Below are positions 1 to 42,108 of a stretch of DNA of 42,108 bases, piece by piece. Within the stretch, counting starts at the first letter, position 1. Each line of letters starts with the position of its first letter. A program made the translations under genes and the position numbers. The notes under the pieces are model-generated. The model was not told the DNA's origin. It worked only from the letters and a program-made list of their open reading frames with translations, and made no database searches. Origin of the DNA: Oscillospiraceae bacterium (GTDB lineage Bacteria; Bacillota; Clostridia; Oscillospirales; Oscillospiraceae). Where the stretch lies: NCBI GenBank assembly GCA_009787995.1, contig WQSH01000011.1:1-42108 (forward strand), in the 5' to 3' direction.

Positions 1-891
1 TTCAACTTGCTATTAAAGAGTATTGATATAGCCCTGTGGGATATGGTCGTAGACCCGAACGATCCCGTAGCCGGCAATAACGATTTTTGGTGGTCGCAGG
101 AGTTTAGGCATATGCTTGGCTTTAATAACGAGCGGGACTTCCCGAACGTTACGTCAAGCTGGAGCGACAGGCTGCACCCAGATGACAAGGACAGGACACT
201 GCAGGCCTTTGCCGCGCATCTCAACGACTACTCCGGCCAGACACCCTATAATGTCATATATCGGCTTAAGCACAGAAATGGCAATTACCTTGTAATGAGA
301 GCGGACGGCTCCACGCTGCGCAAGCCAAATGGGGTGCCTATCCGGGTGGTCGGCTCTGTGGAGGATATAACAAACGAGCTTAATAAGGACGAGATAAACA
401 AGTTCTTTGAGGATTTTACCGTAGAGGTCAGCGAGGTGACAAAAAACATAGCGAAAATCCAATCGGCCTCCGAGTCGCTCAAGGCCGCCCAAGAGCAGAG
501 CCTCAAGACATCCATGCAAGCCGAAAAGAACGCTTCCGAGACTCATGCCATAATTAACGCCATCCAAGCCATCGCATTCCAGACCAATATTTTGGCCTTG
601 AATGCGTCCGTGGAGGCTGCACGTGCCGGACAGCACGGCAAGGGGTTCTCCGTTGTTGCCGAAGAAGTACGCAACTTGGCCAGCAAAAGTGCGGAGTCTG
701 CGTCTCAGATTGAGGCAAAGCTCACTGCAATCCAGGATTCTTCGGCGCTCATTTCCTCCGACATAAAAGAGACGACCAACTATGTGGATATGCAGGCGCA
801 AATCGCCGTGGAGATGAAGGTGACGGTGGACAGGCTTGTCCAGACATATGGGGAACTCACCTCAATGATTGAGCGCACCACCGGCAAATAA
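1..891 (+). CDS. Methyl-accepting chemotaxis protein, PAS sensor, 5'-truncated by window edge
   Basis: This is the C-terminal part of a cytoplasmic chemoreceptor or related signalling protein; the frame is open to the first base, so the true start lies outside the window. Residues about 10-125 form a PAS_3-type fold, with [20 protein letters not shown], a YRLKHRNG stretch and the terminal GSVEDIT. They are followed by a helical stretch and the conserved MCP hairpin tip ([19 protein letters not shown], then [13 protein letters not shown]). No transmembrane segment is visible in the part seen, so it may be a soluble receptor. The signalling domain is short after the tip, which is common in PAS-MCP proteins of Clostridia. 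The family normally controls CheA kinase activity; which ligand the PAS domain senses cannot be read from sequence. Confidence 0.9.
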
Positions 892-895
892 AGTG

Positions 896-924
896 TTGAC
901 AAATTATGTTTTGTCTGATAACCT
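896..924 (+). promoter_or_regulatory. Possible sigma-A promoter for the structured RNA region
   Basis: TTGACA at 896-901 is a perfect -35 box. Seventeen bases later comes TAACCT, a weak -10. It lies just after the chemoreceptor stop codon and would launch the structured RNA ending at the terminator near 1187. The -10 match is poor, so this is tentative. Confidence 0.3.
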
Positions 925-984
925 TGTTAGCGGTGCTAGAATGATTTCCAAGACATAATGAAAATAAGCACTGTAAAATTTAAT

Positions 985-1192
985 AGTTTCCGTGCCTTGC
1001 AGCCTAATGGGTTATCCGATGGATGCTTGGCCTGAGCCTTGAGCTCACGGGGTTGAAGTTAGAAATGACTCAGCCTTCATGTTTGAGAAGGAACAGCTTT
1101 TAGGGCGCCAAAGTTGCGTTGCGCTCAACTGCACTTGGTTGTATTTCGGCAGTTCGTTTTGTTTATCTCAAAACGGACTGCCGTTTTACATA
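985..1192 (+). ncRNA. Unassigned structured RNA candidate ending in an intrinsic terminator
   Basis: No protein-length frame occupies this stretch. CTGAG (1032-1036) can pair with CTCAG (1069-1073), while TGAAG (1054-1058) can pair with CTTCA (1075-1079); these pairings cross, so a pseudoknot is possible. A further hairpin forms around 1107-1142 (CCAA-AGTTG against CAACT-gca-CTTGG). A strong terminator closes the region. It could be a riboswitch-like leader of the downstream metal operon, a stand-alone small RNA, or the residue of a transposon end. I could not match it to a known RNA class. Confidence 0.4.
1147..1192 (+). terminator. Rho-independent terminator
   Basis: CGGCAGTTCGTTTTG (1147-1161) pairs with CAAAACGGACTGCCG (1169-1183) through 15 positions with one G-U pair and a 7-base loop. 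It is followed by TTTT and a T-rich tract. It lies about 205 bases before the first gene of the next operon, so it can end the preceding RNA or act as an attenuator. Confidence 0.8.
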
Positions 1193-1203
1193 TTTTTACA
1201 GCC

Positions 1204-1378
1204 GTGGCAGGACTTCGCATACACCCTGCCACACCCTCCATAAAATGGCCGGGCTCGCGACACGGCCCGGCCAGCCTCTAAAATGATTATGCGGCCTGTG
1301 CCTTGACTGCCAAGAATGCCATTTCCCCAACTGCGCATTTGGGAAGGGATTTGAGCATATGGGCTTTGCAACCCGAAA
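1204..1378 (+). promoter_or_regulatory. Hairpin-rich leader before the metal operon
   Basis: Four hairpins follow each other: GTGGCAGG/CCTGCCAC (1204-1211 with 1225-1232), GGCCGGGC/GCCCGGCC (1247-1254 with 1265-1272), TTCCCCAA/TTGGGAA (1323-1345) and a small GGG/CCC pair close to the ribosome binding site. The first two stems are perfect 8-bp pairs. This is what a regulated 5' leader would look like, but no named riboswitch consensus is recognisable, and a promoter inside it is not obvious. Confidence 0.35.
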
Positions 1379-1395
1379 AAAGGAGTATGAGTATT

Positions 1396-1959
1396 ATGCA
1401 TGTTTTTCTTACAGGAGACATCAGCGTCGGCAAAACGACAATCATAAATAAGTTCATATCATACACCGGCCTGTCCGCAGACGGATTTGCCACGTATTGG
1501 GTGACTGACTACGGCAGCTTCCGAAGCCTCTATCTTTCCCCATATAGCCCCTATGATTCAGAGCCACAATACGATGAAAGATACCTCATCGCACGAGATA
1601 GCAAACGCCAACCTTTGTTTTCGGCCGATATGGTGAGCGTTTTTGACGTACACGGGAGCAAGATACTGAACAATTCCGGCAAGCATGACATTATTGTAAT
1701 GGACGAGCTTGGTTTTTTGGAGACGGCATCGGTCATTTTTCAGCGAGCTGTAATGCGGCATATTTCCGCCGACATTCCGATATTGGGCGTGATTAAACCC
1801 AAGCAAACTGAGTTTCTCAATACAGTACGCACCCACCCCAACGTGGAGGTATGCGAAGTGACCGCAGAAAACAGGGAAGATGTGTTGGCGTGGCTGCCGA
1901 AGCGGATATGGAGGCAAGCCGGAATGATTCCGGTATTTTCACAATGTGGGGAGAAATAG
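1396..1959 (+). CDS. THEP1-like nucleoside-triphosphatase
   Basis: A 187-residue P-loop protein. The Walker A motif GDISVGKTT sits at the very N-terminus (residues about 7-15), and a Walker B-like strand IIVMDELGFLE is near residue 100. This layout matches the NTPase_1/THEP1 family, which hydrolyses NTPs and is often found beside molybdenum, tungsten or other metal genes. The frame extends further upstream, but AGGAG at 1381-1385 sits 10 bases before the ATG at 1396 and places the P-loop correctly, so this start was chosen. It is the first gene of a nine-gene plus-strand operon, 3 bases from the next. The physiological substrate is unknown. Confidence 0.75.
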   Translation: MHVFLTGDISVGKTTIINKFISYTGLSADGFATYWVTDYGSFRSLYLSPYSPYDSEPQYDERYLIARDSKRQPLFSADMVSVFDVHGSKILNNSGKHDIIVMDELGFLETASVIFQRAVMRHISADIPILGVIKPKQTEFLNTVRTHPNVEVCEVTAENREDVLAWLPKRIWRQAGMIPVFSQCGEK

Positions 1960-1962
1960 AGT

Positions 1963-2511
1963 ATGAGAACATTTCAGGAAGATTTGCAGGAGGCTGTCGC
2001 ATACCACGGACATCTATGTTCCGGGCAGATTATTGGTGTGCGGATGGCAAGGCTGGCACTGAAAATGCTTGCTATCGACGACCCAAAGAAGTTCAAAGAC
2101 CTTATAGTATACGTTGAATGCGACCGGTGCTTGACCGATGCTATAGGTACGGTGACAGGATGCAAGCTCGGACGGCGCAGCCTAAAATGGATGGATTACG
2201 GAAAATCGGCGGCATCGTTTCTAAACTTAAAATCCGGCAAAGCAATCCGCATATTCACTAAAATGCGGATGCGCCCGCCGGAGGGTGCGGATTTGATAGA
2301 ATTTTTTGAAAGCTTCGCAGATGACGACATGTTTAGCGTTAAGAGCGTAAAGATTAATTACTGCCCCGAAGATTTACCGGGCAAGCCGCTTGCTGTGATG
2401 GTTTGTCCTGAATGCGATGAAGAAATTCTTGATGGACGGCAGATTTCCCATAATGGTACCGAGATGTGCAAAGCCTGTGCAAACGGGGCTTACTATGAAT
2501 TGGAGGATTAG
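1963..2511 (+). CDS. FmdE-family protein with C-terminal zinc ribbon
   Basis: A 182-residue protein of the FmdE family, named from the molybdenum formylmethanofuran dehydrogenase operon of methanogens; the family's role is thought to involve metal handling. The N-terminal motif HGHLCSGQ (residues ~18-25) and ECDRCLTDA (~50-58) are the family's metal-ligand signatures. Residues ~147-175 carry CPECDE and CKAC, a zinc-ribbon pair. GGGGAG lies 9 bases before the ATG. In bacteria this family recurs beside FecCD-type importers, as here. A molybdenum or tungsten link is suggested by the family name but is not proven by sequence. Confidence 0.85.
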   Translation: MRTFQEDLQEAVAYHGHLCSGQIIGVRMARLALKMLAIDDPKKFKDLIVYVECDRCLTDAIGTVTGCKLGRRSLKWMDYGKSAASFLNLKSGKAIRIFTKMRMRPPEGADLIEFFESFADDDMFSVKSVKINYCPEDLPGKPLAVMVCPECDEEILDGRQISHNGTEMCKACANGAYYELED

Positions 2512-2515
2512 TTTA

Positions 2516-3394
2516 ATGGGAGATAAGTGGGCAAATTTCGGCACTGAGCTGCCTTACTTTAAGGAGCTGTGGTACAAGCGAGGAACTTCAAGAGGTGTGC
2601 ATACGGCTGAAGTTTGGGAGGAACGTGCCGAAGAGTGGATAGACGAACTGAGCGATGAAAATGGCGGAAAGTCTATGACGGAGCGCGTGAGGTCTATGGC
2701 ATCGTATCTGCGCACACGCGGACTGTTGCAAGGCGGCGACACTGTTGCAGATGTCGGTTGCGGCCCGGGGCTTTTCGTTATGGAGTTTGCTAAAACTGTC
2801 AAGCAGGCTGTGGGAATAGATTTTGCCGAACGCTTTGTGAAATACGGGAACGAGCTTGCCTTAAATAACGGCATTAGTAACGCATCCTTTGAGCGGCATG
2901 ACCTGCTTGAGATAGACGTTGATGCGGCGGGGCTTTCCAAAAAATTCGACCTCGTATTCGCTTCGATTACGCCGGCAGTGACAGGCAAGGAATGTTTGCA
3001 TAAGCTCATGAAAATGAGCCGGGCAATGTGTTGTAACGTATCATTTGTGAATGTCAAAGACAGCCTGCTTGAGCGCATATCCACTGATTTATTTGATGGC
3101 AAAGCGAAGCATAGGCATGACGGCATGGGGTTTTACTCGCTTTTTAACTTTTTATTACTTTCCGGATATTATCCTGAAACATTTTATTGCACAATCGAAA
3201 CAAATGAAAAAGTGATTCCAAGCCGAAGGTTTGCGGAGGACATTGCGTTTAATTTGAGGCTTAATTTGCCGGAAGATATAGAGAAGATCCTGAAATATTT
3301 AGAAAAAAACGGCGAAATGGAACGCCACTGCCTAAATCGCTACGGTTCTATATTATGGGACACACGCATATGTGATGGACATGCGCAATTTTAG
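2516..3394 (+). CDS. SAM-dependent methyltransferase, class I
   Basis: A 292-residue class I methyltransferase. Motif I is VADVGCGPGLF (residues ~79-89) with the acidic motif II strand GIDFAE following. A DLVFASITPAV strand marks motif IV. The frame is open further upstream, but the ATG at 2516 follows the FmdE stop by only 4 bases and has GGAGG about 10 bases ahead, so it is the natural start. The substrate cannot be identified. FmdE-linked importers often carry such a methyltransferase, so modification of a metal-binding small molecule is one possibility. Confidence 0.75.
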   Translation: MGDKWANFGTELPYFKELWYKRGTSRGVHTAEVWEERAEEWIDELSDENGGKSMTERVRSMASYLRTRGLLQGGDTVADVGCGPGLFVMEFAKTVKQAVGIDFAERFVKYGNELALNNGISNASFERHDLLEIDVDAAGLSKKFDLVFASITPAVTGKECLHKLMKMSRAMCCNVSFVNVKDSLLERISTDLFDGKAKHRHDGMGFYSLFNFLLLSGYYPETFYCTIETNEKVIPSRRFAEDIAFNLRLNLPEDIEKILKYLEKNGEMERHCLNRYGSILWDTRICDGHAQF

Positions 3395-3472
3395 TTGACA
3401 TGGGCAATGCGGTAAATCCCGCTAAGTCCGTCAAAATATATTATGCTGAAATATGCAAAGGAGAATGACCGC

Positions 3473-4618
3473 ATGAAAAAGAGAAAACTGTTAGCCTTAT
3501 TCCTTGCCGCGATGATGCTTGTTGCGTTGCTTACAGCCTGCGTGGGGGAAGCGCCGCAAACCGGATTGGGCACACCCGCCGCACAGCCCGGTTCGCAACC
3601 AGCGCAGCCAGCGCCACCACCGAGCCCACCCGCAGAAGATCCGGCAGATGACCCAATGGACGAACCTGAGCCTGAACCTGAGCCGCCCACGGAAAGGTTG
3701 ATTATCGACCAACTGGGACGTGAGGTAGTTGTACCTTATGTCGTCACAAGCATTGCCACGGCACACAATCCCTCACAGAGTATGGCTGCAGCCATTGGCG
3801 GCGTTGATGTGGTCGCAACGGGCAGAGGAGGCAATTCCATTTTCGATTTAATTGCGCCGCACATTGCGGACTTGCCCACCGTTACAGGCGGAGGCGGCGC
3901 CGGGGCTTTCAATTTAGAGGTTCTGGGCGAGCTTTTGCCGGACGTGTTTATATTCCCGTCGGGGCGCTATGATACAACAGTACCATACATGGACATGTTT
4001 GACATCCCGGCTGTGGCAATACACCCGCAATGTGTCGATTCAATTCTGGAAACTGTGGAGATACTGGGCGCTGTTTTTAATCGGCAAGAACATGCCGCTG
4101 CCGTAGCGGAAGCGTTTCAGGGGCATATAAACGTTGTCGCCGAGAGACTTGTAGGCGCTGAACACACTCCCACGGCTGTAGTTTTAGGAAACAGCGTTAG
4201 TAGTGTGCATTCTAATGGTCAGCTACAAGCCGAGATAATTGTCATGGCCGGAGCCGAGAATGTTGCTGCGGATGTAGAGGGCAGGTCGCATGTGGATGTC
4301 GGGCTTGAGCAGATGTTAGCGTGGGATCCGGAGTACATATTCATCACCGCTTGGGGCGGCGCTATATCGGTTGATGAGGTCTTGGCAGAGGAACGGTTCG
4401 CGCATTTACAGGCGATTCAAAACGGCAATGTATTCAGGTTCCCGTCCCCGAACGATTGGTGGGACACGGCGTCAATTTGCAGCGGTCTGGCTGTGATGTG
4501 GGCGGCGCATATCATGCATCCCGACCTCATCTCCGACGAGGAATTGGAAACTGCAGTCCTTGAGTTTTACTACTTGCTATACGGCATGGAGATTTCAAGA
4601 GAATTCTTAGGATTTTAA
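3473..4618 (+). CDS. ABC importer substrate-binding lipoprotein, TroA/BtuF-like
   Basis: A 381-residue secreted lipoprotein. The signal peptide is KKRKLL followed by a hydrophobic core and the lipobox LLTAC; the anchored cysteine is near residue 24. A proline/glutamate-rich linker (residues ~30-72) tethers the binding domain. The domain begins with a typical DQLGREVVVP strand and contains AGAENVAA and the late WDPEYIFIT strand of the iron-siderophore/cobalamin-binding (PF01497) family. The ATG at 3473 has AAGGAG upstream and gives the signal peptide at once; an earlier in-frame ATG would not. Its partners are the permease and ATPase downstream. The ligand is probably a chelated metal or corrinoid, but the sequence does not say which. 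Confidence 0.85.
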   Translation: MKKRKLLALFLAAMMLVALLTACVGEAPQTGLGTPAAQPGSQPAQPAPPPSPPAEDPADDPMDEPEPEPEPPTERLIIDQLGREVVVPYVVTSIATAHNPSQSMAAAIGGVDVVATGRGGNSIFDLIAPHIADLPTVTGGGGAGAFNLEVLGELLPDVFIFPSGRYDTTVPYMDMFDIPAVAIHPQCVDSILETVEILGAVFNRQEHAAAVAEAFQGHINVVAERLVGAEHTPTAVVLGNSVSSVHSNGQLQAEIIVMAGAENVAADVEGRSHVDVGLEQMLAWDPEYIFITAWGGAISVDEVLAEERFAHLQAIQNGNVFRFPSPNDWWDTASICSGLAVMWAAHIMHPDLISDEELETAVLEFYYLLYGMEISREFLGF

Positions 4619-4624
4619 ACAAGC

Positions 4625-4656
4625 TTGTATCCGCCCCTATAAGGGGCGGGATACAA
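4625..4656 (+). promoter_or_regulatory. Intercistronic hairpin between binding protein and permease
   Basis: TTGTATCCGCCCCT (4625-4638) faces AGGGGCGGGATACAA (4642-4656), a 14-bp stem with a 3-base loop and one extra G. It has no T-run, so it is unlikely to terminate fully. Hairpins at this position commonly stabilise the upstream binding-protein mRNA and lower expression of the permease. Confidence 0.7.
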
Positions 4657-4676
4657 TAAACGGGAGAAGTGACACA

Positions 4677-5705
4677 ATGAAGCAAGCGGATAAAAGAAAG
4701 CTGCCCTACCCATTGCTCATGATAATTTTAGCCGGGATTTTGTTTGCGCTTATGTTTGTTGCATTTTTCTTAGGCCAATACCAGCTATCCCCAACTCAAG
4801 TTGTGAATATCTTGTTATCCAGAATATTCCCAATAGAACCCACATGGGGGCCGGTAGCGGAAGTAATTCTATTTCAAATACGCTTGCCGCGGATTGCTGC
4901 AGCTATACTGATTGGAGCGGCTCTGGCCACTGCGGGCGCGACATATCAGGGGATTTTTCGGAATCCTATGGTTTCGCCGGACTTTCTGGGGGTTTCGAGC
5001 GGGGCGAGCATCGGTGCTGCGCTCGCTATAATCTTGAACTTATCGTTTAATATGGTTCAACTATTCGCCTTTGTTTTTGGAATTGTCGCCGTTTTGATTA
5101 CTACATCAATACCAAAAATGTTGCGCAATAGCAGCACTACCATTTTAATCCTGTCAGGCATAGTTGTGTCGGGAATCTTTAGCTCAATAATGTCTATTAT
5201 CAGGTATGTGGCTGACCCGGACACCGCCCTTCCGGCCATTGTTTTTTGGCAGATGGGCAGCCTTTCCGGCGTTAGATATGGTGAAGTTATGGCGGTGTCC
5301 TTACCCATGATAATAAGCCTGATTGCTCTTATTGGCATATCATGGTGGATAAATGTCATGTCTTTGGGAGAGACGCAATCGGCTTTAGTCGGCGTGGATT
5401 TTAAGCTGTACAGGTGCATAGCTATTGTGGCTTCCACGATGTTAGCTGTATTAAGCGTGGCCATCGCAGGTACGATAGGCTGGGTCGGTATAGCCATGCC
5501 TCATCTCAGTAGAATGCTGGTAGGCGTTGATAACAGAAAACTCATACCCGCGTGTTGCTTAACAGGCGCAATATTTATGCTCATCGTGGACACCGTTGCA
5601 AGAAATTTAACAAGGGCGGAAATTCCGCTTGGTGTTCTTACAGGCTTGATTGGCGCACCGTTCTTCATTGCACTTATTTATAAGCAACGGGCGAGGATTG
5701 AATGA
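4677..5705 (+). CDS. ABC importer permease, FecCD/BtuC family
   Basis: A 342-residue polytopic membrane protein with about ten hydrophobic helices. It has the FecCD family signatures LPRIAAAILIGAALATAGATYQGIFRNP near residues 70-105 (split here for length: LPRIAAAILIG, then ATYQGIFRNPM) and GTIGWVGIAMPHLSRMLVG near residue 265-285. The length is normal for the family. A GGGAGAA site precedes the ATG. It would form the transmembrane channel of a type II importer together with the lipoprotein upstream and the ATPase downstream, moving a chelated metal, heme or corrinoid inward. Confidence 0.92.
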   Translation: MKQADKRKLPYPLLMIILAGILFALMFVAFFLGQYQLSPTQVVNILLSRIFPIEPTWGPVAEVILFQIRLPRIAAAILIGAALATAGATYQGIFRNPMVSPDFLGVSSGASIGAALAIILNLSFNMVQLFAFVFGIVAVLITTSIPKMLRNSSTTILILSGIVVSGIFSSIMSIIRYVADPDTALPAIVFWQMGSLSGVRYGEVMAVSLPMIISLIALIGISWWINVMSLGETQSALVGVDFKLYRCIAIVASTMLAVLSVAIAGTIGWVGIAMPHLSRMLVGVDNRKLIPACCLTGAIFMLIVDTVARNLTRAEIPLGVLTGLIGAPFFIALIYKQRARIE

Positions 5706-5729
5706 TATGAAAAAGGAGGGATGGTTTCC

Positions 5730-6530
5730 GTGTTGCTTTCTGTAGACAATATTTCTTTTGGGTATACCCCCGATAAGATGATTTTGAAGAATGTATCCTT
5801 TAGCTTAAATCCGGGGGACGTAATGACTGTGTTAGGGCCTAACGGCGTTGGTAAATCAACACTTTTTGATTGCCTTTGCCGCATAAAAACGCCGCAGTCA
5901 GGCACTACCCATATAGACGGCATACCCATTGAACAATACAGCAAACGCCAACTGGCGTCTGTTGTTACACTGGTTACGCAAAAGGTTCATTCTGTATTTG
6001 ACTTTACCGTGAGGGATTTTGTTGTCATGGGCTGTGCGCCGCGTATTTCTATGTTTGGAAAGCCAAGTGAGGAGGACTATGCGGATGCGGAAGAGGCTAT
6101 GGCTGATATTGGCATAACAGCCTTTTCAAATAGAATATTTACTCAGCTTTCCGGAGGGGAACAGCAACAAGTCACAATTGCGAAAGCTATTGCTCAAAAA
6201 CCAAAAATCATCCTCTTCGATGAACCTACCTCAGCCTTGGATGTTGGAAACCAACAAAAAGTACTGCGTCTTGTCAGAAAAATGGCTGATTCGGGATATG
6301 CCATCATAATGACAACACACAATCCTGAGCACGCCATTCAGCTTGGCGGGATTTGCACCATTATGCACCCCGATGGATACATGGTTTCAGGCCCGCCGGA
6401 AGAAAGCTTAAAAGAGGATCTTTTAACAGATATCTACAAAACCCCGCTGCGAGTACTGGAAATCTCGGAACTAGGCCGTTATGCCTGCCTTGCCCCGAAG
6501 CTGCATCGCCAGGAGGGTTTGTGCGAATGA
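5730..6530 (+). CDS. ABC importer ATP-binding protein, FecE/BtuD family
   Basis: A cytoplasmic ATPase energising the adjacent permease. Walker A is GPNGVGKST, the signature is LSGGEQQQ, Walker B is IILFDEPTSALD and the switch histidine is in TTHNPEH. Two starts are possible. The ATG at 5721 is only one base from AGGAGG (5714-5719), while the GTG at 5730 is 10 bases away, so the GTG was chosen; the difference is three residues. Length (266 residues) is normal for the family. Confidence 0.92.
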   Translation: MLLSVDNISFGYTPDKMILKNVSFSLNPGDVMTVLGPNGVGKSTLFDCLCRIKTPQSGTTHIDGIPIEQYSKRQLASVVTLVTQKVHSVFDFTVRDFVVMGCAPRISMFGKPSEEDYADAEEAMADIGITAFSNRIFTQLSGGEQQQVTIAKAIAQKPKIILFDEPTSALDVGNQQKVLRLVRKMADSGYAIIMTTHNPEHAIQLGGICTIMHPDGYMVSGPPEESLKEDLLTDIYKTPLRVLEISELGRYACLAPKLHRQEGLCE

Positions 6531-6594
6531 TTAGTACACTTTAGTGACGCAAATCCTCCCATGAGCAAAAAATTGTCGGAGAAAAGAGAATGCT

Positions 6595-7296
6595 ATGAAA
6601 ATAATTACCATCGCCGGGCCGCCGTCATCGGGCAAGACGGCAGTTATAACCCATCTTGCCGAGAACCTTGACGGACGGCTCGGTGTAATAAAATTTGATT
6701 GCCTGACGACATTCGACAAGGCGCGGTATGATGAGGCAAAAATCCCTGTCGAAGTCGGGTTTTCAGGAAAGTTCTGCCCTGACCATTTCTTTGTAAGCAA
6801 CGTGGAGGATGGTGTTAAATGGGGCCTTGACAGGAAGCTTGACTATCTTGTGGTTGAAAGTGCGGGCCTGTGCAACAGATGCAGCCCGCACATAGTAGGC
6901 ATAATGAGCGTATGTGTCGTGGACTGCTTATCAGGCGTCCACACGCCGCGGAAGATAGGGCCGATGCTTAAATTTGCTGATGTTGTGGTAGTTACAAAAG
7001 GCGACATCGTATCGCAGGCTGAGCGCGAGATTTTTGCATGGAGCGTTCGGCAGACAAATGGCGAAGCACAGATATTGTTTGTAAACGGCATAACCGGGCA
7101 GGGCGCATTTATGCTTTCAAAGCTTGCATCGGGTGCGCGCAGCGCTGCAACATTAAACGACGCTCGCCTGCGGTTTTCGATGCCTGTAGCCGCATGTTCA
7201 TATTGCACGGGCGAAATCCGCATAGGAGAGTCATACCAGATGGGTATGATGCGGAAGATTGATTTTCACATCGATGACGGAGGCTCCAATGACTGA
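6595..7296 (+). CDS. HypB/CobW-like GTP-binding protein with cysteine pairs
   Basis: A 233-residue P-loop GTPase of the SIMIBI type. GPPSSGKTAV near residues 8-17 is Walker A. VVESAGLC (~85-92) resembles the G3 region of HypB/UreG, and VVTKGD near residue 125 is the G4 base-recognition motif. Cysteines are clustered as FCPDH, CNRCSPH and CSYCTGE, suggesting metal binding. HypB, UreG and CobW proteins use GTP to hand nickel, zinc or cobalt to enzymes, so a metal-insertion chaperone is likely. It overlaps the start of the next gene by 8 bases, indicating coupling. Confidence 0.75.
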   Translation: MKIITIAGPPSSGKTAVITHLAENLDGRLGVIKFDCLTTFDKARYDEAKIPVEVGFSGKFCPDHFFVSNVEDGVKWGLDRKLDYLVVESAGLCNRCSPHIVGIMSVCVVDCLSGVHTPRKIGPMLKFADVVVVTKGDIVSQAEREIFAWSVRQTNGEAQILFVNGITGQGAFMLSKLASGARSAATLNDARLRFSMPVAACSYCTGEIRIGESYQMGMMRKIDFHIDDGGSND

Positions 7297-8293
7297 CATT
7301 TTTTTTGAAACCATCGCATCAAGGACAGTAGGCCAGCTGCTTGCGGAGTATCCAGTCACGCACGACTTTTTTCACAACCTCAACCTCCCGCCCCTGCCTT
7401 CGGATAAAACATTGGACGACGCTATGCTTGTTGTCAGCGAAGACTGGCTTGAAGAGTTTGGGTTAAGACGATTTGAGATACCGGAGCAGCTTGCGTCTTT
7501 CCTGCGGACGATGACCGCCGCTGATGCGATAAGAGATATTTCATCGCTCACAATTATCGGCGGTAGGGATAAGGACGGCAATACGGAAAATGAGCGGCTT
7601 GAGCTAAAGCCCGGCTCAGTTGTGGCAGTGGTTGGCCCGACCGGTTCCGGCAAATCACGTTTGCTCTCTGATATAGAGTGTCTTGCACAGGGCGATACGC
7701 CGACAAAGCGCCGCATACTTATCGACGGTGCGGAAGCCGACGAAGAAATGCGGTTTAGGCTGGAGGGCAAGCTTGTTGCACAGTTATCGCAGAATATGAA
7801 TTTTGTCATGGACGTCTCAGTTGCTGAATTTTTGGAAATGCACTTGAAAAGCCGCTCGCGCAGTGGCGAAGTATCACTTATACACGAATGCTTTGAGTGC
7901 GCAAACAGCCTTGCAGGGGAAAGCTTTACGCTAAATACAAAGGTCACGCAATTATCAGGAGGTCAGTCGCGCGCACTGATGATTGCAGACTGTGCGTATA
8001 TCTCCCTTTCGCCCATCGTCTTGATTGACGAGATAGAAAATGCGGGTGTAGACCGCCACAAAGCGCTTGATATTCTTATAAAGCGTGAAAAGGTGGTGCT
8101 TATCTCAACCCACGACCCCTTGCTTGCCCTCAGCGCAGATATGCGAGTCATCATCCAAAACGGCGGTATTTTCAAAATACATAAAACATCACAACAAGAA
8201 AAAGAAAGCTTGCGCAAACTTGAAAAAATAGATCAGCTGCTAGGAAGCGCCAGGACGAGGCTCCGTGCAGGTCAGCGATTGGAGGATTATTGA
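7289..8293 (+). CDS. ABC-type ATPase with ScdA_N/DUF1858-like N-terminus
   Basis: A 334-residue protein with an unusual layout. Residues ~12-45 (TVGQLLAEYP ... KTLDDAM) resemble the ScdA_N/DUF1858 helical domain but lack its cysteines. The rest is an ABC ATPase: Walker A VGPTGSGKS (~113), signature LSGGQ (~225), Walker B VLIDEIENAG, with the usual DEPT replaced by DEIENA, and switch STHD. A charged helical tail follows. ATG at 7289 was chosen because ACGGAGG lies just before it. With a separate FecE-like ATPase already present, this one probably acts on the partner GTPase or a metalloprotein rather than on the permease; that is inference. Confidence 0.65.
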   Translation: MTDIFFETIASRTVGQLLAEYPVTHDFFHNLNLPPLPSDKTLDDAMLVVSEDWLEEFGLRRFEIPEQLASFLRTMTAADAIRDISSLTIIGGRDKDGNTENERLELKPGSVVAVVGPTGSGKSRLLSDIECLAQGDTPTKRRILIDGAEADEEMRFRLEGKLVAQLSQNMNFVMDVSVAEFLEMHLKSRSRSGEVSLIHECFECANSLAGESFTLNTKVTQLSGGQSRALMIADCAYISLSPIVLIDEIENAGVDRHKALDILIKREKVVLISTHDPLLALSADMRVIIQNGGIFKIHKTSQQEKESLRKLEKIDQLLGSARTRLRAGQRLEDY

Positions 8294-8295
8294 TT

Positions 8296-9054
8296 ATGTG
8301 GGAACTTTATGATGAATTGATTGCGGGCATACCGCAAGATGCAACCGTAGACGATATGGCCTGCGGTGTGTCAGGCACCTATGTGCGCTCAGGCGTTGGT
8401 GTTGGCATAACCAGCGCGGCGGCCGAAACATGGCGCGAACCCATGATGACCGGCAAATCCATTGGGATGCCGCTGCGTGAGCTTGCGGAGTGTATAAAAT
8501 CGTGGTCTTTTGAGGAAGCCGGGCTTGGGCTCGCAGCGATAAATGCATGGTACAACGATACCGCACATCTGCGGGCGCTGGGGCTCGACATACCGGATGC
8601 GGCGCATGTTGAGGACCGCTCCGCAGACCCATTCATTGCGCTCCAGCGTGAGATGAAAGGGAAAACCGTCACGACCATAGGGCACTTTCCACTCATCGAC
8701 CAGCTTCTCGCACCCATATGCAATCTGTCTGTAGTGGAAAAATTCTATCCGAGAGATGGCGACTACCCCGAGCAGGCGGCAGATTATCTGCTTCCCGATA
8801 GCGACTATGTTGTTATCTCCGCCTATACAATTGTGGAAAAATCTCTGCCACGTTTTCTTAAATTATGCAAAAACGCTCACGTAACCATTATCGGCTCGTC
8901 ATCGACGGTCACGCCGATTCTGCGCCGCTATGGAGTAGACGACATAGCCGGCTTTGCCGTGAAAAATAGCGAAGCCGCAAAAAACATATGCCTCGGGTTT
9001 GGCGGTAACATACACTCTACAGGTCAAAAAATCAATTACCGGACACAGCTTTGA
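8296..9054 (+). CDS. DUF4213/DUF364 putative heavy-metal chelation protein
   Basis: A 252-residue protein. The N-terminal ~80 residues (MWELYDELIAGIP, CGVSGTYVRS) match DUF4213, an enolase N-terminal-like fold. The remainder (TTIGHFPLIDQL, YVVISAYTIVEKSLP, VTIIGSSSTVTP) matches DUF364, annotated as a putative heavy-metal chelation domain. GGAGG at 8281-8285 is 10 bases before the ATG at 8296, preferred over the TTG six bases earlier. It ends the operon. The family is repeatedly found with FecCD importers and FmdE, which supports a metal theme. Confidence 0.85.
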   Translation: MWELYDELIAGIPQDATVDDMACGVSGTYVRSGVGVGITSAAAETWREPMMTGKSIGMPLRELAECIKSWSFEEAGLGLAAINAWYNDTAHLRALGLDIPDAAHVEDRSADPFIALQREMKGKTVTTIGHFPLIDQLLAPICNLSVVEKFYPRDGDYPEQAADYLLPDSDYVVISAYTIVEKSLPRFLKLCKNAHVTIIGSSSTVTPILRRYGVDDIAGFAVKNSEAAKNICLGFGGNIHSTGQKINYRTQL

Positions 9055-9080
9055 AAAAACAGCGTTTTTGATTGTTTTTT
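9054..9080. terminator. Weak bidirectional terminator between convergent genes
   Basis: AAAAAACA and TGTTTTTT form an 8-bp A/T-rich stem exactly between the stop codon of the metal operon and the stop codon of the converging ABC gene. A T-run lies at the 3' side on both strands. The stem is weak. Confidence 0.35.
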
Positions 9081-10720
9081 CATATAATCGAATCCTTAAC
9101 CTCTCCATACGCAACCTCCAACACCCTGTCCGCATAATCGAGGCCATCTCTTCGGTGCGTCACGATGAAACAAAAATCATAGTCGCCGTTCCTGCGGATG
9201 AACTCGTGAAATGCCCCCTCGGACTCCTTATCATAGTTTGAAGTCGGCTCGTCCAGTATAAGAATCTTTGACTTGCGATGCAATGCCCGCAGAAGTGCGA
9301 TTTTCTGCCGTTCGCCTCCCGAAAGCTTTGCGCCGTCGTTCCCCACCTGAGTCTCATATTGATTCTCCCAGCCCTCTATTGCCTCTGTGCAGAACTTCAG
9401 CAGGTTATCTTCAGCAAACTCCGCCCCTAATTTTTCGTCGAGCGCTATATTCTCTCTGACGCTCCCCTTGAATAAATGCACAGCTTGGTACACAACGCTG
9501 AACTTCCGGCGGTAATCTTCGATATTGTAGTGCTCGACGGAAGCCCCATCCATCAGAATGCACCCACCGGTCGGCTCTTGCAGCCTCAGCAGCAAGTTGA
9601 TAATCGTTGACTTTCCGCTACCATTGTCCCCGATAATTGCAACCTTCTCACCGCGTTTGACATGAAAGTTCACATTCTTGAGCACATCACGCCCCTCATA
9701 AGAGACGCTTACGTCCCTAAACTCAATGGTCGATACGTCCTCCGCAAATGGCAGAGTTGAAACATAGTTTTCTTCTTCAAGCTCATAGAATCGTTTCAGC
9801 CCCTCTGCGCTTGGGGCAATCTGGTTTAAGATTATTCTAAGTGACATAATGATATTTATTGGAGAGAGCACATAATTTGCGAACGAAACAAATGCAACCA
9901 GGCCACCAAAGGTGAGCTGGTCCCCTATTATAAAAAATGCGCCTAGTATATACACTCCTTGCATCCACGCATATTCCCAGCTGTAAACGAATAAGTTTTC
10001 TTTTGCCATGTTCAGAGCAAGCTTCTTGCCGGATTTGTTGATTGCCTGAACATGGTCTGCATATTCCCCCGCAACTTTCCCTTCTAAATTCCAAAGCTTA
10101 ATATCTATAACTCCGGACAATATGCTTGAAAACCACGAGTTATAGTCTTTATTGTCGTCCATCAGCTGCTCGCTGCTTTTCTTAACGCGTTTCCGCATTA
10201 CTTGGTTTATCCACAGTTTTATCGGCACAATTACAACGACAAAAATTGACAGCCTCCAGTCAAGTATAATTAACCCAACTAATGCGCCTAAGCACCTGAA
10301 AACGGTAACAAAAATCGAAATGAAGCTTGTGTTCGCAATACTCATGATATTTGTGATATCATAAAGTGCATCACCGACAGTTTTATAGAATCCGTGTTCC
10401 CTGAAATGGTGCGGTTTGAGCTTCAAACCATGTTCGAATGCTTCGGTTTTCAGTTTTTTGCTCAAATCGTTAGAAATACTGATTTCCAGCGTGCGCTGCA
10501 AATATTCAATGAGCTGCGCAGCTAGGTGGAGCACTATCAGCAGCGCAACCAGGGTCGCTACCACTCTTATCTCACCCATGAGCAACCCATCGTCAACCAT
10601 GCTCCGACTGACAAATGGCGATATGGCAAACACTCCCGAGAGAGCGACAGCTAATGCCATCATAACCGCCATCTGCGAGCGGTACGGTTTCAGCATCTTC
10701 AAAGCACTCCGAAACGTCAT
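9080..10720 (-). CDS. ABC exporter, fused permease-ATPase
   Basis: A 546-residue half-transporter with an N-terminal six-helix exporter domain (residues ~1-310) and a C-terminal ATPase: Walker A GDNGSGKST, signature LSGGE, Walker B ILILDEPTSN, and a T-H-R-R switch region. No C39 peptidase domain is present, so leader cleavage must occur elsewhere. ATG at 10720 has AAAGGA ahead and is preferred over the TTG two codons earlier. It is the last gene of the minus-strand radical SAM operon, 123 bases after its neighbour. It probably acts as a homodimer. Confidence 0.88.
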   Translation of the reverse strand: MTFRSALKMLKPYRSQMAVMMALAVALSGVFAISPFVSRSMVDDGLLMGEIRVVATLVALLIVLHLAAQLIEYLQRTLEISISNDLSKKLKTEAFEHGLKLKPHHFREHGFYKTVGDALYDITNIMSIANTSFISIFVTVFRCLGALVGLIILDWRLSIFVVVIVPIKLWINQVMRKRVKKSSEQLMDDNKDYNSWFSSILSGVIDIKLWNLEGKVAGEYADHVQAINKSGKKLALNMAKENLFVYSWEYAWMQGVYILGAFFIIGDQLTFGGLVAFVSFANYVLSPINIIMSLRIILNQIAPSAEGLKRFYELEEENYVSTLPFAEDVSTIEFRDVSVSYEGRDVLKNVNFHVKRGEKVAIIGDNGSGKSTIINLLLRLQEPTGGCILMDGASVEHYNIEDYRRKFSVVYQAVHLFKGSVRENIALDEKLGAEFAEDNLLKFCTEAIEGWENQYETQVGNDGAKLSGGERQKIALLRALHRKSKILILDEPTSNYDKESEGAFHEFIRRNGDYDFCFIVTHRRDGLDYADRVLEVAYGEVKDSII

Positions 10721-10843
10721 AAGCAATCCTTTCTTTCATAGCGGCCAGGTCATTTTGTGAGCATACAATTTTTCCGCATAGGCCTGATTCTATGAACACA
10801 TTAAATGCTAGCGCTCGCAATTATAGGTACAAAGGAATGCGAT

Positions 10844-12637
10844 TCATTCAGCATCGTAGCTATAAGTGCTCCGAGCGTAAAGGCGGCAATACTCTCCTTT
10901 CGCATCCATTAGCTCTTGATGGGTTCCGACTTCCGCCACTGCACCTTTATTTAGCACTACTATGCTGTCTGCATTGATGGCATTTTCTAAGTTGTGAGTG
11001 GCTATGAGTATTGTGTGATCATTGCGCAAAGTATCTATAGTTGCCATTACCTGCGCCTCTGTTTCCTTGTCTAAGGCACTGGTAGGTTCGTCAAAAACAA
11101 TTATTGGAGCACCTTTAACAAGCGCCCGGGCTATAGCGATACGCTGTTTTTGTCCCCCTGAAATCAAATCGCCCTTTTCTCCACAGAGAGTGTCGTATCC
11201 ACTGCTCAATGCTTGAATGAAATCGTGTGCAACTGCCCGCCTTGCAGCAGCGATAATCTGGTCGTCTCTCAGTTCCTCGGGGCTGCCGAGCGTGATGTTT
11301 TCTTTTACCGACAAATTAAACAGATTGCAGGACTGGTCGACATAGGAAAAATTTTTTCGCCAGCTTTGTATCGGAACTTGGCTGCAGAGCGTGCTTCCTA
11401 TACGCAGCACCAAATCCTCACGCTGATATAATCCGACGATGACCCTCAACAGCGTGGACTTGCCACTGCCGGATTCGCCAACTATGGCGATTTTTTTGTT
11501 CTCCTCAATCACTAAATTTATGTCTTTTAGAGCGCCCTCGCCCGAACCTTTATAATTAAAGCTTAAGTTTTCCAAACACAGTGTGTAGTTATCGGACGAC
11601 GCGATTCCGCATGAATTATTTGAGCTTGCACAGCTTCCGTGGTGACTGTAGTTATCTAAAACAGCAAAAACCCTCTTTGCCCCTACGATTGAAGGCTGCA
11701 AGTCGGCATATAGCTTACCGATTTTGCCGATAGCTGATATCAAGGCAGCACACATACCTGCCGACACCATGAGCTGATTAAACGCAAGGCTCTGCACTGC
11801 AACCAGCCAGCCGCCAAAACCAAACACCACAATCAAGCTAAGCCAGCCCTGCAATGTGGTGAACACTCCTTGCCACATACTGATAAAGGCCTGTCTGAAA
11901 TCCAGCATTTTCATAAGCTTATTGTGTCGCTCAAAATTTGAATGCACTTTTTCTTGCGCATTGTACGCCCTGACTGACATTGCGCCACTGAACATATTGC
12001 CAATAACTTTCAGACTTTCTCCATTTTCCAACAGCTTCCCTTCGCTTATTTTAGCTAAGGGGGCTGCAAAGCGGTGCTGAGCGGCAAGCGAAACTAGCCC
12101 GACGACAAATGCCGCAGCCCCCAAACGCCAGTCAATTGCGAAAATGACAATTGGAGAAGCTATAATAGTGAAAGCGGAGTTAAGAAATGCGGACAAAGAC
12201 CCCTGAAAGACTCCATTTGCAGCATCTGCATCAGTATTGATAGCAGCTATACTTTCTCCGCTGTGTGAAGTGTCTTCGATACCTTTCCTCATGAAGGCGC
12301 GAAAGAGGCTTCGCTTCATATCCAGCATGGCTTTTTCGGTAACAATTATGTTCACATATATGCATATGCCCAGCACAACAAAAAAAGTGAGAGCCATTGT
12401 AGCAAATGCGAGTATAGCATCGTTTATCATAGATGCGTTTGCATTCATAATCGCAGCCATTATGTTGCCGGTAAAAAGAGCCAAAATGAATTGTATGGCA
12501 AAGCCCTGTCCGATATATACAAACTGGCTGATTGCATATGGCAGTGCATATGGCTTCATGAATCTGAACATCCTAAGTATATATTGTCTATCGCTTTTCA
12601 CTACATTGCGTGAGTTTAAATTTTTTGCGCCATCCAC
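10844..12637 (-). CDS. ABC exporter, fused permease-ATPase
   Basis: A 597-residue half-transporter. The membrane domain spans residues ~25-320. The ATPase has Walker A GESGSGKST, signature ISGGQKQR with a serine-less variant lead, Walker B IIVFDEPTSALD and switch ATHN. It starts at a GTG (12637) with GGAGG five to ten bases ahead, inside the last 22 bases of the upstream ABC gene. This overlap suggests co-translation and a heterodimer with that neighbour. There is no peptidase domain. Confidence 0.88.
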   Translation of the reverse strand: MDGAKNLNSRNVVKSDRQYILRMFRFMKPYALPYAISQFVYIGQGFAIQFILALFTGNIMAAIMNANASMINDAILAFATMALTFFVVLGICIYVNIIVTEKAMLDMKRSLFRAFMRKGIEDTSHSGESIAAINTDADAANGVFQGSLSAFLNSAFTIIASPIVIFAIDWRLGAAAFVVGLVSLAAQHRFAAPLAKISEGKLLENGESLKVIGNMFSGAMSVRAYNAQEKVHSNFERHNKLMKMLDFRQAFISMWQGVFTTLQGWLSLIVVFGFGGWLVAVQSLAFNQLMVSAGMCAALISAIGKIGKLYADLQPSIVGAKRVFAVLDNYSHHGSCASSNNSCGIASSDNYTLCLENLSFNYKGSGEGALKDINLVIEENKKIAIVGESGSGKSTLLRVIVGLYQREDLVLRIGSTLCSQVPIQSWRKNFSYVDQSCNLFNLSVKENITLGSPEELRDDQIIAAARRAVAHDFIQALSSGYDTLCGEKGDLISGGQKQRIAIARALVKGAPIIVFDEPTSALDKETEAQVMATIDTLRNDHTILIATHNLENAINADSIVVLNKGAVAEVGTHQELMDAKGEYCRLYARSTYSYDAE

Positions 12638-14433
12638 TGTTCCCCCTCCGTTCTGAGCCGTTGCTCAGCTTCGTGCATGCTGCGATAGACAGCATTTTCA
12701 GCCAGCAGCTTCTCATGTGTTCCGACTCCTGCCACTTTCCCCTCATCCATAACGACAATTACATCGCACGCAACGATGGATTTAATCCTATGCGTTACCA
12801 TTGCAACTGTTTTTCCTTTTGTTGCATCGATAAACCTGGCAAGAACTTCTGTTTCTGTAATCGGATCGAGAGCGCTTGTCGCCTCGTCAAAAAGAAAAAT
12901 TGGCGAACCCTTGTAAAAGGCTCTTGCCATTGCAATCCGCTGGCGCTGCCCACCTGAGATATTCTCTGAAAACTCTGTCAGTGTACTATCCCATTTATCC
13001 GGCAAGTTGCTTATAAAGTCCAGCACGCCCACATCAGAGCAGGCTTTCTCAAACCTATCCATATCGGGAGGCTCGCAGCCAAGCGTTATATTGCTCATAA
13101 TGGATTCGGGAAAAAGAAAGCTATCTTGCGGAACATAAGCAAACATGCTGCGTAGTTTGTCTTTTGCGATTTTGGAAATATCCTTGCCGCCAATAGCAAT
13201 CCTGCCGGAGCTAGGCTCATGGATGCCCAGCAAAAGCTTTAGCAGAGTGGACTTGCCACTCCCACTGCTTCCCACAATGGCTACTCGCTGGCCTTGCAGG
13301 ATATCAAAACTGACGTCATCTATGACTGTGGCGGAATCAGTGCTGTCTCCGTACGAAAAAGCCACATTGCTCAATGATATATCCACCCTGCCCAGCTCAT
13401 CGGCACGCTCGCCTGCGTGCAAATCTTCCAACGCTTGTGCGGAATTGTCATTTAAGCGTTTAGCTCCGGCCGCAGATGAAGCAATCTGCCCTATCCTATT
13501 TGAGATGCCGGTTATGCCCTCCACAGCTATCATTATTGTGGCAGAAAACGAAATGAATTCGGCTAAAGTCATGGCTCCATTTACAACGGCAAAGCCCATG
13601 ACAGCAGTTATAACAGCTAATGGCCCAAATGTGGATACAAAAGCAATTCCTGCCATAGGCAACATCGCTTTTGCCTGCTTTTTTGTGACAACATAATATT
13701 CGTCGTATGCCATCATGTAGCGTTTTTCTACTGCCTCCTCCATACTATAGGCCATTATAGCGGGTATGTTTTGCAAAGCATCCTTTACAACGGCATTGAA
13801 CTCGGCAGATTTTTTCGACTGGATTTCGGTCAGCTTGTTAATCGGCGCAGAGCACAAAACCATTACCCCCATTAATACGACGGCAGATCCTAGCAATATG
13901 CCTGTATGCATCGGGCTTATCATGAGAAGGAACACAAGTGCGGCTGCGAAGGATGCTGCATCAGAAAATAGGCCCATAGCATCAGATGATATCAGTGCCT
14001 GAGCCTTTGGGATGTCGTTTACGTAAATAGACATGCCCTCTCCGCTGCCTACATCTTCAACGGCTTTCAGCGGGGTGCGCAAAAAATAGTTGACAAAATA
14101 TTTCCGCAAGCCATACCCTCCATTTGCCGAAAAGCGGCTCATGTGCAGAATTGTCATCGCAGCACTAATGGCTCTGATAATCATAATGCCGGAAACAAGT
14201 CCCAATAAGCGAACCAAAGCCTCAACATCTCCATACAGAGCGACCTGACCCATTTCGCCTTGGGCGCGAACCGTCAATATGGTCATTACGGCTGCAAGTA
14301 TTGATGCCAAAATAAAAAAGAGCATAAACCGGCGATACTTTAGGTCGGCTTTATGTAAGGTCATAAAAAATGTCTTCAACCCATCAATCTCCTCCGCACT
14401 GGCTATTGCAGGCCGCAGCTTTAAGGGCTTCAT
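12616..14433 (-). CDS. ABC exporter, fused permease-ATPase
   Basis: A 605-residue half-transporter, first of three in the operon. It has a six-helix membrane domain after a ~30-residue cytoplasmic N-terminus. The ATPase has Walker A GSSGSGKST, signature ISGGQRQR, Walker B IFLFDEATSALD and switch THRI. AAAAGG precedes the ATG at 14433. It follows the precursor-like peptide and its hairpin by 20-60 bases, which fits a role in exporting the modified peptide or giving self-protection. It probably pairs with the overlapping downstream ABC protein. Confidence 0.88.
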   Translation of the reverse strand: MKPLKLRPAIASAEEIDGLKTFFMTLHKADLKYRRFMLFFILASILAAVMTILTVRAQGEMGQVALYGDVEALVRLLGLVSGIMIIRAISAAMTILHMSRFSANGGYGLRKYFVNYFLRTPLKAVEDVGSGEGMSIYVNDIPKAQALISSDAMGLFSDAASFAAALVFLLMISPMHTGILLGSAVVLMGVMVLCSAPINKLTEIQSKKSAEFNAVVKDALQNIPAIMAYSMEEAVEKRYMMAYDEYYVVTKKQAKAMLPMAGIAFVSTFGPLAVITAVMGFAVVNGAMTLAEFISFSATIMIAVEGITGISNRIGQIASSAAGAKRLNDNSAQALEDLHAGERADELGRVDISLSNVAFSYGDSTDSATVIDDVSFDILQGQRVAIVGSSGSGKSTLLKLLLGIHEPSSGRIAIGGKDISKIAKDKLRSMFAYVPQDSFLFPESIMSNITLGCEPPDMDRFEKACSDVGVLDFISNLPDKWDSTLTEFSENISGGQRQRIAMARAFYKGSPIFLFDEATSALDPITETEVLARFIDATKGKTVAMVTHRIKSIVACDVIVVMDEGKVAGVGTHEKLLAENAVYRSMHEAEQRLRTEGEQWMAQKI

Positions 14434-14452
14434 CGCATAGCGACCTTTTATC

Positions 14453-14485
14453 TTTCCGTACCCGACTCAGCGTCGGGTACGGAAA
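14453..14485 (-). promoter_or_regulatory. Strong hairpin between peptide ORF and first ABC gene
   Basis: A perfect 14-bp stem (TTTCCGTACCCGAC with GTCGGGTACGGAAA) around a 5-base loop sits 9 bases after the peptide stop codon and 19 bases before the ABC start. There is no T-run. In precursor-peptide operons a hairpin here typically raises the precursor:transporter ratio by partial termination or by protecting the upstream mRNA end. Confidence 0.75.
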
Positions 14486-14494
14486 CGTGTGCGA

Positions 14495-14584
14495 TTACCA
14501 AAAAAGTATGCAGATAGTCGGGAGTTTGATTACGCAACCCATTGGAGTGATTGCATCGTCAGCAGGCTTTACTAGAATCTTCAT
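14495..14584 (-). CDS. 29-residue candidate precursor peptide, nested in the radical SAM frame
   Basis: ATG at 14584 has an exceptionally strong ribosome binding site, AAGGAGGAG (14592-14600), seven bases ahead. The product begins MKILVKPADDAITPMG and ends CVIKLPTICILFW, with two cysteines eight residues apart (positions 17 and 25). A charged N-terminal half resembling a leader is followed by a hydrophobic, Cys-containing core, the usual plan of ribosomally made, modified peptides. It is in the same frame as the radical SAM ORF, with no stop between them, so it could be made alone or as that protein's C-terminus. The position between maturase and ABC exporters supports a precursor role. Alternative: a fortuitous internal start in a decayed gene. 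Confidence 0.6.
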   Translation of the reverse strand: MKILVKPADDAITPMGCVIKLPTICILFW

Positions 14585-15418
14585 ATTTTTGCTCCTCCTT
14601 AAATTATTTGACTCAATGGAGATTACATTAAACACATTCATTACCTCGCCTAAACATGTGTGATTTTCGTTATCCACATTGATTCTTATAGTTATAGGTA
14701 TTATGTGCTTTGCCAAACTCACGTTCTGAATTATCCTTTCAAAAGTGCCACTTCCATCAACCAGTGGGCGCCTACTGTTATGGAGTTCTTTGCCGCCATC
14801 AATTGTTACTTGAACGTTGCTAACAGCGCAATCCATAAGTTTATTCGCATTTTCCTGGGTCAATAAATACCCATTTGTAACAACTATCGATGTGTATTTC
14901 ACATTATTTGCCTTGCATATTTCAATCACATGTCTTGAAATTGTTTCGAGTTGCGGCACGGCTAGCAGAGGTTCTCCACCAAACCAAGTTATGTGCAGCT
15001 CATCCAAATGGCTGGCTCTTGCTTCAATAAAATTGACAAGCCTTTTCATCGTGTCCTCAGACATTTCCTCATTGCGATCAATGCCGTTTTCAAAACAGTA
15101 TGCACACGCAAAATTGCAAGCCATCGTAGGCGCAATAGTCAAGGACATAACCGAATTATTATACCTGCTTGCATGTAAACTGGCTTTGATGTGGTTGATT
15201 TCATCAAAATCATCGTCAATCAGAAATCCGCAGTACATTAATTGTTCAACAAATTCAGTGTCGCCAATGCAGATTCCATTCTCCTCAAATTTTTTAAAAT
15301 CGGCATACTTGTCAGGCTCAAGTGCGGCCATCGCACCTGTCCTAGAGTTATAGATTACGACCTGACTATTGTGCGATGCTTCCTCTACGTGGGCGAAGTT
15401 ATATCTTGAAACTTTCAC
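14495..15418 (-). CDS. Radical SAM peptide maturase lacking its SPASM domain
   Basis: The 307-residue frame starts at GTG (15418) with AAGGAG seven bases ahead. Residues ~1-90 are the N-terminal region seen in clostridial peptide maturases. The [4Fe-4S] cluster motif is C101-x3-C105-x2-C108 (CNFACAYC), followed by the SAM-binding WFGGEPLL. The radical SAM core reaches IRINVDNEN near residue 250. Family members normally continue another 120-200 residues through a SPASM domain with auxiliary clusters. Here only about 29 unrelated residues follow before the ribosome binding site of the nested peptide. The enzyme is therefore either 3'-truncated by deletion or a minimal form. It leads the minus-strand operon with three ABC exporters. 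Confidence 0.8.
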   Translation of the reverse strand: MKVSRYNFAHVEEASHNSQVVIYNSRTGAMAALEPDKYADFKKFEENGICIGDTEFVEQLMYCGFLIDDDFDEINHIKASLHASRYNNSVMSLTIAPTMACNFACAYCFENGIDRNEEMSEDTMKRLVNFIEARASHLDELHITWFGGEPLLAVPQLETISRHVIEICKANNVKYTSIVVTNGYLLTQENANKLMDCAVSNVQVTIDGGKELHNSRRPLVDGSGTFERIIQNVSLAKHIIPITIRINVDNENHTCLGEVMNVFNVISIESNNLRRSKNMKILVKPADDAITPMGCVIKLPTICILFW

Positions 15419-15461
15419 AAGAATGCTCCTTGCTTTTTGAAATCATGTGCTCGGCGAGTCC

Positions 15462-15489
15462 ATATTATCATGCTCTTCGGTTGATGTAT
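15462..15489 (-). promoter_or_regulatory. Activator-dependent promoter of the radical SAM operon
   Basis: Reading the minus strand, TAATAT (plus 15462-15467) is a good -10, with no recognisable -35. Exactly 22 bases upstream begins the ACTGCG edge of the long palindrome, the same distance as at the secreted peptide gene. A -10 without a -35 beside an operator is the pattern of a promoter needing an activator. Confidence 0.55.
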
Positions 15490-15492
15490 ACT

Positions 15493-15525
15493 GCGATTCT
15501 TGAGAAATATTTTCTCAAGAATCGC
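15493..15525. promoter_or_regulatory. 33-bp perfect palindrome, putative regulator operator
   Basis: GCGATTCTTGAGAAA, TAT and its exact complement form a 15+3+15 palindrome in the divergent region between the radical SAM operon and the regulator gene. Its central 19 bases (TTGAGAAATATTTTCTCAA) are identical to those of the palindrome at 17827-17867. Neither palindrome is followed by a T-run in a terminator arrangement for any gene, so DNA-level recognition is more likely than termination. Confidence 0.75.
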
Positions 15526-15612
15526 ATGGCTGAAAAGCAGCTCTTGCGCAGCCCTGCCAAGTGTGGAGAAAAGCAGCGCAGGAAAAATTACAAAAACAGC
15601 GCAAATTATTCA

Positions 15613-15641
15613 TTGACATGCAGAGTATTATGCGATAAAAT
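15613..15641 (+). promoter_or_regulatory. Sigma-A promoter of the regulator gene
   Basis: TTGACA (15613-15618), a 17-base spacer and TAAAAT (15636-15641), about 29 bases before the start codon. This is a near-consensus promoter separate from the palindrome, suggesting that the regulator is made constitutively. Confidence 0.8.
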
Positions 15642-15669
15642 TCGTCACCAAAAAAAGGGAGATGATTGC

Positions 15670-17580
15670 ATGGCGCGCATATACACCGGAAAACTTATAT
15701 CCGAGCTTCGGCAGCGCAAGCAGTGGCAGCAAGAAAAGCTTCGGGACGAGCTTTCATGCTATGCCCCCGAGCTCTACCGCATCGAAAAAGGCGAACAGCT
15801 GCCAAGGACGGATTCCTTAAAGGTGGTAATGGATGCATTAAGCGCACCAATGGACGAGCTTATTTGTCCGCACTTGGACGGACAACCCCTGGATGCCTAC
15901 GTTTTGCGCTACAGGCTGATTCAGGCTTTGGACAGCGGAGACCTTCATATGGCGGAGGAGCTGTTTGGTGAACTTTCCAACCTTGAGGGTTTTGGCGGCG
16001 CAATAAACAGGCAGTTCTTTTTGAGCCAGCAGGCAAGATTGATGGAACTGCAAGAAAAACAGGCAGACGATATCATCCCCCTGGTGGCTGAGGCGCTGGA
16101 GCAGACCTTTGATGGATTTGATGGGAGCAGCCCCGGGAGCAAGGTGCTGATTTTTGAGGAGCCAGAGCTATTCCACACCCTATCCAGGCTCTATGCCCAA
16201 AAAGGGCGCCTGGCCGAAGCGATAAAGATGCTTGAGGACACCTACAGCGGGCTGCGTCGCCTGCCCATAGGAGAGCGGGAACGAGATAGGCGGGTGCTGC
16301 CAATGCTGCACTCCCTGGCCGACTTCCATATGCAAAACGGCGACTACGCCGCAGCATTGGAAGCTTGCGAGACAGGGCTCGATGTTTCCGCCATGCGCTG
16401 CTTGGGGAAGGACACCCCCGAGCTTCTGCTGCTAAAAATGGAAGTCTTGTTGAAGCTAGGCCGCACGGAGCAGTGCGGGCGGCTACTCATAATGGCATTC
16501 GCAGGCTTCATGCTGCTGGGCGAAAAAGAGAAGGCCTTGGACGTGCTGGCCAAGACCCAATCGGAACATGAAGCTACGTACGAACTGCGCGGCATGGAGA
16601 AGCTGGACATAGCTCCGAGCCAAAGGCTACCCTATGCGCACGGCGGGGTAACTGCCGGAAAAACCGTGGGGGACATGATTCGCATCATGAGGGAAGAGAC
16701 CGGGCTGAGCCTGAAAGAGCTCAGCCAAGGCATCTGCAGCACGGCAAACCTGGGGAAAATTGAGAAAAACGAAGTCCAAGGGCATATGCACTACCTAGAG
16801 CCGATTTTGGAGCGATTGGGCAGGGACCCGCTACTGTACTGCAATTTCTTCCTAAATAAAGAGGACTTCGAAGCCAGGGAGCTGCGCGACGCCATCCGGT
16901 TGCTGGTGAGGCAGTATAAGTATGACAGTGCGATGGAGCTGCTTGAGAAGCTGAAGTCGTACAAGGCGTACAAATCCCGGGCTAACTTGCAATTTGTAAA
17001 AATGATTGAAGCGTTTGTTTTTGCCGACAGCTGCAAGGAGCCTATTCCGGAAATCGAAGCCAAGCTCCTCGAGGCTCTGCATATAACTTGTCCAGATTTT
17101 GATGAGGACAAAATCAAGCGATACCCGCTGACCTTGGATGAGGCCGGAATCATAAATAATCTTGCAGGGCATTATGTAGATATGGAAGAAAACGACCGGG
17201 CTGCCAAAATTTATTCGGCGCTCATCGATAACCTAAACAGCCGCTACGTGGACGAGTCTGAAAAGGCACGTCTGTATGCGGCTGTCATGTTTAATTACTC
17301 TTCTTGCCTGGGCAAATCAAACCGACGCAGGGAGGCTCTGGACGTAATCGAGACGGCTGCGGCATTTGAGCGCAACAGGGGGCGATTGCTTGAGCTTCCA
17401 TCATTTGCAGGCAACAAAGCATACAACTTGATGATGCTGGGCGACATGGAAGTAAGCTTGTCCTATTTCGCCTTGGCTTACTACGGGTTTGTTATGTTTG
17501 ATAAATATGAAAAAAACTCTTCGATTCAGATAACTCAAAGTATAGTGAAAAGAAACTTTGGGATTGACATCAGCCATTGA
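15670..17580 (+). CDS. RRNPP/PlcR-like regulator with two HTH-TPR modules
   Basis: A 636-residue cytoplasmic regulator. Residues ~5-60 are an XRE-type HTH (LISELRQRKQW ... LYRIEKGEQLP ... LKVVMDAL), followed by helical TPR-like repeats. A second HTH appears near residues 330-385 (VGDMIRIMREETGLSL ... LGKIEKNEVQG ... LEPILERLG), followed by another TPR set to the C-terminus. The two halves align with each other, so the gene looks like an internal duplication of a ~300-residue PlcR/Rgg-type protein. Such proteins bind imported signalling peptides through the TPRs. GGGAG lies seven bases before ATG 15670; the longer upstream frame is not coding. The gene converges on the secreted peptide gene, overlapping it by 11 bases. 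Confidence 0.75.
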   Translation: MARIYTGKLISELRQRKQWQQEKLRDELSCYAPELYRIEKGEQLPRTDSLKVVMDALSAPMDELICPHLDGQPLDAYVLRYRLIQALDSGDLHMAEELFGELSNLEGFGGAINRQFFLSQQARLMELQEKQADDIIPLVAEALEQTFDGFDGSSPGSKVLIFEEPELFHTLSRLYAQKGRLAEAIKMLEDTYSGLRRLPIGERERDRRVLPMLHSLADFHMQNGDYAAALEACETGLDVSAMRCLGKDTPELLLLKMEVLLKLGRTEQCGRLLIMAFAGFMLLGEKEKALDVLAKTQSEHEATYELRGMEKLDIAPSQRLPYAHGGVTAGKTVGDMIRIMREETGLSLKELSQGICSTANLGKIEKNEVQGHMHYLEPILERLGRDPLLYCNFFLNKEDFEARELRDAIRLLVRQYKYDSAMELLEKLKSYKAYKSRANLQFVKMIEAFVFADSCKEPIPEIEAKLLEALHITCPDFDEDKIKRYPLTLDEAGIINNLAGHYVDMEENDRAAKIYSALIDNLNSRYVDESEKARLYAAVMFNYSSCLGKSNRRREALDVIETAAAFERNRGRLLELPSFAGNKAYNLMMLGDMEVSLSYFALAYYGFVMFDKYEKNSSIQITQSIVKRNFGIDISH

Positions 17581-17731
17581 TGCCCTTGCGGGGATACACA
17601 TCCAAAGGGCTCACCAAACATGGTTGGCTGATAAAATCAAGTCCATAACCCTGCGCTGCGGGGGCTGGCGCTGCCGCAACAACTACGGCCAAGAGGATAC
17701 TCAATGCGATGCCTCTGATTGCTTTTTTCAT
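17570..17731 (-). CDS. 53-residue secreted peptide, candidate signalling propeptide
   Basis: A small gene with AAAGGGG 12-13 bases ahead of its ATG. The product has a textbook signal peptide: MKKAIRG, then a hydrophobic run ALSILLAVVVAAAP, then APAA, a signal peptidase AxA-type site. About 27 residues remain (QGYGLDFISQPC ... SPLDVYPRKGING) with a single cysteine. It converges with the TPR regulator, the classic place for a cognate peptide, and has the palindromic operator upstream. I infer that the exported peptide or a cut fragment is re-imported to bind the regulator. No oligopeptide importer is in the window. Confidence 0.7.
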   Translation of the reverse strand: MKKAIRGIALSILLAVVVAAAPAPAAQGYGLDFISQPCLVSPLDVYPRKGING

Positions 17732-17799
17732 AGTAATATTACCCCTTTCATTTGTTCCTGCGCTCCTTAGTACCGAGCGGCACAACTGTTGTGGCTCAC

Positions 17800-17867
17800 A
17801 GTATACGTGAATTCCCAAACAAAAACCACTGCGAATTTTGAGAAATATTTTCTCAAAATTCGCAGTG
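17800..17867 (-). promoter_or_regulatory. 41-bp palindromic operator and -10 of the secreted peptide gene
   Basis: CACTGCGAATTTTGAGAAA, TAT and its exact complement (17827-17867) form a 19+3+19 perfect palindrome. On the minus strand the -10 TATACT (plus 17800-17805) begins 22 bases beyond the ACTGCG edge, exactly as at the radical SAM operon. There is no good -35. The transcription start would lie ~60 bases before the peptide start codon. Confidence 0.75.
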
Positions 17868-17924
17868 CTAGAAAGCAGCTCAGGCATCGCCTTACGTATA
17901 TGCAAGTTGTCTACACCCATCCCT

Positions 17925-18060
17925 CGTCCTAGGCGAGCTCTGTTCGAGCCGCAGCGAGTTAGCGAGCCGGGGGTTCCAAGGGGGGACACCCCCTTTGCGT
18001 GTCTTTTGGTTACTTTTCTGCACAAGCAGAAAAGTGACCCGCCGGAGGCCGCTCCCCAAC
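17925..18060. repeat. GC-rich hairpin repeat-like block
   Basis: No gene is visible between the peptide promoter and the flavodoxin gene. The block holds GGGGG/CCCCC pairings near 17970-17992 and a 14-bp stem GGTTACTTTTCTGC / GCAGAAAAGTGACC (18008-18021 with 18026-18039). Its composition, ending in a GTGACCCGCCGGAGGCC run, resembles dispersed intergenic repeats seen in many bacterial genomes. Bases 18060-18171 show nothing further. Confidence 0.4.
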
Positions 18061-18171
18061 TGGCTTAACTTAAGTGCTGAGATACTGGATTCTGCTACTA
18101 CGCACTTAAATGACGCATGGGGTACTGAGCAGTTACGACTCATTTTGATTTGGCAGATTTCGTCAAAGTCA

Positions 18172-18582
18172 TCATGCCTTCACATCCTCGAAGCTCTCCC
18201 AGATTCCTCCCTTTGCTCTAATCGCAGCTTCCAGCCGCTCTTTGCAATTGCTTTTGCCGCTTGCGGATATCATTTTCACCGCCACAGTTTTGCCTTCCGG
18301 CAACAATCCAAGCACGGAATTGAAAGCCGGGGGCGGGTTATCTGCCCACACAGGAGAAAGCAACACAAGCCGATCATACTTCGCAACCTCCGCAGACAAC
18401 GGCTGAATAGGCCACGACCTGCCGCGAATTGCAGCCAGCAGCCCGGATGTGTAAGCCTTCAACTTATGGGGACACTTGCGGTCTTTAACCTCCTCAAGTT
18501 CGGCAGACTCCTTGATTGCAAGTTCTTGGGCGATGGCTTTTGTCTTTCCGCTGTAAGAATAGAAGATAATCAGTGTTTTCAT
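18172..18582 (-). CDS. Flavodoxin-like protein
   Basis: A 136-residue protein with the FMN phosphate-binding loop at the N-terminus (IIFYSYSGKTKAIA, residues ~5-18), a YDRLVLLSPVWADNPPP strand-loop for the isoalloxazine ring, and a short C-terminal half. It would carry electrons or act as an FMN-dependent reductase component in the cytoplasm. It follows the lone ABC ATPase by 36 bases and may be the tail of the TRAP operon. The redox partner is unknown. Confidence 0.85.
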   Translation of the reverse strand: MKTLIIFYSYSGKTKAIAQELAIKESAELEEVKDRKCPHKLKAYTSGLLAAIRGRSWPIQPLSAEVAKYDRLVLLSPVWADNPPPAFNSVLGLLPEGKTVAVKMISASGKSNCKERLEAAIRAKGGIWESFEDVKA

Positions 18583-18618
18583 TATACTATAAACCTCTAA
18601 CCGATGCCCCGCCAGGCT

Positions 18619-19380
18619 CTATACCTTTGTAACCTCAAAATCCATATACGATGCGTACGCCGCCTTCATGTCCCCGTCTGTTTCCTTTGTAAACTCCCCT
18701 GCCGTACCGCAAAACATCATCTCGCCCTTTTTCAAAACAATCACTTGCGACGCAATGGCCTCTACATCCTCGATGATATCCGTGGTCATGACGACAATGC
18801 GCGACTTGGCCAAAAAGCCCAGGTGCGAAGTCAGATTTTCTCTTATCTCGGGGTCAAGCCCCGTAAAAGGCTCATCCAAAATAACCACATCAGGGACGCT
18901 CCACAGCGCCAGCATGATGCCGAGGCGCTTGTTCATCCCGACGGAAAACCCCGCAACCGGGATGCCCAAGGCCTCATCAAGACCCACCGTCCTCGTCATC
19001 ATCTTTGCATAAGTGGCGTCAACGATTCTGCCATCTGACATGGGCGTTGCACCAACAAGCTCGTCAAGAAGCCTTGAAAGCGTCCAGTCCGGCGGGAAAT
19101 TGCGCCCCTGCTTTGACAGCGCCGCCTGCATATCCTGGGGCACATGCCCGCAGGAATACTTATTGCGCTTCTTATGAATATTTATGCCGTTGAACACGCA
19201 CTCCCCGGTTGTCGGCTTGCTTTCTGCCGCCAAGATTTCGGCCAAAGTGCTTTTCCCGGCGCCTACCTGCCCTACAATGGCAAAAAACCCGCCTCCTATA
19301 ATATCCAGACTTGGAATGCTCAAGACAATAGGCAGCCTTCTGCCATACTTCTTAGTAACGTTTTTACAGTTAAGCACCAT
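18619..19380 (-). CDS. ABC transporter ATP-binding protein without a partner permease
   Basis: A 253-residue ATPase. Walker A is GQVGAGKST, Walker B VVILDEPFTGLD, and the switch is MTTD where histidine is usual. The signature is degenerate (FSVGMNKRLG in place of LSGGQ). The start at 19380 has GGAGG ten bases ahead; the upstream extension overlaps the TRAP gene and was rejected. Normally this type (drug/ABC-2 exporter class) has a membrane partner, but none is adjacent. With altered signature and switch residues its ATPase activity is uncertain. Confidence 0.75.
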   Translation of the reverse strand: MVLNCKNVTKKYGRRLPIVLSIPSLDIIGGGFFAIVGQVGAGKSTLAEILAAESKPTTGECVFNGINIHKKRNKYSCGHVPQDMQAALSKQGRNFPPDWTLSRLLDELVGATPMSDGRIVDATYAKMMTRTVGLDEALGIPVAGFSVGMNKRLGIMLALWSVPDVVILDEPFTGLDPEIRENLTSHLGFLAKSRIVVMTTDIIEDVEAIASQVIVLKKGEMMFCGTAGEFTKETDGDMKAAYASYMDFEVTKV

Positions 19381-19397
19381 AACAGGTTTTCCTCCTA

Positions 19398-21467
19398 CTA
19401 CGCCATGCGCGGGGAAACGGGACGGGCTTTTTGCAGCAGCACAACCCCCGCAACCAGGACGACGCCCGAAATGACAGTTGGCCAGCTGGGGTTTATCAGT
19501 AACAGTCCCCCGGCGAGGGTCACGATGCGGTGCCACCATTGCATCGGGCCGTACAAGTACCCTGACAGCGCAGATGCGACCCCAATTATGCCCACCATAC
19601 CGGTGATTATGATTTTTGTGATATCAAAAGCTGTGGCGTCGATAAACAATATCTGGGGGTTGAACACAAAAATGTAAGGGACTATATAGGCCGCAATTGC
19701 CAAGCGAGTCGCAATTACGCTCGTCATCAAGGGCGAACCCCTTGAAATAGCTGCGGCGGCGTATGACGCAAGCCCCACGGGCGGCGTGATGTCGGCATCG
19801 GTGCCGAAATAGAACACGAACATGTGGGCGACCAGCACGGGCACGCCCATTCTGACCAAAATCGGGGCAGTCACCGTAGCCATTATAACATACTTCGCAG
19901 TCGTGGGCACTCCCATGCCCAATATTAGCGACGCGAGCATGGTGAAAAACAGCACCACCAGCAGCCTGAGCGTCTCATTGCCTATATAGTTTGCCACCGA
20001 CAGCATAACATCCTGAAATACAATCCCCAGCCCCGAAATAGTCACGACCCCAACAAGCAAGCCCGCCATAGCGCAAGCAACGCCGATGCCGATGGTATTG
20101 CGCGCCCCTGTCTCCAGAGCGTCGAAAAAAGACTTTGGCGTGAGCCGCGTATCCTTGCGGAACATGCTGACTGCTATTGAAACCAGAATTGCGAGCATTG
20201 CGGAGCGTGTCGGGGTATAACCCATTGAGAGGAATACGATAACAGCGACAATGCCCAGCATCAAATGGCTTTTTTGAGCTATCAGGCGCCCGACCTTCGG
20301 GATTTCATCCGCAGGCATCGGCTTCATGCCCATCTTCTTCGCCTCGAAGTGTACTGAGGCAAAGACGCACGCAAAGTATAGAATTGCGGGAATGAGCGCC
20401 GCCAGGGCTATCTGCGTATATGGGATTCCCGTTATTTCTGCCATAAGAAAGGCGGCTGCACCCAAAATCGGCGGCACAAGCTGCCCACCGGTGGACGCCG
20501 CAGCCTCGACAGCCCCGGCAAAATTCTTGTTGTACCCCAGCCGCTTCATGAGCGGGATGGTGAACGAGCCCGACGCCACCGTATTGGCGACGGAGCTTCC
20601 GGAAATCATGCCTTCCAGGGCTGACACGATGACAGCCGCCTTGGCAGGCCCCCCGGCGGCTCTGCCCGCAATGCCGTTTGCAAGGTCGATAAAAAACTGC
20701 CCGATGCCTGTCTTTTCCAAAAAGGCGCCGAATATTAGGAAAACGAATATGAACGAGGATGCGACCCTGGTTGGTATGCCAAGGAGCCCATTTTCCACGC
20801 CATAGAACAGGCGAGTGAAAATAAACTCCCACGAACGCCCGGGATGCCCGAACGGCCCCGGGATAATCCAGCCAAAATGGAAGTAGAGTATAAATACGCC
20901 GACGACCACCATAAGAGGAGTCCCCAGCACGCGGTGACAGGCGATAAAGAGAATCACAATGCCGATGATGGCGATGATAAACTCCATTTGCGTAAACGTC
21001 ATCCCGCGCCTGATTATGGCGTCAAAATTAAAAGCGTGATACATAAAGCAGGCTGTCCCGACAAGCCCAAGCAGCACGTCATACCAAGGTATGTGGTTTA
21101 CTTTGACATTATTTTTTCTGCTGGCTGGGAACAATGCGAAGGTGAAAAAAACCACAAGCCCCACAAAAGCTGAAAGGTGGGCTTGCGGCGGTAACAGCAG
21201 ATTAATTTGAAACAGTCCAAAAAAGTCTATGCGTCCGATGTTGATTAAAATCATAAACAGCGCAAAGGCGACGCAAATCCAGCGCACTATAATTTTGGGC
21301 ACACCCACAAAGTGGCGCGTGTTCGAGCCTTTGTCAAACTGTGCCATTACGCGCTTGATTTCCTCTTCGCTTACTACACCGTCGTCGCTGTCCTGATTTT
21401 CCTCCACTCCTGCATCATGCTTACGCTCATCTTCTCTTTCAACATCTTCATTATCTTTATCCGACAT
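19398..21467 (-). CDS. TRAP transporter fused 4TM/12TM permease
   Basis: A 689-residue membrane protein fusing the small (DctQ) and large (DctM) subunits, the form found in TAXI-type TRAP systems. The first ~55 residues are acidic and cytoplasmic. Many hydrophobic helices follow, with DctM signatures such as SGSSVANTVASGSFTIP and AASTGGQLVPPILGAAAF near the middle and GMGVPTTAKYV further on. AAAGGAGG is upstream of ATG 21467. It imports an organic acid or amino acid using the Na+ gradient together with the binding protein at 21996. Confidence 0.92.
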   Translation of the reverse strand: MSDKDNEDVEREDERKHDAGVEENQDSDDGVVSEEEIKRVMAQFDKGSNTRHFVGVPKIIVRWICVAFALFMILINIGRIDFFGLFQINLLLPPQAHLSAFVGLVVFFTFALFPASRKNNVKVNHIPWYDVLLGLVGTACFMYHAFNFDAIIRRGMTFTQMEFIIAIIGIVILFIACHRVLGTPLMVVVGVFILYFHFGWIIPGPFGHPGRSWEFIFTRLFYGVENGLLGIPTRVASSFIFVFLIFGAFLEKTGIGQFFIDLANGIAGRAAGGPAKAAVIVSALEGMISGSSVANTVASGSFTIPLMKRLGYNKNFAGAVEAAASTGGQLVPPILGAAAFLMAEITGIPYTQIALAALIPAILYFACVFASVHFEAKKMGMKPMPADEIPKVGRLIAQKSHLMLGIVAVIVFLSMGYTPTRSAMLAILVSIAVSMFRKDTRLTPKSFFDALETGARNTIGIGVACAMAGLLVGVVTISGLGIVFQDVMLSVANYIGNETLRLLVVLFFTMLASLILGMGVPTTAKYVIMATVTAPILVRMGVPVLVAHMFVFYFGTDADITPPVGLASYAAAAISRGSPLMTSVIATRLAIAAYIVPYIFVFNPQILFIDATAFDITKIIITGMVGIIGVASALSGYLYGPMQWWHRIVTLAGGLLLINPSWPTVISGVVLVAGVVLLQKARPVSPRMA

Positions 21468-21487
21468 GAAATTTTCCTCCTTTATTT

Positions 21488-21994
21488 TCAGGGCACAAGC
21501 CTTTGCCAAATGTTAAGGTATACAAAGGCAAAATGTATCGGCTGCCCCGCCGGAGCCAGTGTGTTCAAGGGGATTTGCTCTGCCCGCAAATGCAGTACTT
21601 GTTCGTTTATACGCCCAACCATGTACCGGAGCCCGGATATGGGTCGGTCAAATCCATCAATGCGCATGCCTCCCTCCGGCAAGCGGGTCAGCGTCTGCCC
21701 CACTTCAAGCGTCGTCGGCATGCCTGCTCCGAAAGTCTCAAACTCCATCGCAGTCAATACTATCCTACCCTGCAGGATTTGATAAAACTCCTTCACGGGG
21801 CTAATGTTGACAGAATGGATGTAGCTAACCGCAAACTCCTCGCCTTCGCAAATTCTCGCCCTCAGCAAGACTGCACCGCTGTGGTCATTGGTAAGCTCAA
21901 GGTACGACCATCTAAAGTGAAAGCTTAAAGCAATTGTGGCGAGTGCGGTAAGAACCACGCCCGCCACGATTAGCCGTTTTTTGCTAATGGACAC
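21488..21994 (-). CDS. DUF1850 TRAP-associated membrane-anchored protein
   Basis: A 168-residue protein with an N-terminal membrane anchor (LIVAGVVLTALATIALSF) and an extracytoplasmic domain. The conserved SYIHSVNISPVKEFY motif (~residues 57-71) identifies DUF1850, a family encoded almost exclusively between TAXI binding proteins and fused TRAP permeases. It starts one base after the binding-protein stop codon. Function in the transporter is unknown. Confidence 0.85.
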   Translation of the reverse strand: MSISKKRLIVAGVVLTALATIALSFHFRWSYLELTNDHSGAVLLRARICEGEEFAVSYIHSVNISPVKEFYQILQGRIVLTAMEFETFGAGMPTTLEVGQTLTRLPEGGMRIDGFDRPISGLRYMVGRINEQVLHLRAEQIPLNTLAPAGQPIHFAFVYLNIWQRLVP

Positions 21995-21995
21995 C

Positions 21996-23057
21996 TTAGT
22001 TAATTGCGCCTATCTCCCGGAAGAACCTTTCAGCGCCGGGGTGGAGCGGCACGCTGAGGGATGCCACAGCGTTTTCGGCTGAGATGTACTCGCCGCGCGC
22101 ATGACCCATAATAACATCTTCCCTGCCCTCGAAAATAGCCCGTACGATATCATAGGCTACTTGCTCGTCCATATCGACTGTGGCTACCAGCGTTGCTTGC
22201 ACAGCCAAGGTCTGGACGGGCTCTGTCAAAAACTCGTAGTCGTCCGCCGTGAGCGACACGCGCACATAGAAGTCATAGGTTCCCAGCAAGGAAGTCATAG
22301 CCGCCTCGGAAAGTGGGATGATGCGCAGGTCGCGGGCTCTGGACAAATCAAAGACTGCGGTGTTCGGTGCGGCAGAGGTCACGAAAAAGGCGTCGAGGTT
22401 CCCATCGCGCATTGCATCTGCCGAAGGCGCAAAACCAAGCTGCACCGCATCAATGTCGTCGCGAGTAAGCCCATATGCGGCCAGCACTTGAAGAGCGTTC
22501 GCTTCAACGCCCGAGCCCGGCCCACCGATAGAAACCAGCCTGCCGGCAAGATCTGCAACGCTGTAGATGCCCGAATCGCCTGCTACAACGACCTGCAGAA
22601 CCTCCGGATAGAGCGTCATAAGCGTCGCAAGCGTCGGAACCGGCGCGCGACCAGCGTCCGCCCAGAAGCCCGTGCCATAGAATGCATAGCTCATAACGTC
22701 GTTTTGCGCAATGGCGACATGTGCGTCTCCCGAAGCCAACTGCCCGAGATTGTCAACTGAAGCCTCTGAGGCGTTTGGTGTGATTTGAAGGTTGGTCCTG
22801 GCGTTGACCACCCCGGCGAGCACGCCGCCAAACGGGTAGTAGATGCCGCCCGTGCCGCCCGTGACCATGATTAGGCGGGTAAGTGGCGCTTGCTCCCAGC
22901 CGTCATCCCCATTTTCATCCGCACCTGCGGCAGGCTCTGCACCTGTGGCGGGTGCTGTCGCCTGTCCTCCGTTACCATTTCCATTTCCATTGCAGGCCGC
23001 AAGGACCAGCAGGGCGCAGAGCATCAGGGCAAGTGTCGTCAAGATTCTTTTTTTCAC
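21996..23057 (-). CDS. TAXI-family TRAP transporter solute-binding lipoprotein
   Basis: A 353-residue secreted lipoprotein. The signal peptide runs MKKRILTTLALMLCALLVLAAC and the anchored cysteine is followed by an Asn/Gly-rich linker. The binding domain opens with MVTGGTGGIYYPFGG, the TAXI hallmark, and contains SIGGPGSGVEANA. The start is GTG 23057 with AAGGAGGAG ahead. It delivers substrate, often glutamate or related acids in this family, to the TRAP permease. The nearby ftcD/gltS genes fit glutamate, but the ligand is not provable from sequence. Confidence 0.9.
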   Translation of the reverse strand: MKKRILTTLALMLCALLVLAACNGNGNGNGGQATAPATGAEPAAGADENGDDGWEQAPLTRLIMVTGGTGGIYYPFGGVLAGVVNARTNLQITPNASEASVDNLGQLASGDAHVAIAQNDVMSYAFYGTGFWADAGRAPVPTLATLMTLYPEVLQVVVAGDSGIYSVADLAGRLVSIGGPGSGVEANALQVLAAYGLTRDDIDAVQLGFAPSADAMRDGNLDAFFVTSAAPNTAVFDLSRARDLRIIPLSEAAMTSLLGTYDFYVRVSLTADDYEFLTEPVQTLAVQATLVATVDMDEQVAYDIVRAIFEGREDVIMGHARGEYISAENAVASLSVPLHPGAERFFREIGAIN

Positions 23058-23100
23058 GTTTACTCCTCCTTTTAAGCAGCGCGGGTTGTTTATATTATCC

Positions 23101-23152
23101 AAAAAAGCGGGAGGCCACCTCTGATATTTTGGGAATTTAGCGTTTCCCGCTT
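23101..23152 (-). terminator. Attenuator-like terminator in the TRAP leader
   Basis: On the minus strand AAGCGGGA (plus 23145-23152) pairs with TCCCGCTT (plus 23105-23112), followed by T6, inside the 5' leader about 45 bases before the GTG start. An upstream alternative pairing AGCGTTT/AAACGCT encloses the first arm. Full readthrough would need a regulatory event, so an attenuator is possible. Confidence 0.5.
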
Positions 23153-23216
23153 CTTAGCACAAAACGCTACGGGCTAAAAAGCTACCCACAGCGTTATTGC
23201 GTAATTGATTTCGCAC

Positions 23217-23245
23217 ATTCTAAGACATGCGCATGCATTTGTCAA
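23217..23245 (-). promoter_or_regulatory. Sigma-A promoter of the TRAP operon
   Basis: On the minus strand TTGACA (plus 23240-23245), a 17-base spacer and TAGAAT (plus 23217-23222). It gives a leader of about 150 bases to the binding-protein gene. Confidence 0.75.
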
Positions 23246-23347
23246 TGCAAATTATTTAGTTTTTTTTGTGTTATTGAATCCCGAACGTTACTACTCAGTG
23301 TCTGCTATCAGTCCGGCATCGAGAAGCCTGCACACTCCTCTATGGTT

Positions 23348-23453
23348 CGGTCAGCTAACGTAACAGTAGCCGAAATTCCCTATCTACGATGAGCGTACAG
23401 GCTTCTCAATGCATACTACCAGGCTTTCTAGGGAACTACCACTGAGCTGACCG
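23348..23453. repeat. Long imperfect inverted repeat overlapping the hutD 3' end
   Basis: CGGTCAGCT (23348-23356) pairs with AGCTGACCG (23445-23453), and inside it ACAGTAGCCGAAATTCCCTA pairs imperfectly with TAGGGAACTACCACTG. A ~105-base stem-loop results. Part of one arm (TTTCTaGGGAACTaCCACTGA) recurs at 34574-34594 with two changes, so this is a dispersed repeat rather than a simple terminator. It contains the hutD stop codon. Confidence 0.5.
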
Positions 23454-24048
23454 ATAATGTCGGATAAGACTTTGTAGCTCTGGCTATCACAGCAAGAACG
23501 CCGTCCCCTCCCTTTGTTGCTGCTTGCACTAGCTCCGCCGAATTTTCCACACATAGCGCATCGCCCGGCAGCAGCTCGTGCACTTCGTCCCGCAGAAATA
23601 TGCTGAGCGGCTTTAAACTGTAGACACACAGCAGCTCATTTGGCTCGCAGGCAATTACATCACCATCGGCAAGGGTTTTCATGCCGCCGCCCCACCCTTC
23701 TGCCAGCATCAGATTAAAGTCGGTGCAAACTCCGTGGGAGACTGTGCCCCACCCGCCATCGAACCGGTGAACTTCAAATGGGCTGAGTTCGGCATACGCG
23801 AAGCAGGAGTCGTCCTGTGCGAAGTGCTCCAGCTTCATGCTCCCGCGCAATGGCATAATGTAGCGTGTAATCCCGGGCAGCTTTGTAAAGTCTGATTTCT
23901 CCAGCTCAACGGCGGCGCTTGAAATGCGCACAAAAAAATCCCGCGCCTGATAGGATGAATCCTCAGGGTAGATGAGCAGTTCCGTTGTTGTGCCTCCGGC
24001 CCAGACGGACGAATTCTGTGTTGCTGCGGATTTGAGTTTAATTTTCAA
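23428..24048 (-). CDS. HutD-family protein
   Basis: A ~206-residue cupin-like protein of the HutD family, associated with histidine utilisation and formiminoglutamate metabolism; its exact role is unsettled. Recognisable parts are SSVWAGGTTTELLIYP near the N-terminus, LPGITRYIMPLRGSM in the middle, and the FEVHRFDGGWGT and DFNLMLAEGWGGG strands. TTG 24048 was chosen because AAGGGTGG lies eight bases ahead; GTG 24060 is an alternative four codons longer. The last residues fall in an inverted repeat, so the C-terminus may have been altered by its insertion. It follows fchA by 85 bases. Confidence 0.75.
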   Translation of the reverse strand: MKIKLKSAATQNSSVWAGGTTTELLIYPEDSSYQARDFFVRISSAAVELEKSDFTKLPGITRYIMPLRGSMKLEHFAQDDSCFAYAELSPFEVHRFDGGWGTVSHGVCTDFNLMLAEGWGGGMKTLADGDVIACEPNELLCVYSLKPLSIFLRDEVHELLPGDALCVENSAELVQAATKGGDGVLAVIARATKSYPTLSVSSVVVP

Positions 24049-24133
24049 GAGGCATACCACCCTTCTCTATCGTGAGGCTGTACCGAAACGCAATTCCCCG
24101 TTTTGATACAGCCTCATTTTGCTCTTGCCTTTT

Positions 24134-24760
24134 TTACAAACTCTGCTCTATGCTCTGGTAGATGTGATCTGCTGCCGGAAGCACCTTTGCGAGAATGGCT
24201 TGCCCCCCGCTCCTGTACTCCTCCACAAATGCGGCGTCGTCTATACCGCCGATGTTGATTAGTATGTTGAGCCAGGCTCCCTGCACCGCCGCCTTGAGGC
24301 TCAATGCAGCTACGCCAAAGTCACTGGCCGCATTGGTGTTGTACTTATCTAGGGCTGCGGACGCAAGGGCCGCCGACCGGTCGCAAAGCTGCATCATTTT
24401 GTATGGGGTCTTCGTGCAGGCTTTGAGCGCCTCTTGCATGGCATTCTTGCGGGCGGTCTTCTCCTCATCTGTCCCTTTTGGCATTTCAAAGACAGCGCTG
24501 ACCTGGTTAAACGCCCTGGTGTCCTCATCTATAACTTCGAGGAATTCTGTTTGGATTTCTTCGGCTTGCTCAATGAGCCGGGCTATAAAAGCCTCATGCT
24601 CAGCGTATTTCTTGCGCCCCGCAGTCAGAGCCCCGACCATTCTGAGAAGCGATATGCCCAAGGCGCCTTCTAGTGCGGCAGTCGACCCGCCGCCGGGCGC
24701 AGGAGCATCGGAACCCAGCACTTGGGCAAATCCCTTTATTGTGTAATCTATAAGCAACAT
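24134..24760 (-). CDS. fchA: Formimidoyltetrahydrofolate cyclodeaminase
   Basis: A 208-residue helical enzyme converting 5-formimino-tetrahydrofolate to 5,10-methenyl-tetrahydrofolate with ammonia release. The glycine-rich APAPGGGSTAALEGALG stretch (residues ~19-36) is the family signature, followed by EVIDEDTRAFNQV. It starts 11 bases after the ftcD stop codon, with which it forms the two-step transfer of the formimino group of histidine or glycine degradation to folate. Length is typical of the stand-alone bacterial enzyme. Confidence 0.92.
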   Translation of the reverse strand: MLLIDYTIKGFAQVLGSDAPAPGGGSTAALEGALGISLLRMVGALTAGRKKYAEHEAFIARLIEQAEEIQTEFLEVIDEDTRAFNQVSAVFEMPKGTDEEKTARKNAMQEALKACTKTPYKMMQLCDRSAALASAALDKYNTNAASDFGVAALSLKAAVQGAWLNILINIGGIDDAAFVEEYRSGGQAILAKVLPAADHIYQSIEQSL

Positions 24761-24771
24761 ACGGCCTCCAC

Positions 24772-25671
24772 CTAACCCATAAGGTAGTTTTCAAGAACTT
24801 GGGTATCGTAGTCGAACGCTTCTAATTTGAGGTAATACTCAGCACAGTCAGTAAGGGCTTTGACGGGAGTCTGTCCAACAATTTCGCTGCCGATTATGGG
24901 CACGCCCCAGCGCTCAGCCTCCATGCGAATTACTTCAAAGACGCGGTAAAGAGGGGTGCCTCCATAATTGACCATGTTCATCGACACCTGTGCGATGTTG
25001 CGGTCTTCGAGCATGACCCCAATGCCTTTGCAGTATTTGAATCCGCCGCTTGAACTGCGCACTACCTTTGCAATTTTATTTGCGATTTCAATGTCTGAGG
25101 TCCCAAGGTTTACGTTATAAGCAATCAGCGGGAATCTGACGCCCACGGCAGTGACGCCTGCGGTTGGGTGTATTTTCCTCTCTCCGAAATCGGGAGCCCA
25201 ATCCTCGAGGAGCAGCTTCTCGGCCATCCCCTCAAACTGCCCCTTGCGCACATTGGCAAGGTTGCGCCGCTCTTCGCTTGTGCACGCATCTTCGTACAGG
25301 AATATGGGGATGCCTAACTCATCATTAATGCGCTTGGCAAGCTTTTTGCAAACCTCTACGCACTCCTCGCTGGTGCAGTCTTTGACCGGGATGAGCGGGA
25401 TGACATCGGTGGCCCCCATGCGGGGGTGCTCCCCGGAGTGCTTAGTCATATCAATGTTCTCGCTTGCAGCTTTGCAGAGCCGGAAGGCGGCCTCTCCAAT
25501 GCCTTCCGGGCTGCCCACAAGGGTGAACACGCTGCGGTTGTGGCTCGTGTCGGATGAGTGATCCACCAAGGTCACCCCCGGCACTTCGCTTGCTGTGCTC
25601 ACAAGCAGATCAATCACCTTTTGGTCGCGGCCTTCACTAAAGTTTGGGACACATTGTACGAGTTTTGCCAT
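24772..25671 (-). CDS. ftcD: Glutamate formimidoyltransferase
   Basis: A 299-residue enzyme transferring the formimino group from N-formimino-L-glutamate to tetrahydrofolate, giving glutamate. Signatures are CVPNFSEGRD at residues ~8-17, HPRMGATDVIPLIP near 82-95 and YNVNLGTSDIEIANKIAK near 183-200. Start ATG has AAAGGAG ahead. It heads a minus-strand operon with fchA and hutD. No hutH, hutU or hutI is present in the window, so the earlier histidine steps lie elsewhere, or the substrate arises from purine degradation. Confidence 0.94.
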   Translation of the reverse strand: MAKLVQCVPNFSEGRDQKVIDLLVSTASEVPGVTLVDHSSDTSHNRSVFTLVGSPEGIGEAAFRLCKAASENIDMTKHSGEHPRMGATDVIPLIPVKDCTSEECVEVCKKLAKRINDELGIPIFLYEDACTSEERRNLANVRKGQFEGMAEKLLLEDWAPDFGERKIHPTAGVTAVGVRFPLIAYNVNLGTSDIEIANKIAKVVRSSSGGFKYCKGIGVMLEDRNIAQVSMNMVNYGGTPLYRVFEVIRMEAERWGVPIIGSEIVGQTPVKALTDCAEYYLKLEAFDYDTQVLENYLMG

Positions 25672-25779
25672 TTTTCTTAGTCTCCTTTAGATATTTTTCC
25701 GGGTGACCACCCGGGAATCATACAGAGCCCGAAGCATAATTCCGGTCTCATAAATGAACTTTAATTGAGCTAACCTAAA

Positions 25780-25804
25780 TTGGTATACTGCAATAATACC
25801 AATA
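25780..25804. promoter_or_regulatory. Putative GntR operator upstream of ftcD
   Basis: ATTGGTAT, nine bases, ATACCAAT: a perfect inverted repeat between ftcD and the GntR gene. A site with the same TGGTAY-N9-ATACCA form occurs before gltS at 26461-26481, suggesting one regulator for both. Confidence 0.6.
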
Positions 25805-25875
25805 TTAATCGGCCGAGTCCATTGCTTTTTTCGACAATTATACTTGTGGAATGTGCTATATCCCAAACATCCAAT

Positions 25876-25904
25876 TTGAAAGTTGAACATTTTCATGATA
25901 ATAT
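25876..25904 (+). promoter_or_regulatory. Sigma-A promoter of the GntR gene
   Basis: TTGAAA (25876-25881), a 17-base spacer and TAATAT (25899-25904), about 50 bases before the start codon. Confidence 0.65.
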
Positions 25905-25952
25905 ATTGGTTGTATTTCTCGTGGTAAATGATTTTGAGGGGAGACTTTCACC

Positions 25953-26342
25953 ATGCCTGATACGCTTCGCATAAGCTTAGTGCGTGACGGGGGCACGCCA
26001 TTTTCCGAGCAAATTTATAACAGCATCCTGCGCCAGATTCTCCACGGAGAGCTTTCTGTTGGCCAACAACTGCCCGCCGAGCGCGACTTGGCGGTGTCCC
26101 TTGATGTTGCAAGGGGCACAGTCAAGCGAGCATATTCCAGGCTGCGAGATGTCGAAGCTATTGAGATCCGAAAAGGCAGCGGCAGTTATGTGCTCAAAAA
26201 CGACTCTGTGCTTGAGGCAATTAAAAACAAGGAAAGCCTCGACACAATTGCACACGCTTTTCAGAAGCTCGAAAATATGGGAGTAACGCGCAGCGAGATA
26301 CTCCGGCTCGTCAACACATATTGCGAAAATCCCGCTAATTAA
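25953..26342 (+). CDS. GntR-family transcriptional regulator, short YtrA-type
   Basis: A 129-residue repressor-type protein. Residues ~12-75 are a GntR winged helix (PFSEQIYNSILRQILHG, then LPAERDLAVSLDVARGTVKRAYSRL, with a wing ending GSGSYV). The C-terminus is a short helical dimerisation segment with no ligand domain, as in the YtrA subfamily. It is divergent from ftcD and upstream of gltS, and matching inverted repeats lie before both, so control of formiminoglutamate/glutamate genes is likely. The effector is unknown. Confidence 0.85.
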   Translation: MPDTLRISLVRDGGTPFSEQIYNSILRQILHGELSVGQQLPAERDLAVSLDVARGTVKRAYSRLRDVEAIEIRKGSGSYVLKNDSVLEAIKNKESLDTIAHAFQKLENMGVTRSEILRLVNTYCENPAN

Positions 26343-26460
26343 ACGCAGCAATTTCCAACTCAAACTCCGCCTAGCGAACCGCTTTGCAGCACATTTCACA
26401 TAATCTACTCTGTTTGCGCAATTATTTTTAGCTAAATCACTTGCCAACATATCGAGCATG

Positions 26461-26481
26461 TGGTACTATGTGGCTATACCA
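26461..26481. promoter_or_regulatory. Putative GntR operator upstream of gltS
   Basis: TGGTAC, nine bases, ATACCA, matching the arms and spacing of the site at 25780-25804 except for one base. It lies 115 bases before the gltS start. Confidence 0.5.
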
Positions 26482-26595
26482 ATTCGCCTTATGCCACCGC
26501 ATGATTTTCGTTTCTTCCAATAGCGAGCAATTCACGGTGAGCGTAACCGAGTTGCTGTAAGAATTCTGCTAATTGATGGAAGGAGAGTGTGCGTT

Positions 26596-27831
26596 GTGAG
26601 TATCGAGTTAGTGGATGGCGTTCAACGATTGAACATTGGTATGGTGATGGCTGTTGCGCTTGCGGGAGCGCTGCTGTTGCTGGGTTACGCAATCCGTAAG
26701 AGGGTAAACGTTCTTGAGAGGCTCTGCATTCCGGCACCTGTGATAGGCGGGTTCATCTGTTCTATCCTAATTTGGGCCCTGAGGGGCACGGGCGCTATGA
26801 CAGTAAGCATTGACACAACCCTGCAATTGCCGTTTATGCTGGCGTTTTTCACTTGCGTAGGGTTTAGCGGCAGTTTCAAAATGCTCAAAACCGGTGGGCG
26901 CTTGCTTATTGTGTTCCTAATCGCCTGCTGGGTGCTGTCGATTGCGCAGGGCGCAATTGGAGTGGGCATGGCCTCCCTCTTGGGCATTCACCCCGTCCTA
27001 GGCGTCATGGCAGGCCCTGTTTCAATGGTCGGCGGCCATGGCAACGCAGCGGCTTTCGGCCCTGTTGCGGAAGATTTGGGTGTTCACGGGGCCACGACGG
27101 TCGCGGTCGCAGCTGCCACGCTTGGCTTGATTCTTGGCAACCTCTCAGGCGGCCCTGTAGGCGACTTTATCATCAGAAGAAACAAAGTCGCTATCAAAAC
27201 CGACGAAGTTGCGATTGAACTGAAGGAAGATTCCAAAGACGAAAATACCGGCATGTTCACTGTCAGGGCTTTTTTGTCTCACTTTACCTTGATTTTCGTC
27301 TTTATGGCAGGCGGGCTGCTGATTGCCCACTGGGTCGGCCTTCTCAACATTCCAAACTTTGCACTCCCCCACTACGTTGGTGCGATGTTCCTGTCGATAG
27401 TTTTCCGCAATATCAACGACAAAACGCAACTGATGAAGATGGACCCAAGGATTATCAACCTGATTTTGGAGGTAGGCCTGTCCATCTTCTTGACGATGGC
27501 AGTTATGAATCTGCGCATCTGGGAGCTTGTGGACCTTGCCGGCGCAATGCTCGCAATCTTGGCAGTCCAATTTATATTCCTGGTTTTATTCACCGTGTTT
27601 ATCCTGTTTCGCGCGCTTGGAAAGAACTACGACAGCGGGGTTATGTCCGGCGGTTTTGCAGGCTGGGGCACTGGCATCGCAGCGACAGCCGTTGTGTGCA
27701 TGGGCGCTATCTGCGAAAAATACAATCTGCGTTCGCCTAAGGCATTTATGATAGCTCCCCTGTGCGGCGCGGTGTTTGTAGACATTGTCAGCATTCCGAC
27801 AATCATATTCCTCATAACGCGGTTTGCCTAG
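26596..27831 (+). CDS. gltS: Sodium/glutamate symporter
   Basis: A 411-residue membrane protein of the ESS family importing glutamate with Na+. Two inverted halves of hydrophobic helices are visible. Signature stretches are CIPAPVIGGFI near residue 45, AGPVSMVGGHGNAAAFGP near residue 140, and the related SGGFAGWGTGIAATAV in the C-terminal half. AGGAG (26581-26585) is 10 bases before GTG 26596, preferred over the GTG one base after it. Position beside ftcD, which makes glutamate, and sharing of an operator support glutamate use. Confidence 0.93.
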   Translation: MSIELVDGVQRLNIGMVMAVALAGALLLLGYAIRKRVNVLERLCIPAPVIGGFICSILIWALRGTGAMTVSIDTTLQLPFMLAFFTCVGFSGSFKMLKTGGRLLIVFLIACWVLSIAQGAIGVGMASLLGIHPVLGVMAGPVSMVGGHGNAAAFGPVAEDLGVHGATTVAVAAATLGLILGNLSGGPVGDFIIRRNKVAIKTDEVAIELKEDSKDENTGMFTVRAFLSHFTLIFVFMAGGLLIAHWVGLLNIPNFALPHYVGAMFLSIVFRNINDKTQLMKMDPRIINLILEVGLSIFLTMAVMNLRIWELVDLAGAMLAILAVQFIFLVLFTVFILFRALGKNYDSGVMSGGFAGWGTGIAATAVVCMGAICEKYNLRSPKAFMIAPLCGAVFVDIVSIPTIIFLITRFA

Positions 27832-27860
27832 CGCTGGGCGCCGCCGGGCCCAAATGGCAC

Positions 27861-27903
27861 AACCTAGACCCATCGCCAACAAGGCGATGGGTCTAGGTTT
27901 TTT
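27861..27903 (+). terminator. Rho-independent terminator of gltS
   Basis: A perfect 17-bp stem (AACCTAGACCCATCGCC with its complement) around AACAA, followed by T6. It stands between convergent gltS and the glycyl radical enzyme gene; the minus strand lacks a T-run after the stem. Confidence 0.93.
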
Positions 27904-27922
27904 ACGCTTTGACGTTCGTGCG

Positions 27923-30376
27923 TCAGAACGTGTGCTCCGCCCGGGATATGATGTCGTTTTGCATCTCAGTGCTCATCTCCACGAAATATGCCGAGTACCC
28001 GGCAATGCGCACGACTAGGTTGTGGTGCTTGATAGGGTCTTGCTGCGCTTCGCGCAACGTTTCCGAAGAGACGACGTTGTATTGGCACTCCATGCCGCCT
28101 TTTTCAAAGTACGTCTTTGTCATATCGCGCACCTTCGTGACCCCATCGTCGCGCGAGAAAACAGACGGATGTATGCGCAGGTTAACCGCCATGCCGTCCA
28201 TAAAGCGGGAATGGTCAAAACACACCGATGACAGGAAGACAGATGTCGGCCCATTTACGTCCCTTGACTGTACCGGGCTAATCGCGTCCGCTATCGGCTC
28301 GCCCGTCTTGCGCCCATCCGGCGTCGCCCATGTGAGTTCGCCCTGCGGCACATGATCTGCCGCACCATACATACCGCCCTTGTATACCGAACACCGCTGG
28401 TTGGAAAATTCGGTGCAAAGCTGGTAGTATAAGTCAACGACCCACTTTAGCTCCATATCGGCGTAAGGCTCTGCGTTGCCATAGTGCGGAACCTCGGATA
28501 TGATTTGCTGGCGCAGGGCTTCTTTGCCTTCCCAGTTTGCAAGCACCGCATCCAGCAGTTCTTTTCCAGTGACGAGCTTTTTGTCAAATACCATATATTT
28601 GATTGCGGTCAGGCTGTCCCCAACGGTCGCCAGCCCGGTGGCCGTGCCGCCGTAGGAGTTGTATTTTGCTCCGCCTGCCGAAACGTCCATCCCCTTTTCC
28701 ATGCACCCTTCGGTCGAAATGGAGAGGTTGGGGAATGGGAATAGCCGTGCCTGCTCGTATTCGGCATAGTTGTTGAGCGTGGCCGACCAGGTGAGCATCC
28801 ATCTTGCGAGCTTTTCCATTGCGGCACGGACTTCCTCCATGGAGTTCATCTCATAAAGGTATCCTGAGCGCACATGCTCCGGTGCCTGCTGTCCGTTCAT
28901 CGGGTTGATGCCATTGTTTATCGCCATGACCAGTACGATTGACCAGTATATGCCATTATGGGACATTGCCGTGCCATTAGGCGCCGGGTAATCGTTGCCG
29001 GAGCCGACTATCTCCTGGCAACCGATAAGGCTGTAGTCCCGCGCATCTTCCAGCGAAAATCCAAGCTCTTTCATCAATCCGGGTATTATTACGTCGTCAT
29101 TTTGAAACAGCGGTAGCCCGCCGACAATCCGGGATGTCTCCAGTGCGCAGTTCCATATTTCCTCAGGCGTATTTTTGTTGACGCGCAGCGAAATCGTCGG
29201 CTCGTGCAGCTGCAGCCTAGCCATAGATTCAAGAATCATGTAGGATACGGGGTTTGTTGCGTCTTCGCCGGTTTCCGGTATTTGCCCGCCTATCGTCGTA
29301 TGCTGGCCAACATGGCCTATGCCGACGGTCTGGGCCATTTTTCCGAAGCCTCCCTCATAGAACGTGTTGAGCTTGAGGAAAAAAGCATCCACAAGTTCTT
29401 GCGCCTCGTCTATAGTGATTGTGCCTTCCTCCAACTCCTTTTTCAGGTACGGCCATGTGTTTTGGTCAAACCGCCCCATTGAAGTCACGCCCGGGCCGTT
29501 GTCAACGATCAGGAAGAGATGGTACAGCAGCACCGTTTGGCATGCCTCCCAGAATGTGCGAGGGGGGTTTTCCGCAATCCATTCAAGGCCTGCGGCCATT
29601 TTTTCAAGCTCCGCTTTCCTCTCAGGGTTCGGGGCTTCCTTCGCCTTTTCCGCCGCAATCCCTGCGTAGCGGCGCGTCAACGTGATGGCTCCATCGCAGG
29701 CGATTGTAGCGGCTTTGTAAAACACGTACTTGCGCATGTCGTCGCCCATTATGCGGCCTTCGCGCTCGTCAAGCCAATCCTGAGCCTGCTTGCGGATAGC
29801 GCCGTAGCCCATTTTAAGGATTTTCTGGAATCCCGGCGTAAGATGCCCCGGCGGCATCAACGCACCGGGACGCCCCGGTATGCCGTAGTCGCTGGCATGG
29901 AGCTTCATAAATTCCTGCGCATTGTCCGGCAGCCACTTGTCTCCCCCGAAACCGCCTCCGCCGGATCGCATCTGCTTGAGCATCAGTTCGCGCAGCTTTT
30001 TTAGCTCCTCCGGCGATATCGCAAGAGAAAGTCCGGCATACAGAGGGTCGTCTCCGGGGCAGTGGTGCAGGCCGTCTTCCTTGATAGGCCATTCGTTTTC
30101 AATATTCGCCATTATCCACATCATGCCGCTGCTTCCGCAGAAATGTTTGTTGCCTAGGTTTGCGACAAAGTAGTCGTCGTCTTCAATTCTCAGCGGCATG
30201 TTCGATATGACGTGGAGCGACTGCAGGGGTTTTTGAATCAGCGGGGTAACTCCATCATACTTTTCTGCGGCCTCAAGCTTCAGGCGCGTTTTTTCAGAGT
30301 CGGCGACTATGACCCTGTCGCGGATTTTCTCCCGCATGTTCCAAATCCGCTGTGTATAGGGTTTGAATTTATACAT
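27923..30376 (-). CDS. Glycyl radical enzyme of the pyruvate formate-lyase superfamily
   Basis: An 817-residue oxygen-sensitive enzyme. The catalytic cysteine lies in SLIGCQEIVGSG near residue 440-450, and the radical-bearing glycine in VVRIAGYSAYFVEM near residue 790. The cysteine is followed by Q-E, i.e. a Gly-Cys-x-Glu site as in dehydratases, decarboxylases and C-S/C-N lyases, not the Cys-Cys of pyruvate formate-lyase. The subfamily (diol dehydratase, arylacetate decarboxylase, isethionate lyase and so on) cannot be assigned confidently. No activating radical SAM enzyme is adjacent, which is unusual. It lies directly downstream of a LytTR two-component pair and has its own promoter. Confidence 0.9.
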   Translation of the reverse strand: MYKFKPYTQRIWNMREKIRDRVIVADSEKTRLKLEAAEKYDGVTPLIQKPLQSLHVISNMPLRIEDDDYFVANLGNKHFCGSSGMMWIMANIENEWPIKEDGLHHCPGDDPLYAGLSLAISPEELKKLRELMLKQMRSGGGGFGGDKWLPDNAQEFMKLHASDYGIPGRPGALMPPGHLTPGFQKILKMGYGAIRKQAQDWLDEREGRIMGDDMRKYVFYKAATIACDGAITLTRRYAGIAAEKAKEAPNPERKAELEKMAAGLEWIAENPPRTFWEACQTVLLYHLFLIVDNGPGVTSMGRFDQNTWPYLKKELEEGTITIDEAQELVDAFFLKLNTFYEGGFGKMAQTVGIGHVGQHTTIGGQIPETGEDATNPVSYMILESMARLQLHEPTISLRVNKNTPEEIWNCALETSRIVGGLPLFQNDDVIIPGLMKELGFSLEDARDYSLIGCQEIVGSGNDYPAPNGTAMSHNGIYWSIVLVMAINNGINPMNGQQAPEHVRSGYLYEMNSMEEVRAAMEKLARWMLTWSATLNNYAEYEQARLFPFPNLSISTEGCMEKGMDVSAGGAKYNSYGGTATGLATVGDSLTAIKYMVFDKKLVTGKELLDAVLANWEGKEALRQQIISEVPHYGNAEPYADMELKWVVDLYYQLCTEFSNQRCSVYKGGMYGAADHVPQGELTWATPDGRKTGEPIADAISPVQSRDVNGPTSVFLSSVCFDHSRFMDGMAVNLRIHPSVFSRDDGVTKVRDMTKTYFEKGGMECQYNVVSSETLREAQQDPIKHHNLVVRIAGYSAYFVEMSTEMQNDIISRAEHTF

Positions 30377-30424
30377 ACAATGACCATTCCTTTCGTTTTT
30401 AATACATAATTATGATATGATTAT

Positions 30425-30453
30425 ATTGTATTCAATAAACGGCAAGAAGTCAA
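30425..30453 (-). promoter_or_regulatory. Promoter of the glycyl radical enzyme gene
   Basis: On the minus strand TTGACT (plus 30448-30453), a 17-base spacer and TACAAT (plus 30425-30430), about 50 bases before the start codon. A CCGTTTAT stretch within it resembles half of a LytTR-type site, so the adjacent response regulator could act here. Confidence 0.55.
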
Positions 30454-30570
30454 ATATTGCTTGGGCTCTGTTCCTCATCACTTCATCAATGACAACACCA
30501 GAGATGCAAGCATCATAAAACCCCTGTTTTATTTCTGCCAAGCATTTTGATCAAAATGAGAAGCTTTGCG

Positions 30571-31362
30571 TTATATCCGTGCATACATGGCATTAAGCCC
30601 CTGCCGAACTTGCTCAACATAAGTGCCGCCCATGTCCAGCTCCTCGCCATTGTTGAGCCATAGCTTGCGCTTTTCTGAATTAAAATTAAATATTTTTTCT
30701 ACATTAACTATGTACGCCCTGTGGCACCGCACAAACCGCATATCCAATAATGGGTGGATTTTATTCAGCTCATGCCGGGCTACATACTTATTTGATGTGC
30801 AGTGTACGGTTACATGATGCGCTTTGCCGGGGGTGACCTCAATATAGATTATATCCGAATAATCAAGAAGAATAGTGCTGCCTTTGGAAAATAGCCGGGC
30901 GTCTTTGGCAGCGGCATCCTCCGCTAGCTTCAGGCTTAGCTTATCGGCCTTACGCCCTATGCGCTCTGAATACCTTTGGTACGCAGTGAGAACACAGTTG
31001 CAAATACGCTTTTCAAGGTCATGGGCATCCTTGGTTATATAGTCCATCGCTTCTATCACATATTCAAATGACAGCTGCTTTGACTGGCTATCGCTGGTAA
31101 CGATCACAATAAATGCCCTCGGGTCATATCTTCTGATTTTTTCGGCAAGCCGGAAGCCATTTATTTCGCATTGGAGGTCTAAATCCACAAAATACAATCC
31201 AAATACCTCGCTATCTCGTATGTACTCCAATAGCTTATCCGGATTTGTGGTTGCGCAGGCAATGGCGGCGTTTAGATTTTCACTCTTGATAAAGTTATCT
31301 ATATATTTTTTGATGCGGCTTAGAAATTCTTCGTTATCTTCGCATATAAATACAGATAGCAA
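30571..31362 (-). CDS. LytTR response regulator, AgrA/LytR-like
   Basis: A 263-residue response regulator. Residues ~1-125 are a receiver domain with the acidic pair in FICEDNEE, the phosphoacceptor aspartate in LYFVDLDLQ and the VIVTSDS strand. Residues ~160-260 form a LytTR DNA-binding domain (YIEVTPGKAHHVTVHC ... MRFVRCHRAYIVNVEKI). It starts 17 bases after the kinase stop codon. The likely target is the glycyl radical enzyme promoter immediately downstream. Confidence 0.9.
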   Translation of the reverse strand: MLSVFICEDNEEFLSRIKKYIDNFIKSENLNAAIACATTNPDKLLEYIRDSEVFGLYFVDLDLQCEINGFRLAEKIRRYDPRAFIVIVTSDSQSKQLSFEYVIEAMDYITKDAHDLEKRICNCVLTAYQRYSERIGRKADKLSLKLAEDAAAKDARLFSKGSTILLDYSDIIYIEVTPGKAHHVTVHCTSNKYVARHELNKIHPLLDMRFVRCHRAYIVNVEKIFNFNSEKRKLWLNNGEELDMGGTYVEQVRQGLNAMYARI

Positions 31363-31379
31363 AATAGATTCCTCCGTTT

Positions 31380-33047
31380 TTACGGCAATATAGTTAAGAG
31401 CTGAACAAAGCGCCCTCTTTTGATTTGGGGGAGCAGCGATAAATTGGGATTATTTTGAGCTATCTGATTTGCCGTATATAACCCAAGCCCTCGTCCGTCC
31501 TCCTTGGTAGTATACCCTTTTTCTGATAATTTGTCCAAATCGGGTGGACTTAGAAAATTGTTTTCAACCACTATCAATGTTGCGGGGCTTTTGCTTAATA
31601 TGCCAAAATGCAATTCAGGTTTTTCGACAGCTTTGCAGCCTTCAATCGCATTATCAAGAAGAATTCCGACGATGCGGCATACATCAAGCAGATGCTCGAC
31701 GGGGATAGGCTCTAACTCGGCTGAGATATCAATGACTACCTTTATGCCTGCACGCTGCGCCGAGGGCAGCTTGTGGCAAAGTATCCCTTTTAGTTCAGGG
31801 GTGTTTACCTTGCCCAGTATATCTAAGCCTTCGTTAATATTCTTCACAGATTTGTAAAACGAGGCCATGTAGTTTTCATAATATTCACGCGCACCATCAA
31901 TATCTCCGTTTTTCAAATACTCATGAAAGCTCAACATGAGATTTTCGTGGTCATGCCGAAATGCCCTTGCTTCTAAAGACAGGCTTTCAAGATTTTCCGT
32001 ATTTTCCCGCAAAGCCATAATCCGGTCCTCTTTTTGGCGCAAGTCGAATTTCATGCTCAGACTATGTCCGATAAATAGCACCATTGCCACCATTAAAATC
32101 AAAATGACAGCCGTGTATAAGACAATCAGCTGCTGTACGGGGGCTTGCAGTATGTACAGCGGCTCATTGGGCAGTCGCCTGGGGGCGATTGCCTCAGCGC
32201 TTGCGGCTTGAGCCGCATCCTGTGCCGGCTCGCCATCCCCGATTCTTGTGATGCGCATGTCCTGCCTTCCGCTTATTGGTTCTCCATCTCTGATTCGGAC
32301 AGGGGGGCGCAAGGTTTGCCTTTCGCCGCTTGTGTCTGTACCATATACTTCAAACTGCAACCTGCGTTCGACAGGGGGCTCTTCCCTGCGCACTTGGGTA
32401 TAACCATTTCGGTCACGGCTTGCGTCACGATTTGTAAAAAGAACATGCTGTGATAAATTTAAGCTGCCAAACGCCACATTCACAAATGCCGCGACGAGAA
32501 ACAGGTAGAGAGCTAACGATCTTTTAATTTGCTCGTCTAATATCAAAAATTTCTTTTTAAGGAACATTCCCGATGTATAGGCAAGGGCAAATGTAATAGT
32601 GGCAAGCACAAAGTAATGGGCAAAAACAGAAACCCACATGCGCGAGTTAAAGTCTTCTCCGGCTATTTGCAAGATAAATTCCATCGCATCTGGGGTCAAA
32701 ATAACTGCGCTTATACTTCCGGACAAGTTGAGTATAATCATCGAAAAAACGGCAAAAAAGGCGCTCAGGGATAAAATTCCGGTTTTTCTGTAAGCTGCAA
32801 ATATAAATATGCCCGCAATTGGAGCGCTATGCGTCAAGAGGGATACTGCGAAGTGGAGCCAGAGGGAAACGGCTTCCGGTTCGGGGAAGAGCACAGTGCT
32901 AAGCTGTGCATTTAAAAACAATACTGCGGTAACAGCAACATAGGTCAATACGACCTCAATTATCCGAAATTTAACCCTCGCCACGCCAAAGAATGCAATC
33001 ACCATCAGGAATGCACTAATAACAAATATGAGGATTGCTAAATTCAT
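31380..33047 (-). CDS. GHKL sensor histidine kinase, AgrC-like
   Basis: A 555-residue membrane kinase. Seven hydrophobic helices occupy residues ~1-360. An extracytoplasmic segment of about 130 residues, rich in Arg, Glu and Pro, lies between helices 6 and 7 and is a likely sensing region. The phosphoacceptor is in ARAFRHDHENLM, the N-box is VGILLDNAIEG and the G-box GRGLGLYTANQIA, i.e. the SpoOB/AgrC ATPase type. ATG 33047 follows AAAGGA and opens directly into helix 1, so the longer frame was rejected. No AgrD-like peptide or AgrB protease is adjacent. Confidence 0.85.
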   Translation of the reverse strand: MNLAILIFVISAFLMVIAFFGVARVKFRIIEVVLTYVAVTAVLFLNAQLSTVLFPEPEAVSLWLHFAVSLLTHSAPIAGIFIFAAYRKTGILSLSAFFAVFSMIILNLSGSISAVILTPDAMEFILQIAGEDFNSRMWVSVFAHYFVLATITFALAYTSGMFLKKKFLILDEQIKRSLALYLFLVAAFVNVAFGSLNLSQHVLFTNRDASRDRNGYTQVRREEPPVERRLQFEVYGTDTSGERQTLRPPVRIRDGEPISGRQDMRITRIGDGEPAQDAAQAASAEAIAPRRLPNEPLYILQAPVQQLIVLYTAVILILMVAMVLFIGHSLSMKFDLRQKEDRIMALRENTENLESLSLEARAFRHDHENLMLSFHEYLKNGDIDGAREYYENYMASFYKSVKNINEGLDILGKVNTPELKGILCHKLPSAQRAGIKVVIDISAELEPIPVEHLLDVCRIVGILLDNAIEGCKAVEKPELHFGILSKSPATLIVVENNFLSPPDLDKLSEKGYTTKEDGRGLGLYTANQIAQNNPNLSLLPQIKRGRFVQLLTILP

Positions 33048-33125
33048 AAAGCGGCCATTCCTTTCGCACTTCTCGTACTTCGCTATCATTATATCAGGCT
33101 TTTGCTTTAAAATTAAACTTTTCAA

Positions 33126-33296
33126 GACATTATAGCCCTAATTTATGACAAAACAGTTGAGAAAAAAGCGAAACTAGGCGATAATCATACAAAAGGATAT
33201 GGCACGAGACGCAAGGACGCGCCTCGCGGTGGGGAAAAGGACGCAGAAATACCGCTTTGCGCGTTCCGGATGGCATTCGGGACTATTTTTCGTGCA
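33126..33296 (+). ncRNA. Promoter plus attenuator leader, copy A
   Basis: TTGAGA and GATAAT with a 17-base spacer begin this unit. The RNA would start near 33183. It can fold into a stem closed by CGAG/CTCG (around GACGCAAGGACGCG) and then into one of two exclusive stems. GGACGC can pair with GCGTTCC, or GTTCCG can pair with CGGGAC followed by TATTTTT, an intrinsic terminator. The unit is repeated almost base for base at 34640-34811. It matches no riboswitch class that I can recognise. The first start codon is ~40 bases downstream. Confidence 0.6.
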
Positions 33297-33334
33297 ACCG
33301 GCGAGTATAATAAAAAGGGAAGGAATCAGAAAAA

Positions 33335-33766
33335 ATGAATATTTCAGGGAGCATAGCAAGCATACCAAACTTTGAGCGTTTTATCCCTGCGATACAGCGT
33401 ACACTTTCGGGAGAAAGCGCAATGGAATCCGCAAACCAACCACTTACCGAAGACCAGCTCACCATTAGAGAGCTTAGGCGTGAAATGATGAGCCTTGACA
33501 CTCGCAGCCTTGGCGAAATAGCAATTCAAATGCAAAATGCGCAAAGACCGTTTATGGAATATTGGACAACAAACCACCCCGGGCAGCCAAGACCAGGGCG
33601 AATTATACACACTGACGGTTCTTTTACGATAATTACATCAACTGCACAACGAGATGAGGTTATGAATGACTTCAAAATGCAATGGCTGGCGGACATTTTA
33701 ACAACGTTTAATGCGCAAAACGGCAGTAATAACGGCAGCGGCAGTGGTTTTAACGTAATCGCCTAA
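33335..33766 (+). CDS. Hypothetical protein, 143 residues
   Basis: No family recognised. The protein is soluble-looking, with no signal peptide or membrane helix. A helical N-terminal half (LTEDQLTIRELRREMMSLDTRS, shown split: LTEDQLTIREL then RREMMSL) and a PGRIIHTDGSFTIITS hairpin are visible. The C-terminus is a Gly/Asn/Ser-rich tail. AAGGA precedes the ATG. It is the first gene behind attenuator copy A and is followed 44 bases later by another unknown gene. Confidence 0.7.
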   Translation: MNISGSIASIPNFERFIPAIQRTLSGESAMESANQPLTEDQLTIRELRREMMSLDTRSLGEIAIQMQNAQRPFMEYWTTNHPGQPRPGRIIHTDGSFTIITSTAQRDEVMNDFKMQWLADILTTFNAQNGSNNGSGSGFNVIA

Positions 33767-33810
33767 CCGCAGGGAAGGCATAAATCTAAGTAGGTCAAGG
33801 AGGATAAAAT

Positions 33811-34557
33811 ATGTCAGTAAGTAATGTAAACGACCCTAACTATATCCCGCGGTATGCAACGTGGAGGGGGGAAACCGTCCGTAATAACGGAGGGCTTACT
33901 AATGAAGTGCTGACCAGGCGCAAGCTCAGCCTTGAAGTAAACGCGCGAGCAGACCCCAGCGGCTCAATGATGCAAAACCATATAAATCAGATAAATATGA
34001 TGAGGCTCGCAAATAGAACGAATAACAGCATAAGCATCAACACCCCAACCTCTGCGTGGAACGCCATGCAGGGCCGGCGGATTGATGTTATACGAGAAAT
34101 GATGGCCGAGGAAGAAGAGGGGTCATTGAAAATGAGCATACTCCAAGACATGCTGGATCGGGCGATGCTCACAAAAAATGAAGCCAACGCCGCACAATCG
34201 GATTCGGCGCACATCAGCGCAGAGGCACTGGCGTCGGCACAGGAGCAGGGTGACTCTATTAGCGGCGCAGCCAACCAAAAGCTAATGGCAATCAGAATAT
34301 CCAACCGCATTGCAAATGGCGACAACGTGCCGCATCAAGACCATCGGTTCTTGCTGGACTTTAGCCCAGGGATGTATCAGCTTGCTTTGGCTAGGAGCAT
34401 GTCTGCGGAAAACAGTGACCCGGAAGACTACGATGCGCTGTCAGGCGATGATGACTCGGGCAGCCACCCTGTGGAGCAGCAGATGCCAAGCGCCAGAGCG
34501 GGCAGCACCGCACAGCTGCAGTCGCCGGGGGGTGCCGGCGTTGATGTGTACCATTGA
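33811..34557 (+). CDS. Hypothetical protein, 248 residues
   Basis: No family recognised. AAGGAGG lies seven to eight bases before the ATG. The protein is hydrophilic and helical in the middle (ALMSAEEEE-like acidic stretch and LQDMLDRAMLTKNEANAAQ), with a low-complexity acidic, Ser/Pro/Gly-rich C-terminus. No signal peptide or membrane segment. Its N-terminus MSVSNVND resembles the 13-codon ORF at 34871 (MSIRNVNN), suggesting that the two loci arose by duplication. Confidence 0.7.
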   Translation: MSVSNVNDPNYIPRYATWRGETVRNNGGLTNEVLTRRKLSLEVNARADPSGSMMQNHINQINMMRLANRTNNSISINTPTSAWNAMQGRRIDVIREMMAEEEEGSLKMSILQDMLDRAMLTKNEANAAQSDSAHISAEALASAQEQGDSISGAANQKLMAIRISNRIANGDNVPHQDHRFLLDFSPGMYQLALARSMSAENSDPEDYDALSGDDDSGSHPVEQQMPSARAGSTAQLQSPGGAGVDVYH

Positions 34558-34639
34558 GAAGCCTGCTGCGAGGATTTCTTGGGAACTGCCACTGAATAGC
34601 AACTACCCTGTGACCTACAACATTTTTTACGACACTTAC

Positions 34640-34811
34640 GACATTATAGCCCTGATTTGCGACAAAACAGTTGCAAATGGAGCAAAATTATGCGATAATC
34701 ACGCCAAAGGATATAAGGCGAGACGCAAGGACGTGCCTCGCGGTGGAGCAAAGGACGCAAGAATGCCGCTTTGTGCGTTCCGAATAACATTTCGGGACTA
34801 TTTTTCGTGCA
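34640..34811 (+). ncRNA. Promoter plus attenuator leader, copy B
   Basis: Aligns along its whole length with copy A with one single-base gap. Promoter TTGCAA-N17-GATAAT. Terminator GTTCCGAA / TTCGGGAC followed by TATTTTT is longer than in copy A. The competing stem is GGACGCA / TGCGTTCC. Changes in the first stem preserve pairing (CGC/GCG in A, CGC/GTG in B). The first start codon is 60 bases downstream. Confidence 0.6.
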
Positions 34812-34870
34812 GCGGCAGTTCTAAACAGATTGTGAAATAGGTACACAAAATCAAGGAGGATGAAACAACT

Positions 34871-34912
34871 ATGAGCATACGCAATGTGAATAACCGAGGA
34901 GAAAAGATATGA
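34871..34912 (+). CDS. 13-codon ORF coupled to the next gene
   Basis: AAGGAGG precedes an ATG opening MSIRNVNNRGEKI. Its TGA overlaps the start codon of the following gene as ATGA, giving translational coupling. The N-terminus resembles that of the gene at 33811, so it is either a leader peptide or the remnant of a deleted paralogue. Confidence 0.5.
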   Translation: MSIRNVNNRGEKI

Positions 34913-35898
34913 AAATCAATCCAAATAGCAACTACAACGCACAGCATATGAATGCCAAAGCGTTTCCAAACCGCCAAAATAGAAACGCAACAGCCGAAAG
35001 GCTTGGGATTGACATCGGCAGAAGTATCAAGCTCGACGATGTGGAGCTGACGCTGAGCAGGCGGGCGCAAGGGATGCTCGCTCCCGTCGAGGGTGGCTTT
35101 GAAGGCAGGGTGCGGCATTTCGAAGAGTTTACCCACCCTGACTTGGAAGTCGCCCAGGACGAATGGTTTAACCGCGAATCCGTTAGGGAGCTCGCTGCAC
35201 TTTCGGGTTTTCGGTCCGACGATTTGATGATAAATTTTTTCGCTCAGCTCCAAAGATCTCAGAGCGTCGGGTTCAGTTTTGAAAGCGATACGCGCAACAT
35301 GGCTGCCCTCGCTAATAGCTATGCGGAAATCAGGCAATCACTGGAAGCGACGTACACCGGCGGGAACCTGGAAAACAGGCTGGAGGCGCTGTCGGAAGCT
35401 TTTGCCTTTTCCGCCGATAGACTTGCAAGGCAAAGTGAGCACATTGCAACCAGGCGCATGAATGTTGAGACGATAAACAGAATAAAGCAAATGCGCAGAG
35501 AAATGGGGATAACAGGCCATATGAGCATTGAGCTGCCCGGCGGGATGAGCGCAACATTCTTTACGGCGGGCCCCGGCCTCGACGGCGAAGTGCCCGAAGA
35601 ACTGCTTGAACGCCTTGAAGACTATGTGAGCACGACTGAACAGATTATTTCAAGCATGAGGGAGGCAAACGCTCATTTCGCCAACTTAGCCCGGCAGTTT
35701 GTCCTCGAAAACGGCGCAGTCAGCACGGCAGACGATAAGGACTTGCTCGAATCCTTTTTCAGGGCGGCAGAGCGCCCGGAAGGCAGTTTTTCTTTTGACG
35801 AGCTAAGCGCTGCGCACGACATCGTCCGGAGCAACTCACAAGGCCGGCAAAATAGCGCCATGTTTGAAGAACTTAGGCGTTTGCTGGGCAGGGACTAG
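34909..35898 (+). CDS. Hypothetical protein, 329 residues
   Basis: No family recognised. The Asn-rich N-terminus (MKINPNSNYNAQHMN) is followed by a helical, charged body. No signal peptide or membrane helix is visible. A GIDIGRSIKLDDVELTLSRR segment (split: GIDIGRSIKL, DDVELTLSRR) and long helices near residues 130-200 and 225-260 suggest a structural or coiled protein. GAGGAGA is upstream of the start. It follows attenuator copy B and precedes another unknown gene by 116 bases. Such leaderless, Asn-start proteins recall flagellar-type export substrates, but there is no direct evidence. Confidence 0.7.
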   Translation: MKINPNSNYNAQHMNAKAFPNRQNRNATAERLGIDIGRSIKLDDVELTLSRRAQGMLAPVEGGFEGRVRHFEEFTHPDLEVAQDEWFNRESVRELAALSGFRSDDLMINFFAQLQRSQSVGFSFESDTRNMAALANSYAEIRQSLEATYTGGNLENRLEALSEAFAFSADRLARQSEHIATRRMNVETINRIKQMRREMGITGHMSIELPGGMSATFFTAGPGLDGEVPEELLERLEDYVSTTEQIISSMREANAHFANLARQFVLENGAVSTADDKDLLESFFRAAERPEGSFSFDELSAAHDIVRSNSQGRQNSAMFEELRRLLGRD

Positions 35899-36014
35899 TA
35901 TTCATAACAGAAACAAAACTCCACATTTTGTCCGAGAACGCTTCGCTCGAGATTCTCGGCGCTGAGGTCAAAACTCAATCTGGCAGCACTTACCCGGATT
36001 TTATAGGAGTTAAA

Positions 36015-37202
36015 ATGATGGAAATAATTGGATTCATACGAACAGGCATAAACATTTTTGACCTTAAAAGTGATGGGACAGATTTATCGTCAAAAATAAA
36101 TACAGTACAGCAGAGCGTTGCGCCCGATACAAGCGCGGCGATGTCAAGCAAAGAAGAGGTTTTGGCCTTTATTAGCTCATCAAGCCGCGAAGATACTATA
36201 CGTGCTATGACATCAGAGCGCGAGGCTTTTCACTCACGTTCTGACTCATTGCAGGGTTATACACCGGGCAGATTCGGCAGTCTTTCGATCCAAGATGAGA
36301 TACGCCTTGCAACGGAAACAGGATTCGCCGCCATAATTGATGGAAAGCTGACCCCATCGTTTAGCGTAACGTGGACAAACGACCCGAACTCAGAGCTGGC
36401 AGCTACAACAGATTCTCCGCTCGACTTTGCACAGAGAGTCGATAATTTGAGAAGCCTGTTTGAGCAATTGGGCGATGCTTCGTCCAACTATACGAAGCAG
36501 TTCGAGAGCGCACTAAGTGGCATTATTGATGATTTTTTGTCAAGGGGCGGTATCTATGTCAACGCAAACAGTGAGGGTGTTGCAGACAGCATACGTGCCA
36601 TGTTTAACGGTACCGAGGGCAGATACACGGCGGATGATTTAATGACAATGGCCGTGCTTTCGTTTGAATCTGTTGCAGGCGGTATTACCGACAGCGAGGT
36701 TCAGGTAGGTATGCGGCTAGGTATGGACGCTTTGGCAATACAGATGGCGCGAAACGCAGGCAGGCTCTCCGATGCGGCTTATAAGACGGTCACAAATGCG
36801 TTCACGGCAAATGCTGACGACCTTATCAGGCAGATGAATGACCACTTAGATATGGCGAGAAGCGACCGATTTATGCCCAGAGATGTGTCATATACACCTG
36901 TCCGCGCAGAGCTTATGAACCGTGCGATTGATGTAATGCTCGGAGTTTTGGACAGCGCAGATTTTAACCAAGGTTTGCGTGAAGCACTAAGCACTCTTGA
37001 AAACATGCATAACGCACAGCGAGAACACCCGCATGAAAACGGCATGATTGACCAGCGTTTCAACATGCAGTTTATGACGGGAGCGGAGAGAGTGTCAGTC
37101 AGTGATTCTATGCAAATCAGCAGTCAGTTTTTCACAGCGTTCTTAGGTCGTAGTGACTGGACAGTAAACGGCAACCCATTTTCCCTGTCGGTATCTGCGT
37201 AG
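36015..37202 (+). CDS. Hypothetical protein, 395 residues
   Basis: No family recognised. AGGAG (36005-36009) supports the ATG at 36015 or the next codon ATG at 36018; the longer open frame from 35928 lacks a ribosome binding site. The protein is soluble, with a hydrophobic N-terminal strand (EIIGFIRTGINIF) and repeated helical segments. MAVLSFESVAGGITDSEVQ and a C-terminal FFTAFLGRSDWTVNGNPF are recognisable landmarks. It is the last gene of the copy B locus. Confidence 0.7.
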   Translation: MMEIIGFIRTGINIFDLKSDGTDLSSKINTVQQSVAPDTSAAMSSKEEVLAFISSSSREDTIRAMTSEREAFHSRSDSLQGYTPGRFGSLSIQDEIRLATETGFAAIIDGKLTPSFSVTWTNDPNSELAATTDSPLDFAQRVDNLRSLFEQLGDASSNYTKQFESALSGIIDDFLSRGGIYVNANSEGVADSIRAMFNGTEGRYTADDLMTMAVLSFESVAGGITDSEVQVGMRLGMDALAIQMARNAGRLSDAAYKTVTNAFTANADDLIRQMNDHLDMARSDRFMPRDVSYTPVRAELMNRAIDVMLGVLDSADFNQGLREALSTLENMHNAQREHPHENGMIDQRFNMQFMTGAERVSVSDSMQISSQFFTAFLGRSDWTVNGNPFSLSVSA

Positions 37203-37305
37203 TTTATGACGACATCGTACATGGCTTAGTGTTTAGGCGTTCCTGTAGGCGATTGCAGGATTCCACCTCTTTGCAGCATCCCTCCGCACCGCCGCTCGTG
37301 TCTAG

Positions 37306-37599
37306 TCAATTTAAATTGAAAGGCAGCGATAAGTTGTGGCATTGTACAAATGTTTTGCATAATTCTGTTCCCAAAAAAGCCATTATTCTAGGAAGCAAGC
37401 CGAACGAGTGAACTGCATGGGTTATTTGGGGGAAACTTAGCGGCATGAAAAGCCGTAATACACCAAACAGCATAAGTAAAACGAGTGCCGACGTGCCGAA
37501 TTTAGCTAGATACCGTGTCCGTTGTTGCAATAATGCAACAACAGCTAAGGCTAGGTTGAATAGGAGCATAGCTACAATCAATGAATAGCCTGTAATCAC
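37306..37599 (-). pseudogene. Truncated BlaR1/MecR1-like antirepressor
   Basis: Only the N-terminal two membrane helices of an M56-type antirepressor remain (GYSLIVAMLLFNLALAVVALL and SALVLLMLFGVLRLFMPLSF, each separated by charged residues). The frame stops after 97 residues, where family members run to ~400-600 with a zinc protease motif HExxH, absent here. It overlaps the end of blaI by 4 bases, the normal arrangement of this pair. The truncation leaves the repressor without its protease partner. Confidence 0.7.
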
Positions 37600-37994
37600 T
37601 TATCCACCTTCTCCCTTAAGCCTTCCTGCAATTCCTGTAGGATCTCCGAAATCTTATCCGCTGTCTCCGAATCAAAGGCAGGCCTTTTTCGCATTGCCGC
37701 TGACATTGCCTGAAAAAGTTCCACTGGTGCGCACTTAACAAAGATTTGCTCGTAATAGTCCACAAAGGACAGTTTCGGAACAAAAGTTCGAGAGAGGACT
37801 TTCCCATCCCTTATGGAACCATTTATTTCGATAGCTCCTTTTTCCACCAAGTTATTCAGTATTGAGTGCAAAGACCTCTCTTTCCACTCTTTGCCTTCTG
37901 ATGCCTTGATTATTTCAGCGCCAGTCAGAGGGCCGTCAGCGCTCCAAAACACAGTCATTATCTGCAACTCGTTTTTTGATAAATCCACTTCCAT
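37596..37994 (-). CDS. BlaI/MecI-family repressor
   Basis: A 132-residue winged-helix repressor. Residues ~5-75 are the DNA-binding domain (LSKNELQIMTVFWSADGPLTGAEI, shown split: LSKNELQIM and FWSADGPLTGAEI; then SLHSILNNLVEKGAIE). The remaining residues are the helical dimerisation part. AAAGGAGG is upstream of ATG 37994. It pairs with the truncated blaR1 fragment. No beta-lactamase gene is adjacent, so the target is unknown, and induction may be lost. Confidence 0.85.
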   Translation of the reverse strand: MEVDLSKNELQIMTVFWSADGPLTGAEIIKASEGKEWKERSLHSILNNLVEKGAIEINGSIRDGKVLSRTFVPKLSFVDYYEQIFVKCAPVELFQAMSAAMRKRPAFDSETADKISEILQELQEGLREKVDK

Positions 37995-38044
37995 TACCTC
38001 CTTTCCTCGAATATGTATCATCAAACGCATTCCTACGCATATCA

Positions 38045-38073
38045 AACATACCACATATAGCAAATCGAGTCAA
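38045..38073 (-). promoter_or_regulatory. Promoter of blaI, -35 inside an inverted-repeat end
   Basis: On the minus strand TTGACT (plus 38068-38073), a 17-base spacer and TATGTT (plus 38045-38050). The -35 is the outermost part of the left inverted repeat of the adjacent element. Confidence 0.55.
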
Positions 38074-38217
38074 CTTATTTTGAATTGATTGCATCGTCAA
38101 GCACATACTCATTACCTACCCCTACAGCGTTGACCGGCACTACCATAATTGCTGCAAGCATTATGACAGCCAAACCGATACTCAAAATTCTTTTCCTCAA
38201 TTCAAAATAAGTTGACT
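38068..38217. repeat. 150-bp element with perfect 21-bp terminal inverted repeats
   Basis: AGTCAACTTATTTTGAATTG plus A (38068-38088) is exactly inverted at 38197-38217. Each end carries an outward TTGACT -35 box. The 108-base interior holds a short signal-peptide-like ORF. No clear target-site duplication flanks it. It could be a MITE-like element or a pair of identical operators. Confidence 0.55.
38075..38200 (-). CDS. Possible 41-residue secreted peptide inside the inverted-repeat element
   Basis: The frame opens at TTG 38200 and ends with TAA inside the opposite repeat arm. The product would read MRKRILSIGLAVIMLAAIMV, then VPVNAVG, with a likely AxA-type cleavage after VNA, then GVGNEYVLDDAINSK. 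The ribosome binding site is poor, and the TTG start overlaps the repeat. It may be a remnant of the 5' end of a larger secreted protein. Confidence 0.3.
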   Translation of the reverse strand: MRKRILSIGLAVIMLAAIMVVPVNAVGVGNEYVLDDAINSK

Positions 38218-38280
38218 TACACGAAACTCGGGGATTACCTGCTCCCTAGATGCCATATTTCGCTGTTTTCGTAAAGGCAC

Positions 38281-38402
38281 GCAAGGCGCAGGTATATAAC
38301 TTTCATTATATCCTGCGCTTTTGCTTGTTGGGCTGCCGCCCAAACCCGCTTGGCGGAGCGCGATGCGCTCCCTGCCTAAAGCCGCCTGCCGGCGGCTACT
38401 GT
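38281..38402. repeat. Cluster of GC-rich palindromes
   Basis: No gene is visible here. Stems include GCGCAGG/CCTGCGC with AT-rich inner pairing (38286-38318, followed by TTTT), GGAGCGC/GCGCTCC and GCCGCC/GGCGGC. Such packed palindromes resemble intergenic repeat units. The first could serve as a terminator on the plus strand. Confidence 0.4.
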
Positions 38403-38458
38403 GTGCGGGGTCCTGCTATGTGTGTTGTTAGTGCTTTTGGGGGCCAGATGTCAAGATA

Positions 38459-38998
38459 CTATTTTTCTTTTGAGAACTCGGCAGCCAGTATGTCCATGTG
38501 TACATCGTCAACATACCGTCCGTCTTTGAACACAGATTCACGCCGCCGTCCGAACACGGAAAATCCTACATTTTTATAGCAGGTTATTGCCTGCGTGTTA
38601 TCGGAATAGACGTTAAGCATAATATTATGTAAGTTAAGTGCGTTAAAACCAAAATCCAGCACCAAACGTAATGCTTCAGCGCCATAACCTTTACTGCGGT
38701 TCTCTTTTTCACCTATGAACAGCCCTGTAATTGCACTCCGGCATATATGATTTATGCTAAACAGGCCGATGTTGCCGATGAGCGTATTATCGTTTTTTAC
38801 AATGGCGAAATTATAACCGTCAGAAGTCATTTCTTCAAGAATCTTTTGCTCGCTATTTAGCGAAATAACTTTTGCATATTGCCCCAAATTAACGGCAACA
38901 CTCTCATCGTTCAGCCATTTAGTATAGATTTCCACATCTTCTTTGTTTACTGGAGAGAGATAAATTCGCTCTCCGATAAGTTTTTTAAAGTACCTCAT
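38459..38998 (-). CDS. GNAT acetyltransferase, RimJ/RimL type
   Basis: A 179-residue acetyltransferase using acetyl-CoA. LIGERIYLSPVNKEDVEIY opens the domain. The acetyl-CoA loop is in FIGEKENRSKGYGAEALRLVLDFGF (shown split: GEKENRSKGYG, AEALRLVLDFGF), followed by NLHNIMLNVYSDNTQAITCYKN-type strand-helix, and the end GFSVFGRRRESVFKDGRYVD. This belongs to the ribosomal-protein/aminoglycoside RimL group. The substrate is unknown. It appears monocistronic. Confidence 0.88.
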   Translation of the reverse strand: MRYFKKLIGERIYLSPVNKEDVEIYTKWLNDESVAVNLGQYAKVISLNSEQKILEEMTSDGYNFAIVKNDNTLIGNIGLFSINHICRSAITGLFIGEKENRSKGYGAEALRLVLDFGFNALNLHNIMLNVYSDNTQAITCYKNVGFSVFGRRRESVFKDGRYVDDVHMDILAAEFSKEK

Positions 38999-39140
38999 TT
39001 TCTGTCAACTCCTATTTAAAATTATTTATTCCTTGCCCCGACTCTTATAAACATTATGCTCGTTTTCAAACAGGCGGGATGTAGAGGTTTAATAAAACAA
39101 AAATGGTTTAGATTCCCAATGTTCACCATGAAATGAGAGA

Positions 39141-39392
39141 TTAGCACCAACGTAAGGACTTGGTTTTAAGGTAGACCAGACTCCACACTATACCCATGAT
39201 AACAAGTGATACCATCGTCATCCAACTACGATTTGCAATCGAAAACATCCCCCACATAAGCGGATGGCTCAACACAAATAATGCTGTTGAATATGCGATG
39301 CGCCACCCGGAGTGGGTAAAGTATGCAACGAAAGCACCCAAAACAATTACACATATCGGGGAAAGTATTGGAACTAGTTTTGTTTCTTTCAT
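39141..39392 (-). CDS. Small membrane protein, unknown function
   Basis: An 83-residue protein with three hydrophobic segments (LVPILSPICVIVLGAFVAYF, ALFVLSHPLMWGMFSIA and MTMVSLVIMGIVWSLVYL) and short polar loops. GGCGGGGG lies upstream of ATG 39392. No family recognised; no neighbour gives a functional clue. Confidence 0.55.
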   Translation of the reverse strand: MKETKLVPILSPICVIVLGAFVAYFTHSGWRIAYSTALFVLSHPLMWGMFSIANRSWMTMVSLVIMGIVWSLVYLKTKSLRWC

Positions 39393-39508
39393 AAATACCC
39401 CCGCCTGCACATAGCCACACTGCTAAATCAATTTCACAAACATGGCGCAATTATACATTAAAACAGAGAAGTAGTAAAGAAACATCGAAAACCACTAAAG
39501 CCCCCCAT

Positions 39509-39532
39509 TTAACACAGTGCAAGCTGTGTTAA
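39509..39532. repeat. Palindrome in the stretch before the Mn riboswitch
   Basis: TTAACACAG and CTGTGTTAA separated by six bases. The surrounding 39393-39650 holds no gene. No T-run follows on the 3' side of either strand in a terminator arrangement, so an operator is as likely. Confidence 0.35.
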
Positions 39533-39656
39533 AAAAGAGGTTTGGGTGTAATTGGGGTTACAGTTCACACGTCGCTTGCCAACCGCCCGAAATGGTCAAT
39601 TTACTACGCTTTTTCCGCTAGAACGGGTCTTGTCGCCCTACATACGCGAAAAAAGC

Positions 39657-39686
39657 TTGCGTGCATCATGAACGCTGTGCTATAAT
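39657..39686 (+). promoter_or_regulatory. Promoter of mntP
   Basis: TTGCGT (39657-39662), an 18-base spacer and a perfect TATAAT (39681-39686), putting the start of the riboswitch RNA near 39693. Confidence 0.7.
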
Positions 39687-39692
39687 AAATTT

Positions 39693-39896
39693 TGCAATGC
39701 AAGGAATAATTGAACAATCCATGAGGGAGTAGTTTGCGCGGTTTACTGCGTGGCAAGTCAACATACTGACCAACACGGTCTGGCTTGTCTTAATGAACGA
39801 GACTCATGTAGGGCTTATTAGCTGTACATGAATCCGTCTAATCCTTAAAAGACTGACCCATGAACAGCTTAACAAAGCGTTCATGGGTTTTTTAAT
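39693..39896 (+). ncRNA. yybP-ykoY Mn2+ riboswitch with terminator
   Basis: The leader contains the class hallmarks GAGGGAGTAG, ACGGTCTGGC and CGAGACTCATG, spaced as in yybP-ykoY RNAs, and precedes the Mn2+ exporter gene this class typically controls. It ends in a terminator, ACCCATGAAC / GTTCATGGGT followed by T6 (39856-39893). Mn2+ binding would be expected to block the terminator and switch on export. Confidence 0.85.
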
Positions 39897-39912
39897 TTAA
39901 GGAGGAGAAGTT

Positions 39913-40482
39913 ATGGGTATTGCAGAACTGATCATACTCGCCGTGGGGCTTTCAATGGATGCTTTTGCGGTTGCAATCTGTGCGGGGCTGTCTATGGCAA
40001 AAACAAGCCTGAAAAAAGCGTTGATTGTCGGCCTATATTTCGGTCTATTTCAAGCAGGTATGCCCTTAATTGGGTATTTTGCTGCACAATTACTTGCCAA
40101 TGCGGTTTCTACATACAGTCATTGGATTGCTTTTGGGCTACTATGTTTTCTTGGCGGTAAAATGATTTTAGACAGCTTCAAAAATGGGGATTGCCCAGAG
40201 AGCGAACAATCGTTGAAACCCTCGAAAATGCTCCCACTCGCCATTGCTACAAGCATTGATGCACTTGCGGTTGGTGTGTCCTTTGCCATGCTTTATGTCA
40301 ACATTGTACCCGCCGTTTCGCTGATTGGAGTTATTACTCTCGTTGTGTCCATGCTGGGTTTAAAAATAGGGGGTGCGTTCGGTGCTAAATTCAAATCAAA
40401 GGCGCAATTTGCAGGTGGAGTAATTTTAGCGTTGATGGGTTTGAATATATTTCTCCAACATTTTCAAATCATAGGCTTTTAA
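39913..40482 (+). CDS. mntP: Manganese efflux pump MntP
   Basis: A 189-residue inner-membrane protein with six hydrophobic helices. The two half-repeats contain the paired motifs GLSMDAFAVAICAGL (residues ~13-27) and TSIDALAVGVSFAML (~112-126) with the conserved Asp residues of the Mn2+ path. GGAGGAG precedes the ATG. It exports Mn2+ when internal levels are high and is controlled by the riboswitch upstream. Confidence 0.94.
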   Translation: MGIAELIILAVGLSMDAFAVAICAGLSMAKTSLKKALIVGLYFGLFQAGMPLIGYFAAQLLANAVSTYSHWIAFGLLCFLGGKMILDSFKNGDCPESEQSLKPSKMLPLAIATSIDALAVGVSFAMLYVNIVPAVSLIGVITLVVSMLGLKIGGAFGAKFKSKAQFAGGVILALMGLNIFLQHFQIIGF

Positions 40483-40649
40483 CAAAAAATATATGGAGCC
40501 GCTTGGCCGCACTTCATGAAGGTGCCACCGCGCAAGAGCCGTGTCTTTTTCTGCATCGGCTTCATGTGTCGATAGAATTATCTGTTTTCCACTATTCAGT
40601 GCCCCAGCGTACAGTCGCAGAATCCAGCATATCGACACTTCTTTAAATA

Positions 40650-40775
40650 GTGCTAATTGGGGTTTGGCCGCGAACCGTTGAATCGTGGGAAGCGGGAAGA
40701 TCTGCTCCCGGCGGTGTTGCAATGCGGATGCTATATTTAATCAAAGCCCTCCGTCTTCGCTATTTCATAGTCCAA
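40650..40775 (+). pseudogene. Remnant of an XRE/HigA-type antitoxin
   Basis: A stretch reading GVWPRTVESWEAGRSAPGG then VAMRMLYLIKAL is the C-terminal half of a toxin-antitoxin type HTH regulator (recognition helix and following helix). The upstream frame is closed by a stop just before 40650 and no N-terminal half or toxin gene is recognisable. Bases 40483-40649 show no other supported gene. Confidence 0.5.
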
Positions 40776-40790
40776 TATCCTATGCTAAAT

Positions 40791-41461
40791 CTACTCGCAT
40801 TGACCCAGTACGCAGCTATAAACCCACTTATTACCCTCTTTACGAGCAGCCAACAACCCTCGCTCCGTCATCCGTTGCAACAATTTATATGCCCCACTCG
40901 CACTAATCCCTAGCGCATCCGCAGCATCTTCTTTTTTAAAACTAATATCCGAAAAGACATCAAGCAATCTCTGCTCATTAGACCCATTTGTGATTTTACC
41001 ACCTGCAATGCCCCTCTTAATAGTGCAATTCATGTTTGGTATTCGTATAAGAAATCCACCATCTATAACAGGAATCTCCGGTTCTACATGGCTACCCTCG
41101 TACGCTCCGAAAACACGAGGTATGCCTGTACCAAACGCTTCGATAATGTTAAGACGATAAAAAATCTGCGCCAGCTTTTCGTTTCTTGTCACCGACACGC
41201 CTGTAAGCATTAATTCATGAGTGACACCGGGCATAGTACCGCCTTAAAATAACCGGATGGATCAGGCGTTACGGAATCTCGAAAGCTGTTTGTAATGCTC
41301 CTTGCTTCTTCATCAATGTTGCCGTTCACACCATACACTGCACCGTCATCTGAAATGCCAACATGAAGCGTCCCACCATCTGTGTTCAAAAATGCTAGCA
41401 TCGTATTTTGTACTTTTTGATTGTATTCACGTTTGTTTTCAAGAGTTTGCATTTCTAGCAT
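40791..41461 (-). pseudogene. Broken AlbA_2/HATPase_c_4 ATP-binding regulator
   Basis: Two pieces of one gene remain. The upstream part (41210-41461) starts LEMQTLENKREYNQKVQNTM and has AFLNTDGGTLHVGISDDG, the AlbA_2 (Schlafen-like) DNA-binding domain. The downstream part (40791-41234) has LAQIFYRLNIIEAFGTGIPRV of the HATPase_c_4 domain followed by a winged helix (EDAADALGISASGAYKLLQRM). The parts are in different frames, and roughly 200 central residues of the usual ~480 are missing. A deletion with frameshift is likely. GGAGGAGG precedes the first start codon. Confidence 0.8.
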
Positions 41462-41602
41462 AGAAAACCCTCCTCCAATAGAAATCTTTTGATTATTGTA
41501 ACATATTACTCTCCCTTTTGCGATGGCGAAAATGGAGAGTTTGGAGACACAGGATAATGAACTACAATAACAAGCAGCTCTACTTTATTGATTTTCTGCA
41601 AG

Positions 41603-41637
41603 AAAGGGAAGTGTTTTCTCGCCTCCCTTTATTTTTT
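41603..41637 (+). terminator. Rho-independent terminator
   Basis: AAAGGGA (41603-41609) pairs with TCCCTTT (41624-41630), then A and T6. It lies in a gene-free stretch; a hairpin ACTCTCC/GGAGAGT lies ~60 bases upstream. A short RNA could end here, but no promoter was identified. Confidence 0.55.
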
Positions 41638-41676
41638 CGCCTATGCCAGCTTTACACTGAGGGCAAAAAGTCCCAT

Positions 41677-41789
41677 CTCGGGCGTTTGACACTTGAGCAT
41701 TAAAGTCGAAATTAAAAAATAGGGCTCAGCCCTTGTTATTGCAAATTATTTTTATTCTGACCTTATTTGTCAAGTGTCAAACGCCCGAG
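41677..41789. repeat. 113-bp MITE-like element with perfect 20-bp inverted ends
   Basis: CTCGGGCGTTTGACACTTGA (41677-41696) is exactly inverted at 41770-41789. The 73-base interior is A/T-rich with a small central palindrome (AGGGCT/AGCCCT) and no coding capacity. No target-site duplication was evident. Confidence 0.55.
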
Positions 41790-41883
41790 CCGCTCAATGG
41801 TTTGAGCAGCAATCGCACAAAATCCATCGGCCATTGACAGACGAAATGCCACAACACCGACTTCACCTTTTTGAAATTTGTGC

Positions 41884-41912
41884 TTGCTATCAAGGTCAGT
41901 CTATGGTATCAT
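41884..41912 (+). promoter_or_regulatory. Promoter of the T-box leader
   Basis: TTGCTA (41884-41889), a 17-base spacer and TATCAT (41907-41912), about 20 bases before the first conserved T-box bases. Confidence 0.45.
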
Positions 41913-41931
41913 TAAAGTAATTGAATACGAT

Positions 41932-42108
41932 AAAGGCATTGATGAGGAGGAGTACATTTTTTCTGAAGCAAAGAGAGGGAGCGGTTGGTGTAAGCTCTCG
42001 TGAGGGGAGTCTGGAAGGTAGCCTCGGAGCTGTGAACCGAACGGATAGAAATATCTCAGTAGACTTCAACGGAGTTTCCACCGTCATAAGGAAAACGGTA
42101 TCGGATAG
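41932..42108 (+). ncRNA. T-box leader, 3' part beyond the window
   Basis: The order of elements fits the T-box class: GATGAGGAGGAGTACATT, then AGCAAAGAGAGGGAGCGG with GGTTGGTGTAAGCTC (stem I apical region), GAAGGTAGCCTCGGAGCTG (AG-bulge side) and the stem II/III stretch starting AGTAGACTTCAACGGAG. Such RNAs sense uncharged tRNA and control aminoacyl-tRNA synthetase or amino-acid genes. The antiterminator with the GGTGG signature and the regulated gene lie outside. The specifier codon cannot be read safely. Confidence 0.8.

Follow-up and report, generated by a model that had tools for sequence, protein, structure and literature searches.

The PlcR/PapR system of the Bacillus cereus group pairs a receptor built of a single HTH-TPR unit with a secreted propeptide encoded next to it. 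In the streptococcal Rgg/SHP RaS-RiPP circuits, a peptide-receptor pair adjoins a radical SAM RiPP operon, and the pheromone genes of the Group III Rgg/SHP pairs are convergent and overlapping, according to one account (PMC13361665). We analysed a 42,108-nt stretch of DNA, referred to throughout as the window, and consider it likely that it carries an autoinducing RRNPP/PlcR-type quorum-sensing cassette whose receptor is a tandem duplication and which precedes a Clo7bot-like radical SAM RiPP operon; activation of this operon would proceed in five steps. The initial annotation had listed a radical SAM protein, a 29-codon ORF, three ABC proteins, an HTH/TPR regulator, a 53-aa peptide, and a pair of palindromes, all of which were found. 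It had read them as a radical SAM peptide locus under peptide signalling; a signalling cassette does adjoin the operon, but the maturase is truncated and production is doubtful.

The regulator gene (15670..17580, + strand; ATG at 15670, stop at 17578-17580) encodes 636 amino acids and is preceded by a promoter-like site, TTGACA-17-TAAAAT, with 11/12 matches (15613..15641, + strand). The protein had been described as a TPR-HTH regulator of unusual architecture. Unusual it is, but the order is HTH-TPR-HTH-TPR, that is, two fused PlcR-like units, and the halves align to each other as an internal duplication (hhalign, 2.5e-45). Among solved proteins, PlcR is the best match (E 1.8e-16); the alignment covers both the HTH and the TPR of the C-terminal half (profile positions 329-596) and relates the regulator to known RRNPP receptors, while Pfam RNPP_C gave a weak match of 0.003, under its cut-off. 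The chains 5w4m, 5w4n, and 4yv6, titled "Transcriptional regulator" and presumably Rgg proteins, match residues 7-101 only, at 0.001-0.002. The proposal of a clostridial counterpart to the streptococcal Rgg RiPP circuits is therefore supported as regards the counterpart, but not as regards Rgg: the receptor here is doubled and closest to PlcR, and its propeptide has ~50 aa and a signal-like N-terminus.

Conservation was counted across 16 full-length regulators, which have common ancestry, so that the counts are not independent. In the C-terminal unit, Asn541 and Asn581 are each present in 16/16 and Asn495 in 14/16; the position of the N-terminal unit aligned to Asn541 holds Ser or Thr in 15 regulators and Asn in one. 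Counted on the alignment, Asn541 corresponds to PlcR N201, and one of the conserved positions may be the counterpart of RapF Asn227, a conserved TPR asparagine that grips the peptide backbone (PMC3601957). Alongside these likenesses to PlcR/PapR, the present system differs in its two fused units, its 35- and 41-bp operators, its convergent peptide gene, and its RiPP cargo. We put at even chances the broader proposal that these proteins constitute a distinct receptor class with two PlcR-like units in one chain. The C-terminal unit would sense the pheromone, the N-terminal unit would have largely given up sensing and been retained to read DNA, and a dimer would set four HTH domains on a long operator with two-block half-sites. 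Such receptors would have multiplied in termite-gut Clostridia into parallel signal-operator channels, several of which, here and in other genomes, would lie beside differing classes of radical SAM peptide genes. This genome encodes six full-length copies. Among the papers listed, none mentioned "tandem HTH" or "two HTH domains". A published RRNPP detector accepts receptors of 250-500 aa (validated 285-473 aa) and propeptide spacings of -60 to 400 bp; the single-unit relatives of the regulator, at 298-320 aa, fall within its size range and the 636-aa receptor falls outside, so a signalling family whose operators and candidate peptides can be read may have gone unnoticed.

The candidate pheromone gene (17570..17731, - strand) is convergent with the regulator gene, and its stop overlaps the end of the latter by about 10 bp. 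At 53 aa, with a basic and then hydrophobic, signal-like N-terminus (MKKAIRGIALSILLAVVVAA...) and the C-terminus ...SPLDVYPRKGING, the putative propeptide agrees with the adjacent 10-100 aa propeptides of RRNPP systems. A convergent secreted-peptide gene was found at 11 of the 16 full-length regulators versus 4 of 120 control genes (Fisher 1e-9). This strict test found none at five loci: L015, L042, and L045 are without a good candidate, the candidate of L038 has a weak ribosome site, and that of L027 has its C-terminus in frame and its signal part out of frame. The divergent sequence of the 53-aa ORF, together with processing that is predicted only, would also suit a small effector peptide, membrane-bound or secreted, controlled by the HTH protein. 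We consider such an effector improbable, given that the position of the ORF is conserved, with 7 of the 11 strict hits ending no more than 10 bp from the regulator's stop, and that single-unit relatives show the same convergent arrangement in 5/6 under a looser rule. Also arguing for a pheromone, P[LMT][DN], a motif picked after the peptides were seen, occurs near the C-terminus of 6 of the 11 against 0.44 expected. The L029 propeptide contains NDLPVQHPR twice, which recalls the repeated C-terminal segment reported for some large RRNPPA propeptides (PMC9765709).

Two palindromes, neither assigned to a strand, are the putative operators. Operator 1 (15492..15526; 16+3+16) separates the regulator gene from the RiPP operon, and operator 2 (17827..17867; 19+3+19) lies 5' of the pheromone gene. 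With up to 2 mismatches, the core TTGAGAAATATTTTCTCAA has two sites only in the 2.42-Mb assembly; within the window, up to 3 mismatches gave four matches (two sites on both strands) versus 0.05 expected. The repeat extends beyond the palindrome pair first described, as it takes in a conserved flank and comprises 54 nt, with copies 85% alike. A palindrome starts 212-296 bp beyond the regulator stop in 10 of the 16 loci, versus 12 of 120 controls with any palindrome within 500 bp (Fisher 7e-6). Half-sites have a common position-specific pattern (mean similarity 0.597 vs 0.500 ± 0.009 when shuffled), and regulator similarity is weakly linked to operator similarity for the whole protein (r 0.27, p 0.024), the first HTH (r 0.25, p 0.035), and the second HTH (r 0.26, p 0.051). 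On the - strand, palindrome 2 has a terminator-like score, yet it is very improbable that the palindromes serve as transcription terminators or represent the ends of mobile elements: palindrome 2 lies 5' and not 3' of the peptide gene and has a -10 box at the usual spacing, and other paralogs have palindromes of different sequence that keep the half-site pattern. A mobile repeat is ruled out by the two genomic copies of the core.

The operators stand in a regular relation to promoter elements. The GATAAT -10 box of the RiPP operon (15464..15469, - strand) is 39 bp off the centre of operator 1, and the TATACT -10 box of the pheromone promoter (17800..17805, - strand) is 41 bp off that of operator 2, each with a poor -35 (2/6). 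For 17 palindromes hand-picked after viewing, which excluded three of L045 and one upstream of L043, 19 of the 34 sides had a -10 box with at least 5/6 matches at 38-45 bp from the centre, versus 1-6 sides per bin for eight 8-bp bins farther out. A -10/-35 scan on its own was uninformative (4 found vs 4.1 expected). Could the regulator be a repressor relieved by its peptide? The palindromes extend to the -35 region, and at L025 and L026 a consensus-like -35, TTGACA or TTGACT, sits at the palindrome edge, so repression is possible at these loci; moreover, Rap proteins and PrgX are inhibited by their peptides, so that the family is not uniformly peptide-activated (PMC3601957). For the window we nevertheless find a repressor unlikely, as the 2/6 match of the -35 at both promoters fits activator dependence and PlcR, the closest solved relative, is called a transcriptional activator by its depositors.

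With the regulator as an activator, the first step would be its expression from its own near-consensus promoter. The 53-aa propeptide would then be exported, and processing would reduce it to a C-terminal peptide around SPLDVYPRKGING. In a third step, an oligopeptide permease would re-import this peptide (the genome has ten matches to PF00496, the oligopeptide permease binding-protein family), and the peptide would bind the C-terminal TPR unit, where the conserved Asn positions are kept. The regulator would next bind both long palindromes, with the two HTH domains of one chain reading each half-site, and would finally activate both promoters, turning on the propeptide gene as positive feedback together with the maturase-precursor-exporter operon. 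Because the operator, the -10 geometry, and the candidate pheromone can be read from the sequence in most loci, this reading of long palindromes by a tandem receptor is directly testable.

The operon begins with a Clo7bot-type radical SAM maturase of 307 codons (14495..15418, - strand). It matches TIGR04334 at 7.8e-56 and TIGR04463 slightly better, at 1.9e-66, but scores 189.6 bits against the TIGR04334 cut-off of 600 and covers profile positions 1-264 of 440; an intact relative at L050 likewise stays below this cut-off with 448.8 bits. Homology to the intact relative stops at residue 264, near 14627 and just before the precursor's ribosome site, so that the last ~175 residues are gone and the enzyme initially annotated as a radical SAM maturase is without its SPASM half. 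Its frame remains open across the junction into a 29-aa precursor-like ORF (MKILVKPADDAITPMGCVIKLPTICILFW; 14495..14584, - strand), which has its own ribosome site, AAGGAGG, 9 nt 5' of the ATG. This precursor, initially regarded as new, is not wholly so. It has a Clo7bot-like MKxxVKP leader and a Gly-Cys pair in common with the first L050 precursor, and the L050 Clo7bot-like precursors also lie directly 3' of their maturase. It departs from Clo7bot in having two Cys, versus 4 or 5 in the four L050 precursors, and no match to the Cys-rich precursor family TIGR04333 at E 0.1. The literature searched gave no match for Clo7bot, TIGR04333, TIGR04334, or TIGR04463. Immediately 3' of the precursor is a hairpin with 17-bp arms and 2 mismatches (14450..14488, - strand), its T run absent by eye. 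ABC exporter half-transporters 3 (12616..14433), 2 (10844..12637), and 1 (9080..10726) follow on the - strand, as the first to the last of the operon's three.

We lean slightly toward a working cassette beside a decaying RiPP operon, in which a deletion would have cost the maturase its C-terminal part and joined its frame to the precursor gene. What remained would be an exporter under signal control but no modified product. The homology break and the low Cys count are consistent with decay, and the SPASM part of the intact relative, its last 177 residues, gave nothing significant against the window (best E 0.25). However, the frame is open through the junction, the CxxxCxxC motif at 101/105/108, the ribosome site, and the operator are intact, and an assembly error or a functioning SPASM-less enzyme are alternatives. 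Given the cut-short maturase, the product of this operon is doubtful: production of the modified peptide may have ceased, or may yield an unusual form.

What is conserved across the loci is the signalling cassette rather than the RiPP operon. A radical SAM gene adjoins 5 of the 16 regulator loci and a TldD/PmbA pair one, so that peptide-modifying genes are firmly adjacent in only six, with NCBIfam matches below curated cut-offs. The initial annotation had held that relatives without the maturase or palindromes would speak against it. Indeed, 11 of the 15 other full-length regulators are without a firmly adjacent radical SAM gene (L015 and L037 among them being near contig ends), but peptide and palindrome mostly persist. 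The signalling cassette therefore survives, whereas the idea of a constant association with this maturase fails. The radical SAM genes beside the cassettes include YydG-like epimerase, CcpM/lachnocin-like, SPASM with a PqqD-like tail, and Clo7bot-like kinds, and the cassettes thus flag diverse radical SAM peptide genes under regulation in an under-explored community.

Unlike the streptococcal circuits, the full-length receptor was matched in MAGs only (9/9 in the genome collection), eight of the nine with published termite host identities. Among 59 other relatives, two genomes of the same genus, G006 and G008, each have a full-length copy. Own genome aside, the 393 genomes of the order and 390 of the class gave no match at E 1e-60, and 397 other genomes of the phylum gave, at 1e-40, single-unit matches only, in one genome (G119). 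A wider host range for the full-length regulator was rejected on these samples, in which counts are lower bounds from sampled genomes with the top three candidates scored per genome. Viral contigs contained no relative of the regulator, and two plasmid records matched its C-terminal unit only.

The source assembly comprises 2.42 Mb in 163 contigs, and the window is one complete contig (C11). The candidate RiPP operon lies on its reverse strand and begins with the radical SAM gene (15418-14495), followed by the 29-aa ORF (14584-14495), a hairpin (14488-14450), and three ABC half-transporter genes ending at 9080. The regulator gene has the opposite orientation, running from an ATG at 15670 to 17580 on the forward strand, and a 53-aa secreted peptide gene (17731-17570, reverse strand) converges on it with an overlap of about 10 bp at the regulator's 3' end. 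One palindrome (15492-15526) is located between the regulator and the operon and a second (17827-17867) upstream of the peptide gene; the core common to both has no further copy genome-wide at up to 2 mismatches. Both belong to a direct repeat of 54 nt (85%); its conserved flank, GAGCTGCTTT (reverse strand; at 15527-15543 and 17868-17881), lies on the far side of the palindromes as seen from the operon and from the peptide gene. Another palindrome of 32 bp, GGTYACTTTTYTGCNNNNGCAGAAAAGTRACC (18008-18039), occurs at 12 genomic places when up to 2 mismatches are allowed, including three on regulator-bearing contigs (C6, C11, and C32), and looks like a REP-type element.

The window's own genome contains five more copies of the full-length regulator, and the relatives' genomes G006 and G008 contain one each. 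A search of the genome collection returned nine loci, all from MAGs; two were the G006 and G008 contigs again and were counted once, while locus L041 carries two copies. The resulting 16 distinct regulators were aligned (alignment A2), and the other 15 share 31-46% identity with that of the window. Termite host identifiers among those listed in PMC7024585 are found in eight of the nine collection record titles, and the window's genome, judging by its genus mates, probably also came from a termite gut.

A convergent secreted-peptide gene accompanies 11 of the 16 regulators versus 4 of 120 control genes (Fisher 1e-9) under a fixed rule: opposite strand, 35-80 aa, a ribosome site of at least 4 nt, a hydrophobic start, and a stop at -60 to +200 bp. 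As controls we took the other ORFs of 200 aa or more in these loci, leaving out those that overlapped a regulator, lay less than 900 bp from one, or lay less than 500 bp from a locus end. The two stops are at most 10 bp apart in 7 of the 11. The rule found no such gene at L015, L027, L038, L042, and L045. Of these, L038 offers a candidate whose ribosome site is weak, and the L027 candidate has its C terminus in frame and its signal part out of frame. Within the last 25 residues, 6 of the 11 propeptides contain P-[LMT]-[DN], a motif picked only after the propeptides had been inspected (shuffles: mean 0.44, maximum 4). The L029 propeptide contains NDLPVQHPR twice, and repeated segments also occur in some large RRNPPA propeptides (PMC9765709). 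In the window, SPLDVYPRKGING is a candidate region for the mature signal.

At 10 of the 16 regulators, a palindrome begins 212-296 bp beyond the regulator stop, immediately ahead of the peptide gene; 12 of the 120 controls have any palindrome within 500 bp. At L029 the palindrome is farther away, at about +536. Palindromes also lie upstream of the regulator in the window, L030, L043, and L044. Their sequence varies between paralogs, with four copies of one type at L027 and two at L030. The four at L027 are spread over about 8 kb (1825-9820) that also contains the C32 regulator and several secreted-protein-like genes, which makes this stretch a candidate for a regulon of multiple genes. Arm-by-arm comparison of 12 putative operators gave a mean similarity of 0.597 versus 0.500 for shuffled ones (sd 0.009, maximum 0.529), operator similarity correlated weakly with the identity of the regulators (r 0.27, p 0.024), and the half-site pattern by eye is roughly CGAGTT, then GnGnAA. 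We scanned 17 hand-picked palindromes near regulators, omitting three L045 palindromes and another upstream of L043, for -10 boxes (5 or 6 of 6 matches). Such boxes start 38-45 bp from the palindrome centre on 19 of 34 sides, and eight 8-bp bins farther out have one on 1 to 6 of 34 sides each. The window boxes, TATACT (pheromone) and GATAAT (operon), both have a poor -35, and the regulator gene has a promoter-like site, TTGACA-17-TAAAAT. This geometry, together with the poor -35, is compatible with an activator bound beside RNA polymerase; however, a good -35 lies at the edge of the palindrome in L025 and L026.

The two halves of the regulator are homologous to each other (304 columns, hhalign probability 100, E 2.5e-45, 18% identity), and the C-half matches PlcR over HTH and TPR (1.8e-16). 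In this receptor family, a conserved Asn is reported to hold the peptide backbone (PMC3601957). In the C-half, Asn541 and Asn581 are invariant (16/16), and position 495 carries Asn in 14/16 (numbering omits the first Met); by hand count on the PlcR alignment, Asn541 corresponds to PlcR N201. The N-half has His at the position aligned to 495 (16/16), Ser/Thr at that aligned to 541 (15/16; Asn in 1/16), and Asn at that aligned to 581 in 7 of 16. From this we infer that the C-unit would be the peptide sensor and the N-unit would mainly read DNA. A chain carrying two HTH domains would account for the long half-sites. A published RRNPP detector requires receptors of 250-500 aa (validated, 285-473 aa) and yielded 196 candidate regulated clusters; the passage naming families does not include the doubled-regulator group (PMC10075063).

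Six shorter homologues (298-320 aa; G005, G008, and G009) are likely the starting form of the doubled regulator, and single-unit relatives share 28% identity with the C-half and 19% with the N-half. Under a looser rule than for the 16 full-length regulators, five of the six are paired with a convergent secreted peptide about 50 aa long, and in three a palindrome lies 208-270 bp beyond the stop. At one single-unit locus (L033), inspection by eye showed a radical SAM-like gene downstream, together with an ABC gene. In a more distant pair from G119, one of the two has a convergent secreted peptide, with the C terminus ...NPIDVPDPHPTEH.

A radical SAM gene adjoins the cassette at 5 of the 16 loci. 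In the window three ABC genes accompany it; at L028 it is joined by one ABC gene, identified by eye. L038 has a YydG-like epimerase (8.7e-54) and an ABC gene; a small ORF between palindrome and epimerase (12401-12529, MDNIITIQDVLETDF...) is a candidate precursor peptide. At the first copy of L041, a radical SAM gene with a SPASM domain and a PqqD match slightly below cut-off has a small Cys-containing ORF upstream; TldD and an ABC gene, the latter identified by eye, are close by. L044 combines a CcpM/lachnocin-like radical SAM gene, two Cys-rich small ORFs, an ABC gene, and a subtilase, and L025 has a TldD/PmbA pair. The named NCBIfam matches fall below curated cut-offs and thus are likenesses, not family membership. 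Radical SAM matches number 36 genome-wide, about 1 per 67 kb, so one within several kb is not rare in itself; at four loci (the window, L028, L038, and L041) the gene comes within about 75 to 400 bp of an operator. At the remaining loci of the 16, no radical SAM or similar peptide-modifying gene firmly adjoins the cassette (L015 and L037 are cut by contig ends, and L015 has only a sub-threshold radical SAM fragment at its contig end). The cassette is therefore general, and the RiPP is one of its uses.

Among 118 other genomes, the window maturase has only one relative at E 1e-30, a 439-aa protein in G038 (39% over 201 residues) that scores 448.8 bits against TIGR04334, not reaching the cut-off of 600. 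Directly 3' of it are four small genes (MKFVVKP..., MKFVVRP..., MKYIVEA..., and MKYIIKP...), and three of their peptides match TIGR04333 weakly (0.00026 to 0.0083). The window 29-aa peptide shares M1, K2, V5, K6, P7, G16, C17, and C25 with the first and has two Cys, versus four or five in the G038 peptides. The window maturase keeps CxxxCxxC, and its homology stops at residue 264, shortly 5' of the precursor ribosome site; nothing in the window significantly matches the final 177 residues of the G038 relative. The maturase and precursor frames were fused either by deletion or by assembly error.

Elsewhere in the window, a GHKL histidine kinase and LytTR response regulator pair (30571-33125, reverse strand), which we take to resemble AgrC/AgrA, is possibly a second peptide-sensing system on the same contig. 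An 817-aa glycyl radical enzyme of the pyruvate formate lyase type is encoded at 27923-30376 (reverse strand).
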